The notes under the pieces are model-generated. The model saw nothing but the letters and a program-made list of their open reading frames with translations. It was not told the origin of the DNA and ran no database searches. Positions 1 through 64,000 of a DNA stretch of 64,000 bases are shown one piece after another. Position 1 is the stretch's first letter, and every line of letters begins with the position of its first letter. Source of the DNA: Tubiluchus corallicola (taxonomy: Eukaryota; Priapulida; Priapulimorpha; Priapulimorphida; Tubiluchidae); the NCBI GenBank assembly GCA_030141605.1, contig JAQGDQ010000350.1, positions 166,098-230,097 on the forward strand, given 5' to 3'. The translations under genes and the position numbers were made by a program.

Positions 1-300
1 CATTTTCGCTTTCACAAACACCTGCAACACGTTCGTGGAATATTTTTGCTGTTGAAAATTACGTTAGTTTGTGATGTCATCAGTAGTTGGGCTCGCCCGC
101 CGTTAATTAAGATTTTAATCTATCATTTAGTTATCAGAAACGCTTTTGCAGTATTAATCGTATTAAAATGTATACTTTTATCGGAAAATGGGATAGTATG
201 TGAAAACACATCCTGTCTTCCTTTAACTCAAAGTATTGATTTGTGTACAACATGTGAAAATACTGACGTTGGTGGAATAAAATAATCTCATTCATACCAA
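1..300 (+). repeat. partial copy of a dispersed repeat family
   Basis: This stretch matches, with many substitutions, parts of 11150-11320 and 15290-15450, and in reverse orientation 56215-56420. Shared landmarks are a GATGTCATCA/GATGCCATCA segment, a CTCGCCCGCC segment, a run resembling TTTTTAATCTATTACTTAAT and TTAAAATGTATACTTTT. The open frame at 46-285 has no recognisable domain and lies inside the repeat, so I do not call a gene. The left end is cut by the window edge. Confidence 0.6.
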
Positions 301-468
301 CTTTGTAAGACAAAATTCCCAGGTGCCTTAAAAACTAGGCCATTCATTTATGGCATAGCTTAAAGCTGATTACTACAGGTTTTGTTTACAAGAGCCATTA
401 TGGCTTTTCAATATTTACCTTTGTTTGTGTTTAATAAACATATTTATGCTTATAAAATGTTTGACCAT

Positions 469-775
469 TCACTCGACCTTTTTTAACGAATCATAAAATT
501 TTCTGATGTCATTTGCCTCCAGAAAGAGGTCATCTTCACGTATAAAAGGCCCTCTAAGCTCAGAGTTACAAGAAGTTTTCTGAAGACAAGACACGAGCTT
601 ACAAAGATCGCCTGGAAACATAAGGTAAAACAAGTTGGTTTTTTGCTGTACATTTACATCGGTAGATAAGCTTATTCTTATTATTCTCAATGTTGTTGCT
701 GGGGTAGTCACTTCCACTGTCACTGCGGTTGTGGTTGCCACAGTCGTTGTCGAAGTTGTTGTTGTTTTTACATCA
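469..775 (-). CDS. candidate 3'-terminal coding exon, Thr-rich, unknown function
   Basis: An open frame on the minus strand runs from a possible splice acceptor (TTTTAG at 776-781 on the minus strand) to a stop at 469. It starts with a mucin-like run rich in Thr and Val (about residues 1-30) and continues as roughly 70 residues of mixed composition with three Cys. There is no ATG at its 5' end, so it would have to be the last exon of a gene whose other exons lie to the right. That gene would then span the plus-strand peptide gene at 0.9-1.9 kb. An ATTAAA lies some 35 bases past the stop. I recognise no domain and found no partner exons. It could equally be a chance open frame. Confidence 0.25.
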
Positions 776-889
776 CTAAAAGTAACACTTTCTACTTAAA
801 AGTAAAATTTACTCAATTGTGCGAGTCGATATACAACTGCAAAACGAATGTGTTTTACAATGAATAAAAGTTTTTTCTTTTTTTTTCAG

Positions 890-1911
890 AGGAACTGTAA
901 CATTTGGATTCTCAATGAAGACAATAATCATTTCGCTGATTGTTATGATGGTTGCTGTATTTGCAGTTATCCACGCTGAAGATGAGGAAGGCAGTGGTTA
1001 GTTTAATTCATGTTTTAATAAAACATCACAAAGCACGCTAGTGTTAATATTTGTTACTAAACTAAATGTAAAACTCATATCTAAACTAAAATGTTGCCTA
1101 TAAAGCCTGGGATCGTCATCAAAAATTGCATTAAATTTTAATTTTAATAAATTCACTGCAGCGCCTCTTACGTGTACTCACTAAAATGGAAATAGTATAT
1201 TTCGCTTTTTGTAATTGTGTGTTAAATATAGTACGTGTATTCGAACTCTACAATTCTGTTATACGAATCGAAAAAGAGAAACCAATAGCCACTCATGATA
1301 AGAGGGTCAAGGGGTCAGAGAGAAAGACAAAGATGTGAATGCATCGGGCTAATATCAGCAGAAAAGGACCTCATATAGCTAATTTGCTAGTGACGAAATG
1401 TTCTTTTGACAATAAAGCTGTGTCAGAACATCCTGACGATGTCCTTTTTGAATTGACTTTATAAATTCAAATGTTTTTTTTTTTCATTTTTAGAAGCTGT
1501 CGAGAAACAATTCTCGTTTGAGAAGGTCGATCCTTCCTTGGAAAGGAGCAGTTATTACTGTAGAAGTAAGTTAGTTATATTTTCACAAAATGCTATTAAA
1601 TTAGATTTCCTTCTGTATAAAATGCTTTAAGACTTTAACAGTCAGCAATGTACATGAATATTATTGATATAAAAATGTTTTGACTTTACGTGATTAACAT
1701 AACCTATAGGGTGGTCGATACAGGGTGATGCGATAAATCGCAGTTTTGTAACTTTGTCTGTACAAAAACAGCCTCATTGGTTTGATGAAAACTCAATTCT
1801 TTGATTTGTTTAGATGGACACACCCCTCGATGTCACTATGAATGTACACGCATAGGTTACTTCACTGGATTCTGTGACTGCAGATTCGATTGCTATTGTG
1901 GACGATGCTAG
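890..1911 (+). CDS. secreted eight-cysteine defensin-like (CS-alpha-beta type) peptide precursor
   Basis: Coding exons are 915-996, 1494-1565 and 1814-1911, giving 83 residues; splice phases agree and all junctions are GT-AG. A poly-T/C tract and AG at 888-889 put an intron in the 5'UTR. Residues 1-21 form a signal peptide (Lys at 2, long Ile/Val/Met core, Ala at 21). Next comes a short acidic pro-region and then a Cys-rich C-terminal domain with spacing C-X7-C-X3-C-X9-C-X-C-X3-C-X-C-X2-C. The C-X3-C, the Gly-Phe-Cys gamma-core-like step and the terminal C-X-C-X2-C are the layout of eight-Cys invertebrate defensins (mollusc type), known as extracellular antimicrobial peptides. The mature N-terminus is uncertain; an Arg at 49 just before the Ser-Ser-Tyr-Tyr-Cys segment is a candidate processing site. 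An AATAAA lies at 2386. No close family member is identified, and other CS-alpha-beta functions are possible. Confidence 0.75.
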
Positions 1912-2429
1912 AAGATTACTTAATGATCGTCTTGTAAATAATTGTCTGTTGTGGTGAAATAATGAAAGTAGATTAAGTATGATCTTCTGTGATTTAATCT
2001 TTGCAAGAGCAAGTTAATTATTTTTACTCATATTTTCTTAGGATATGATATTGATTATTGAGATTTTTCTAATGATCTAGTATAAAATGATAAAACCAAT
2101 GTGAAGTTGGTTTGATTAACTCATTCTGACATAAACTTTGCAATCTTTATGTAAATTTCGTCAAAGCATATTTCATATTTTTAGACAGTTCGTGCTTAAA
2201 CGTATAAGTTCTAATACCCACGATTTAATGAACATAGCAATGCATTCTTTATAACTGTGACAATAATTGATTCTTAAGTATTAATTTTGTTCCTAGATTT
2301 CAGAGCTATCATGTTATTTACCCTGTGTATTTATTCAAAGATTTAATTACGACATTCATTGTAATTCGAAAACAAAAAACATAACAATAAAATTTTTTTT
2401 CAGATTTACGAAATCGTGTTTTGTTTCAT

Positions 2430-2532
2430 AGTGTAGTGTAGTGTAGTGCAGTGTAGTGTAGTGTAGTGTAGTGTAGTGTAGTGTAGTGCAGTGTAGTGTA
2501 GTGTAGTGTAGTGTAGTGTAGTATAGTTTATT
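2430..2532 (+). repeat. pentanucleotide microsatellite (GTAGT)n
   Basis: About twenty GTAGT units with two GTGCA variants. The array lies some 500 bases downstream of the peptide gene's stop codon. Open frames across it are low complexity and are not annotated. Confidence 0.95.
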
Positions 2533-2534
2533 AT

Positions 2535-3905
2535 AGTGTCACCTTTCATTTTACAACAATTTAAAACACAAAAGTACGCACAGTTACAGTAAAATGCTTT
2601 ATCGACAGAGTTATGAGACACCTTAGAAATCATTAAAACATCATTTTACCCATAAATTAAAACAGTAATTAAACAAACATTAACACATTATCATTACACT
2701 ACTTAAAAATGTTCTTTTTTCCAGCATTAGGAGGCAAATTTTGGCATATTCTTTTAAACAAATATACCTGACAGTATCTGACATAATTTATCATTAACGT
2801 TGAACATATTAAAATCATTGATTTTTGGGCTGAGACACTGGAATAACAAAACGCGAATATCATCATAAATGGGACAACGAAAAAAAAAACATGTTTTTCA
2901 GACCTGACGCAGAAAATGACACAGTCTTTCATCATCTGGGATATTACTGTACCGTCCAATTTCTTTCAAATAGGAACAACCCCACATCTAAATTTAGCTT
3001 TTGGGCGATATACTTGATACATATAATTAAGCGTTACAGTCTTTTTTAAAAAGCTTATAGTGTGGTTTAAACTATGCACCTAATTACATAGGCCTAAACT
3101 CGCTGTCGGAACACCGATAACTGAAATTCCTTATGTAGAAAAATCACTTCTCAGTGCATGATATACATTCAGATGCAGTGATCAGACCCGGGAAGAAGGA
3201 ATTTTTCATAACGGATTTCTTTCCTTACTAATGCTGTGTCGTGTGAAGTTTGACACTGATTTCGCCTCGGTGACCTGGCTATACACGCATAAATAAAGGA
3301 AAAGGTTAACATGAAAAATATTTAATACTTTACAGAATTTTCACTACCAATTTTCAAGGTTCGTTCTCAAAGTCACGTGACCTTACCTATTTATGCGTCA
3401 AAATTACATGGCCGTTTGAAATGTGAATTACCTTCAGTAGGCCTACATAAATCAGATCCTACAGACTGCAATGGCCAACTGTTTCACAGTGATGTTTGCT
3501 AAGTAGGCTACTAGCGGTACATAATTGTGCAAAGTTTTAATAGTACATTGAGCTGGGTGAGTGCTTGGTAGCATAGTAATATATCAGCAACTTCGTTATC
3601 TATAGGTTACAACAGGTAGGCAGATGCACAAGCCATAATATAAATACAATTGACCCTATTAGTCTGCAAAAATGTTCTGAAAACACAGCACGTAGATTTA
3701 CTAAACACAACTACGTCACTGGTTTCACAGCACCACTTCCGTAAGCAGACTTGTATGGTACATATCACAAAATAAGAATCCTGACATATGCAAAACAACA
3801 GTGCAGCAGCAAAGTGTATTGCAATTACAAATGCGTTGGTTTTTGACAGTTATATACATTTAGTAATACAAATGCTATAATTATTATAATAAAATAATAT
3901 AATCA
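2535..3905. other. intergenic, no gene seen
   Basis: AT-rich sequence with no domain-bearing frame and no obvious TIR element. AGGCCTA-type motifs occur near 3091, 3440 and 3500. Short minus-strand frames at 2699-2959 and 3607-3798 lack similarity I can recognise. Confidence 0.5.
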
Positions 3906-3906
3906 G

Positions 3907-6150
3907 TACAACACAAATATAAATCTTCTCACCTTCTCACCATCCTCCTGGTAGGTTTTCATCTGTCAGCCGCCGAACACTTGATAACGTCTCTCCAGGT
4001 GTCTCTGTCTTCATACGTCTTCTCCTCCTCCACATCCACCAGTCGGATTCCTCTCCTCGCAAGCGCCTCTCCAACTCCATCAAGCCATCTCTTCCGGGGC
4101 CTTCCCACTGGTCTTTTGCCTTGCGGCTTCCATTCAAGATATTTCTTTGCCAGTCTCGTGTCGTCCATCCGCTTAATATGCCCATACCACCTCAACTTGC
4201 TCTCCTCAATCTCTCTCAAGAGTGGTTTCACTGAGAGGTCTGACCTTATCTGTTCACTTCTGAGTCTGTCTATCCTTGTTACACCCCTTATAGTCCGAAG
4301 AACTTTCATTTCCGCTGCCTGTAGTCTTGAGGATGTCTTCGTTGTAAGTGACCAACATTCAGTTAGTTCCATATGTTAGTATTGGTTTCAATATTGTGTT
4401 ATATATAGTTGTCTTGACTTGCTTGGGTATGCACTTCTCTTTCAATAGGGGATACATCATCATAAAATTTCATGTATATTTCTCAATCCTCGCACTCAAC
4501 TCCGTTTCCTGAATATTTCCTTCATCCACAACCACCCCAAGGTATTTATAGGAATTTGCCTGGTGCAGCTTCCTGTCTTCCATATACACATCAAATTCCT
4601 CTCTTCTACGGCTTATGTGCATGAACTCAGTCTTTCCCTTTGCCGTGTTTATGCTCATTCCATTATTATTCATTGTTGATAACCATGAACTGGCCACACC
4701 CTGCAGTTCTTGTATGGTGTCCACCATCACTGCCACGTCGTCCGCGTAGGCGAGGACTTGCTGGTTTGGTCGTGGGTTTGTATCTCTGATGCACTTGTCC
4801 ATGAATATGATATATAGGAGCGGGGACAACCCGTCTCCTTGTCTTACACCTGCTTCGATGTTAAACCAGTCAGTCTCCACGTCTCCTTTTCTTACCTTAC
4901 TCACACTATTGCTATAGATGCTCTTGATAACTCTTATCAGCTTTTTGGGAACAGAATACGGCGGCTCCGACATAATCTTCCAAAGCAGCTTTCTTGGGAC
5001 ACGGTCAAAAGCTTTCTCCATATCAATGAAGAGAGCAAATTTGTCCCTTCCCCACTCCCAGCTTTTCTCCATTATCATCTTCATCACAAACACAAGATCT
5101 GATGTACTTCGTCCTGGTCGAAATCCGTACTGCCATTCTCCCAATCTAACCTCGACATGTGTACGAAGCCTCCTCTCGATTATACTACTGTATAGCTTTC
5201 CACAGTGGGACAATAGGGAAATGCCCCTAAAATTTTCACAAAGAGCTTTATCTCCCTTTTTAAATATCGGGTTAATGACTCCTCTCTGCCACTCTGGTGG
5301 TACAGTTTCTTGTCTGTATGCGTCCTGCATTATGGTTAGCAGGAGCTTCTGCGCCTCCTCCCCAGCTTCCTTCACAAATTCTACAGGGAGGTCATCATCT
5401 CCTGTTGCTTTACCTCTCTTCATCCGTGTTATGACCCCCGAGATCTCAGCTCCCGTGATGTCCTCGATGAGTTCATTCGGGTCGATCTCTAGGTCCACAT
5501 CCACTTCCAATTCTTCACTTCCTCGTACGTTGAGCAAATCATCAAAGTAGTCTCTCCATCTGTTAGCGATGTCATCTGGTTGCACGAGCAATTGTCCATT
5601 TTGATCTTTAATTGCGTAGGTTTGTTCTTTAGCACTACTTCTGTAATTCTTTGTCATTGAGTAGAGCAATTTCTTTGTTCCTGCATAGTCAGCCTTCAAA
5701 TCCTCTCCGATGTTTTCCCACACTCTAATCTTTTCTTCTTTCTTTACTTTTTCAGCTCGATTCCTGGCTAGTTCGTATTCTCGTCTATCTTCGGGTCTTC
5801 TTCTCTTCATCCACTTTCTGAATCATCCCATCTTCTCTTTAACTGCACTCTTTACTGCTTCCGTCCACCAAGGTGTAGTTTTCTTCCTTCCTTGATACGA
5901 CTTTTTAGAGCCCAATGTATCTGCTACGGCAGATGAAACGATTTCTTTATATGTTTCCCAGTCTCTATTTTCAGCTTCCACTATTTTGTTGTTTATAACT
6001 TCTCTCATAGTGTCGGCAGTTTCTGAGTCTCTCAATTTTTCTATATTAAATCTCTGTTTCCCCTTCTTTTTCGGTAGCTTTTCTGTTTTCCATGTCAGTG
6101 TTGCTATCACCATGCTATACACATGTTGTGTATACAACACAAATATAAAT
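3907..6150 (-). mobile_element. 5'-truncated LINE (non-LTR retrotransposon) with 18-bp target-site duplication
   Basis: The 18-bp direct repeat TACAACACAAATATAAAT flanks the insert at 3907-3924 and 6133-6150. The insert, 3925-6132, carries reverse-transcriptase coding sequence on the minus strand. Its 3' end (low coordinates) ends in two GGTGAGAA-like units in place of a poly-A tail. The 5' end lacks the endonuclease domain, as expected from aborted target-primed reverse transcription. The target lay beside an (AAT)n tract. The C-terminal region, with a WYGHIKRM motif and GRPRKRW, is typical of RTE-like and related LINE ORFs in invertebrates; the clade is not settled. Confidence 0.9.
3959..6132 (-). 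pseudogene. LINE ORF2 remnant: reverse transcriptase and C-terminal region, broken
   Basis: Three pieces read in order on the minus strand. The segment 6140-5823 is the linker before the RT; its extreme 5' bases belong to flanking DNA. The segment 5810-4470 is the RT core, with an Asn-Pro-Ile-Phe-Lys-Lys-Gly-Asp motif, a FIDMEKAFD motif and the catalytic YADD in LAYADDVAVM. The segment 4372-3959 is the C-terminal region. Pieces one and two are in the same frame, separated by an in-frame TGA at 5823-5825. Another TGA at 4467-4469 ends the RT piece and a frameshift near 4370 precedes the C-terminal piece. The copy cannot encode an active protein, but the breaks are few, so insertion is not ancient. 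Confidence 0.85.
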
Positions 6151-9011
<2,861 letters not shown>

Positions 9012-9180
9012 CAGTCAACGTCGATTATAAGATACTTGCTTATAAGGGAGATTCGCTTACAAGAGACCACCAACACCGATCCCGATTTTTCGTAACGTTT
9101 TTTCGAGGTAAAAATCTTCGTATATAAGGTACTCGGATATAAGTGGATATCTTCAAGTCCCGCGTAAATAGTAATCTATG
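9012..9180 (+). mobile_element. possible pogo/Tigger-like TIR remnant
   Basis: Beginning after TA, the sequence CAGTCAACGTCGATTATAAG resembles the CAGT-ending, GATTATAA-type termini of pogo/Tigger elements. It continues with repeated TATAAG words typical of such ends. No matching opposite end or transposase was found, so this is at most a fragment. Confidence 0.3.
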
Positions 9181-9380
9181 TAAATTACCTCGCTACCTAA
9201 AATTACCTTAAATCAGGGACCTACGATCAGTGCAAAAATGATAGATTTTTTAACTTCAATTTTTCGCAACTCGGCTTTCAAACCAGTTTCCGCAGTCACA
9301 TACATCTCGCATCACTGAAGGAGCTTCCTACATATTGTTTGTACTTTAATCCATAAAACTCCATTGCGACTAAACTTTAA

Positions 9381-10740
9381 CTAGGACCACTGAATTTTAC
9401 TGGAGAGGTTTTGCTTCTGGTGAGTTTTCACATGTCCTGCTAATGATCCAGATTGAGTGAAAGCTACACTACACTGATTACATTTATAAGGTTTCAGTCC
9501 TGTGTGAGTTGTTATATGTCGCTTTAAAGTGCTTGATTGTGCAAAAGCAGCATCGCAGCTATCACACTTGTAAGGCTTTTCTCCTGTGTGAGTTCTTACG
9601 TGTTCTTTTAAGTGTCTTGATTGTGCAAAACGTGCATTGCAGTGGCAACACTCATACGATTTTTCACCTCTAAGAGTTTTTAAGTGTCGTTTTAAATTGC
9701 CTAAATGAGCAAAAGTAAGAGAACAGTGGTCACATTTATAAGGTTTTTCTCCTGTATGAATTCTTAAATGTTCTTTTAAGTTTCCAGACCGTTTAAAAGC
9801 GGCTTTGCACCAAATACATTTAAAAGGTTTTTCATCATTGTGAATCCCCAAATGACATTTTAAGAGGCTTGAATGAGAAAAGGCAGAGTTACATAAGTCA
9901 CATTTAAATGGCTTCTCTTCGGTGTGTGTTCTCAAATGTTTCTGCAATGAACTTGATGCAGTATAAGCGGCGTCACACTGATTACATTTATATGGTCTCT
10001 CTCCTGTATGAATTCTTACATGACGTTTTAAAGTATTTGGCCAAGAGAATGCAGCATCACACTCATCACATTTGAAAGGCTTCTCTCCTGTGTGAGTTCT
10101 CATATGACTTTTCAAACTCCAAGCTTTAATGAACGCAGCATCACATTGCGAACATCTGTAAGGTTTTTCTCCTGTGTGAGTTCTAACATGACGCTTATAA
10201 TCGCACGGAAAAATAAATTCAGCTTCACAGTAATCACATTTTAAAGGTTTATCTTTGTCGTGGGTTCGTATGTGATGTCTCAAAGAACCGGAGTTAGAAT
10301 AAACAGCTCCACAATGTTCGCATACAAATACCTTTTCTTCACAGACATCATCACCATGATCGCCATGATGTGCCACACCTTCTACAGCTTCAGTTGAGAT
10401 GTTAGTCTCTTGTTCTTCAGGCATGAAAGTATCTTGATCATCATGGTATGCCATTTCACTGTTGCTGTAAGTTTTTACATTGAATGTTGACACTTCTGGT
10501 TCACATTTCACTGGCGCAGAAAAATCTTCTACATCCTGATTTATCAATTCTTCATTACCACAATTTGTTGTCACATTTCCTAAAACACAAGTTTCAATTT
10601 TTGGAACGACAACAACTGCTTGAACATTGTTGTCGCAATCTTCTGTGACATTTTCTAAAACATTATGTTCCATTTTAACACTTACAAAGTCTGTCTGAAC
10701 AGTTGGATTCATAGTGATTATTCATGAGCTTCATCTGTAT
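9381..10740 (-). CDS. C2H2 zinc-finger protein, 11 fingers
   Basis: A single coding exon, ATG at 10712 to TAG at 9381, gives 443 residues. A minus-strand acceptor (TTTGGCAG before 10740) shows that an upstream 5'UTR exon exists. Residues 1 to about 128 are acidic and non-finger. They contain two related blocks (each with ...EN/GNVT...NC/DCxN...) and Lys-x-Glu sites of the form VKME, PKIE and VKCE, matching or near the SUMO consensus. From about residue 130, eleven fingers follow, joined by TGEKP-type linkers, which is the standard DNA-binding array. Finger 8 ends HLKTL, so its second zinc-binding His is Leu; the other ten are intact. No KRAB, BTB or ZAD domain is visible. The likely role is a nuclear sequence-specific regulator; the target is unknown. 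ATTAAA lies at 9345-9350 downstream. Confidence 0.92.
10675..10734 (-). promoter_or_regulatory. overlapping upstream ORF of the zinc-finger mRNA
   Basis: In the 5'UTR part of the exon an ATG at 10734-10732 opens a 19-codon frame, with a second in-frame ATG at 10725. It ends at TAA 10677-10675, after the main ATG at 10712 and in a different frame. Scanning ribosomes that use it would bypass the finger-protein start, so translation may be repressed or depend on leaky scanning. Confidence 0.6.
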
Positions 10741-11756
10741 CTGCCAAAAAGAAACAAAAGACAAAAATAAAGGCTCGTATTTTATTAAATAATAATTTTC
10801 TAAATAAGAGTAAAGGACAATTCAACATAATGTGTACAAGAATAAAAGAAATAAAAGAAAATTCAAAAAATATAGCCTATAAAAGTAAGTTGAGATTGTA
10901 ATTGATACAGCTAGCCAAATGAAATCTGATCAAAAGGGAAGCTTTTTCAGCCCAGTCGTTGTATTCAAGCATACTCACTTAAAAAAGGTACCACTCGGTT
11001 CAGAGGTCTTCGATGTTTAGGACCTCATGTATGAGCAGCAGAAAATGTAAATATTTGTTGAGTTTTTGTATATCACCCTGAATGTTCTACAGTAGTACCA
11101 TACTTTAATATTCTCTATTGCAACACGATCACGGAATGTGTCTGCCTTTGAAAATAATGTTCAGCTGCAATGCCATCAATAGTTCCGCTCGCCCGCCTTC
11201 TGATAAGTTTTTAATCTATTACTTAATTATCAGAGATGCTTTTCTGCAGTTTGATTGGTGTTAAAATGTATGCTTTTTACTGTACTTCAAAATGGATTGG
11301 GATATGAAAACTTATTGTTTACCTTTGAAAGTGTACCTGGCAACCAACTGGCAGGTGGAATACAATAAAATTTGGATGTTGATGTCATTAAACTGCAAAT
11401 AACTCAGCTTTGTAAATTGAAGACAAATGGCAAAAGTTATTTTACGATATTTAAATTTAATTTAATTAAGGTATATGCAAAATAGAAGAGAATGGAATCT
11501 CATCATTTAAATACAGCTGATAGTGCCCTACAGAAATAAAATTAATGAAAAAACAATTATAATGAATTGAATTAATGCAGACTGATCTAAAGCATGCAAA
11601 TCCAAACACTGAAAAAATAGAAACATGTAACTACTACCATAAACAAAGCAGTTAGCCAAATTTCTAAACGAAAATAGATTTTCTGTAAAACCAAAAATAT
11701 CTGGTTCGATTCAGAAGCAAATAAAAAAATATTTACACAATTTATTGTTATCTTTA

Positions 11757-12667
11757 TATGTGCGCTTGCATAGCAAAATCATCCGTAAGTCTAGTTATCC
11801 ACATATCGTGAATCTCCATTTCATGAGGACCATTTTGATACCAAGTTCATTGCTCTATGTTATTTCTAAGCTGAGATAATCCACATTGAAGTTGAGGTGC
11901 AGGCTGCACACTGAAAAACATAATCTTGAGAAAATCACTGTTAAAGTTGGCCATTCCTTTTTGTCGCATTTCTAGAAAACACTTAGCAGACGCACAAATG
12001 TTGTTACTTAGTTTATTTTGATACCAAGCTCATTGCTTTATGTTATTTCTAAGCTGAGATAATCCACATTGAAGTTAAAACAGTGCTATGATGCTCCAAA
12101 GCACAATGTGCCAAAAATTTTGTCAAATGTTAATTTGTTGCTTTTTATAAAAACAAATGCTATATTTTAGCATCAAATTATCTAGAAAATGTTCAAAAAT
12201 ACTAAAAATCACATTTTTTTTGAGCCCCATACTCACTTTTCTGGCATGAAATTAGTACTGAATTGTAAAAAACTTGTATTCTCGTATTTTTTGTAGCTCA
12301 ATGAAGCAATCATCTTGTTTTAGATTTTTCTGTTGCCAAGCCCCGACCTTCGTCAGTAAGAGCCATTTATTGGTTTTAAACATTATTTCAATGTGTTCTT
12401 GTAAAGACTGTAGCAACCAACACTTGAACGGTTGCCAAGTAGAAACACAACAAAAAACAATGATCAACTTTAATAGCAATTTTCTCAAGATTATGTTTTT
12501 CAGTGTGCAGCCTGCACCTCAAATTTAAGGTGGATGATCTGAACTTAGAAATAACAAGCAGAGTAGAGCACATGATTAACATGAAAATGAGATTCAGGAT
12601 ATGTGAATAGCTAAAAAAGCATAATTGCCGACTTATATACGATTTTGCTCGGAAAGCACACATTTGT
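11757..12667. mobile_element. fold-back (long inverted repeat) element, copy A
   Basis: The left arm contains GCTGAGATAATCCACATTGA, GGTGCAGGCTGCACACTGAA and AAACATAATCTTGAGAAAAT. These reappear reversed and complemented in the right arm around 12460-12560. The outer parts also pair (GTGCGCTTGCATAGCAAAAT against ATTTTGCTCGGAAAGCACAC). Each arm is about 250 bases with mismatches. The centre contains an extra direct copy of the GATACCAAGCTCATTGCT section, making copy A longer than copy B. No coding content. Confidence 0.75.
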
Positions 12668-12899
12668 TATTATGATTAAATGCATTATTCAGCTGCTTCG
12701 TTCTGTAAGCAACTCAAAACACCTGAAACCTAGCTCGTTACCAAGTGTATCCAAACTAAAAATATATGTCATCATAAAGTTCACTGTAAGGTTTTCGCAG
12801 GCTGACAATTATTTAAGGCAGTTAAGGTTTAGATGGACGTGGAATAAAAAAGGTGCAACACCCTGCTTATATAAAACATTAATATTCAAACAAAAAGTT

Positions 12900-13629
12900 G
12901 GCGCTATTACACTTTTGCACCGCCTAGCTTTTCCTGGCCTATTGGTTGTTTTCACGCCTGCAAGCCAGAAAGCAGACCAACAGGCCCTAATATACACCAT
13001 ATTCCCATAATATTATTGCTTCTTGCGCTTTATAAGTCCAGATTAAAATCATGCATTACTTACCTACAGCCGCCATTAAAAGCTGCACGTGAATAACCGT
13101 GTTTACATCACTGATGCGCAATCGCTCTCGCGCGGTGACGTGTGTGGCCCTTAATCTGTATTTTTAGTTTCTTCGCATAATTTATGATTATTAGGGTTGC
13201 AGCTACGGGAGTTTGTATCGTACCGCGGGAAATTATTTTAGACGACTACAGTTATTTATCATTAATTTTATTTATTACTGTAGTATTATTACTATTAGAT
13301 TATAAAAAAAGTAAAGGTTTTTTCTTTATTTCGTAAATGCGGTGAAGATGGAAGTGTGTCACGTGCCTTTTAACCTAGGCCCTGATAATGCATAAACTAG
13401 TACGAAATTTGTCACGTGACTACACACACAAACAAGATGGCGATACGCCCTGTATAGGTGTAAAACTGTGAATACAGTGTAATAATTAAATATATTATTA
13501 AATTACAATTAGATTAGCGGAAACATTCACTGATGACGTAAGAATAATTTTAATAGAATGATGACTTACGAGCCTAAAAACGAGTAATAACCTATAAAAA
13601 GCTAGGCGGTGCGAAAGTGTAATAGCGCC
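12900..13629. mobile_element. 730-bp non-autonomous DNA transposon with ~33-bp TIRs and 9-bp target duplication
   Basis: The ends are GGCGCTATTACACTTTTGCA... and its near-perfect complement (one mismatch in about 33). CAAAAAGTT occurs immediately outside both ends (12891-12899 and 13630-13638). Copy B has CAAAAAGTT only once (16802-16810) with the flanks joined, which is an empty site proving insertion. A TIR starting GG with an 8-9 bp duplication is compatible with Mutator-like or Merlin-like superfamilies; I cannot choose between them. Internal frames have no transposase similarity. Confidence 0.9.
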
Positions 13630-13897
13630 CAAAAAGTTTTCGCAATACGAAAACACAGCACTATTTTTTTATCCAGGAAATAAAATGGCCTTACGTATTA
13701 TGCTGTAGATTACGTCTTACACGATTTTGTGTCAAAAAATGAAAACATACGACTTTAGCAATACGAAAACTCTTCATAATTACAAGGCGTACGTCATACG
13801 CTGCTTTATTCACCACGCCCGTTATATTCTCAGGTCATTTCGCGTCAGTCGCGCGTATTACTAGTGATTATTGATTATTGGTTGTAACTTAGCTACC

Positions 13898-13899
13898 AC

Positions 13900-13943
<44 letters not shown>

Positions 13944-14030
13944 GTAATAATAACAACAACAACAATAATAAAATAATAATAATAATGACAACAACAAAAA
14001 CAACAATTGTAGTAGTAGTAGTAATAATAA
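13898..14030 (+). repeat. (AAT)n/(ACA)n/(GTA)n microsatellite block
   Basis: Runs of AAT, then AAC, more AAT and finally GTA triplets, closing copy A of the ~2-kb unit. Confidence 0.95.
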
Positions 14031-15120
14031 TTCCATAAATTTCCTTTAAATCTGACCACTGGAAATGCTAAATATTCGTCTTTTTTGCACAAAATCTCCA
14101 ATCGGAATACATGTTTCTCATCAGTTCTTAATTGAGGTCATGTAAAGGGCGACACTAACCGAAAAATTATGAAACTTAAAGTAATTGTGCTCAGTCCACA
14201 GTGTTTTAATGCGATCCATTGTGTCTGTCTCACTTTTTCCCCCCAGGAGCTAAAATCTTTATCTATGACCAAGACGTAAGTGGAATGCCATAATTTTCTC
14301 AGAAAATGATTTTTCATCTCTAAACATTCTTTGCTGTTTCAGCTAGGATATCCGATTTCGTAGTGAGTTTTTCTTATTGGTCAGTTGTTTGGGTTGCTGG
14401 TAGCACTGTTTTGACAAGCACGTGTCAAAGCCTCATTATTGGTTCTAACTTTATAAAATTTTAGGTGCTGATATCAAACAGCAGGCCGACTGGATAAAAC
14501 GAAAATAAATACTTTCTGCAACTGATTACTTTTTAACTCAGTTTTATTAAAATCATTGTGAAACATGGATGCAATACAGATCTCATACACGACTTAGGAC
14601 AGTAGAAAATTGCATTAATTTTGCAGAACATTAACAGAGGTCGAACGTTTTAATTAATAAGAAAAAAACAGAAGGTGCAAATAGACTGCAAATCTGTAAG
14701 AGCTCAACACAATAAGCACATGGGTAACTTGTTTAATGGAAAGTGCTGAAATTACACTTTTGCCACTGTCAACATGTTTATAGTGAATTTAAGAGTTTAG
14801 AGAGTTTAAGAGAGTTTATTCATTTCCACATTGCATCTTACAATTATCATTAAAATACAGATAATTATCCATTTAGGTAAATATAAATATAAATATAAAT
14901 ATAAATAAATGCAGTATTATCGAGAAATTACAAAATGCAGCATATACATGTGCAAATTTCATTACAGAATAATTTTGATGCATACAGTTTGAGCCTAACA
15001 AGAATAATAAATGTGAAAAAATTATTAGCTTACAAATGCAATTTCATATTTGCGAGTCTAGTTCTTCACTGGTTAGATGGGCACTAGCACCTGCACCTCG
15101 GAAACTGGTGCTGCGCTTCT
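14031..15120. other. no gene seen
   Basis: AT-rich sequence. A short AAATAT tandem run sits at 14879-14905. No coding signal was found. Confidence 0.4.
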
Positions 15121-17180
15121 CCGTTCAGAGGTGTTCGTTTGTGATGTTGCACACATGTTCAGGATCTCATGTATGAGCAGCGGAAAATTTGAAATTTGAA
15201 TATCTGCAGAGTTTTTGTATATCACCCTGAATGTTCTACAGTAGCACCATACTTTAATTTACTCTATTGCAACACGATCACGGAATGTGTCTGCCATTGA
15301 AAATAATGTTCAGCTGCAATGCCATTAATAGTTCCGCTCGCCCGCCTTCTGATAAGTTTTTAATCTATTACTTAATTATCAGAGATGCTCTTCTGCAGTT
15401 TAATTGGTGTTAAAATGTATGCTTTTTACTGTACTTCAAAATGGAGTGTAATATGAAAACTTATTGTTTACCTTTGAAAGTGTGCTTGGCAACCAACTGG
15501 CAGGTGGAATACAATAAAATTTGGACGCTGATGTCATTAAACTGCACATAACTCAGCTTTGTAAATTGAAGACAAATGGCAAAAGTTATTTTAATTTTAA
15601 TTTAATTAAGGTATATGCAAAATAGAAGAGAATGGAATCTCATCATTTAAATACAGCTGATAGTGCCCTACAGAAATAAAATTAATGAAAAAACAATTAT
15701 AATGAATTGAATTAATGCAGAATGATTTAAAGCATGCAAAATCAAACACTGAAAAAAGAGAAACATTATTTAAAAAAAATCAAATTTGTATTACTTATGT
15801 AGGAATTACTAATCACAACATATGCTGTTTGGTACTCATGCAAAGTACTCATGTAACTAGTGCCATAAACAAACCAGTTAGCCAAATTTCTAAACGAGAA
15901 TAGATTTTCTGTAAAACCAAAAATATCTGGTTCGATTCAGATAATTCTAAGCAAATGAAAAAAAAAATACACAATTTATTGTTATCTTTATATGTGTGCT
16001 TGCAAAGCAAAATCGTCCGTAAGTCAGCAAATAAGCTTTTCAATTTATCCACATATCGTGAATCTCCATTTCATGAGGACCATTTTGATACCAAGTTCAT
16101 TGCTCTATGTTATTTCTAAGCTGAGATAATCCACATTGAAGTTAAGGTGCAGGCTGCACACTGAAAAACATAATCTCGAGAAAATCACTGTTAAAGTTAG
16201 TCATTCCTTTTCGTCGCATTTCTAGAAACACTTAGCAGCCACACAAATGTTGTTGCTACAGACTTTGCAAGAGCAAGTTGAGGTTATGTTTAAACTCAGT
16301 AGACAATTGAGCGGTTGCTAAGTGTTTTCGAGAAACACGACAAAAAACAATGGCTAACTTTAACACCGTTTGTCTAAAGGTTATGTTTTTCAGTGTGCGT
16401 AACTTGCAGGCTGTGTGTGCAAAACATGCAGCCTGCACCTCAAATTCAACGTGGATTATCTCAGCTTAGAAATAACAAACAGTGATGAACTTGGTATCAA
16501 AATGATTCACATGAAATGGAGATTCAGGATATGTGAATAGCTAGAAAAGGTTAATCGGCAAATTATGTACGATTTTGCTCGGCATGCACACATTTGTTAT
16601 CATGATTAAATGCATTATTCAGCTGCTTCGTTCTGTAAGCAACTCAAAACACCTGAAACCCTAGCTCGTTACCAAGTATATCCAAACTGAAAATAAATAG
16701 GTTTTCGCCGGCAGACAATTATGTAAGGCGGTTAAGGTTTAGATGGACGTGGAATAAAAGGGAGTGCAGCACCCTGCTTATATAAAACATTATTATTCAA
16801 ACAAAAAGTTTTCGAAATAAGAAAACACAGCACTATTTTTTTATCCAGGAAATAATAATAGCCTTACGTACTATTCCAGATTACGTCTTACGTATTGTGT
16901 CAGAACATACGACTTTAGCAATACGAAAACTCTTCATAATTACAAGGCGCACGACACATTCGCTGCCTGTATTCACCACGCCCGCGATTTCTCAGGTCAT
17001 TTCGCGTCAGTCGCGTGTCGTGGCATCGTAAATTAGCTAAGCAGATAATTAATAGCTGAGTTTAGCTATCATTCTCATTATCTCTCTGTTGTTCTTACAA
17101 TTAAAATACGTCAACGAAATTTAGGTGCTATGTTTTTAGTCGCCCGATACTTTCTATAATGTTTGTAACTCAGCTACCAG
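15121..17180 (+). repeat. copy B of the ~2-kb repeat unit
   Basis: Aligns with copy A (10998-13905) but lacks the 730-bp TIR element. Near its right end, about 17010-17160, it has roughly 140 bases with no counterpart in copy A. It is followed by (AAT)n at 17186-17291. Frames at 15715-15903, 15849-16052 and 16256-16438 lie inside the repeat and are not genes. Confidence 0.85.
15985..16600. mobile_element. fold-back element, copy B (most compact)
   Basis: About 616 bases that are mostly palindromic. The left arm starts near ATGTGTGCTTGCAAAGCAAA and the right arm ends near TTTGCTCGGCATGCACACAT. ACATATCGTGAATCTCCATT pairs with AATGGAGATTCAGGATATGT. TTGTTATC occurs outside both ends (15977-15984 and 16593-16600), a candidate 8-bp duplication. 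The loop region is only about 60-80 bases. Confidence 0.75.
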
Positions 17181-17183
17181 AGC

Positions 17184-17185
<2 letters not shown>

Positions 17186-17224
<39 letters not shown>

Positions 17225-17232
17225 CAACAATA

Positions 17233-17268
<36 letters not shown>

Positions 17269-17291
17269 TTAATAATAATAATAATAATAAT
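17186..17291 (+). repeat. (AAT)n microsatellite
   Basis: Near-perfect AAT run with a few AAC and AGT interruptions, terminating copy B of the ~2-kb unit. Confidence 0.95.
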
Positions 17292-17651
17292 AGTAATAAA
17301 AATAAACTTTGTTTTTTATAAAATAGTCCTTCAACAATTTCATACGTTAAAAATGCTGCTTAAGAAGTTCAGTTTTTAGTTTTCTTTTTAAGAATTTAAA
17401 TTTGGTTGAGTTCTAATTTGAATTGGTAACTTATACCAATAATTTGATTCAAATAAATTTGAAAGACAAACAAATAACAATAATGGTAATCTTCAAGTAT
17501 TCATGTGCATTTATGTCACACCTTATCCCATTTCAGCAAATAATTGAATTTTATTAATAAAAAAATAAATAGTGTAACAGTGACAGCTATGCTAAAAGCA
17601 TTATTAATATATATACCTAGTAAGAATTTTTGCGTTTGCATGTAAGGGTTA

Positions 17652-20600
17652 TTACCATGTTAACTTGATGTGAAATACTGAATAAAGATTAATTAAACAA
17701 GTTGTCATAGTTGTGCCAACTATCGTTGCTCTACTTTTTACAGATTGCACACAGAGTTTACCAGGTATGCATTTTGAATTTTTATAAAGATATTTCACTC
17801 TATCGATCCAGTCTAAATAAAAAGAAATTTTGGCTGCAATGTTTATTTTTAGAGGCCCGTATAGTTCTTCATCTTCAAATACTAAAACATTGTCTATTAC
17901 ACCAATAACCACACCTGTCTTTTTTAAAACGACTGGTCCACCTGAATCACCCTACAAATAAATGAAAGATATTACAGCCAGTTGTAATCATGGTCACATG
18001 ACACACGTGATCAATTTACAAGGCAGTGCAATTAAGAAAACAGTATTAGTGATAAATAATTTATCAAGCCAAGGAATTAAAGTTGGGAATGCTTTTGATT
18101 ATCGAACTGGCGAATTAAACTCAAGAATACTGGCGATTTTCTAGATAATGAATTTCTGCTAAACTGCTGTCGATAATGTTGCTATTGGCATTGCAACTGC
18201 ATTGGATCTTAATAAGTCCAAAAACCGGCTTTAGGATACATGTGCAAAGGAAAAAACTTTTCAATATTGCACCATTAATTTAGTTTGCTCTTGTATTGAC
18301 AGATCACAAAATAAAATGATGTGCTTGTTTTATTTCAATGCCAGTAACTTCTTCAGTTAGGCTATTATAAACGTCATTATGAAGACCAACGTAATACTAT
18401 AAATAAATACCATTGCAATTGATAATGGCTCTGATCAAGCTTAATCAAGTTATTTTAATTTTACATACTATTAAAAAATAATAGTCTTTCTATCTTTTAT
18501 ATCATTCCATATATGAGCTTCATTCATTACATCATTCTATTTTAAGCACTAATGTTTTTTTTATCAGGATTCACTTTAAATTTTCAGATTATCTCCATTA
18601 CTTTTTTTCTACCACAGTGTGGGACAATCTAACAAGCCCTGCTTCTTGATTGCCCACAACACATTTACCTTCGTGTATAAGTGAACAGTGTTTGAGGCTT
18701 TTCGTGTGCAGTATATCTTATTTTGTATTTTATCCATTGTAGGCCCTTTCACTAGATATTGTATATGTAACCATTGTAAATGTGTAATGTGAAATAAATG
18801 ACTTATGACTTATGGCTGATACATGTGTAGCAATTTGCTAGGATATTGCTGACACTGTACCAAGAGAGCTAAATGCTGAGCTTGTCTTATCGCTTTTCAG
18901 CTTGCAACACTTGCCTTGTAAAGGAAAGTGCAAATATTAAATATGCCTTAGCAACTACACCGCATTGTTTAGAATTCACTGTTCATGTCCCTGTTCTTGA
19001 TTCTTGGGGACATTTTCTAACCGATTCAACCGCGATAATATGAAAAAATATAATATATTTGTTGGCATCCTTCTGTCTCGGAAGACAATGGAGTGTGTGC
19101 CAAGAGAGTCAGTTATTGATCACATTGATGGAGCTGCAGCATCGACTGTGGCTGAGCAGTGCGATCCTTGAACGTCTCCAGGGCACACGCCTGGGCAAGG
19201 TGTATGGAGATCCTGAGTTGCCCAGACAACAGGAACCCCATTTCTTCCTCCTTGGTGTAGACCAAAGGAAAGCGGAGCGATACGTTTGGCACCAGGTTGG
19301 CTGCAGGAGCTGCCGGAGTCAGTGAGCATGCTACACTGGTCCGCCTTCGGGGCTCCACTCCTTATTTGGAAGGTTTACTCCTCTACACATGGCCGTTGGG
19401 TCACTTCACCTCCTCCGCCCTCTAGCCGTTGGCTGCTTGTGCAGTTTCACCGCCTGGTGTCGAGATACAGTGTGGGCATCCCGATTATATAATATATAAT
19501 ATAATTGTGTGTACCAGACTATGCATTTTGGGGTTATATAGACTATATATTACAGTTCACTTATTATTGTCTTCATTAGTTAATGTTGGTGTCAACGTTT
19601 TCACAATGTTTTAATAATAAACTATAATTACTTTTTATTTCTTTCTACATCTAAAACGTCAAATTCGTCCAGGTAATCACTCGCATTTTTTAAAACAAAA
19701 CACAAGGCAAAGCAACGGTTTATAAGCAAGAATGGAATGCATTCATTAAAAGCTGGTTTTTGGTACCTTCATGAGTAGTACTGTTTTGTTGTTTACACTT
19801 ACATGAACATAGTAACATTGCATTATTGCATACTTACATGAATTGTATGTTTTTTATACTTACCAAAGTAACACTACTTTCCGGATTACGTGCGCAGAAA
19901 GACCATGGGTTGTAATATCGAGAGCAGCGACCTGTATTTGACACTATTAAACGAGCCTTTTTCAAATGATTTCCTGTTGGTAAACCTAAGAAAAAGTAGT
20001 AAATATGTCAGGTGGCGCAGAGAATGTGCCAAAGTTTTGGTCACGTGAGAACAAAATTACAAATTCCTTTCAGAATTACTTCGTTGATATTACAGATGAT
20101 TATGTACACTCGTGTTTTACGCAAAACAGCCTTTAAATAAAGCAGCGGAGCAATTAAATCTGTAAACCAAAATACCAATATCGCGGCGAAAGCACTCAGC
20201 GAAAGTTGAAAAAAGCAGCCATTGGACTGCAGACGCACGTGACGACGTCTAAATGTAAATATTTGAGTTTTGCATACCTTCACGTTTTCCACCCCATCCC
20301 GCGACAATGACTTCTTCATTAACATAAGTGTGAACGTCACAAACTGGCAGAGTTGCAGGTTGAATATCGCTGTTAAACTTCACTTTTTTATTCATTCTCA
20401 CAAGAGCTATGTCATTAGGCTCTTCAACTGAGGCATTAAAGGGTCTATAATCAGGATGTGTTTTGTACCAAGCAACCTACAAACATACAAAACTAATTCT
20501 CACAAGAGCTGTGTCATTAGGCTCTTCAACTGAGGCATTAAAGGGTCTATAATCAGGATGTGTTTTGTACCAAGCAACCTACAAACATACAAAACTAATT

Positions 20601-23600
20601 CTCACAAGAGCTATGTCACTAGACTCTTCAACCGAGGCATTAAAGGGTCTATAATCAGGATGTGTTTTGTACCAAGCAACCTACAAACATACAAAACTAA
20701 TTCTCACAAGAGCTGTGTCACTAGACTCTTCAACCGAGGCCTTAAAGGGTCTATAACCAGGATGCACTTTGTACCAAGCAACCTACAAACATACAAAACT
20801 AATTCTCACAAGAGCTATGTCACTAGACTCTTCAACCGAGGCATTAAAGGGTCTATAATCAGGATGTGTTTTGTACCAAGCAACCTACAAACATACAAAA
20901 CTAATTCTCACAAGAGCTATGTCATTACGCTCTTCAACCGAGGCATTGAAGGGTCTATAATCAGGATGTGTTTTGTACCAAGCAACCTACAAACATACAA
21001 AACTAATTCTCACAAGAGCTATGTCATTAGACTCTTCAACTGAGGCATTAAAGGGTCTATAATCAGGATGTGTTTTGTACCAAGCAACCTACAAACATAC
21101 AAAACTAATTCTCACAAGAGCTATGTCACTAGACTCTTCAACCGAGGCATTAAAGGGTCTATAACCAGGATGCACTTTGTACCAAGCAACCTACAAACAT
21201 ACAAAACTAATTCTCACAAGAGCTATGTCACTAGGCTCTTCAACTGAGGCATTAAAGGGTCTATAATCAGGATGTGTTTTGTACCAAGCAACCTACAAAC
21301 ATACAAAACTAATTCTCACAAGAGCTATGTCACTAGACTCTTCAACCGAGGCATTAAACGGTCTATAACCAGGATGCACTTTGTACCAAGCAACCTACAA
21401 ACATACAAAACTAATTCTCACAAGAGCTATGTCACTAGGCTCTTCAACCGAGGCATTAAAGGGTCTATAATCAGGATGTGTTTTGTACCAAGCAACCTAC
21501 AAACATACAAAACTAATTCTCACAAGAGCTATGTCACTAGGCTCTTCAACCGAAGCATTAAAGGGTCTATAACCAGGATGCGCTTTGTACCAAGCAACCT
21601 ACAAACACACAAAACTAATTCTCACAAGAGCTACGTCACTAGGCTCTTCAACCGAGGCATTAAGGGGTATATAATCAGGATGTACTTTGTACCAAGCAAC
21701 CTACAAACATACAAAACTAAACCCTGTATATGTCAGTAAATTAATTAATCAGTCAGTAGAGCAACTACTCAGAAATTATTGAATAAGATTCAGTGAAAAC
21801 GCGAAGTTTATTATTTGAGATTATGTCTTGTTTACGGCAGTCTCAGCAGAATTATGATGTGGAAACCATGGTACTAAATAAAACACTCCTTAGATGATGC
21901 TCACAAACTCCAGAGCACACACGTGATGAGAGAAGAGGCAAACAGAGACGCACCACTTTTGAGAGGCCCGGCTGTTAAATCGTGGAGAGTTGAAATCCGG
22001 TCTGTGAAGATCGAGGCTACGGTCAAATGCATGTGCTGTTATTAAACATTCATGAAAGTTTTGGAGCAGTTAAGCAGTAAGAGCTCAAACAGAGCTTTTA
22101 AGCAGTAAGAGCTCAAACAGAGCTTTTAAGCAGTAAGAGCTCAAACAGAGCTTTTAAGCAGTAAGAGCTCAAACAGAGCTTTTAAGCAGTAAGAGCTCAA
22201 ACAGAGCTTTTAAGCAGTAAGAGCTCAAACAGAGCTTTTAAGCAGTAAGAGCTCAAACAGAGCTTTTAAGCAGTAAGAGCTCAAACAGAGCTTTTAAGCA
22301 GTAAGAGCTCAAACAGAGCTTTTAAGCAGTAAGAGCTCAAACAGAGCTTTTAAGCAGTATAAACTAACAGATAATTTAATAGCAACTCAATGATGTTACA
22401 GCACAAAAATGTCATGCTTATTGTTTAGCAGTTAGGAACATTATCCTCTGATGTATGTCTTCATGTGATTGCATGTATCATCTACTCCTTTAACCCTTTC
22501 TGTCCCAAATTATTTTTTTAATAAGAAATTTTTTTTTGGCTTGGTACTTTTGTTCAGTATGTCCATCTTGTTTACACATAATAATTATTTTTTTCTACTT
22601 GTGCCCGTGTGCTAAACATAGCCTGTATCCCGATATAGCCGATAATTTTTTAAAGTTTTCAAGACATTTAGTATGCACGCTATGCTGATCTGTACAAAGT
22701 CGTCTCTAAAGTACTGTTCCTTGCGCAGTTTTTTATGCTATGTAGATTTCTTAGTTTGCCAATTTTTCACCATTTTAGTCTATTGTTATTGGCTTAAATC
22801 AAAATAACTATTAGCAGATCAAATAACTGTCAGTTTTAAAATTTTATTAACTTTAAAGGCAGAAAATATTCTCGTATCCCACGGGTTACAACGGGTATGA
22901 AAGGGTTAATAAACTTCTACTGCATAGTTACTCCAGTTATTTGGGGCGCCATGATTGCGTTTTCCCTGTACAACCGACATCACAAGACGAACCATAAAGC
23001 ATTGCAAATAAAAGCAAAGCTAATTAACACAGCAACTTACTTAACCCCCCCCCCCCCCTACTAATGACATGGCAGTTACCACACCCAATAAGATACTTTA
23101 ACCGTGTTCAGCAAAAATTATTAAACAAAGGAGTTTCCATTAAAGAACAATAGTTAATACAGAAATAAATGATCCTGAAAAAGTCTAGGTGATGCCGAAT
23201 ACATCACTAGGAGATAAACGTGGTGCAGTGTAATGGTTTGGTGTTGATTTGTATGGTATGTTGTGGTTTACCGTGCTTTACAAGTAGTGTGGTGAGATGC
23301 ATGGGTGTAACATACTGTGGCGTGGTGAGATGCATGGGTGTAACATACTGTGGTGTGGTGAGATGCATGGGTGTAACATACTGTGGTGTGGTGAGATGCA
23401 TGGGTGTAACATACTGTGGCGTGGTGAGATGCATGGGTGTAACATACTGTGGCGTGGTTTGTTATGCAAAGACTTACCCAACGAATTACAGTCGTTTGAG
23501 ATATCATGTTGCTTCCCAAATATATTTGCAAGTGTTCCCCCGGAGTTTCTCTGCAACACGTTGGACAAATTAGATAACCATTTGGACCAGATGGAAAATT

Positions 23601-25777
23601 ATTATATAGACAAATTATGTTTAACAAGCATATAACGCACAGCTATGCTATCTACTACTAAAGCTGCAAGTTTACGTACTGGCTCATAAGCACACTGAAT
23701 AGTGCCACATACCACAACTTACATGCTATCATAAATACAGTGTGATGCACAACCAACCACAACATCTCTAAGCTTACAGTTTTACTCATAAATACTGAGA
23801 GCTGTGCTATGTACCACAACAATGACAAGTTTACATACTCGTAAATACACTGAACTGTATGTGGCATATACCATGACATCAGTAAGTTTACATACTCATA
23901 AACACAGTGTGTAAAGCTACATACCACAACAACGGCAAGCTTACATACTTGTAAATACAGTAAGCCGTGCCACATTCCATGACAAATGTAAGCTTACATA
24001 TACTTTTTCATAAACACAGTTTATTATGCTACATACCACAACAATGACAAGCTTACATTCTTGTACTGTGAGCTGTGACACATACAATAACAACCGTAAA
24101 CTTACATATTTACTTATAAGCTCACAGTGTTGACTACAAACAGCAACTACAGTAAGCTTACTTAAGCATACTTACTGATAAACACAGTGAGCCGCAGTCA
24201 AAATCCAATTTTTATCAATGATAGTTCCTCCACAGAAGTCCTCATTTCGTTTAATAAGGCCAACCTTTAGGTAAAAATATGTAAAAGAAGCCATACAGAT
24301 TGTATTGTGCTTAAGGCGATTTCTGTTTGTTTAAAATGGATGTAAAAACTTGTGTTTTAGTACCTGTACCAAGTATGACTTGTTCCTGTTTAGTTTACTT
24401 CAGCTAAGAGCATAACGTTTGATCATAATTGCTGATGCACCTCAAAAATAGTTCGTATACTAATGAGATGATTAATCTTCAAACTTTGTAATCCAGGTCA
24501 AACAGATTCTTACTCAAAACAAATATATAAGGAACATAGCCATTCTGTGTAAATTTAAATTATTTTAACGAGTTTGATGGCAGTATTCTATTCTTCTAAA
24601 AGCAAAAATTATATCCTATCAATAGTTACACCTAAGTTTAACAGCAACTAAGGCAAAAAGGGCTGGTCACTCCAAACTCTTTATTGATAACCAAAAAAGC
24701 TGATTATTAAAAATTCCTTATGGCAGCATGAGAAAACATTTACTTGATTCTATATTGACCTAGAATTGTTCCTTTCCGATCAACGTTGAATTAAAACCTG
24801 TCTTGATCACAAGGGTTGAGTGCAGTCTGGGCATTCATTGCTTGGAATTGAAACTGAAAGTTTGGCGTTCAGATCTAGATTAAGTCCTTACTGTCTTTCT
24901 TTTTGACCAAATGTTGGTAGATAATCAATAATCATGAACTTATTTCATCCTGTTGAAGACAGCATTGCAGATGAACGGTTTTGTAAGAACCTTACTCCTT
25001 GTGGTAACATATAACTGACATTGGATATTAAATTTTCAGTATAAAAAGTTCTTAGTCCCCTACTTACTTGTTTAATAACTTTATGCATTGAATTTCTCAT
25101 TAAATTTTATACTTCTACATTCCCATATGAAAAGTGTTACACGAAATTTCAGTGTTTGTCAAAATAAGTTATTTGATATACAGACCATAAAAGGAAATTC
25201 CCTCCCAATTACATCCTCTCCTCCACGAATTCTTGGTTCAGCTGTCAACCTTGCAACTAAAACAAATCAAAAAATCAGACAACAGAGTGTAAATTATATA
25301 TTCACCAGGTGTTCGGGATTTTTATGTATAAAATTATTATATACGTATACAATAATACATTCGCATCTGGGTTCGCATCCAGCTTATGCCATGCATGGTG
25401 TATAGAGACATTTGATACTTGAGTAGTATTTGCTGGCCGCCTGCTCCACTATATATATCTATCCAATCTTTAGTTCCACTGATTTCTCTACTCGCTATTT
25501 TAATAGGTTTTCATTATTCTGTGTACCCTTTGAGCATTTGGTTGGCTTGCCAAAGCCTAAAAAATAGAGGCTTAATAGGTAATGGAACCAAAGAATGAAG
25601 TATCTGGTACGTTTTTAAGTTTGCCTTATATAGATAGTTAGACAGTGACTGTTACGGACAAAAACCTTTGCAAAACGAACCATTAGCAGTTGTAGAAAGA
25701 GGAATTGATTTAGAAAGACTGGCATCAAACCAAAAACATGTGATACACACTAACGGAAGTAAAGCAGCTAGTTTCAT
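17652..25777 (-). CDS. secreted chymotrypsin-fold (S1) serine protease, catalytic triad intact
   Basis: Seven coding exons on the minus strand: 25777-25666, 25256-25186, 24264-24176, 23550-23478, 20476-20278, 19985-19864 and 17951-17652, totalling 321 residues. Residues 1 to about 20 form a signal peptide. Activation cleavage is expected after Arg46 in AEPR|IRGG. His87 lies in LTAAHC, Asp137 in NDIALVRM and Ser225 in GDSGGP. The residue at chymotrypsin position 189 reads Ser, suggesting a non-tryptic pocket, and Cys191 is replaced by Thr. After the terminal helix (YLDWIDRV) there is a tail of about 47 residues with three Cys. Likely an extracellular endopeptidase in digestion or defence. Donors of exons 1 (GTTTTT) and 2 (GTCTGT) are weak compared with the paralogue at 30.4-36.9 kb. 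Introns hold several minisatellites. AATAAA lies at 17550-17555 (minus). Expression is uncertain. Confidence 0.82.
18585..18815 (+). mobile_element. probable LINE 3' end
   Basis: A short frame resembling a LINE ORF tail is followed by an AT-rich 3'UTR-like stretch. It terminates in AATAAATGACTTATGACTTATG, a short tandem 3' terminus typical of CR1/L2-group non-LTR elements. It sits in the last intron of the first protease gene. The reverse-transcriptase body is absent. Confidence 0.4.
19059..19490. other. GC-rich island in a protease intron, unidentified
   Basis: About 430 bases with markedly higher GC than the surroundings and several overlapping open frames on both strands (19059-19325 +, 19358-19113 -). 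None has a domain I recognise. The composition break suggests an inserted retroelement fragment. The right edge meets ATATAATATATAATAT. Confidence 0.4.
20395..21722 (-). repeat. 102-bp minisatellite x13 derived from a protease exon and its splice acceptor
   Basis: Thirteen units, each exactly 102 bases (the GTACCAAGCAACC landmark recurs every 102 from 20467 to 21691). Read on the minus strand, each unit holds a splice acceptor (TTTGTAG), then 75 bases of protease exon 5 coding for VAWYK...NDIAL including the catalytic Asp, then a donor-like GTGAGA and 27 bases leading to the next acceptor. Only the unit at the low-coordinate end continues into the rest of the exon. An in-frame TAG separates units. 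Units occur as sequence types (KTHPD, KVHPG, KAHPG, KVHPD) in mixed order. Open plus-strand frames across it are shadows. Confidence 0.97.
22072..22358. repeat. 28-bp minisatellite, ten full copies
   Basis: Identical 28-base units beginning AAGCAGTAAGAGCTCAAACA start every 28 bases from 22072 to 22324, with a partial unit at 22352. No divergence between copies is visible, indicating very recent expansion. It lies in the intron between exons 4 and 5 of the first protease gene. There are no unique spacers, so this is not a CRISPR-like array. Confidence 0.98.
23045..23058 (+). repeat. poly-C tract (14 C)
   Basis: Uninterrupted run of fourteen C in the same protease intron. Confidence 0.95.
23290..23458. 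repeat. 33-bp minisatellite, about five copies
   Basis: Units of 33 bases, GGTGAGATGCATGGGTGTAA followed by CATACTGTGGC/TGT. The array begins about 20 bases past the donor of protease exon 4 (minus strand). Units differ only at a C/T position. The equivalent intron of the second gene holds a GTGGT-rich tract (33030-33150). Confidence 0.95.
23660..24175 (-). repeat. degenerate ~60-bp tandem repeat carrying copies of the exon 3 donor region
   Basis: About eight to nine diverged units. Each includes a version of CATAAACACAGTG and CTTACATACT, which on the minus strand is a copy of the end of exon 3 (CACTGTGTTTATCA|GTAAG) plus intron start. The array abuts the real exon 3 donor at 24175. Some units preserve a GTATGT or GTAAGC donor-like word. 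Minus-strand frames across it are repeat artefacts. Confidence 0.75.
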
Positions 25778-25894
25778 CTATGGCTCGCAGATCTTCCTGA
25801 AAAGGATAATCCAAAAAGATTAATAATCGGCCAACAATAATGCAAAACAGGCATAACAATTCCATATATTAGATTGCAATAATTAGTCCATCAA

Positions 25895-26325
25895 TATTTT
25901 ATTTATCAGCAAATATGTTACGGCGATCTGTATAGTTTAGAGGTATGGTTTCTGTATTTCATGTAAGTGGGTGGCATGGTTCGACACTCGCTCTGGGCGA
26001 GATAATGTGTAAATATAAATCCACTGTTTTCTCATCTTAGAGATCAATATCCTTACATTAAGTCACGTTCAAGTGACGTCACAACATTTGTGTCGACCAG
26101 CAGGCCTATCTCTGACTACCCTCTGGTGTACAGTGTGCCTAGGCCAATATGAATACCTGCTTTTTCCATTTTTTGGAAAATTAAAAACTACCCATTTCTT
26201 AGAACTGTAGACCGTGATCTGCGCCTAGCAATTCAGCCAATTGGAAAAAGGAGGTTCCAATTCAGATCCATAACCCAACATCAAGGATGCAAGTAGAGAG
26301 GTTAATATTTACAAATTTCCACAAT
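25895..26325. repeat. upstream block shared with 40070-40568
   Basis: Shared words in the same order include GGCGATCTGT, GTATTTCATG(T/C)AAGTG, GATAATGTGTAA, AAGTCACG, CCCTCTGGTGTAC and GGATGCAAGTA. This block lies upstream of the first protease gene; the counterpart lies upstream of the second. It shows that the tandem duplication included 5' flanking DNA. Confidence 0.75.
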
Positions 26326-27084
26326 TTTTTGCTAGAAAGACACTTGCCTGATGCCCAGTTGAAGGCAGGCATGTGTGATTTTCAACCGCAGACTAATAAA
26401 AAACAAAAAATAAACCACGCTAACAATGGCCGGTCCTTTATTAATAAACGGTAAACGCAGTTAGGCAATAAACACCTAACTACCATTTTTTTATCAAAGT
26501 TTATCGACCTCATAACAGAATTACCAACATAGAAGTAAAACAATCATCGTACTTTCACAGTTACAACAGGGGCGTCGTGCACAAAAAAAAATTAGTCGGG
26601 CCCGACTGTATATAATGACGAAATTTAACTGTTTAAAAAACGTATAACTTTGAATTCCCACACAGTATTGTGCGTACAAGAAAAACGATTTATTTATTCC
26701 CAACTGGCATTTAACTTAAAGCTATAGCAACGGAAACTTAATTAAAATTACAATGTTACAATGAGTAACATAAACTTACAAAAACCTAAACCCTTAAAAA
26801 GTACATATTGTGACATATACCCACTCCAGCAGTACTGCATTTAGAAATTTAAAATTAATTGTACCACGAAACATGTAGAATGTAGATAGTCCACAGAAAT
26901 AGTCTCAATTGCAAAAACAATAATGACTCAAATGTTATGCAAAAACTCAATTATCATCCAAAAAATACTGTCACTGTAAGAAGTTCATAACAAACAAATT
27001 ACACAAGTTTTCAAACTAGACTAGGCGCTGATAGTGATTACAAAAACTGTACTTACTGTAATGTCCACTACTGACACTTGAGGA
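26326..27084. other. intergenic, no gene seen
   Basis: AT-rich sequence with no supported coding exon. A short minus-strand frame at 26521-26703 has no recognisable features. Confidence 0.4.
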
Positions 27085-28045
27085 GAGAGAATAAACAAAC
27101 TTGAAAGAATTTCCAACAAATAGCAGATGGCGTGTGAGTTATGACACTAAACATATTGATAATTAGCACGTAACTGAACAAACTCTGCTTATAGAATCTA
27201 TAGAAAAAATAATTTAACGATTCAAAGTAATGTTATGCCTGGCATACCAGTTATGACAAAAACTTACCAGGCGAAAGCTACATTAAAGTGCTACTTGTAC
27301 CCATAATATCAACGTTCTGTTATATCTTTGATCAGTTTTGCATTGTCTGAATTTCGAACAATATTTTTGGCTCCATATAGAATTGTAAATTATTATTATT
27401 AATACCTTGAAGGCCAATATACCATTGTTTTACGTAATTTCCTGAATTCTAGCTGCAAGAAAGCGAATGAAAGTATAGAATGGTTAAGTAAATAGCTACT
27501 GCTGCTGCTGCAGCTTCCGATACTGCTATGACGGCTGTGCTATTACTTCTACTATGCTAGTAGTTGTATGCTACCGGGCATTCATACTGTGACATTTTAT
27601 TTCATGGTGTCAGAAAATGCAAAATTGTGGCCGGACAACGTAACAATTAGTTTCGCTTCCGTAAATTAACTTTCGAACAAGAGAGAATAAGCAAGCTTGC
27701 ATAAATTTCCAAGAAATAATGCCATGTGAGTTGTGACGTTGAAAATATTTAAAATCACTATGAAGGTACGCTAACGACTCGGATCCTAGATAATGCCAGC
27801 CATACCTGTTATGACAAAAAGTTGGAGTGCCAACACTACATGAAAAAGCTGCTTGAATCCATAATACCAACATTCTTTTCTGTCATTGAAAAGTTTTTCA
27901 TTGTCTAGAAGTTAAAACCATTGTTTATGTTTAAATAAGATTGTAAATTATTATTATTTTTAGTATGAATACTTTAACATCCAATAAACCATTGTTTTGT
28001 GTAGTTTCCTGAATACTACCTACAAGAAAGCGAGAGAAAGTCTGT
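27085..28045. repeat. local tandem duplication, ~400-bp units at 27085-27485 and 27670-28045
   Basis: Both halves contain, in order, GAGAGAATAA, TTTCCAA, GTGAGTT(A/G)TGAC, CCA(G/T)...GTTATGACAAAAA, TTGTAAATTATTATTATT, CCATTGTTTT and CAAGAAAGCGA. On the minus strand each has a good acceptor (CTTTCTTGCAG or CTTTCTTGTAG) followed by a conserved stretch with ATTCAGGAAA. They may therefore be duplicated terminal exons, but no protein similarity is evident. Confidence 0.65.
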
Positions 28046-29368
28046 GACGTCCCAATGTCTGTTCGTATTGTTCCAGCTATTGCTTCTGCTTCTACCACTG
28101 CTGATACTTCTGCTGCTGCTGCTTCTACTACTGCAGTTGCCATTATTACTGATGATAGTGCTAAGCATTTATATTTGGAGGTGAAAGGTTTCATTGCCCA
28201 GATAATGCAAATGCAAGTAGATAGTTTTGGTTTCATAAGCTAAGTTTTGAACACGCTTGTCATTAGTTCACGGTCCCAGATTGATGGTCAAGATTCATGC
28301 TAATCTATGATTTCGGCAAGCATATTAGAAAATAGCTAAGACTTATTTTGTGCATCTTCAAAGACATTCGTAGGATCATGAAAACCTGCTCTCACTAAGC
28401 AACGATTACATTATTTTTGGTAATTTTTAGGTTTCTACTCCTCACACAATTGGGATTTCGTGTAAAATTATGCAAATATGAAATGCATTTATTTACGTTA
28501 GACAAGTTAAAATTTGATTTTTGACAAAAAAAAAACTGAAAAAAGTTTTCAACAACTGCAGCATGTGCATCATAAAAATGTATAATATCACGTGTGTATC
28601 GGCTAATGCAGAAAATTTCAGTAGCTCAGAAAACAGCACTCTGATATGTTTTGGTCTCTATTTCTAAAGAGAAATTCCTGTTAAAAGATGAGACGACCTT
28701 AATTTGTCATTGAGTGGTTGGCTATCTTTTCCCAGATGGAAAAAGTTGGCTTTTTATGGCATATTTTTCTTTTAAAAGTTCGACTTCCAGTATTTCTATT
28801 ATATTCCTTTTATTCTCTTCGAATTCAAATTAATATTCACTTTAGGTGGTTGCTTTTGCGCAAAACCTCAAAACCTAAAAAACAAAATGTCGAGAAGTAA
28901 ACGCTGGAAAAAATTGAGTGTTCGTTATTGCTAAAATTTACAGCACGTGGTCTAATTGTCCACAAGTTTTTGCCTCAAACTAAGCGAAGGCCTTACTTCC
29001 AGCAGCTAGAGAAGTTTATCACTACTTTGGTTCCAACATTTCACAGTTTTTGTCTTTGGTTCCTCTACATTAAACAGCTCTGTTTAGTTATTGCACACTA
29101 TCTTATGGTTTAAGACAACTTTTTGTTCTCTACAAATCTTTATCACTACTTTATTTTGTTTGACGATGACCATGTAAACAGATTGATTCCTTTATAGTTT
29201 TCTGAAGTGTCAACGACCCTATTTTTCAGTTGATGATTATATCTGACATTGTTCTGGTATTTAGTCTTTTAACATACAAAAGTTTTTCGGCCATAACCTA
29301 AAAACCACTAGTACCATAAACCAGTAACTTTCAACGCCAAGTGTTGATGTATACCATGTGTACAATAT

Positions 29369-30050
29369 GTGAAAGCTATCCTTCGTAAAACGGATATTAT
29401 CTCTGACGACCTCGTGAACACAAAACAACATATCAGGGATTCCGAGAGAACTAAACTGTGCACCTATCTCTATCTGAATCCCGAACTATCTGTCAGTGCA
29501 ATGTATAGCGTTAAAGTGAATGAGCTCCATAGGATTAAAACATCTCGGTTACGCCTCTCCTCACATAACCTAGCTATTGAGACGAGAAGATGGGCAAGGA
29601 TAAAAAGAGAGGACAGGCTATGCTCCTGTTCTGGCTTAAACATTCAAACAGAAGAGCATGTTATCTGTTTTTGTCCACTTACTAATCACCTTCGTGAAGA
29701 TAACACTGAGCTGAGCTTCAACGTTTTGCATGAATTTTTCAATGGAAACCCAAACTCATATTGTGAATTTGTAAATAACTGTTTAGCGATTTTTGGACAG
29801 TAATGATCATGTTAGGCGATAATAAGTGGGTAGTGAGAATGTATAAATAATTCTTCAGTTATTTTTTTTGACAGTAATGATCATGTTAGGCGATAATAAG
29901 TGTGTAGTGAGAATGTGTAAATAATTCTTCAGTTATTTTTTTTGACAGGAATGATCATGTTATATGATCAAAAGTCCTTTTTTTGTAATGATCTATGGAC
30001 TGAACCAAATGTTCAACTATCTGTTAATCAGTCAATAAACATATATATAT
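29369..30050 (+). mobile_element. LINE 3' fragment: ORF2 C-terminus and tandemly repeated 3'UTR
   Basis: Frame 29369-29803 (144 codons) ends with RLRLSSHNLAIETRRWARI and a CSC...EEHVICFCPL zinc-binding-like motif, characteristic of the C-terminus of LINE ORF2 proteins. The reverse transcriptase is missing, so the copy is 5'-truncated. The 3'UTR contains two full and one partial copy of a ~75-base unit starting GACAGTAATGATCATGTTAG. It ends after ATCAGTCAATAAACATATAT in (AT)n. The insertion lies between the two protease genes. Confidence 0.75.
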
Positions 30051-30405
30051 ATATATAGGAATGTCATGCTGTGAAACTTTATAACACACTTGCTTCTAAT
30101 ATTATTAAAGTCTAAACTTTGGCAGTTTTTTTGCGCCCTTCGGAATCTAAATGTGGCCGAGAGACGTAGGTTGGTTCAGCGGACGGGGATTCATGTGAAA
30201 TGCGTTATCACACATTACAATTAATTAACAAGTTAACATAAAAGCAGTGAAGTCCAAATTACACTTTTCTTGTATAAGATGTATTACTTTTTATACAAAA
30301 CAACATTGTGTAATCAGGATATTTGTAACAAAAAAGCACTAGTAATTTCTTTAAAGTTTTTGAAAAAATCATGCAGTTAGGGGTTACCGTTTTAACTTGA
30401 TAAAG

Positions 30406-33400
30406 TTAACTGTAATAAAATACTGCATAAAATATACAAGTTGCCGCAGTTGTGTGAATTTCTGATGCTCTACTTCTTACAGATATTACCGTCGATTTGC
30501 AGACTTTACCATCCATGCATTCTGAATTTTTATGAAAATATTTCACTTCGTCGATCCAATTCAAATAGTAGGAGACTTTAACCATCACAGATATTACTTT
30601 AAAACAATCATAGCGTCCATTCTCATTGCTATCCAATCCTATTATAGTCGATAATACACCAATTACCTGACGTCGGTTTTTCCAAATGACTGGTCCACCT
30701 ATATCACCCTACAAATGAATGAAAGATATTACAGCCAGTTGTAATCATTGTCACGTGACACACGTCAAAATAGATAAATTCGCCTATAAACAGACGAAAG
30801 TTATTATAGACCACTGTAATCACGGACACTTATCTTCCTGTCTAACGAATTTAAGTAATGAACTAAAGAAGACAATATGGGGGTAAAAAAATTATCAAGC
30901 TGATAATTAAATTTAGCAATAAGCTGGTGATTAACAAGGTAGTGAATAAAAGAGGCGAATAGTGACAATTTTCACGCTAATTAATTAAATCCAAAAATTT
31001 TGATGATTATCGAACTAATGAATTAAATAAAGCATACTGGTGATTAATTAAACTATTGAATTAAAGTCAAGAATATTGGTGGTTAATTAAACCAATGGAT
31101 TGAGTCAAGTATAGTATGTATAACACAGCGCTACTTTGGTGCCACTTTGGACAGCAGAGGGCCATTACGCTTGCATCAGTTAGAATGCATGCCCTTGTAA
31201 AGGTAAATTTCATGCATTTGATGTGGATAACTACACCTGGATAAGAAAATTATGGGGGATGAAGATAATAACAAAATTGTTACGCCAAAACCAAAGATTT
31301 TCTACACATTTTTGAGATATTTTGCAGAAAAACTGCCAGTTTTTATCCTTTGTCTTTGTCACATTACAGGTTGCAGTATGGAAATTGACTCAGCGATTTA
31401 CTTTACCTTTTTCTTAATTCTTTAGCATTAATATAGGCATGCAATCCTAGACAGATCTAATCATTTGTCAGTTGCAAGGAAACAGGATATCGTAAGAACT
31501 TTTCTAAAGTTATTTTGTTAAACTTCATTAACTTGTTAAAGTCCAGATGTTTATTAGTTAAATGAGTTTGTTTCCCTGTCCTAACTTCTTGTGGACAATT
31601 TCCTACTGATACAACTATGATAGAACACGTAATTGCATATACATTGCATCTTAGGTTCCTTTAGGTTATGTATTACAGATCACACTTAAGCATATTAACT
31701 TCAAATAGGCATCTCCTTTTAATTATCAATTCTGTCACAATTTCACACATTGAGGTTCAATATTGTTTTTGGTTACCGAAAAAGTTGGAACTTAACCTGG
31801 GTAATCACTCGGATTTTTTTCAAAAATAATACACCGGGCAAAGTAACGATTTATAAATCAGAATATGATGGTCTCAACAAAAACTCATTTTTTCAACTCC
31901 TATGAGTAGTAATAGTATAGTTTTGTTGTTTACACTTACATGAGTAAATTTCCTCATGTACATGCGTTTATACATGAGCGTTTTATACTTAAATTAATAG
32001 TATGGTTCTATTTTATGCTTATGCTAGTAGCATTCTGTGTTGTTTAAATGTTGATAGGTAGTATTGTTTTACTGGTTGTTAAATGAAAACAATAGTATGT
32101 CTACGCTACTGGAAACAGTATACTTACATAAGTAGTACAGCGCGATTCATGGCGTGCGCAAAAAACAACTGGCGGCCTCGAGTAATATGGCTCGCATGTG
32201 TAATTATTCGCAATTAAAAGAGCTTTTTGTAAATTATCTTGTATTGGCAAATCTGAAAGAAAAGTAAAATTCTAAGCATATAAGCTTAATGAGTGATATA
32301 TCAAACGTCATAAACCAAACGGGAAAGAAGTTGTAGAAAAAATATGTTACAAATAGAATGCATGTTTGCATATGTTTGTTTACACAATCTTTCCTGAACC
32401 TATTTGCCTCTTATATTATTCCACATTATGATTTGCTTTGATACTTAATTATTAGTTGGTCCCTTCCATCTATTTGAATTTTGCGTACCACGGTCAAGCT
32501 CGCCCCATCCCACGACAGTAATTCCTTGTCCAACATAATGGTGAACGTCACAAACTGGTAGTGGTGCAGGTTGAATATCGCTGGTAAACTTCACTCGTTC
32601 ATTCATTCTCAAAAGGGCTATGTCATTACGCGGGCCACGTGAAAAATTAAAAGCAGGATGCACTTTGAACCAAGCCACCTGTAAAAATACTTAACTAAAC
32701 TTTGTACAACTTAGTGAATTAATCAATCAAATAGCCGTCCAATTATCTCACTCAAAGAGATTTTTAACTGTTTTTTTCTTTATTTAGTTTATTACTTTAT
32801 TTTATTTCCACAATGCCAATAAAAAACAGCATTGTTATAATTTGCAAAGAGGAAGTTATGTTAGTACAACAAATAAACAAAATTTAAATTCATAATAAAT
32901 TGATATAACGGCTCAGTGATAATGCATTACTAAATCTTATGGTTTACATCAAAGATCAATTGTTATAACAAATTTGTTGTGGAAAGAATTGATGGCTGAA
33001 AAAATGCGTCACTAAGATATATGTATGCATTGGGGTGGCTGTGGTGTGGTGTGGTGTTATGGTGTGTTGTTGTGTGGTGCGGTTTAATGTGATGGATGTG
33101 GTGTGGTTTGGCGTGGGGTGATGAAAGAGATGTGGTGTGGTCAGGTGAGGTGACGTTAATATGGAATACAATTTAAAATTATACAAATTTTACTTGCTTG
33201 TACGAACTAATCCAGAAAAAAATTGAAATTTAACTTCTGTTGATTATTTGAACACAAATTGATTGAAACAAAAACACAGCATGAACATATTTGAAGATTT
33301 TGGTAGTTCTTTACTAGCTTTAAACATAAGAAATTGATTTACATAACCTGATTATGTGTTTATAAGTATGTGTGAGCAAGGAAAGAGTGTATAGGTGTAG

Positions 33401-36400
33401 CTTTTGTATTGTACACAAATGTATACATATCATAATAATGTATATAGCAGATACTATTTATATTATAATAGTGTAGATGTGGCTTTTGTATTGCATACAA
33501 ATGTATATTTACATCATAATAGTGCATGGGCAACGCTTACCCAACGAGTTATTGTCGGTTGAGAGAGTATATTGCTTCCCAGATGTATTTGCAAATGTTC
33601 TCCTGGAGTTTCACTGCAAAACGACAATTTTGTGTTACTTTTAAAATTCTAAACTTGTTTTTCAAGATGGACGTTGTAGATTAGATAAACCAATTCGTAC
33701 TACACGAATTATTATCTACACAAAATGTTGTTTATCAAGCATAATTATGACACAAAACCCACCCTCACAGCAACTATAAATTATTACATTACGTTACCTA
33801 AAAAGACACTCTGTTACTACGATATTCCGATTTGCTGCAAACTATTTATAATTAATTCGGATATAAGAGATACCTGGGCACAGATACTTGTATTCATAAT
33901 ACTTATATTCATGTTGTAAAATACACTTTTGAGTTTTATCGATCAAGGAATACACCATTACATAAATGTCTTTTCCTGCTAGAGCAAATATTCTTGTTAG
34001 AAATTTTTTATTTTCCATTAAAGATGTTAATACACAATGGTTTAAGACCTATTGCGCAAGCATCTATGGTATTGTGGAGAAACTACAATACCAATATTAT
34101 TAAAGAATGGAAGGCTAGTTCGTAGGAAGGAACATTCCTAGTTGTGAGCGCTCACAAGCGCATAAGTTAAATGCTTGTAAAATTATCGAATCGTAATTTT
34201 TGTTAACTGCTTTGGTAATTGTTTAATAAAAGCTATCATCACTGTTACTGCTTTTGTTGAATTACTTTGCTGAATTGGAAGTAATTGTAAGTGTATTCTC
34301 GTTAAAGACGCTATCTGCTTCAGGAAACTAGAGTATTCACATTGAAATGGCTTATTGCGGGAGCCAGCTTGATAACTCGAGAGATAAAGATCTATTTCAC
34401 AATGCGTATTTCGTGGTTCAAGGTCGTGTGGGAAATTATCATTGCCCTATAGATCAAACCTAAGCTCTCGGAGTCGGGCAATTAATCGATCACAAATTAA
34501 TTGTCTTAAAGAAATGAATTAATGAATTAATGAATGTGGATTAATGAAATAAGTCATTAGTATAAAAGTTAAATCGACAGTACCTTTACGTACTTTCTTA
34601 TGAATACACTTGGCGGGGCTTTGTGCAACAACAGCTTATGGTTGCATTAGCTGCATTAGCAAACTAAGCCACAGATAAAATGCATATATACGTTAACGAC
34701 TGTAAGCAGTAAAGGAAAGCTGCTTTAAATAGTGATTTTGAACAGGTGAAAAATTATTAAATTAATCATTCAAGGTTAAATGGTTGACGATGTAAGAGTA
34801 AATTATCGTCGTGGATAGAAGCCCAGCCAGGTGTTGCATAGCACATTATCAGCTGATGTTCGTCCGGCAACTCAGAAGTAAAGATCAATGATGTAATAAT
34901 TATGCGCAGAAGCTCATGGCGCATTAGGAGTTCGACAATAGTGCTTTGAGGCCCGCACCTCGGGGGAGATTAGGAACAGACGTTAAGACGGAGAGCTGGC
35001 ATTACCATCCTCTTATATTTACCGTGTTGTGTTTAATATTTAATAAATGCGTAGTTTATTAAATAAAGTCTTGATAGTTCGCCATGCTCATTGTGGCTAC
35101 CTCCCGCACCACACAATAAACAACAACAATCAGCAAGCAGCTTTATCCACTATAATAAACAGACTTTAACGCACTTTCTACACCAATTATTTTACTTAAG
35201 CTTACATGCTTACTCAAAAACGCAACGAGCCGCCGTCATGATCCACATATTATCGATGAGAGTTCCACCACAATGAGGTTTATTCCGTACTACAAGACCA
35301 ACCTTTAGGTAAAAAAATTACAAAACAAGTGATACAAATTACCCGCGCTTATTTTCTGTGATTAAAAATGATTATAAATATTTCTGTTGCAGAAAAGTGA
35401 GATGTTCCTAGTTTGTTTACTTCTACTGAAAGCATAAAAATGACCAGAATAACTGCTACACCTCAGATGTACTTCATGCACTAATGAGAATATTCATCCT
35501 CAGTCTTTATAAACCACGTCAAACAGATGCTTACTCAAAACTAAAATGAATGCAGCATAGCCTGCAATTGAAATTGAGTTTGGTGGCAGTATTGGATTTT
35601 CTAAAATGCGGATGCTGCCAATACTTGCGCCCTAGTTTAACTGCATGCTGGCCAGAAAAAGCGGATCTCTTCAAACTCTTATTTTGGTTACAAAAACAGA
35701 TTATTAAAAATTCAATATGGCAGCATGAGGGAACTTTCACTTGGTTTTGTGTAGACACAGAATTGTTGCTTGCTGATCAATATTGAATTAAAGCCTGTCT
35801 TAATCATTAGGATGTGGCTTGCAGACGTTGCCAGGAATTGCAATCTGCAAGTATGGCATTCAAATCTAGGTTCACTCTACACTTTTTCTTTATTTTTGTG
35901 TTTAGTCCATTTCAATAATCATGAACTAATTTCAACTAGCTGAAACAACATCCAAGATAACTGGGATTATAGCAACCGGTCAGCTAATATGTCTTGTCTA
36001 AACCCTCGGTAAAGCAGGAACTTTGAATTTGCAAAGTAACAGCCTTATGGAAGCATTATTATTGACGTTTATTATTAACTTTTCTGTATAAACAGAAGTT
36101 AGTGGTTTCCTACTTACTTGTTCAATAATTTTCGTGCGTTGAATTTCTCATTGAATTCTACATTCCTATATGAAAAGGATAACACGAAATTTCAGTTTTT
36201 GGGAAAATAACTCATTTGATATGCATACCACAAACGGAAATTCCCTCCCAATTACATCCTGTCCTCCTCGAATTCTTGGTTCAGCTGTCAAATTGGCAAC
36301 TAAAAAACAATAAAACAGGCAACAGAGTGCAAATCATACCTTCACCAGATGTTGTTACATTTGTGATCTTTGATGGCGTCTTTAATTCGTCAATAAAATA

Positions 36401-36853
36401 AAATAAATAGCATATACGCATGCGCATTAGATACACAAATTTTTTATTCTAAATTATTTTATGTAGATCAGGGGAGGAAGTAGATGAAAGTTGAGTCTGT
36501 GTAATTAATTTTAGATGCATTTGAAACCTGTTACTGATTCTCTTTAATTTCTTTTTAAACTGGTGGAGAGATTTTACTTTTTTTATTTCAATTCCTTGTT
36601 AATAAGGCTTAAGCAACAACGTCTTACCCAATTGTAACCACGCAGTGCATCACAGCTGTAATGGACGAATTATTATCCAGGATCTTCATTGGGTAAATGA
36701 GTTTGTCTTATACAGATTATTTAAAAGTTACTGAGACTAACCTTCGTTAAGTGAACCATTGGCAGTTGTAGAACGTGGAACTGATGCAGAAATACATTGG
36801 TCAAACCAAAACCATGTAGTACACACTAACGAAAGTAAAGCAGCTGGTTTCAT
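30406..36853 (-). CDS. secreted S1-family serine protease homologue, catalytically inactive (His->Arg, Ser->Ile)
   Basis: Seven coding exons: 36853-36742, 36299-36229, 35302-35214, 33613-33541, 32678-32489, 32252-32128 and 30708-30406, giving 320 residues with phases identical to the paralogue at 17.6-25.8 kb. Signal peptide at about residues 1-22; activation-like site AEPR|IRGG; Cys pairs around the active site kept. Position 87 reads TAARC (CGT) where His is required, and position 223 reads GDIGGP (ATA) where Ser is required. Asp134 (NDIALLRM) remains. All donors look normal (GTTAGT, GTATGC, GTAAGC, GTACGC, GTAAGT) and there is no frameshift or internal stop. This combination fits a retained pseudoprotease, a class known to act as binding or clip-cascade cofactors; its actual partner is unknown. 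The C-terminal tail after YLNWIDEV is again Cys-containing. Confidence 0.84.
33030..33150. repeat. GTGGT-rich tract in the pseudoprotease intron
   Basis: Irregular GTGGTGTGGTGTGGTG sequence at the position equivalent to the 33-bp minisatellite of the first protease gene (intron between exons 4 and 5). Confidence 0.8.
34790..35095 (+). other. possible solo-LTR-like segment in an intron
   Basis: A GC-richer patch with GAGGCCCGCACCTCGGGGGA is followed by TTAATAAATGCG and AATAAAGTCTTGATAG, resembling the poly-A-signal end of an LTR. No duplicate, TG...CA ends or target duplication could be fixed. Confidence 0.25.
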
Positions 36854-36984
36854 CTATGGCTCACAGACAAGACCACATTCCTGAAAATGATAATAAAAAA
36901 AGATTAATAATGTGCCTGCAACATTGAAGAAACTGGCATAATGATTCCAAATAATATTACCTAGTTTGGAATCATTAATACTTA

Positions 36985-37085
36985 CTGACCAAATCAAACC
37001 AAAAACAAGATGTACACACTAGCGAAAGTAAAGCAGCAGATATTAAAACTGACTAGACTACATTCCTGAAAATGATAATCAAAAA
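36985..37085 (-). repeat. partial extra copy of protease exon 1 region
   Basis: CAAACCAAAAAC, GTACACACTAGCGAAAGTAA and ACATTCCTGAAAATGATAAT repeat the sequence at and upstream of exon 1 of the second protease gene (36800-36895). The start codon region and signal-peptide frame are not preserved, so this is a duplication scar. Confidence 0.7.
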
Positions 37086-37097
37086 TAATAAATAATC

Positions 37098-37413
37098 TTG
37101 CTCTCTCTCTCTCTCTGTCAGTCTCTCTCCCTCTTTCTCTCTCAGCTCCCTCTCTCGCTCTCTTTCTCTCTCTCTATGTCTCTTTCTTTCTCTCACTTTG
37201 TCTGTCTCTCTCTTCCTCTTTCACTCTCAGCTCTCTCTCTCTCCTCTCCCTCTTTGTCTCTCTCTCTCTCTCTCTCTCGCTCTCTTTCTTTCTCTCTCAG
37301 ATCTTTCTCTCTGTCCCTCTCTTTCTCTCTCTCTCGCGCTCTCTTTCTCTCTCTCTCTCTCGCTCAACTTCTCTCTCTCTCTTTCTCTCTCTCCCTCCCT
37401 CTCTTTCTCTCTT

Positions 37414-37452
<39 letters not shown>

Positions 37453-37539
37453 TACTCTCTTACACTTTTTCTCTTACACTCTTTCTCTCTCTTTCTCCTG
37501 ATCTCTCCCTCTTGCTTTCTCTCTCTCGCTTGCTCTCTT

Positions 37540-37583
<44 letters not shown>

Positions 37584-37749
37584 TCTCTCTCTTTGTCTGT
37601 CTCTCTCTCCCTCTTTCTCTCTGAGTTCTCTCTCCTCTCTCTCTCTCTTTCTCTCTCTATGTCTCTATGTCTCTTTCTCTCTCTCTCTCTTTCTCTTGGT
37701 CTGTCTCTCTCTCTCTTTATCTGTCTCTCTCTCCCTCTTTCTCTCTCAG

Positions 37750-37792
<43 letters not shown>

Positions 37793-37937
37793 ATCTGTCT
37801 CTCTCTCCCTCTTTCTCTCTTAGCTCTCTCTCCTCTGTATCTCTTTCTCTCTCTCTCGCGCTCTTTTTCCTTCTCTTTCGCTCTCTTTCTCTCTATCTTG
37901 CTCTCTTTCTCTCTCTCTCTCTCTTTCTCTCTATCTA

Positions 37938-37971
<34 letters not shown>

Positions 37972-37995
37972 GCTTTCTCTGTCTCTCCCTCTTTT
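37098..37995 (+). repeat. ~900-bp CT-rich microsatellite
   Basis: Long (CT)n with CTTT, CCCT and TGTCT variants. Extended Ser/Leu or Arg/Glu frames on either strand are repeat artefacts. Strong pyrimidine/purine strand asymmetry. It lies upstream of the second protease gene and has no counterpart upstream of the first. Confidence 0.97.
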
Positions 37996-38565
37996 TAAAA
38001 ATGACTCATAATACTGCCTAGCTACAACTGTGTTCAATCCTCTTAATCTTTAAAATAAATCAATAGTTCATAAAGTGTCTAGTAATTAAAATATCACTCA
38101 CCCAAGCGGCAGTCAGTGCAAAAGAAATCTGCAAAAACAAAAAGGAAAGAAAAACACACACAAGTATATATGAACAATAAAATAAATAAATTAAAATAAT
38201 GATAACAAAAATTGCAGATCTCTTTCTTCGATTCACGTTCAAGTTTACACGCTGAAAGTATAAACCAGAATGACACTTCTTTGCACGAAGCCTTCCAAAC
38301 TCGCGTAGTCTTGGAAACGCAAACGCGTCTTGAAAACAATGGGCGACTGTCATTGTACTGCGTCTATAGTTTTAATAACTTCCCAACCTTACATATATTA
38401 TGCTATGAAAAATTTGAAAACTCTCTCTCTCTCACTCTGTTTCTCTCTCTCTCCCTCTTTCTCCTACCAACATTCACACAGTTACTCTATCACATTCTTT
38501 GCGAAAATATATATCCAGTGCATGCTAAAACTTTTTATAAATTATGCAAATATTCACTAAACACA

Positions 38566-38762
38566 TCTTTCTCTCTCTCTCTCTCTCTCTTGCTCTCTCT
38601 TTCTCTCGCTCTCTTTCTCTCTCTTTCTTTCTTCTCTCTCTCTTTCTTTCTGTCTCTCTGTCTTTCTCTCGCTCTCTTTCTCTCTCTCTCTTTCTTTATC
38701 TCTCTCTTTCTTTCTGTCTCTCTCTCTTTCTTTCTGTCTCGCTCGCTCTCTCTCTCTCTCTT

Positions 38763-38836
<74 letters not shown>
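38566..38836 (+). repeat. second CT-rich microsatellite
   Basis: (CT)n and (CTTT)n block of about 270 bases; a minor CT run also occurs at 38419-38462. Ends at TCTCTCGTCACG. Confidence 0.97.
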
Positions 38837-38839
<3 letters not shown>

Positions 38840-39089
38840 ACGTAGTTTTGTGTAGTTTTCGAGCAACAACGGCTCTGATAAATGGTGACAAAAATGTTCA
38901 TTTAGAGAGAAAGGTAATTAAAACAAGTGTTAAGTAATTGTGCGTCTTGTTGTGGACATTACTTTGGTATTATTAGATATGCTGTAAGTGGAGCGGTTTT
39001 GTATTTATTTGAAAAAAAACCTATACTAGAAATAGCCATAATCATAATTAATTACAAGAACCACATGGTCAAACGGGTTTGGCCATTCT

Positions 39090-39850
39090 TAATTGCCGCC
39101 ATTCTCGCCACGGCCGATTGGGATTGGTCTTTATTCCATAATGACTCTGTTAACGTGCGTTTTGTGTAGACGGAAGTATCCGGACGCTACAACAAGAATT
39201 GAATTTGGCTATTTGATCCTGTGCAGCAAAGGTTATTGTGAGAGAATTTCAGAAAGTAATGGTACAGTTGCACCAGTACCTTTTACTAGCAGCAATCAAG
39301 ATGATCTAAGTGATAAGAGCAAGTTTGTTCATCTGCATAATGAGCTTAATTATTTTGCTCAAAATCAGTTAGAAGCAGGAGTAGCTTTTACTGCCTACTG
39401 TCTCTTATTCATGACTTTTACACATGATTGGAGTAATGCATGTCTACTTGGAGACATTTTAATAATTGTAATATCTTAAAACTCAAAATTGCGCACAATG
39501 TGTCAAAAAGATTATTTTTCGGATATGCATATGATTACTGTGCTCGTGAGATGAGTGTTGAAATTCATGTGATGTATTTTGATGTATTACGTAGAAAATC
39601 TGTCTTAAGTTTAATGAAAAGATTTGATACTAGTGATAATTTAATGGGCCAGAAAATTTTAGTAAGCGATGCTAAATTTACTTCGCACAAAAGACAGCAA
39701 TGGTGGAGACTATTATTGTAATTTTCATGTTTATCTAAGTTGGTGTGTGATTTGTTTGTATTGGGTTTTTGTTTTTATGATATTGTATGTTGTATATATG
39801 TAAATTATAATATGAACTAATGATTTAAATAAAGAACTAAATCAAAATCA
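39090..39850 (+). mobile_element. probable LINE 3' remnant (ORF C-terminus, frameshifted)
   Basis: Two overlapping plus-strand frames (39093-39479 and 39440-39721) meet at a likely frameshift. The second reads KIAHNVSKRLFFGYAYDYCA and LRRKSVLSLMKRF, a pattern seen at the extreme C-terminus of LINE ORF2 proteins. It is followed by a 3'UTR with AATAAA at 39828-39833 and a short (AAATC)n tail, then a CT microsatellite. The 5' side is truncated. The assignment rests on pattern only. Confidence 0.45.
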
Positions 39851-39852
39851 AA

Positions 39853-40035
39853 TCTCTTTCTCTCTCTCTCGCTCCCCCTCTCTCTCTTTCTCTTGCTCTC
39901 TCTCCCTCTCTCTCTCTCTTGCTCCCTCTCTCTCGCTCTTTCTCTCTCTCTCTCTCTCTTTTTCTTTCTCACTTTCTTTCTTTCGCTCTCGCTCTCGATG
40001 CAAAGTCTGCACTCTTTCTTTCGCTCTCGCTCTCG
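39853..40035 (+). repeat. third CT-rich microsatellite with a short duplication
   Basis: CT-rich run followed by two copies of CTTTCGCTCTCGCTCTCGAT and the adjoining GCAAAGTCTGCA (39981-40048). Confidence 0.95.
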
Positions 40036-40069
40036 ATGCAAAGTCTGCAGCACTTTATGATCAACCAAT

Positions 40070-40568
40070 ATTTTACTCATCAGAACATATATTGCGGCGA
40101 TCTGTGCAGTTTTATGTAGGGATTCCGTATTTCATGCAAGTGGTATGGGTTCGGTACTCGCACTGGGTATGATAATGTGTAAGTTTAAACCCAAGCCTTT
40201 TACCTTGTACAGGGAGAGTGTGTACACATTTGAATTGTTGCCGAGGTAGATCTGGTTTGTAGGCTAAATCTTAAAGGCATGCTCTTATAATAAGTCACGC
40301 TTGCGTCACGTCACAATGTCTCTTTCGATCAGTGGGGCCTACCCATAACTGCCCTCTGGTGTACTGCGTATGTAAATACTAGCTTTTTCCTTTGCAAATA
40401 CAATGCATTTCCTTATAAATACAATGCATATGTCTTTAAACTTAGACCTTGTTCTAAGCCGAGCAATTGGAAGAAGGAGGTTTAAATTCAGATCCCTAAC
40501 CCCCAGCACCAGTTAAAAAGGATGCAAGTAAAGCAATTCGTTTTAATGAATTTACAAAATGCTTTGGG
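40070..40568. repeat. upstream block of the second protease gene, paralogous to 25895-26325
   Basis: Counterpart of the block described at 25895-26325. It is cut at 40570 by insertion of the BEL element, and the continuation of the block is not found at 50404. Confidence 0.7.
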
Positions 40569-40570
40569 AG

Positions 40571-41175
40571 TGTCACGGATTCCCGTGATTGAATTCTACT
40601 CTACAGCATTGTAAACTAGTTTATTCCGGTTCTATAACCTTTGCAAATTTATCTAGAGTGATTCAATTAGGTTAACCTTGAGTTAATCATACGGGCTTCA
40701 TTCCGAAGCTATAAATTCCTTCGTCACCATTGTACAGGTGAGCATTTGACGGTTGCTTTTCCTACAAGCAGACGTCAAATGGTCCGCCTAATTCGTTAGG
40801 TGAATTTTTTTCCCCCTTTCTTTAATAGTTTTTTTTGGTTATGTGCTGATGTGTATCTATAATTAGATTTACTGCTGTTATAAGAAGTAACTATGTAATT
40901 GCGACAAATCTTGTGAATTGAATAAACTTTATTTGGGTGGCCACTCCTTTTTAAACCAATGGTTATGCGGTTTTTGTTAAGAGTTAAAATTTAGTCTAAA
41001 TTATGTTTCAGTAACAGCAAACCATTCTAATTATCAACTCGTAGACTTAAGCGTTATGCACCTTTCTCTATAAAAACCATACTAGACTATATACACTTCC
41101 ACGTAATTGTTTAATTAAGAACCAGGCCGACGTCTCTCCCACAAAACATTTATGAAAAAAAGAGCATTTTTCACA
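40571..41175 (+). repeat. 5' LTR of the BEL element
   Basis: 605 bases. Contains AATAAACTTTATTTGGGTGG at about 40921 as the poly-A signal and an internal short palindrome around GACGTCAAATGG. Ends CACA immediately before TGG of the primer-binding site. Confidence 0.9.
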
Positions 41176-41191
41176 TGGTGCCTCACACCGG
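41176..41191 (+). promoter_or_regulatory. tRNA primer-binding site
   Basis: TGGTGCCTCACACCGG starts directly at the LTR end with the TGG that pairs with a tRNA 3' CCA. The tRNA species was not identified. Confidence 0.6.
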
Positions 41192-41712
41192 TTTTGCTTA
41201 AATTAAATCCGTAAATATTTGAAGTGTGAGCACTTGCTAGGCTGCTTAAATTTTGCAAATTTTGCTGCTGTCCAAAAAGTTCTTTGCCCTCGGGAGGGTT
41301 TTTCATATTTTTATAGTCAGTTTTATAAATTATATGCGCTCGAGTCATTTAGTTTAGCGCTACTGATACAAATAAGCTGACGTTGATAAGACCTGTAGAG
41401 AAGCACAAGGCTTACTATAATAGTAAGATATAACGCTATAACTTGAATCATACGTTTGTTGTATTCTTAATGGTAGCCTTTGGTATTGATTTTATGCTTC
41501 TCGTAAGGCACGTAATTTGTGACAGCAAAACTAAATATTGTAATTTCTACCTTTTATTTTCAGCCTAGCATAGTATATAGTCTGATAACATATTTTATTT
41601 TACAGCTTACTTCGCTGACAAATTTTTTCTACAGGTTTACGAGTTTAACTAGGACGTTTTGCTGTACAGCTTAAATCTAGGTCATTTTTGTTTATAGCTG
41701 TAGCATAGGCTC

Positions 41713-43019
41713 CAGGGCACTTTATTTATGACTTTAGTCATAAATTGCATAAATAGCTTATTTAATACTAATTTCAGATTTTATTTATGACTATTTATGA
41801 CGTGTCAAATTTTGATCAAAAATGCCATCCTGAGCTAAAAGAAATACATATTTTTAATCAGAATCTTGTATTTTGCCTTTCTTCGTTCTTCATTACATTA
41901 AAATGTAATAAAAATGTCTACTTTCATCATTCCAAGGCCTGAAGTTTCTCGTATTGTTTTGCATGCAGGCATCCCTCCAGACTGAAATCCGTGATCGTGT
42001 TTATAATAATTATAGTATCGGTTTTAATTTGTTTAGGATGACCTATAAAATTACTGCTCATAAAAATCAATCTATTAATTAATTCGTACAGTCACAATTC
42101 GTAGCCACAATTAGTACAAGTAAATAATGTATTTTTTAAATATCGATTTTAAATTTAATGTTGGAAAATACTATTGGCTATTACATCTTTCTAGGGAACC
42201 GTCACGTATGTTTTCTAATTAAAATTACATTAAGCAAAATAACTAAACAAGAAAAACAGTTAAATTTTAATGACAATGAAGCAACAAATTCTCCCAAAGA
42301 TAAAATATGCTCAAATTCTAGCAGACGGCATTATTCTTATTTCTTGAGGATGAGGCAGTAAGGCACGGGAAACGCTTGCGGCAAACTCGAGCTAAAACCT
42401 ACACCCAAGCCATTGACTTACGCCGCTTAGGGGTAAGCATCGAAGTTCGGTTCGATTCGAATTCGAAAGTCACAAATTCGGTTCGATTCGAATTCGCTTT
42501 CTGGTAGAGAATGCTCACCCCTAACGCCGCTAGGATGAGAAAGGCACTGAAATGAACGTGCAAAGAAAAGAATTAGAAGTGTAGATTTCTGTTATTGTGC
42601 AGAGCGTAGGTTTGAGGCGGCAGAACTTTAGGACATTAAAATAGGTAAGCTGTCTTTAATTCAAATTTTCGATGGAACGACAACGATTCTGTCGGTGCCT
42701 ATTTATTTTTTCGCGGTAACGCGCTCATTTACTTTTTATTATTTAGGTTACTTCTAGACGAGTTAATGACAGATAAACGCATCAGTTAGACAGTCTCAGT
42801 TACTGTGTTAGTCCACCAAACAGTCACGCGCAAGCTTCTTATGGACTGCCTGTGTGTGTGGGAGAGAGAGAGACGGTGGAAACAGTTTTCTGTACTGAAT
42901 TTTTTGTTCCATTCATCGGGAAATGATTATTTTTCTTTCGTTATTTATGACAAATTTGAAATCTTATTTATGACTATTTATGACTATTTTGCAAGAAAAG
43001 TCATAAATAAAGTGCCCTG
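41713..43019. mobile_element. 1.3-kb hAT-like non-autonomous element nested in the BEL leader
   Basis: Ends are inverted repeats: CAGGGCACTTTATTTATGAC at 41713 and its complement ending GTGCCCTG at 43019. Multiple TTTATGAC subterminal words occur on both sides. AGCATAG occurs just outside both ends, offset by four bases on the left, so it is a candidate target duplication. It has no transposase frame. It separates the primer-binding site from gag and roughly triples the leader length. Confidence 0.75.
42428..42523. mobile_element. 96-bp MITE with perfect 8-bp target duplication
   Basis: TAGGGGTAAGCATC at the left and ATGCTCACCCCTA at the right are imperfect inverted ends. ACGCCGCT lies exactly outside both (42420-42427 and 42524-42531). 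The core is two copies of TTCGGTTCGATTCGAATTCG. An 8-bp duplication and GGGGT-G-GCA-like ends point to the hAT superfamily. It is nested within the 1.3-kb element. Confidence 0.85.
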
Positions 43020-43217
43020 AGCATAGCGTACCGGCTCCAAGGTCAAAGGCTGGAAAAGGTCGCAGCGTTTATACAGCACATAACTAACTAGTACTAGAAA
43101 TATTCATTTTTATTTGATTGCGTATAGTTTGTGTACCTTTTAAGGTTTGATAAAATTGATTGATTGTTAAACGTGATTGTTCATCTTGTGTCCTAATCCT
43201 ATTACTTTACAGCATAC

Positions 43218-46200
43218 ATGTCTATACAGACTCGTAGTAAAACGGCTAAGATGGAAAAAGCGTTAAAAAGTACATATGAATCAGGAGACGAACAACATCT
43301 TTCTGATACTGAAACTGAATTTGAGGCAGAAACTTTGGATCAAACTTCATCTGTTGATCCGCTTCCCTCAGATGGTTATCAAGGGGTTAAACCTAAGAAG
43401 CCTGTTGTTACTGTCACTACTACTGACACGCTAGCTTCGACGACAGCGGCTAAACCTGTAACTACGGGTACGGCTACAATTACTACTACAGCTATTCCTT
43501 TGCTGCCTACTTCGAATCCTGCAGCTGCGATGAAAATCGAACCCCAGCAAGTGGCGGCCAACGCTAGACTTTCTTCTTTTATGCTTATCCGAGCCAAACA
43601 AATTGAACAAATACACAAAGATGAACTAGAAGCCAACACTCTTATCTCAGCTTCTTCTAGTGTTATCTCACGAAACCCCAGTCAATATTTACAGCGGGTT
43701 AAAACTTGCATAGCCTCACTCAAGGCCAGACTTCAGAAGATAGACCAATTGTCAGAATCGATCTTGCAACTATCGGACCCCCACTCTGTGCTTGAGCTTA
43801 CTGCACGCTATACAGATGAAGACATCTTACTGTCTAACCATGTGACTTCTCTGATTGCCCAATTAGACATTAAGACTGACAGTGACTTACGAACTAGCAT
43901 CTCACCTCAGTCACCAACTCCATTTCATCAGTCATCATTCAGTTCACCGCATGCTTATAGTAGAATTCCTAAACTTGAGATTAAACCATTTAACGGAAAT
44001 ATACTTGAATGGCAAACCTTTTGGTCAATGTTTTCTGATGTTGTTGATTCTAATCCTGATCTATCTAAAGTTCAAAAATTTCAGCATTTAAAATCTAAAC
44101 TTACAGGTGTTGCTGCTCGCGCAGTCGAGGGTTACATAGTTAATGATTCTAATTATTCTACTGTTATTGATTTATTGAAAGACAGGTTCGGCTGCCACGA
44201 AACGATTATTCAGCGGCATCACAAGGAGTTGACACACCTAGAAAAGTGTGGTGATGGTTTAAAAAATTTACGCAGGTTTTTGGATAAAATCGAAGTTCAT
44301 CTCAGATCCATTGAGAGTACAGGTCGCAGCGTTGATAGTTCCTTTGTTGTACCGCTTATAGCCGAGAAACTTCCATATAAGGTGCTTTCGGCTATTCAAA
44401 CGACAAAAGACATGACTAAGTCCAAATCGTGGTCAGTGGAAGAGTTACGTAATAGCTTGCGTGACTATGTGATACGACTGGAAGCTTTAGAAGAACAGCT
44501 TCACCGTCAACCTTCCACCCCTTCGTCATGGAAATCGGATCGTCCTAAGCCGGCTAGCACTACTAGAAATGACAGCGTGCTGCAGGCGGTGGATCGACCA
44601 GCTAATGCTGTTAAACGTCCAGGGAATTTCAACAGAGGTAAGCGCTCCTTTTGTACTTACTGCAAAAGTTCTGGACACTTTAATGATGACTGTGATGTTT
44701 ATACAACTATTTCTGCTCGAAAATCTTTGCTAGTTAATCGTTGTTTGAAATGTTTAAATGATAGTCATTATTCTTCACAGTGTAAATCATCAGGATTTTG
44801 TGCATACTGCAAAGTTCCTGGTCACCACAGAAGCCTCTGTCCGAAGCGTTACCCTCAGGGCAATGTAGAACACAAGAAGTTATCCCAGCAACAATCTTCG
44901 AAGAAACCTTTACTGTCTCAGACAGCTTCCGAAAACGCTCTATACTCATCTGAAGAACGTGTTTTTCTGTTGACAGCTTCCTGCGTTCTTGGCAACCCTT
45001 TTTCGGATGCCAAATTACCCACGCGCTGCTGGATGGATACAGGGAGTCAATGTTCTTACATGACAATGCAGTTTGCCCAACAGCTAGGTCTCAATCTCGG
45101 TAAACTTGATCATCTCTACCTTGGCACCTTCGGCACTAATAGTGTGCAAAGAGTACCTTGCTATACTTCCAGAGTGAACATGCTTACCAAAGACAACAAA
45201 ACTTTACCGATGGTAGTCCGTGTTGTTGAGACAATCTCTCCCGCCACTCATCGTCTAGTTTTGCCTAATGACATCTCAAATTACCTGAACCGTACTTATG
45301 GGCCATCTTTGGCTGACGACTTCTGTAATACTGACGGCACTTTAACCCGAATTGATTTTCTCCTTGGCAACGACTATTTTTTCGAGATACTTAAACCATT
45401 AAAAATAGAAGTTATACCAGGATTTTATCTCTTTGATTCTCACCTTGGGTATATTCTTGGAGGCAGAATACCCAATTATCAAATCCTTGAAACTACACCG
45501 CCCCACAAATCCAGTCTTTTGTGCTTTGAACCAGGCGTGAGAACTGATGGTCTAGACGAGCCTCATAATTCTACTAATATTTTTGAAACAGTTTTTGCTA
45601 GCTTTGACCACCAAAATAAAAGCAAACCCATTGATGTTGATGTAGACAGGTTCTGGGAATTGGATACAATTGGCATTTCTGACTGTCCTACCAATTCTGG
45701 TGATGTGGAAGCGGAGAAAAATTTCAAAAACACTATAGAGTACAGAGAAGGAAGATATTACGTTTCATGGCCTTGGAGAAAGAGACAAGAGGTGCTACCA
45801 GATAATTATGCTCTGTCAATTGGTATGTTAAAATCTTGTTTGCGCAGACTCTCCTCCAAACCAGAGTTGTTGGAGAAGTATCATGGTATTATTCAGGAAC
45901 AACTTGGCAAGGGAATAATCGAACTTGTGACAGATGACACTATCACAGGTAACACATTACATTATCTTCCTCACCACCCAGTGATAACACCACAGCGTGC
46001 TAGCACAAAGATACGTATTGTGTATAACGCATCAGCTAAAGCTAATAAGGCTAGTCCTTCTCTCAACGAATGTTTATATAGAGGAACTGTACTTATGCCT
46101 GACCTATGTGGGATTTTATTACGTTTCAGGATGCATCCGTATGCTATTGTTAGTGATATCGAAAAGGCATTTTTGGCGGTAGGTCTTTTAGAGCCTGACC

Positions 46201-49154
46201 GTGATGTTACACGTTTTTTATGGATTAAAAACCCTAGTAATGTGAGTGTCACACCTGATAACCTACAAATTTTTCGTTTCCAGAGGGTCCCGTTCGGCAT
46301 TCTTTGTTCACCGCATCTTCTATCAGGGACTGTACGATATCATTTACAAAAAATGGAAAACCAGGTACCTGCTGCTAAATTGATTTTACCAAATATCTAT
46401 GTCGATAATGTCATTTTAGGCGTGAATTCCACAGAAGAGGCAACTTCTTTTTACTTTCAAGCAAAACAACTGTTCTCCTCTGCATCGATGAACCTTCGTC
46501 AATGGGGATCCAACAACAAAGACTTCATCGACTTGGTTCCAAAGGATGACAAAGTTCAATCCACGGAGATCAAAGTACTAGGTTTGAAGTGGAACACAGA
46601 AACGGATACGTTAAGTATTTCTCATAAGCTGCTTCCTAATTTACATAACAGTGTTACTAAACGTGAAATTTTAAAGCAAGTTGCTTGTTACTTTGACCCA
46701 CTTGGACTTTTTAGTGCAATTACCCTTAATGCTAAATTGTTTCTTGCAGAACTTTGGAAACTAAAATATGACTGGGATACTTCTTTGAGTCCTGAATTGG
46801 CTGAACGTTGGTTTGATATAGCTGACCATTTGTGTAATATAGTGTTAATAAATTTTCCTAGATGCATTTGTTTTGATCCTATTAATGTTTTGCACTTTGA
46901 GCTCGCTTGTTTTGCAGACGCTTCAGCAGTTGCTTACAGCGCTGTAATTTATCTTCGCCAGCTACATCATGACGGCACTATTCGCACAGATTTGGTCTTC
47001 ACCAAGACAAGACTGGCTCCAAAGAACACAACAATACCCAGGATGGAGTTGTTGGGAGTTCTAATCTGCGCGAGAGCTGCCAACTTTGTTCGAGAACAGT
47101 TGAAGATAAGTGATGTTATATGCACTATTCTTACTGATTCACAGTGCGTTTTGCACTGGCTTCGCTCAAGTAAACCACTGAGTACATTTGTTACTAACAG
47201 AGTAAGTGAATTACGCAGCTACAATGATATGATTTTTCGCTATATACCGTCTGAAAACAACATTGCAGACTTTGCCACTAAACCAAATTCTGGTGTTCTT
47301 AATGAGACCTGGTTTAATGGTCCTGAATTTTTACTTCACGAAAAATCATTGTGGCCTTCTAGTGATCTTCCACCTGTTAATTCAGACGAGTTAAAGCAAA
47401 TCGAGTCAGAAATTAAACTTAATGATTCTTGTACTTTTGCTAAATTTGAATCGTCACTCATGACTGTCGATGCAAATAAGGTAGATCTTACCGTGATTCC
47501 ATTGTCTAACCATTCTTCATTTGTCAGGCTGGTTCGTGTTACATGCCTTGTTCTGAAAGCCATCAGGAAATTTCGTCGTGATCCAGATACGTCTCATCGC
47601 ATCACCTCTCGTGATATGGAACACGCCACCTTGATGTGGGTAAGGCATACTCAATCAGCATTTACACCTGAACAAATAAGGAACTTCCAAAACCTTGGCC
47701 CAATGGTCGATAATGATGGAATAATCAGATGCTGTGGTCGACTTGGTAATCTGGACACCTATGGCTCACGAAAACCTGCGTTGTTACCAAAGGACCACCC
47801 CTTTACTCTGCTTCTGGTAAGACACTACCATGTAACTCATTTGCATGTTGGAGCAGCTCAAACGTTAGCTCTGATACGTAAAAAGTACTGGATACCATCA
47901 GGACGCACTGCTGTCCGTAGTGTACTTTCTAAATGCACCATATGTCGTAAAGTCGAAGGAGGTCCTTTCCGTTTACCTAAAATGGCCGACCTACCTTCAA
48001 CCCGTTTGTTTGAAAGTCGGTGTTTTCAATACACTGGACTAGATTATATGGGACCAGTGATCACAAAAGAATTTTATGGCGGCAGTTCTAAGCCAATTTA
48101 TGAAAAAGCTTGGATTTGTTTGTTCACCTGCCTTACAACCAGAGCAGTACATCTAGAATTAGTAAATAATCTAACAGCTGAACATTTTCTTATGTGTTTG
48201 CGCCGTTTTTTTGGTAGACGTGGATTGCCAGATATTATAATTTCGGATAATTTCTCGTCCTTCAAACTTGCCAAGCAAACGGTTACATACATTTTTGAAA
48301 ATGCAATTCTAGATTTTTCAGCTTGCAAGGGTGTAGAGTGGAAATTCATCACACAGTTATCACCATGGACTGGCGGATTTTTCGAACGGTTAGTTGCTTT
48401 GGTGAAGCGTTCTTTGAGAAAGGTAATCGGTAATCATCCTCTTTCACATGTACATCTCAATACTTTGCTTATTGAAATAGAAAATGTTATCAATAATAGG
48501 CCTCTTACTTATATTGATGCTGACATAAATTCTACTCATGCTCTAACTCCTTCAGATTTTCTTAATCAGCAGATCTTGCACACTATGCCTGAGATGCACT
48601 ACAGTGATCCAGACTTTACAGTTGGTAAAGAAACCTCAGCACAGAAGTTACTTGCCTTATGGAAGAAAGGTCAACGGATCCTTAGCAATTTCTGGGCAAT
48701 CTGGAAAGATGAGTATCTTCTCAGTCTTAGAGAACAGCATCGCAAATATATTTCTCAACCTAAGGTAACCGTTCCGTTTACTCCTTGTATAGGGGATGTA
48801 GTACTGGTAGAAGACCAAAACCTTCCACGAGGACAGTGGCGCCTTGGCAAAGTTCTTAAATTGAAGCCTAGTGCAGATGGCTTAATTCGTAATGTTGAAA
48901 TTCTTGTTAATGGTTCCACTTTGAACAGAAATATTAAATGTCTGTACCCCCTTGAATGTCATTTTCATAACTCATCTCATACGACTTTGACAGACGTTTC
49001 GACTGAACACGTGTCTTGTCTTAACAAGAATGATGATGCTGCTTCCATTTCAGATGCGGATTCTTCACCTCTACCTGTCAGCGAACGTCCAAAGAGAAGC
49101 CGCCAAAAAGGCAAGAAAATGGCTAACAGATGTCAGCACCGACTTATTATCTAG
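43218..49154 (+). CDS. BEL/Pao gag-pol polyprotein
   Basis: One open frame of 1978 residues, ATG to TAG. Approximate order: Ser/Thr-rich N-terminus; gag DUF1759-like region from about 248 (KPFNGNILEWQTFW); Cys-His knuckles at about 478, 507 and 527; aspartic protease of the A17 type with MDTGSQCSY at about 604; reverse transcriptase from about 900, with SDIEKAFL and YVDN at about 1060; RNase H with FADAS at about 1230 and TDSQ at about 1305. The integrase has an HHCC-like region at about 1540-1575 and acidic residues in LDYMG, ISDNF and FFERL; a DUF5641-type domain (GDVVLVED) lies at about 1856. It directs particle assembly, processing, reverse transcription and integration. The frame has no break. 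The RT box reads YVDN where YVDD is usual. Antisense frames are shadows. Confidence 0.95.
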   Translation: MSIQTRSKTAKMEKALKSTYESGDEQHLSDTETEFEAETLDQTSSVDPLPSDGYQGVKPKKPVVTVTTTDTLASTTAAKPVTTGTATITTTAIPLLPTSNPAAAMKIEPQQVAANARLSSFMLIRAKQIEQIHKDELEANTLISASSSVISRNPSQYLQRVKTCIASLKARLQKIDQLSESILQLSDPHSVLELTARYTDEDILLSNHVTSLIAQLDIKTDSDLRTSISPQSPTPFHQSSFSSPHAYSRIPKLEIKPFNGNILEWQTFWSMFSDVVDSNPDLSKVQKFQHLKSKLTGVAARAVEGYIVNDSNYSTVIDLLKDRFGCHETIIQRHHKELTHLEKCGDGLKNLRRFLDKIEVHLRSIESTGRSVDSSFVVPLIAEKLPYKVLSAIQTTKDMTKSKSWSVEELRNSLRDYVIRLEALEEQLHRQPSTPSSWKSDRPKPASTTRNDSVLQAVDRPANAVKRPGNFNRGKRSFCTYCKSSGHFNDDCDVYTTISARKSLLVNRCLKCLNDSHYSSQCKSSGFCAYCKVPGHHRSLCPKRYPQGNVEHKKLSQQQSSKKPLLSQTASENALYSSEERVFLLTASCVLGNPFSDAKLPTRCWMDTGSQCSYMTMQFAQQLGLNLGKLDHLYLGTFGTNSVQRVPCYTSRVNMLTKDNKTLPMVVRVVETISPATHRLVLPNDISNYLNRTYGPSLADDFCNTDGTLTRIDFLLGNDYFFEILKPLKIEVIPGFYLFDSHLGYILGGRIPNYQILETTPPHKSSLLCFEPGVRTDGLDEPHNSTNIFETVFASFDHQNKSKPIDVDVDRFWELDTIGISDCPTNSGDVEAEKNFKNTIEYREGRYYVSWPWRKRQEVLPDNYALSIGMLKSCLRRLSSKPELLEKYHGIIQEQLGKGIIELVTDDTITGNTLHYLPHHPVITPQRASTKIRIVYNASAKANKASPSLNECLYRGTVLMPDLCGILLRFRMHPYAIVSDIEKAFLAVGLLEPDRDVTRFLWIKNPSNVSVTPDNLQIFRFQRVPFGILCSPHLLSGTVRYHLQKMENQVPAAKLILPNIYVDNVILGVNSTEEATSFYFQAKQLFSSASMNLRQWGSNNKDFIDLVPKDDKVQSTEIKVLGLKWNTETDTLSISHKLLPNLHNSVTKREILKQVACYFDPLGLFSAITLNAKLFLAELWKLKYDWDTSLSPELAERWFDIADHLCNIVLINFPRCICFDPINVLHFELACFADASAVAYSAVIYLRQLHHDGTIRTDLVFTKTRLAPKNTTIPRMELLGVLICARAANFVREQLKISDVICTILTDSQCVLHWLRSSKPLSTFVTNRVSELRSYNDMIFRYIPSENNIADFATKPNSGVLNETWFNGPEFLLHEKSLWPSSDLPPVNSDELKQIESEIKLNDSCTFAKFESSLMTVDANKVDLTVIPLSNHSSFVRLVRVTCLVLKAIRKFRRDPDTSHRITSRDMEHATLMWVRHTQSAFTPEQIRNFQNLGPMVDNDGIIRCCGRLGNLDTYGSRKPALLPKDHPFTLLLVRHYHVTHLHVGAAQTLALIRKKYWIPSGRTAVRSVLSKCTICRKVEGGPFRLPKMADLPSTRLFESRCFQYTGLDYMGPVITKEFYGGSSKPIYEKAWICLFTCLTTRAVHLELVNNLTAEHFLMCLRRFFGRRGLPDIIISDNFSSFKLAKQTVTYIFENAILDFSACKGVEWKFITQLSPWTGGFFERLVALVKRSLRKVIGNHPLSHVHLNTLLIEIENVINNRPLTYIDADINSTHALTPSDFLNQQILHTMPEMHYSDPDFTVGKETSAQKLLALWKKGQRILSNFWAIWKDEYLLSLREQHRKYISQPKVTVPFTPCIGDVVLVEDQNLPRGQWRLGKVLKLKPSADGLIRNVEILVNGSTLNRNIKCLYPLECHFHNSSHTTLTDVSTEHVSCLNKNDDAASISDADSSPLPVSERPKRSRQKGKKMANRCQHRLII

Positions 49155-49796
49155 TGATTAGTGAATAGTAGTAGTGACAGACTTTGAACTCTCGTTTGTT
49201 GATTCAGTACGTCATGGATATGATGATGCAGTTGGTTTCCTGATTGGTTCAGGGCCCGTTCCAATTATGGTTACTAGTTGCGGTTATGATGGTTATGGTT
49301 ATGTCAGTCACAGGTTATGGCAATGGTTACACTGCTATGCAGCTGATGGATGGAGTTCATGCCACACTACGTTTGCTATATGGAGTCTAAGACAATATTA
49401 GCTATTATAAATTGTCCTGTCTTCATTTGTAAATATTGTAAAATACTTAGATTGCATAAAAAATCACCCCCAAAAACAATATAAAACACAAAACTAAATA
49501 GATAGTGTTCTTGCATTGTAACCATGTATAATCACAGATAGCCTGTGCTAGTTTATATAATTTTTGATATTTATTTGGATGTGCCTTTAAGGTACTTATT
49601 TTGATTTTTCTCACCCATATATTTTGACACATAACTTACGCATGTATTTGATACAGTATTTGAGATAGATGGTAGGTTTTTGCAGGTTTCTCTGTGATCG
49701 TTATTTAGTTGTCTAGCATTTTACTACCTGATAGGATTGAGCAAGTTGTTTATTACTTGAACTTTGAACTTAAAATTTTTGTTTTCGTTTCCAGAG
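49155..49796 (+). other. 3' untranslated region of the BEL element
   Basis: Between the polyprotein stop and the 3' LTR. Contains a run of GGTTATG-type repeats at 49280-49330. No clear polypurine tract precedes the LTR; the adjacent bases are TTTCGTTTCCAGAG. Confidence 0.6.
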
Positions 49797-50403
49797 TGTC
49801 ACGGATTCCCGTGATTGAATTCTACTCTACAGCATTGTAAACTAGTTTATTCCGGTTCTATAACCTTTGCAAATTTATCTAGAGTGATTCAATTAGGTTA
49901 ACCTTGAGTTATTCATACGGGCTTCATTCCGAAGCTATAAATTCCTTCGTCACCATTGTACAGGTGAGCATTTGACGGTTGCTTTTCCTACAAGCAGACG
50001 TCAAATGGTCCGCCTAATTCGTTAGGTGAATTTTTTCCCCCTTTCTTTAATAGTTTTTTTTTGGTTATGTGCTGATGTGTATCTATAATTAGGTTTACTG
50101 CTGTTATAAGAAGTAACTATGTAATTGCGACAAATCTTGTGAATTGAATAAACTTTATTTGGGTGGCCACTCCTTTTTAAACCAATGGTTATGCGGTTTT
50201 TGTTAAGAGTTAAAATTTAGTCTAAATTATGTTTCAGTAACAGCAAATCATTCTAATTATCAACTCGTAGACTTAAGCGTTATGCACCTTTCTCTATAAA
50301 AAAAAATACACTAGATTATATACACTTCCACGTAATTGTTTAATTAAGAACCAGGCCGACGTCTCTCCCACAAAACTTTATGAAAAAATGAGCATTTTTC
50401 ACA
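49797..50403 (+). repeat. 3' LTR of the BEL element
   Basis: 607 bases, matching the 5' LTR. Visible differences include a T for A at GAGTTATTC, a G for A at AATTAGGTT, a T for C at CAAATCATT, and length changes in homopolymers. Confidence 0.9.
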
Positions 50404-51290
50404 GATGCCTCTTAGTGTGACAAAATTAACAACAGCATAGTTGTAGGAGTGAAAGAAAAAAAAGGAAAATATTCCTGGCACTAATTCTGTCACAGTTACA
50501 CATCTCATTAGGCCAGTCAATGTTTGCAAAAAAATCACGCAACTGAGGTAGTGAAGCTTTGCGATAGTCTCTCCATGATCTAATATTTTCATACGAATAA
50601 GAAAAATCAACTGAAAATTTGAGGCTAGTATCATGGTCACTAGTTGAAAAACCAGGGTTAGCAATGCAAAAGTTGATTTTTCAAGATAATTGGATAGTAG
50701 AAATTCTAAAAAATTCTTATCATGGGTAGAGAAGTTAACATGCCGGGTCAACAAATTTTGATTAATGAGTTTAATGTTCGATTTGTAGTTCCGCACAGTA
50801 TTGTTAAAGCCGAGCTTTGATCGACCTAGCGATACGACGCAACCCGGCAACTTGCTGGAACTGGCGGCATATCACACACAGCCAGTTCTGAGTTTATCAA
50901 GTCGACATAAGCAAGCTTACGATGCAACTGGAACATTAGTTCCAATGAGTTGCTCATGATATCTACCCAGTTTTACACAATTGCAACAATCTGAGCATTG
51001 CTTGAAACTCGATGCAACTCTGTGGTAGGATTCCACCATTCACCATTTTTTTCTAGTACATCTGACATCACAAGTGCTGAATTTGGTTGGTCACTTATAA
51101 GGGATGAACTTTGGACTGACTTGCTTACTGGAAAATATGGTGGTGTAAGGTGTCTACCTTATAAACTGAAGGTCCTCGGTTCAAATGCAGACTGTATTCC
51201 GACTTTTTCACACTTCCTGTCTTTCAAGTTTTGTATCAAAATTTAATTAATTGTGGGTTTGTACCACCATTTTGTAAAATTAACTTTAAT
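50404..51290. other. interval between the BEL element and AIMP1
   Basis: A long minus-strand frame (50850-50344) starts in this interval and runs into the LTR. It has no domain I can name and no splice support, though its composition is protein-like. At 51120-51200 a segment with CCTCGGTTCAAATGC resembles a pol III B box, so a tRNA-derived SINE fragment is possible. The AIMP1 promoter must lie here or further left, but no TATA box is identified. Confidence 0.4.
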
Positions 51291-51296
51291 TTACAG

Positions 51297-54200
51297 ATAG
51301 AGTAGATTGTATTGAATCTTTGAAGCTTCACAAGATATTCTGAGTAATCATGCCTAGTGAGACGGATTGCAAGTTGTTCAAAGAGAGAGCTGAACTTGCT
51401 GCAGTTATGATTGAGCATCTCAAAAAAGATATAGAACGTTTGAAAGAAACTGCAGGTAAACTTATCCGTGTGACAAGTTAGCGGAAATTGGCTCTTTATA
51501 ATAGCATTTTATATTGCTGAAAGATTTTAAAAAATGAGATTGAATGTTTCATTTCATTTAAGGAAATGGCTATAACACCTGTACTGGTTTATGTTTTATT
51601 TTTACATAATTATACCAGTTACTCAAGTAATTGATGATTTATTTCAAGTTTAATCTTTGCCATTGTGCTTTTATTCAAAATGTTACTATTTTATGAACAT
51701 ATTTATTTTCCATCACTTTTGATATACAGAACAAAACTGATTAACATACCTTAAGAACTGGCAAATACTTTAATACAAAGTTGAGACATTTATAAGTGAA
51801 TATCTATATTTTTACAGTGATAGTGCATTAAGTACAATGTAATGGTGCAAAATGTTAAATTAATGTTTACTTTACCAGCTTGAAGCTTTTATAAATTCCT
51901 GCGTTATATCAAAAATAGTTTTATTTTGGTCAAGACTGTAATGTAAGTTGTCATGTAATATAGTATGGTTTTTAGTTCATTAATATTTCATTCATTAATG
52001 TTTAATTCATTAATATTAACTGGGACAAAGTTTGAGTTATAGAGGTTAAACAAACTTAATGTTATTTTCAAGTCTCAGTTTAATCTAAGTCCCTAAAGAA
52101 TAATTTATAACTATGAAAGGCCCCGCAAAAAATTTTGTGTATAAATGCACTTATAATCATTAATACGCGAACATCCTACACAGTCCTCATTTATAACGCA
52201 AAGCCAGTAGCAGCTTTTACTGAATTAAAGTTATAGGCAGAGTATAATGGATGACGTCAGAACAATGGCTTTGCGTCAGCAGTTTTCCAAGCGAAAATTG
52301 CGGAAAATAGAACATATAATTAACTCGCCAGTACTCCTCTTGGTGGACGTCTACTAATATATAGCCCACATCATCGTGTAGCCCTGTTCTTCCTCTTTCT
52401 AAAGAGCCATATATCTCCTTCTGAGAGTCCCACCAGAATGTTTTTTCTGCAGGCTGTTTGACCAAATTTTGAAAAAATCGTGTTGGGTCCGGGAAAACGT
52501 CCGTTGCGGGACGCCATGGCCCTCTCGCAAATTCTAAATACGCCTATGACATCCACCGCTGAACGGGCTGTCTATCCATGGCTGGCACCGCCCCCGGCCC
52601 ATTCCTGTTCTTCAGATCTCAGATGTATTTCCAAAAAACGGCCGAAAAATGGCCATAGTAAACAAACACTAGGTAGGATGTTTGCATATTTTTGATTATA
52701 CGTGGATTTTTACGCAAAATTCTTTGCGGGGCCTTTGCTAGTATATACTTAAATATATTAATCCCATACCAGTAGAATTAATAGATACGATCCTGAGGTG
52801 TTTTGATTTCATGGCATTCTCAAGGCATTATTGAACATTGCAAAGTGTACCTTATCGAAGAATTATGTGATAAACAGAAATTTTTAACAATTTCAGCTGC
52901 TGGTAAAGTAGAAGATGAACGAGCAAAGTTGGAAGCTGAGAACAAAGCTTTAAGATTTGCCATTGAGCAAACGAGACAAGCTATACGACGTGCACAATAT
53001 AGAAATGGTGGTAAAGCAAATTTTTCGTAACACTTTGCTGCAAGAACTTTCACAATTCGTCAATTCCTTCAAAAATTTTGCACTGTACTCTAAGCACGTG
53101 CAAGCCTGCGTGCATTAGTGCTAGAAAAAGTCAACACTTTTACTAGAATCCAGTAGCTTTTGACCTGTTGCCAGTTTTTAAAAATTTTGCACTGTACTTT
53201 CAAGTTTGCTAAGCACGCGCAAGCCTGTGTGCATTAGTGCTAGAAAAAGTCAACACTTTTACTAGAATCCAGTAACTTGTGAGGCCTGTTACCAGTTTTT
53301 AAAAATTTTGTGCAGTTAGCTTCTAGCTTTTCACAGAGCTTTTAAGCATGTTATTAAGTATATCACATATCTCTGCCTAACTCTGCTTATGGCATGGCTG
53401 TCTTGTAGATATGTGTATAAAAAAAATTTTGGCAACCAAAAACTGTAAATAAATAGCTTATCTAACATGTCTCTAGTATATAACTCCTAATCAAATAGAA
53501 GTTTATTATCCAGTGCACAGACTGTATCATTTCAGCCATGGGTGAGCCCAAGCGTGAAATGATCCTGATTTTAAAGTGATTTCAAATAAAGCGCTTATCA
53601 AACTTTTATTACTAAATCCTTCTAACATTTTTCGTCAACATTCAGTTAAGCCTGACTTCCCAGAATGGTTGACCTTTCCTTTACGTGTTGCAGCTGACAA
53701 AAACTACAAAAGTTGTGGTAATTCGTGATGTTATAGTAGAAGCTGAATTTCAAGTTTTTTCAGTAACATGCGCTATCAATCTTATACGTAACTGTGCCAT
53801 TAACAAACAGAAGTCAGAAATCGCAACTGATATAAAATGGTGTTAGCCTAGAGAAGTGATTTGGTGGCTATGTTCTGTTCTTTGTTGCAAAATTAAGCAT
53901 CCTGGTTGGTAAATGATAGATGACTAGGATGAGGATTGCTTCTTGGTAGTTTCAGTGCTCCTGATATTTACCCTGTTGAGAAAAAAATGCTTGCATCCAT
54001 CCATCTACATTGAATAAATCCTGTCATTGCTTAATTTGTGCTTGTAGAATGTCAAACCTTATATAAAATATCAATAATGAGAAAACTAAGAGCAACAACT
54101 CTGCTTTTTGACACTAAAATAAATTTTTTCGTAAAAGAAAGATTATTTCAAATGATTTTGTTAACAACTGTTTATACTTGCATTACTTTTTCAGTAATGC

Positions 54201-57200
54201 CTGTACCTATCCAGCATCCAACTACCAAAGCATCATTTCCCACAGCTGCCGAGAACCTGCTGTCGAAAGAAAAGGAAGAGCCCCTGCCGTCTGAGATGCA
54301 GGTGGAGCCACAAAAGGCCAAAAAGAAACAGAAGAAAGGGGAAGACAGAGATGCGGAGAAGAAAGAAAAGCCGAAAAAAGGTAAATTGTTTATTATGGTG
54401 TTTCACTTACGTATGGCGCAGCGCTTTTGTACATGTGACGAATAAATTTCTTACACAGTCATATCTCCAAATCAAAAGATGACTGTGTAATTCATTGTGT
54501 AATTTGCGATGACAATAATATGCGTACTTGCATAGAAAAATTGTCCATAAGTTGGCGATTAAGCTTTTCTAGTTATTCGCTTACCCTGAGTCTCCATTTT
54601 TGGTACTAAGCTCATTGCTCTATGTTATCTCTAAGCTGAGATAATCAACGTTGAAGCTAAGGTGCACGCTATACACTGAAAAACGTAACCTTGAGAAAAT
54701 TGCCGTTAGAGTTTGCCATTGTTTTTTGCTGCATCTCTACAAAACACTTAGCAACTATATGAAACTGTTGCTATGGACTTTACAAGAGCACATTGAAGTA
54801 ATGCCTAAATCCCATAGATTTGTAATTTTGTAATTTGTAATATTTATTTTCACTTCAAAAAAAACATTTTTACAAAATTTATTGAAAAAAACCACTCAAT
54901 TTCTACACAGTACACATAATAAATAATACTTTATGTAGATGGCTTTTCCTGACATTTTGTCAACAGAAAAAACCTGTAGCACAATGACTGCTTCTACGAG
55001 CTATTATTGGAGTTTGAAGTTTTTTACAATTGCAGTGCTAGTTTCTAGCCGAAAAAGTGGGCACAGGGTTATAAAATTCAATTTTTAGCATTTTCTGGAC
55101 ATTTTCTTGATAATTTGATGTTAGAATATAAAAGTCAAATATATTTAGCGTTCGTGTTTATAAAAGCCAAAACATTTTACCAAATTTTTGGTGAATTCTA
55201 CTTTGAAGCGTCATGACGTAGTTTTAATTATGCCGACCTATAGATGGTTTTAGTTTGCAAGCACACATATAGTAGTAGTCGTAGTAAATTTACTGTCAAA
55301 AACTGACCAAGGAAATTTCAGTAACACAGCAACACTACAGTAAATGACATTTTCTGACATTTACAACAACAAAATAACCGCTTCAAGAAATAATGATTGT
55401 AAGCATTTACAATTAGTTAAGCAGATCTAAAATATCTGCTATAAATTTGTCACAAAGTAATGGCTCAATTGAGAAAGCATTAGTGAAATTTAAATTATGC
55501 TTCCGGCGAATATACCTAGTCAATTCAGAAACAGTTATAACGTGCTGTTCCACTTGTATGGAGTTACTGCATGTATGGAGTTATCTTCATATCCTCGTCG
55601 GTCCCAGAGTTTGCTGATCATTATAAATCCCCTTATAAATATATATAATGTCCCCTCTAGGGGACAACGCCGAAAACTGGTTATCAGAAGCGAGTGTTCG
55701 CGTGTACGAAGCTTAAAGCACAATTAAACTTATCTTGGAGGGTTGTACACATAAACTAAACTATCCGTTTACCCATCAAAAGTTGTAAAGAAGCATATTT
55801 TACTTGTTTTCCTCCGCTTACTCGTGGAAGGGACGGGTGACGCCATTTTAGCTGGATACCAGACCAATTTATTGAATGGAGCTTCCTAAATTTTTGTACA
55901 GATGGCAGCAGCTACATGTCCTCTACACGGGCCTTCGGGTCTCCATTCGATTAAAAGCGATTTAAGAGAGTTATGCCAATTAAAACCTCAAGTCCCCTGT
56001 GGGGGACAGCGGGACCGATGAGGATATGGTAATGGTGCTTTAGTCCACATCCCAGTTTCAACTTTAAGTCTATGCAAAGATAAAGCAAAACTTTTCCAGC
56101 ATTTTCATTAGCATGACTTGTGTAAGATACAGTGTACAAAGCTGCTTTTAGAGAAAGTTTTCCTGAGACGTAAATAGATGTTTTTATCGGCTTTACCCTC
56201 TTCTTAAAGTAAGACAGGATGATTTTACGTACACTACCCCATTTTCAAGTACGGTAAAAAAGTATACATTTTAACACCAATAATAGAGCAAAAGCATTTC
56301 TGATAATTAAATAATGGATTAAAAACTTAATTAACGGTGGGTGAGTCCAACGATTGATGACATCACAAATTAACATAATTTTTAACTGCAAAGCATTCCA
56401 CGAGCGTATTGCACGTGTTTGCAAACGAAAATTGAAGTACAATGCTACCGTAAGATATTCAGGGTGTTGTACTAAAACTCAGCAAGTTTTAAGATAAAAA
56501 TTCATATTTCAAATTTACCGCTGTGCTCACACATGAGCTGTCGAACGTGTATAGTTCGTCACAAACTAACACATGGGAACTGAGAGGTACAGCACCCCCT
56601 TCACACAGTCTAGATCATGTTGCAACAAGTAAGATTTATTAGGTTACCAAATATCAATAATAAGAGTTAATAGCAACAAGTTTATCCTGCGTTGAACAGA
56701 CGTGTTAGAGCCATTTGTGCTAGTACTAAAACTTATCTAGTGCTTTGGTATATCGCTAACAGGAAACAAACCGAAAGTCATCTTGGTTAGACTAACGTTG
56801 TTCTTAGGTTTTAATGGGGACCCCCCTTGTCAGTGCGGAACAAGAGACAGAAACCAGATAAAGATGGAATTCACACCTACTGCAATTTATTTATACAAGA
56901 ACCGGGAATAAACTTTTACAATGAATATAAAACTGCGATCGACTTTGGCAGAAACTAACACATCTGAACTGAGAGGTACAGCGCCTGTTTTTTGTGCAAC
57001 GCTTTGCGAAATGCAGGCAGTAGTGCCCGTCTAACTAGTGAATGGCAAAATGCATGTAACAGTGAAGAACTAGTGGCGCGAACGTGAAATTGTTTTGTGT
57101 GGTAATAATTCTTTCACGTAAGACATTCTTCAAAAAATAGTATGTTTCCTTTCAATATTTTAAAGAGTAGATTGTTTTGATTTACAGTTTAAGATTGAAT

Positions 57201-60200
57201 CTGGTTTTGCTTTAAGCATTTTTTCACACAAGTCTGGAGGATGTTCTCTATTTCTCGATGAAGAACTCTCTATTTTTTTTAATTTCTCGATCAACAAAAT
57301 TACATCTCCATTTTTATTTTAGAATCAAAGAAAGCTCCAGAGAGCGAGGGTCCGATAGACGTTTCACGTTTGGATTTTCGAGTCGGACTCATGGTCTGCG
57401 CTAAACCGCATCCCGATGCTGATTCGCTATATATCGAAGAAGTTGATTTAGGAGGGGAAAAGCTAAGGACGGTGGTCAGTGGATTGGTCAAGCACGTGCC
57501 TGTCGAGGAGGTCAGTGACTCAACTTTTGGTTTTTATTTGTCAGATTTAATTAACACTACAGTGGAATTCTTTAAATTTGATGATGCCTTTTTACCTAGA
57601 AATTAATGCTGAATGTTATACATTCTACATAACCACATTTTTTTAACAGCCGAAAATGTTGGTGAGTTATGCCATCATTTCGTTGCATCAGCTTGTGAAT
57701 TCATGTCAGCATATCTGTGGTGTTTATTTTGTATGGCAGTCCTGTTGTGGCTTTTGTACTCTGCTGAATAGATTGTTAGCAGCATCACAAACAAAGTAGC
57801 CTTTTTAACTCATTACTTTTGTTACTTGCAGCTTTTGCTGATACCTAATTAAGATTTGGAAACAGTAAGCAAAAAAGTTTACACATCTCTGCATAATACA
57901 AAAATTCGTAATCAGGACGGGTAGACCAGACGTTTAGGCACTTTTCATCTTAATTTTTACTTGGGCGAGTGGAATTAGGAAAATGTGCGTTAAAGTTTTT
58001 AACGTCGGATGTTTTTACACTATACCTTGGAATCCAGCGCTGAACGAGAGAGCTTGTTCATTGTCTGTGGTGTAATTGGAGCCCGGCTCCGTCTTGGATT
58101 CCAAAGTAGCTCTGGTACTTTGGTACCAGATATCCTATCAACTCCTACGGCTAGCAAATACTAAAAAAGACCTTTAGTTTTATAAACCTTCGTTTTCTTT
58201 TTTGTGCATCTTAGTAACTATTATTACATCATGCATTCTGTGACATACATTTTTATTAAACGATGTAAGTCTATCGTGTCATGTACGATAGAAATTAGAC
58301 CAGTGGCGGCTCGTGTATAGGTCCTGTCGAACTGCAACACCCCCCATTTTCACCCAATATTATCGATAATATTCAATATAATAAGGCTTTTTTTAGTTCT
58401 CTTTATACTTGTATGGAACCAGAGCATGTGAGGGTAGTACTGTTTGCTTCACAGCCCAGCACAGTGGTGTGTTCGGCTGTTGTATGCATGCGGCCATGCA
58501 CACATGTCTCAGATAACACACTGTGCGCTCCACTGCTAGCATTTGCTGCTAGGTAGAGAAAGTACTGTTGCTCACACAGTTTGTTGTCAGTTGTCACGTG
58601 CTTACAAACCGTGTACCAGCATATTCTTGAACTGCGGCAATTTAGACTATTCGTAAGCAAAAAATTTGGGATTTTATTAAGTTAATGTTTAAATTTTTGT
58701 ACGTGTGTTTGTTCAAATTACAATTACAAATTACAACATTAAAATTACATGTGTTTATATCGTTTTACACAGTTTCAAAACGGCTAAAAAATTTTGAAGC
58801 AGCACCCCTACTAATTTTAACCATGACCCGCCACTGAATTAGATATTCCGTTTAATCGTTTATGTCCTTAGTAATTCTGACACATTGGGCATGTGCATCA
58901 GGCATAGTGACGACAGTCTAGACCAATATCGCAAATAAAGTTATAAAACTTGAAAAAAAAGTAAAGCGACTTCAAGACAGTAGGAAAAGGCAAGTACTGC
59001 TGATCTCAAACGTGAAATATTCTGACCTAAAGCAATTTGATTAACATATGAACATAGTATGAACATAGCAGTAACAGTATGAACATAGCAGTAACAGTAT
59101 GAACATAGTAGTAACAGTATGAACATAGTAGTAACAGTATAAACATAAAATTTGCAGAAGATTCATTTACCTGTTTAGCTAGCTTGGAAATTTCTGCCAA
59201 TTCGTCAAAAACCAAACACTGGCCGATGTAATTCTATTCGAATGATTTTTTTGTTCAGCTGTGCTACATGCCCTTCAGCAAATGTTACACATCTTATTAT
59301 GCAGCCTTCGAATATGTTAATTGCTATAGTTAAGATGCAACTTAGTAATTTATGTAGTTAATCAGTTTTTCCTACTTTAATAACAACTGAGGGTATTCCA
59401 TGCTAAATTATTTTTGTACTTACATGCCCTTCAGAAAATGTTACACATCTTTTTATGAAGACCTCGAATACGCTAATTGCTATAGTTAAGATGCAACTTA
59501 ATAATGTATGTAGTGAATCAATTTTTTCAACTCGAATAACAACTGAGGGTATTCCATGCTAAATTATTTTTGTACTTACATGCGACAGCAAATATAGCAA
59601 TTACAAGTTTCATCGTTGTGCCTGATTAACTTGCTGACCATTGAGAAATTTCACTTTTTACACAATATTCGTTAATTTTGTTACAATGAGTTTTGCAGCT
59701 AAAAACAGCCAATGGATCTATTAAGAGGGGTTCTTAAGCTTTGTAATCATCATATTTTTGTGTCAGGATCATTTTTGGATTTTGTGTGTTTTCAGTAAAT
59801 TTATTAAGTGTTTTATGCTGTTTTGTACAGTAAATGAAGCGTTTTTCATGGGGTACCGGCAGATTTTTCTCAAGAGTTAAATTATTTGCCCAGTTAAACA
59901 AAAATAGCCAAAATCTTCAAATAGCTAATGAAGTATCCAACCGGAATATGTTATTTATGCAAATGCTGGGCATAAACTTATTGTGCGCTAATGATATTTG
60001 TAAAAAAATTGTGTAAAATTTCACACAGCAGCAAGTCATAGCTTAGCTGGAACAATAGGTTGCCATGGTGTTTGTAACACGCAGCTGCTATGTTCATTGT
60101 CCTGCTGTTGCTTCTAGCATCACACTGCCAGAATGGGCATTGCTAAAGTTAGTGGTGCTGTGGTGACTGAGCAATTTTTGTCTGCCATCTATGGGCGAGT

Positions 60201-61878
60201 TAAAGAAACAATGCAAAGTGTGTAATTGCACTAGTTCCAGTCATATGTATCTAGTGCCATTTCATCTGCAGTGAATTAGATTAGTTCACTAAAATCCGTT
60301 TTAATGTTTCCCAGAACCAAAATATTATTCATTCACTTTTTTCACTCTTCTGCATTTATTATAGATGCAGAATAGGCTCTGTGTTTTTCTCTGCAATCTG
60401 AAGCCAGCCAAAATGCGTGGCGTCTTGTCCGAAGCTATGGTCATGTGCGCTAGCAGCTCAGAGAAAATAGAGATACTCGATCCTCCTCCGGGTAGCAAAA
60501 TTGGTGACCGCATAACATTTGACAATTACGCAGGTAAGTGTCTCTGTGTATAAGCATAATTAAGTCCATATGAAATTAATGATACTTCAGTTAATTATGT
60601 GTCAGAAATCCTCAAGATAAAGGTTAAGGTACTCTAGGTATGATATAATTAAGAAATGAGAAAAATCTGACTAGGGACTTTGCCTCTAGAATTGATTTCT
60701 GCATTAAAATATAGGTTCACTTATTTACAGATCAGTAATCCTTTCCAGCAATTGATGATGATAGTGAAAAGGTCAAAGGTTAAGTGTACCAGACAACACA
60801 TTTGTATACACTTAATAACACTTCGCAGTCCATGCTATTGTAATAGTAACAGTTTTAACAGCTAGCTAGAACCTTACCTAGTTCATTTTTGCTTGTTCCC
60901 AAGCAAGATCCTGCTAGTAAATCACTCTACGCACAGACGAATACACAGTTAAGTAAAGCCCACGTAAAACAACTGAAGTTACTGAACTGACGCGACATGC
61001 AGCTTTGCTTTACCCATGTGTCACGTGACGGTTACCTTGTTACACTTAACCTTTGACCTACAGCAACTGCGCGTGCACACAACAAAACTGTGAAAAGGCT
61101 TATTCAATCAAACACGTGCTTGCATGCCTCTAATATTCAGTTAAGGGCTAGTACTACATAACTTGACTTGAGAAGGTTTGTGTGAAAATGCCTGATACTT
61201 GATAGCATTTCTTGAACCATAACTTTGTGTGCTTAAGAGCCGAAGTTGAGCAACACTAGACCCGTTTAACAAAACTGCCAGGAAAACCTATTTTGAATGG
61301 CTTCATCTCCATCTTTCCTCCGGTGTAATTACCTCACTAGGAGTGAGGATGGTGCCAACTGGAAATGTATGATTTAGCTTGAAAAATATGATTCTGATCA
61401 GCAAAGAAAAGCAGCAGTTCAAATCCTGCTGTGAATTTTTTTTTGTTTTTTTTCAGCCTAACACTTTTATGCAATGCAAGGCAATAGTCATATTAAAGTC
61501 CATTAATTAAAACGATTGAAACGCAAAAGAAACTTTATGAACTTTCTTCATTTTATTTCAGGAACGCCGGATCCTGTTCTCAACCCGAAGCGTAAGATTT
61601 GGGAGCAAGTCGCTCCCGACCTCAGGACTTCTGACGATCGTGTCGCCACCTATAAAGGTGTTCCAATGAACAACCCCGGTAAAGGTTACGTAATGGCGCC
61701 AACGCTCGCTAATGTTAACATAAAATAACGTACATTTGTTTAGGTTATTATTGATTTTCATTTTCAATCTGATTTGGACTATTGTGCAGTCACACAGACA
61801 TATCTACATCAGTGCTATGACACAAAGTTATAACTGTTTCCTTGGCTTTTGTATTTGAAAAAGACAAACGAAAATAAA
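51297..61878 (+). CDS. AIMP1: aminoacyl-tRNA synthetase complex-interacting multifunctional protein 1 (p43/EMAP-II precursor)
   Basis: Six coding exons: 51350-51455, 52897-53010, 54195-54380, 57323-57510, 60365-60533 and 61562-61728, encoding 309 residues against about 312 in human. An acceptor at 51295-51296 shows an upstream untranslated exon. Residues 1 to about 73 are helical with Leu/Ile heptads, the region that binds arginyl-tRNA synthetase. Residues about 75-140 are Lys/Glu-rich and basic. From about 145 comes the EMAP-II module: an OB-fold tRNA-binding domain with [38 protein letters not shown] and SEAMVMCAS, then the C-terminal [13 protein letters not shown] part. It scaffolds the cytosolic multi-synthetase complex and binds tRNA; in vertebrates its fragment is a cytokine. 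AATAAA lies at 61873-61878. Introns hold TE copies, but the frame is intact. Confidence 0.96.
52116..52736. mobile_element. ~620-bp non-autonomous TIR DNA element in AIMP1 intron 1
   Basis: AAAGGCCCCGCAAAAAATTT at the left is mirrored by a complementary end ...AAATTCTTTGCGGGGCCTTT at the right, extending about 28 bases with few mismatches. The interior is GC-richer than the intron and has no transposase frame. The target duplication cannot be fixed, so the superfamily is open. Confidence 0.8.
53071..53310 (+). repeat. two tandem ~110-120-bp units in AIMP1 intron 2
   Basis: AAAAATTTTGCACTGTACT starts units at 53071 and 53180, and a third start occurs at 53301. Both units share GTGCATTAGTGCTAGAAAAA and CAACACTTTTACTAGAATCC. 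The array begins just past exon 2. Confidence 0.9.
54520..54830 (+). mobile_element. partial fold-back element copy in AIMP1 intron 3
   Basis: Matches the left arm and centre of the elements at 11757 and 15985 (GCGTACTTGCATAG, TAAGCTGAGATAATCAACGT, ACTGAAAAACGTAACCTTGA). The right arm is missing. Confidence 0.65.
55585..56030. repeat. inverted-repeat pair in AIMP1 intron 3
   Basis: CATATCCTCGTCGGTCCC near 55588 is complementary to GGGACCGATGAGGATATGG near 56010. Further in, GTCCCCTCTAGGGGAC and GTCCCCTGTGGGGGAC are local hairpins. It may be a degraded TIR element. Confidence 0.45.
56215..56600 (-). repeat. reverse-oriented partial copy of the dispersed repeat family
   Basis: Reverse complement of sequence related to 1-300 and 15130-15450 (GTGTTAAAATGTATACTTTT, GTTTTTAATCCATTATTTAA and AACACCCTGAAT landmarks). 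Lies in AIMP1 intron 3. Confidence 0.65.
58301..58836. mobile_element. hAT-like non-autonomous element, copy 1 (AIMP1 intron 4)
   Basis: Inverted ends CAGTGGCGGCTCGTG and its diverged complement (...GACCCGCCACTG). AATTAGAC (58293-58300) and AATTAGAT (58837-58844) are a 7/8 matching target duplication. The interior aligns with the copy at 62171, including AGCAGCACCCCT near the right end. No transposase. Confidence 0.85.
59044..59146. repeat. 20-bp minisatellite, about five copies
   Basis: Units of AGTATGAACATAGCAGTAAC with C/T variation, in AIMP1 intron 4. Confidence 0.95.
59265..59580. repeat. 156-bp tandem duplication
   Basis: TACATGCCCTTCAG starts units at 59265 and 59421, and the unit end recurs at 59577. 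The two full units differ at a handful of sites. AIMP1 intron 4. Confidence 0.92.
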
Positions 61879-62170
61879 ACAATGACAACACTTTAGTGGC
61901 ATTGCAAATAACAATGTTAGTTTTTATTTTATCAATACATTGTATTTTGCCCGCATATACGTAGCAATATTTACGAAATCACAACATCAGCAACGAAACA
62001 TCATTAAGTCTCTCATTTAAAATCAAATTAACGTCAGATCAACAATTTCCTGTTTCATTTGCACGATTGTCAAAATTTTTCTGCTTCTTAGTGACTAGAA
62101 TTACAGTATTAGATATGATTATATTAGACTGAGTGCAGTCAATCCGACCTGTAATTTTAAGGTTTTGTAG
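61879..62170. other. downstream of AIMP1, no gene seen
   Basis: AT-rich flank with no coding signal. Confidence 0.5.
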
Positions 62171-62651
62171 CAGTGGTGGCTCGTGTATAGGTACTGTGGA
62201 ACTGCAGCACCCCCTATATTCACTCAGTATTATTAATAATATTAACTATAACAAGTCTTTTTTCTTTAGTTCTTTCTTTATACTTGTGATGGTAGTACTG
62301 TTTGCTTCACATCCCAGCACAGTGCGCTCACAGCTCCAACAACGTGGCAACTAACATTAGACGCTGCACTTTAAGTAGAAAGAATACTGTTGTTCCTGCA
62401 GTGCGTGTTGTCCATTGTCACATGTTTAAAAGCAGTGTATCGGTAGATCCTTAAACCGCATCAATTTAGGCTAATCGTAAGAAAACTATTTTTGTTTAGG
62501 ATTTAACAAGTTTATGTATGTTTGTTTGTTTAAGATTACAATCACAACATTAAAATTACATACGTTTGTTTCATTTTACACAGTATTAAAACAATGGCTA
62601 AATATTTTCAGAAGCAGCACCCCTGGTAATTTTAACTACGAGCCGCCACTG
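62171..62651. mobile_element. hAT-like non-autonomous element, copy 2, perfect 8-bp target duplication
   Basis: Starts CAGTGGTGGCTCGTGTATAG and ends TACGAGCCGCCACTG. TTTTGTAG flanks it exactly on both sides (62163-62170 and 62652-62659). It is about 55 bases shorter than copy 1 through internal deletions. The 8-bp duplication and CAGTGGCG ends support the hAT superfamily. Confidence 0.92.
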
Positions 62652-62659
62652 TTTTGTAG

Positions 62660-64000
62660 TAAGCTCATTGCCTGTCAACACGTGACAGCTTATATCGGGT
62701 GATGCAGAAAAAATGTGCCGAAGTTTCCGAAGTTTAGAATGCGATAATATTACAACCAAGTGCCCTACCAAGTTAAAATTTCACAGCATGAATGTATATT
62801 ATAATATGTTAACTTTACATTGAGAAAATTACAGATCTATTGTTTTAGTGGTTTTTAAGTTACGGCTAAAAAACTTGCATTTAAAAAATTAAATGGTGGA
62901 AAAATGTCAGCTATGGTCATCAAGTGAAAAAGCAATCACATCTAAATACATAAAGCGCTCAATACGTGGTAGCAAAGCAATAAAGAATTAAACTGGGTTA
63001 TATCATTGCATCCACTACAGAATATTTGAGCACTGATAAAGATTCATTGCCAAGAAAAATGGGACTTAATTCTCTGGATTAGGTATCTATGTGCACATTG
63101 GCCACACAGAGTTGTTCGATGCAAAGGGACTAGGAGGCAAAAATTTCTTAAGTGCTGGGACTAAAATTACCCTTAGAAAAGTGAGAGACAGTTTCAGCTG
63201 TTAGAAGAAATGCCTTTGTCTAGTTTGCACTGATAATGGTGGAGACATAGGGCACTTGCTGCAAATTTTAACAATAGTGACACAGTTATTTTTAGCGTTT
63301 ATTTTTTGACTTGGTATAAAACTTCTGAATTTTAGAATCAAAACTAGCGTTAATGCCTGTAACATCAATCAAAATTATTCCCTTATTTAGTTATCGTTGT
63401 CTGACAATTTTTTCAATCGATTCCGTTATTTTCTTTTTATAATATCGTGATCAAAACTTCAGCACATTTTTTCACCGCCTGATATATGCAACAACCAATT
63501 CACTAACTAAAGTTCACAAATCTTGGAGTTTGTAAACAATAAACACACAGAATAAAAACTGATTTAGAAACAACCAACAGCCTAACAACATTGTGAGTGA
63601 GTTAAACATAACATGTTTTCTAACAAACCTTACAAAAAAATCTACTATTAGCCTTCAAATGACTCGAAATAGCTGACCTTTATTTAAATATTTGAGCACA
63701 GTGCCTTATAGTGCTTACAATTATGAATTTATTCCACAGCAACTCAAACATACATATAAATTGATATAACATTGAAAAAAATAAATAAACTATGCGAGTT
63801 ACTGTGAGGAGGGGGAAGGAGCATTGAGCTTTCGAGTCCTCCTCCAGATAAGTGAAACAATTGACAATTAACATTAAATTTTCATCAGTTATAGCGTACA
63901 TTAGAACAAAATAAGTTTTGTTAGTAACTTAAGATCAGGATGAGTAAAATTGTGAGTTAATTATACCGTTGTAGTAGGTAATTCTTTGATGCTTTTTTAA
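62660..64000. other. intergenic, no gene seen
   Basis: AT-rich DNA to the window edge. Frames such as 63680-63901 (minus) have no recognisable domain or splice support. Confidence 0.45.

Follow-up and report, generated by a model that had tools for sequence, protein, structure and literature searches.

Organization of the PS locus

The DNA analysed here (the window) is a stretch of 64,000 nucleotides in the 249,488-bp scaffold C1724, part of an assembly of 343.5 Mb in 2344 sequences. It carries two related trypsin-like genes, PS and PB, on the minus strand (Table 1). Reconstructed from the DNA letters, PS runs from 36853 to 30406 and comprises seven coding exons, which give 963 nt and 320 aa with no stop or frameshift. 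All six introns have GT...AG ends, and the reading phase after exons 1–6 is 1, 0, 2, 0, 1, 0. PB lies downstream in the same orientation, has an identical number of exons with identical phases, and is 58% identical to PS. In exon 6 a plain DNA alignment of the two genes places gaps of 4 and 7 nt; in the protein alignment the gaps are in frame, and both frames are open.

Table 1. Features of the PS and PB genes in the window, and exons of the PC gene on scaffold C738.
Feature	Coordinates	Strand	Description
PS exon 1	36742..36853	-	Start codon, signal peptide, start of propeptide; 1.8% different from PC
PS exon 2	36229..36299	-	Propeptide and activation site AEPR/IRGG; 4.2% different from PC
PS exon 3	35214..35302	-	His57 position reads TAARC, codon CGT
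PS exon 4	33541..33613	-	From gene model and PC comparison
PS exon 5	32489..32678	-	Asp102 retained (NDIALL)
PS exon 6	32128..32252	-	Without Cys191; Cys217 (about position 189), absent in PB and PC
PS exon 7	30406..30708	-	GDIGGP at the Ser195 position (codon ATA); Cys255, absent in PB and PC; C-terminal tail; stop codon
Relic of duplicated exon 1	36993..37046	-	Upstream of PS; start codon missing
Paralogue PB	17652..25777	-	321 aa; triad intact (TAAHC, NDIAL, GDSGGP)
PB exons 1–7	25777-25666, 25256-25186, 24264-24176, 23550-23478, 20476-20278, 19985-19864, 17951-17652	-
102-bp tandem array	20394..21815	-	13 spaced copies, ends approximate; at PB exon 5
PC exons 1–7 (C738)	18872-18761, 17980-17910, 16982-16894, 14747-14672, 13885-13696, 13302-13175, 11040-10750

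Each unit of the 102-bp array carries a splice-acceptor-like site and repeats the initial 87 nt of PB exon 5, Asp102 motif included, and the full exon continues from the last unit only. Use of the upstream acceptors would give early stops, and this 'active' paralogue may thus be poorly spliced. The PB donors GTTTTT and GTCTGT also seem weaker than those of PS, as judged by eye.

Other features of the window were noted in passing. A long GA/CT-rich stretch of low complexity (approximately 37084–38900) lies immediately upstream of PS. About 20–30 nt upstream of the starts of both PS and PB there is an acceptor-like TTTTCAG (36881–36900 and 25796–25805, minus strand), which could belong to an intron in the 5' UTR or to a trans-splice site. 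On the plus strand, 43218–49154 is an open frame encoding 1978 aa, in which Pao-type retrotransposon domains are recognised. A search of the window against Rfam returned no matches at gathering scores, and a search of the assembly for COX1 found none.

The catalytic histidine and serine of PS are replaced

The Pfam Trypsin profile (PF00089) matches residues 47–272 of PS with 117.3 bits (cut-off 20.6) over profile positions 1–220, a full-length match that places PS in the S1A trypsin fold. When PS is aligned with enteropeptidase of solved structure, TAARC coincides with the His57 motif and GDIGGP with GDSGGP, the Ser195 motif. Codon 57 is CGT in PS, CAT in its closest relative PC (described below) and CAC in PB, and is one base change away from CAT. 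Codon 195 is ATA in PS and TCA in both PB and PC, two base changes apart, and codon 102 is GAC in all three genes. The triad of PS therefore reads Arg, Asp and Ile, which is not that of an active S1A protease. A serine protease homologue is an S1A-fold protein in which one or more residues of the triad are replaced; in PS two of the three are. In the established mechanism of the S1 family His57 is the general base and Ser195 the nucleophile, and the observed Arg57 and Ile195 thus lead us to infer that catalysis has been lost.

PS retains Gly193, Asp194 and its activation site. It also has two cysteines that are absent from PB and PC. As placed by eye, the one at aa 217 falls near position 189 and the one at aa 255 within the loop that follows 215; a new Cys217–Cys255 disulfide, near the missing Cys191, is possible. 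A search of NCBIfam with PS gave no matches. A GPI anchor was considered and is not claimed, the C-terminal hydrophobic stretch being weak (best 15-residue Kyte-Doolittle mean 1.25).

A sequence-only reading of this locus had proposed that both His and Ser were lost, through two independent events, from a gene that otherwise kept its Asp motif, activation site, signal peptide, seven exons, splice sites and open frame. The rebuilt model and its codons agree with this in the parts checked, the losses requiring at least three base changes, and the enteropeptidase alignment, a check of the kind that reading had suggested, confirms positions 57 and 195. Its comparison with clip-type homologues of arthropods is not supported: Pfam gives no clip domain in PS, only Trypsin and a DUF1986 hit below threshold. 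PF00379, the arthropod cuticle family, has no matches in the genome, a weak negative since none of 14 control genomes matched either.

A sister gene with an intact triad

Searching the animal's own genome with PS, in which 125 of 205 candidates were scored, identified PC on scaffold C738 (957 nt, 318 aa), which is built like PS and reads TAAHC, NDIALL and GDSGGP. A tree of 26 family proteins joins PS and PC as sisters (support 100/99), with PB next (100/100).

The start of C738 holds the 5' part of another PS copy, PS', which comprises exons 1–3 and also reads TAARC. Between PS and PS' the divergence is 3.0% for intron 2 and 5.0% for the portion of intron 3 present in PS'; the corresponding values for PS and PC are 4.1% and 5.1%. 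These similar distances suggest that the loss of His57 is old relative to the PS branch, and that Arg57 probably arose early on it. Our search found no exon 7 for PS', so Ile195 has a single witness. Over approximately 1 kb PS and PS' are identical; this stretch starts upstream of exon 1 and reaches into intron 2, and beyond it the two are 3–5% different (L039 positions 1–2500 against window 34671–37112). Recent conversion, a shared haplotype or an assembly effect are possible causes of this identity.

Divergence between PS and PC is concentrated in the protease exons

The introns of PS and PC differ at 213 of 4478 aligned positions (4.8%). This count leaves out 50-nt windows, every one of them in intron 3, that differ by more than 30% and were taken to be non-homologous. 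The 3' flank differs by 3.9% over 355 nt. Exons 3 to 7, by comparison, differ by 13.5, 13.7, 20.5, 19.2 and 16.5%, respectively. The points at which the rate changes coincide with splice sites: exon 5, at 20.5%, is flanked by introns at 4.0 and 4.7%. Exons 1 and 2 differ by just 1.8 and 4.2%, and the last ~80 nt of exon 7 by about 2%. The changes are dispersed across exons 3–7, with no exchanged segment visible.

Over exons 3–7 dN is 0.230 and dS 0.115, a ratio of 2.00 (bootstrap 1.24–3.49; at or below 1 in 0 of 500 replicates). All 12 differences in exon 3 are non-synonymous, and in exons 4 and 6 the ratio is 0.67 and 0.92. A codon model written for the present analysis, with PS and PC pooled and compared against a ratio of 1, gave 1.94 (p = 0.015) for exons 3–7 and 1.67 (p = 0.044) for all exons. 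For single branches over exons 3–7 the estimates were 1.54 for PS (p = 0.38), 2.44 for PC (p = 0.07) and 0.44 for PB. Parsimony with PB as outgroup assigned non-synonymous and synonymous changes at 44:9 to PS (p = 0.086) and 52:7 to PC (p = 0.007), with 19:3 unresolved.

When differences were polarised with PB, the PS branch had changed at 53 of 753 sites in exons 3–7 and at 20 of the 1468 intron sites that could be used (p = 9e-12), with 22 exon and 15 intron differences omitted as unassignable; PC had changed at 23 of the same intron positions. The intron windows in this count were selected for similarity, which biases the intron rate low. Taking half of the PS/PC intron divergence (2.4%) as the yardstick brings the exon/intron ratio of the PS branch nearer to 3, and exon change on this branch exceeds even the entire two-branch intron divergence (p = 0.012).

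Synonymous change between PS and PC in exons 3–7 is also above that of the introns (18 over 168.7 sites, p = 0.0018), as it is on the PS branch (p = 0.0015, with hand-rounded site numbers). Selection acting solely on the protein does not explain this. Together with the PS/PS' identity, the raised synonymous rate suggests gene conversion or haplotype sharing, and the introns may be younger than the exons. In such a history conversion would be the main source of the exon/intron contrast, having homogenised the introns, exons 1–2 and the tail while differences in the protease exons were kept, so that PS would be older than its introns suggest. The PS/PS' pair, identical for about 1 kb and then 3–5% different, fits this account, which we regard as possible but less likely than not. 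Conversion alone offers no reason to halt at splice sites in each of five exons, which implies that something keeps the exons different; dN still exceeds dS; and among the 125 of 205 candidates scored, none was a closer donor for the divergent exons than PC. The question it raises concerns rates, and it can be compatible with a PS that is maintained without catalysis. Younger introns would weaken the intron yardstick and leave the frame evidence and the excess of dN over dS unaffected.

The comparison with PB lacks this pattern. Exons of PS and PB are 27.9% different and the best-aligned intron (intron 2) 27.5%, the other introns aligning poorly, and dN/dS is 0.62 (bootstrap 0.46–0.81). The C-terminal tail is constant in the PS/PC pair, yet that of PS has just 52% identity to that of PB. 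The lack of acceleration relative to PB indicates that the fast phase is confined to the PS/PC pair, atop a longer period of constraint.

The reading frame of PS has been retained

The coding gaps between PS and PC are of 3, 3, 3 and 9 nt, all four multiples of 3, compared with 6 of 27 gaps in introns 1, 2, 4, 5 and 6 (p = 0.007). Without constraint, 16.4 frame-breaking gaps would be expected per 138 coding differences, the number observed between PS and PC. In simulations of an unconstrained gene, begun from PC as a stand-in for the ancestor, the gene was still intact in 0.07% of runs after 45 substitutions, 0.45% after 33 and 7% after 16.

These results bear on whether PS is a young pseudogene that lost catalysis by drift and has kept its frame by luck. 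The PS-branch ratio is indistinguishable from 1, the non-synonymous share on that branch is not significantly above neutral, and, if only 16 substitutions (approximately the intron rate) followed the loss, the 7% of intact runs would apply. On the PS branch, however, exons 3–7 outpaced the introns, every splice end is retained, the gaps are in frame, and 33 or 45 unconstrained substitutions rarely leave a gene intact. Arg57 is moreover common to two copies that are 3–5% apart in introns 2–3. A decaying gene would be expected to change at the intron rate and to have a broken frame; these data thus favour a maintained pseudoprotease, and we consider recent decay improbable. The sequence-only reading had suggested a pseudoprotease without decay and had named a dN/dS near 1, with frame breaks in other individuals, as evidence to the contrary. 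Its first claim gains support from the rates and frame in the PC comparison, although not from the PS-branch ratio by itself. That same ratio leaves the second point ambiguous; the faster change of exons 3–7 than of introns makes relaxed decay alone insufficient, unless gene conversion had kept the introns alike.

Catalytic motifs among other family members

The longest fitting frames of 36 trypsin-like loci, some of which represent the same place twice, read GDSGG in 35 cases, the last being unreadable owing to stops. A further 40 fragments with the Ser195 motif, chosen by eye from about 54 such rows, comprise 38 with GDSGGP, one with GDRGGP (L078) and one with GDAGGP (L082). The seven fragments nearest to PS (L063–L069) all read GDSGGP, L069 having stops afterwards. 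Among 20 His57 fragments 14 were readable, 13 with His and one with Gln (L086). As judged by these motifs, other putatively dead members are present in the genome, and PS is the only one seen in the near subfamily. L078 (GDRGGP) and L086 (TAAQC) lie about 5 kb apart on one strand of scaffold C2247 and are possibly parts of another pseudoprotease gene with a double loss. A survey of Tenebrio molitor counts 269 serine peptidases, 137 with conserved triads (PMC11172050), which suggests that dead members are ordinary elsewhere.

Cys191 is absent in PS, PB, PC and 21 of 28 relatives (L009–L038 minus the window's own L012 and L034), present in six and unreadable in one. Many of the L009–L038 loci are intronless, retrocopy-like relatives of the seven-exon family with frames of mostly ~315–385 aa, most of them with His57 and Ser195. 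Their divergence is mixed. In several close pairs the coding differences exceed those of both flanks (L011/L015: dN 0.067, dS 0.069, flanks 0.016 and 0.045); in others one or both flanks are more different than the coding region (L018/L029, L013/L018). Across 25 intronless pairs, several of which overlap, dN/dS ranges from 0.39 to 1.73.

A probable maintained pseudoprotease

Considered together, these observations argue that PS is a secreted S1A homologue which is unable to cleave, is maintained rather than decaying, and most likely acts as a binder; we give this reading a probability of roughly two in three. The data favour maintenance and diversification; a binding role and a partner are inferred. 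In the model we propose, the protease domain of PS and its sister PC would have diversified fast, with signal peptide, propeptide and tail nearly unchanged. The trypsin fold and loops of PS could offer a surface recognised by a substrate, inhibitor or receptor of active relatives, where PS might compete, shield or tether. As the zymogen switch (the activation site and Asp194) is retained, PS may still alter its shape when the propeptide is cut.

Two further explanations deserve little weight. Residual catalysis through other residues, to which the presence of Asp102, Gly193, Asp194 and the activation site might point, is very improbable given that nucleophile and general base are replaced by Ile and Arg, which under the S1 mechanism are unable to serve. 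Errors of assembly or haplotype mixing as the source of both losses are just as hard to credit: there is a single assembly, PS' is either an allele or a duplicate, C738 is partly N and Ile195 has one witness, yet Arg57 is no single-sequence error, as PS' carries it in surroundings that differ from those of PS, Ile195 requires two base changes, and the introns and exons are well formed.

Dead proteases are common, and whether one is decaying or functional is rarely visible from one genome. Here an active sister with introns 95% alike provides a yardstick inside the gene, which makes the case for maintenance measurable. The loss occurred in a gene pair whose protease exons face a strong, exon-limited pressure, and this pressure is a more interesting lead than the loss of catalysis itself. 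A bolder view, which we hold tentatively and would not expect to prevail, is that PS and PC represent a trypsin-like branch outside snakes that evolves like venom or gamete-recognition genes. In that case the protease domain would change 3–5 times faster than its own introns, and PS would be a pure binder in which the new cysteine pair replaces the 191 disulfide.

Comparison with known systems

Dead proteases like PS are an already known kind. The clip-domain serine protease homologues of arthropods are catalytically dead S1A proteins, from which PS differs in that Pfam finds no clip domain in it. The scabies mite inactivated protease paralogues (SMIPPs) are S1A paralogues without catalysis, one of them with a solved structure (PDB 3h7o). 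PS likewise is an S1A paralogue that has lost catalysis; unlike the mite family, it is the sole dead member seen in its near subfamily.

The nearest precedent is the serine protease homologues of viper venom. In the published alignment His57 is replaced by Arg in 13 of 15 homologues, the usual loss, and rhinocerase 2 has Asn in place of the catalytic Ser; the authors conclude that the triad was lost several times in the family and term accelerated evolution established for snake toxins (PMC3123349). PS shares the S1A fold and the His57-to-Arg replacement. What sets PS, PB and PC apart from the venom proteins is a missing Cys two residues ahead of Gly193-Asp194, a gene of seven coding exons and a different C-terminus. 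Nothing in the PS data points to a snake or to venom. Under the name ASSET, snake venom genes have been described in which introns are similar and profound differences are limited to exons, coding regions changing faster than introns (PMC2711939). This arrangement of alike introns and divergent exons is found between PS and PC and is absent between PS and PB. Here the PS/PC changes are spread over exons 3–7 with a raised synonymous rate, and neither an exchanged segment nor a donor was found among the candidates scored.
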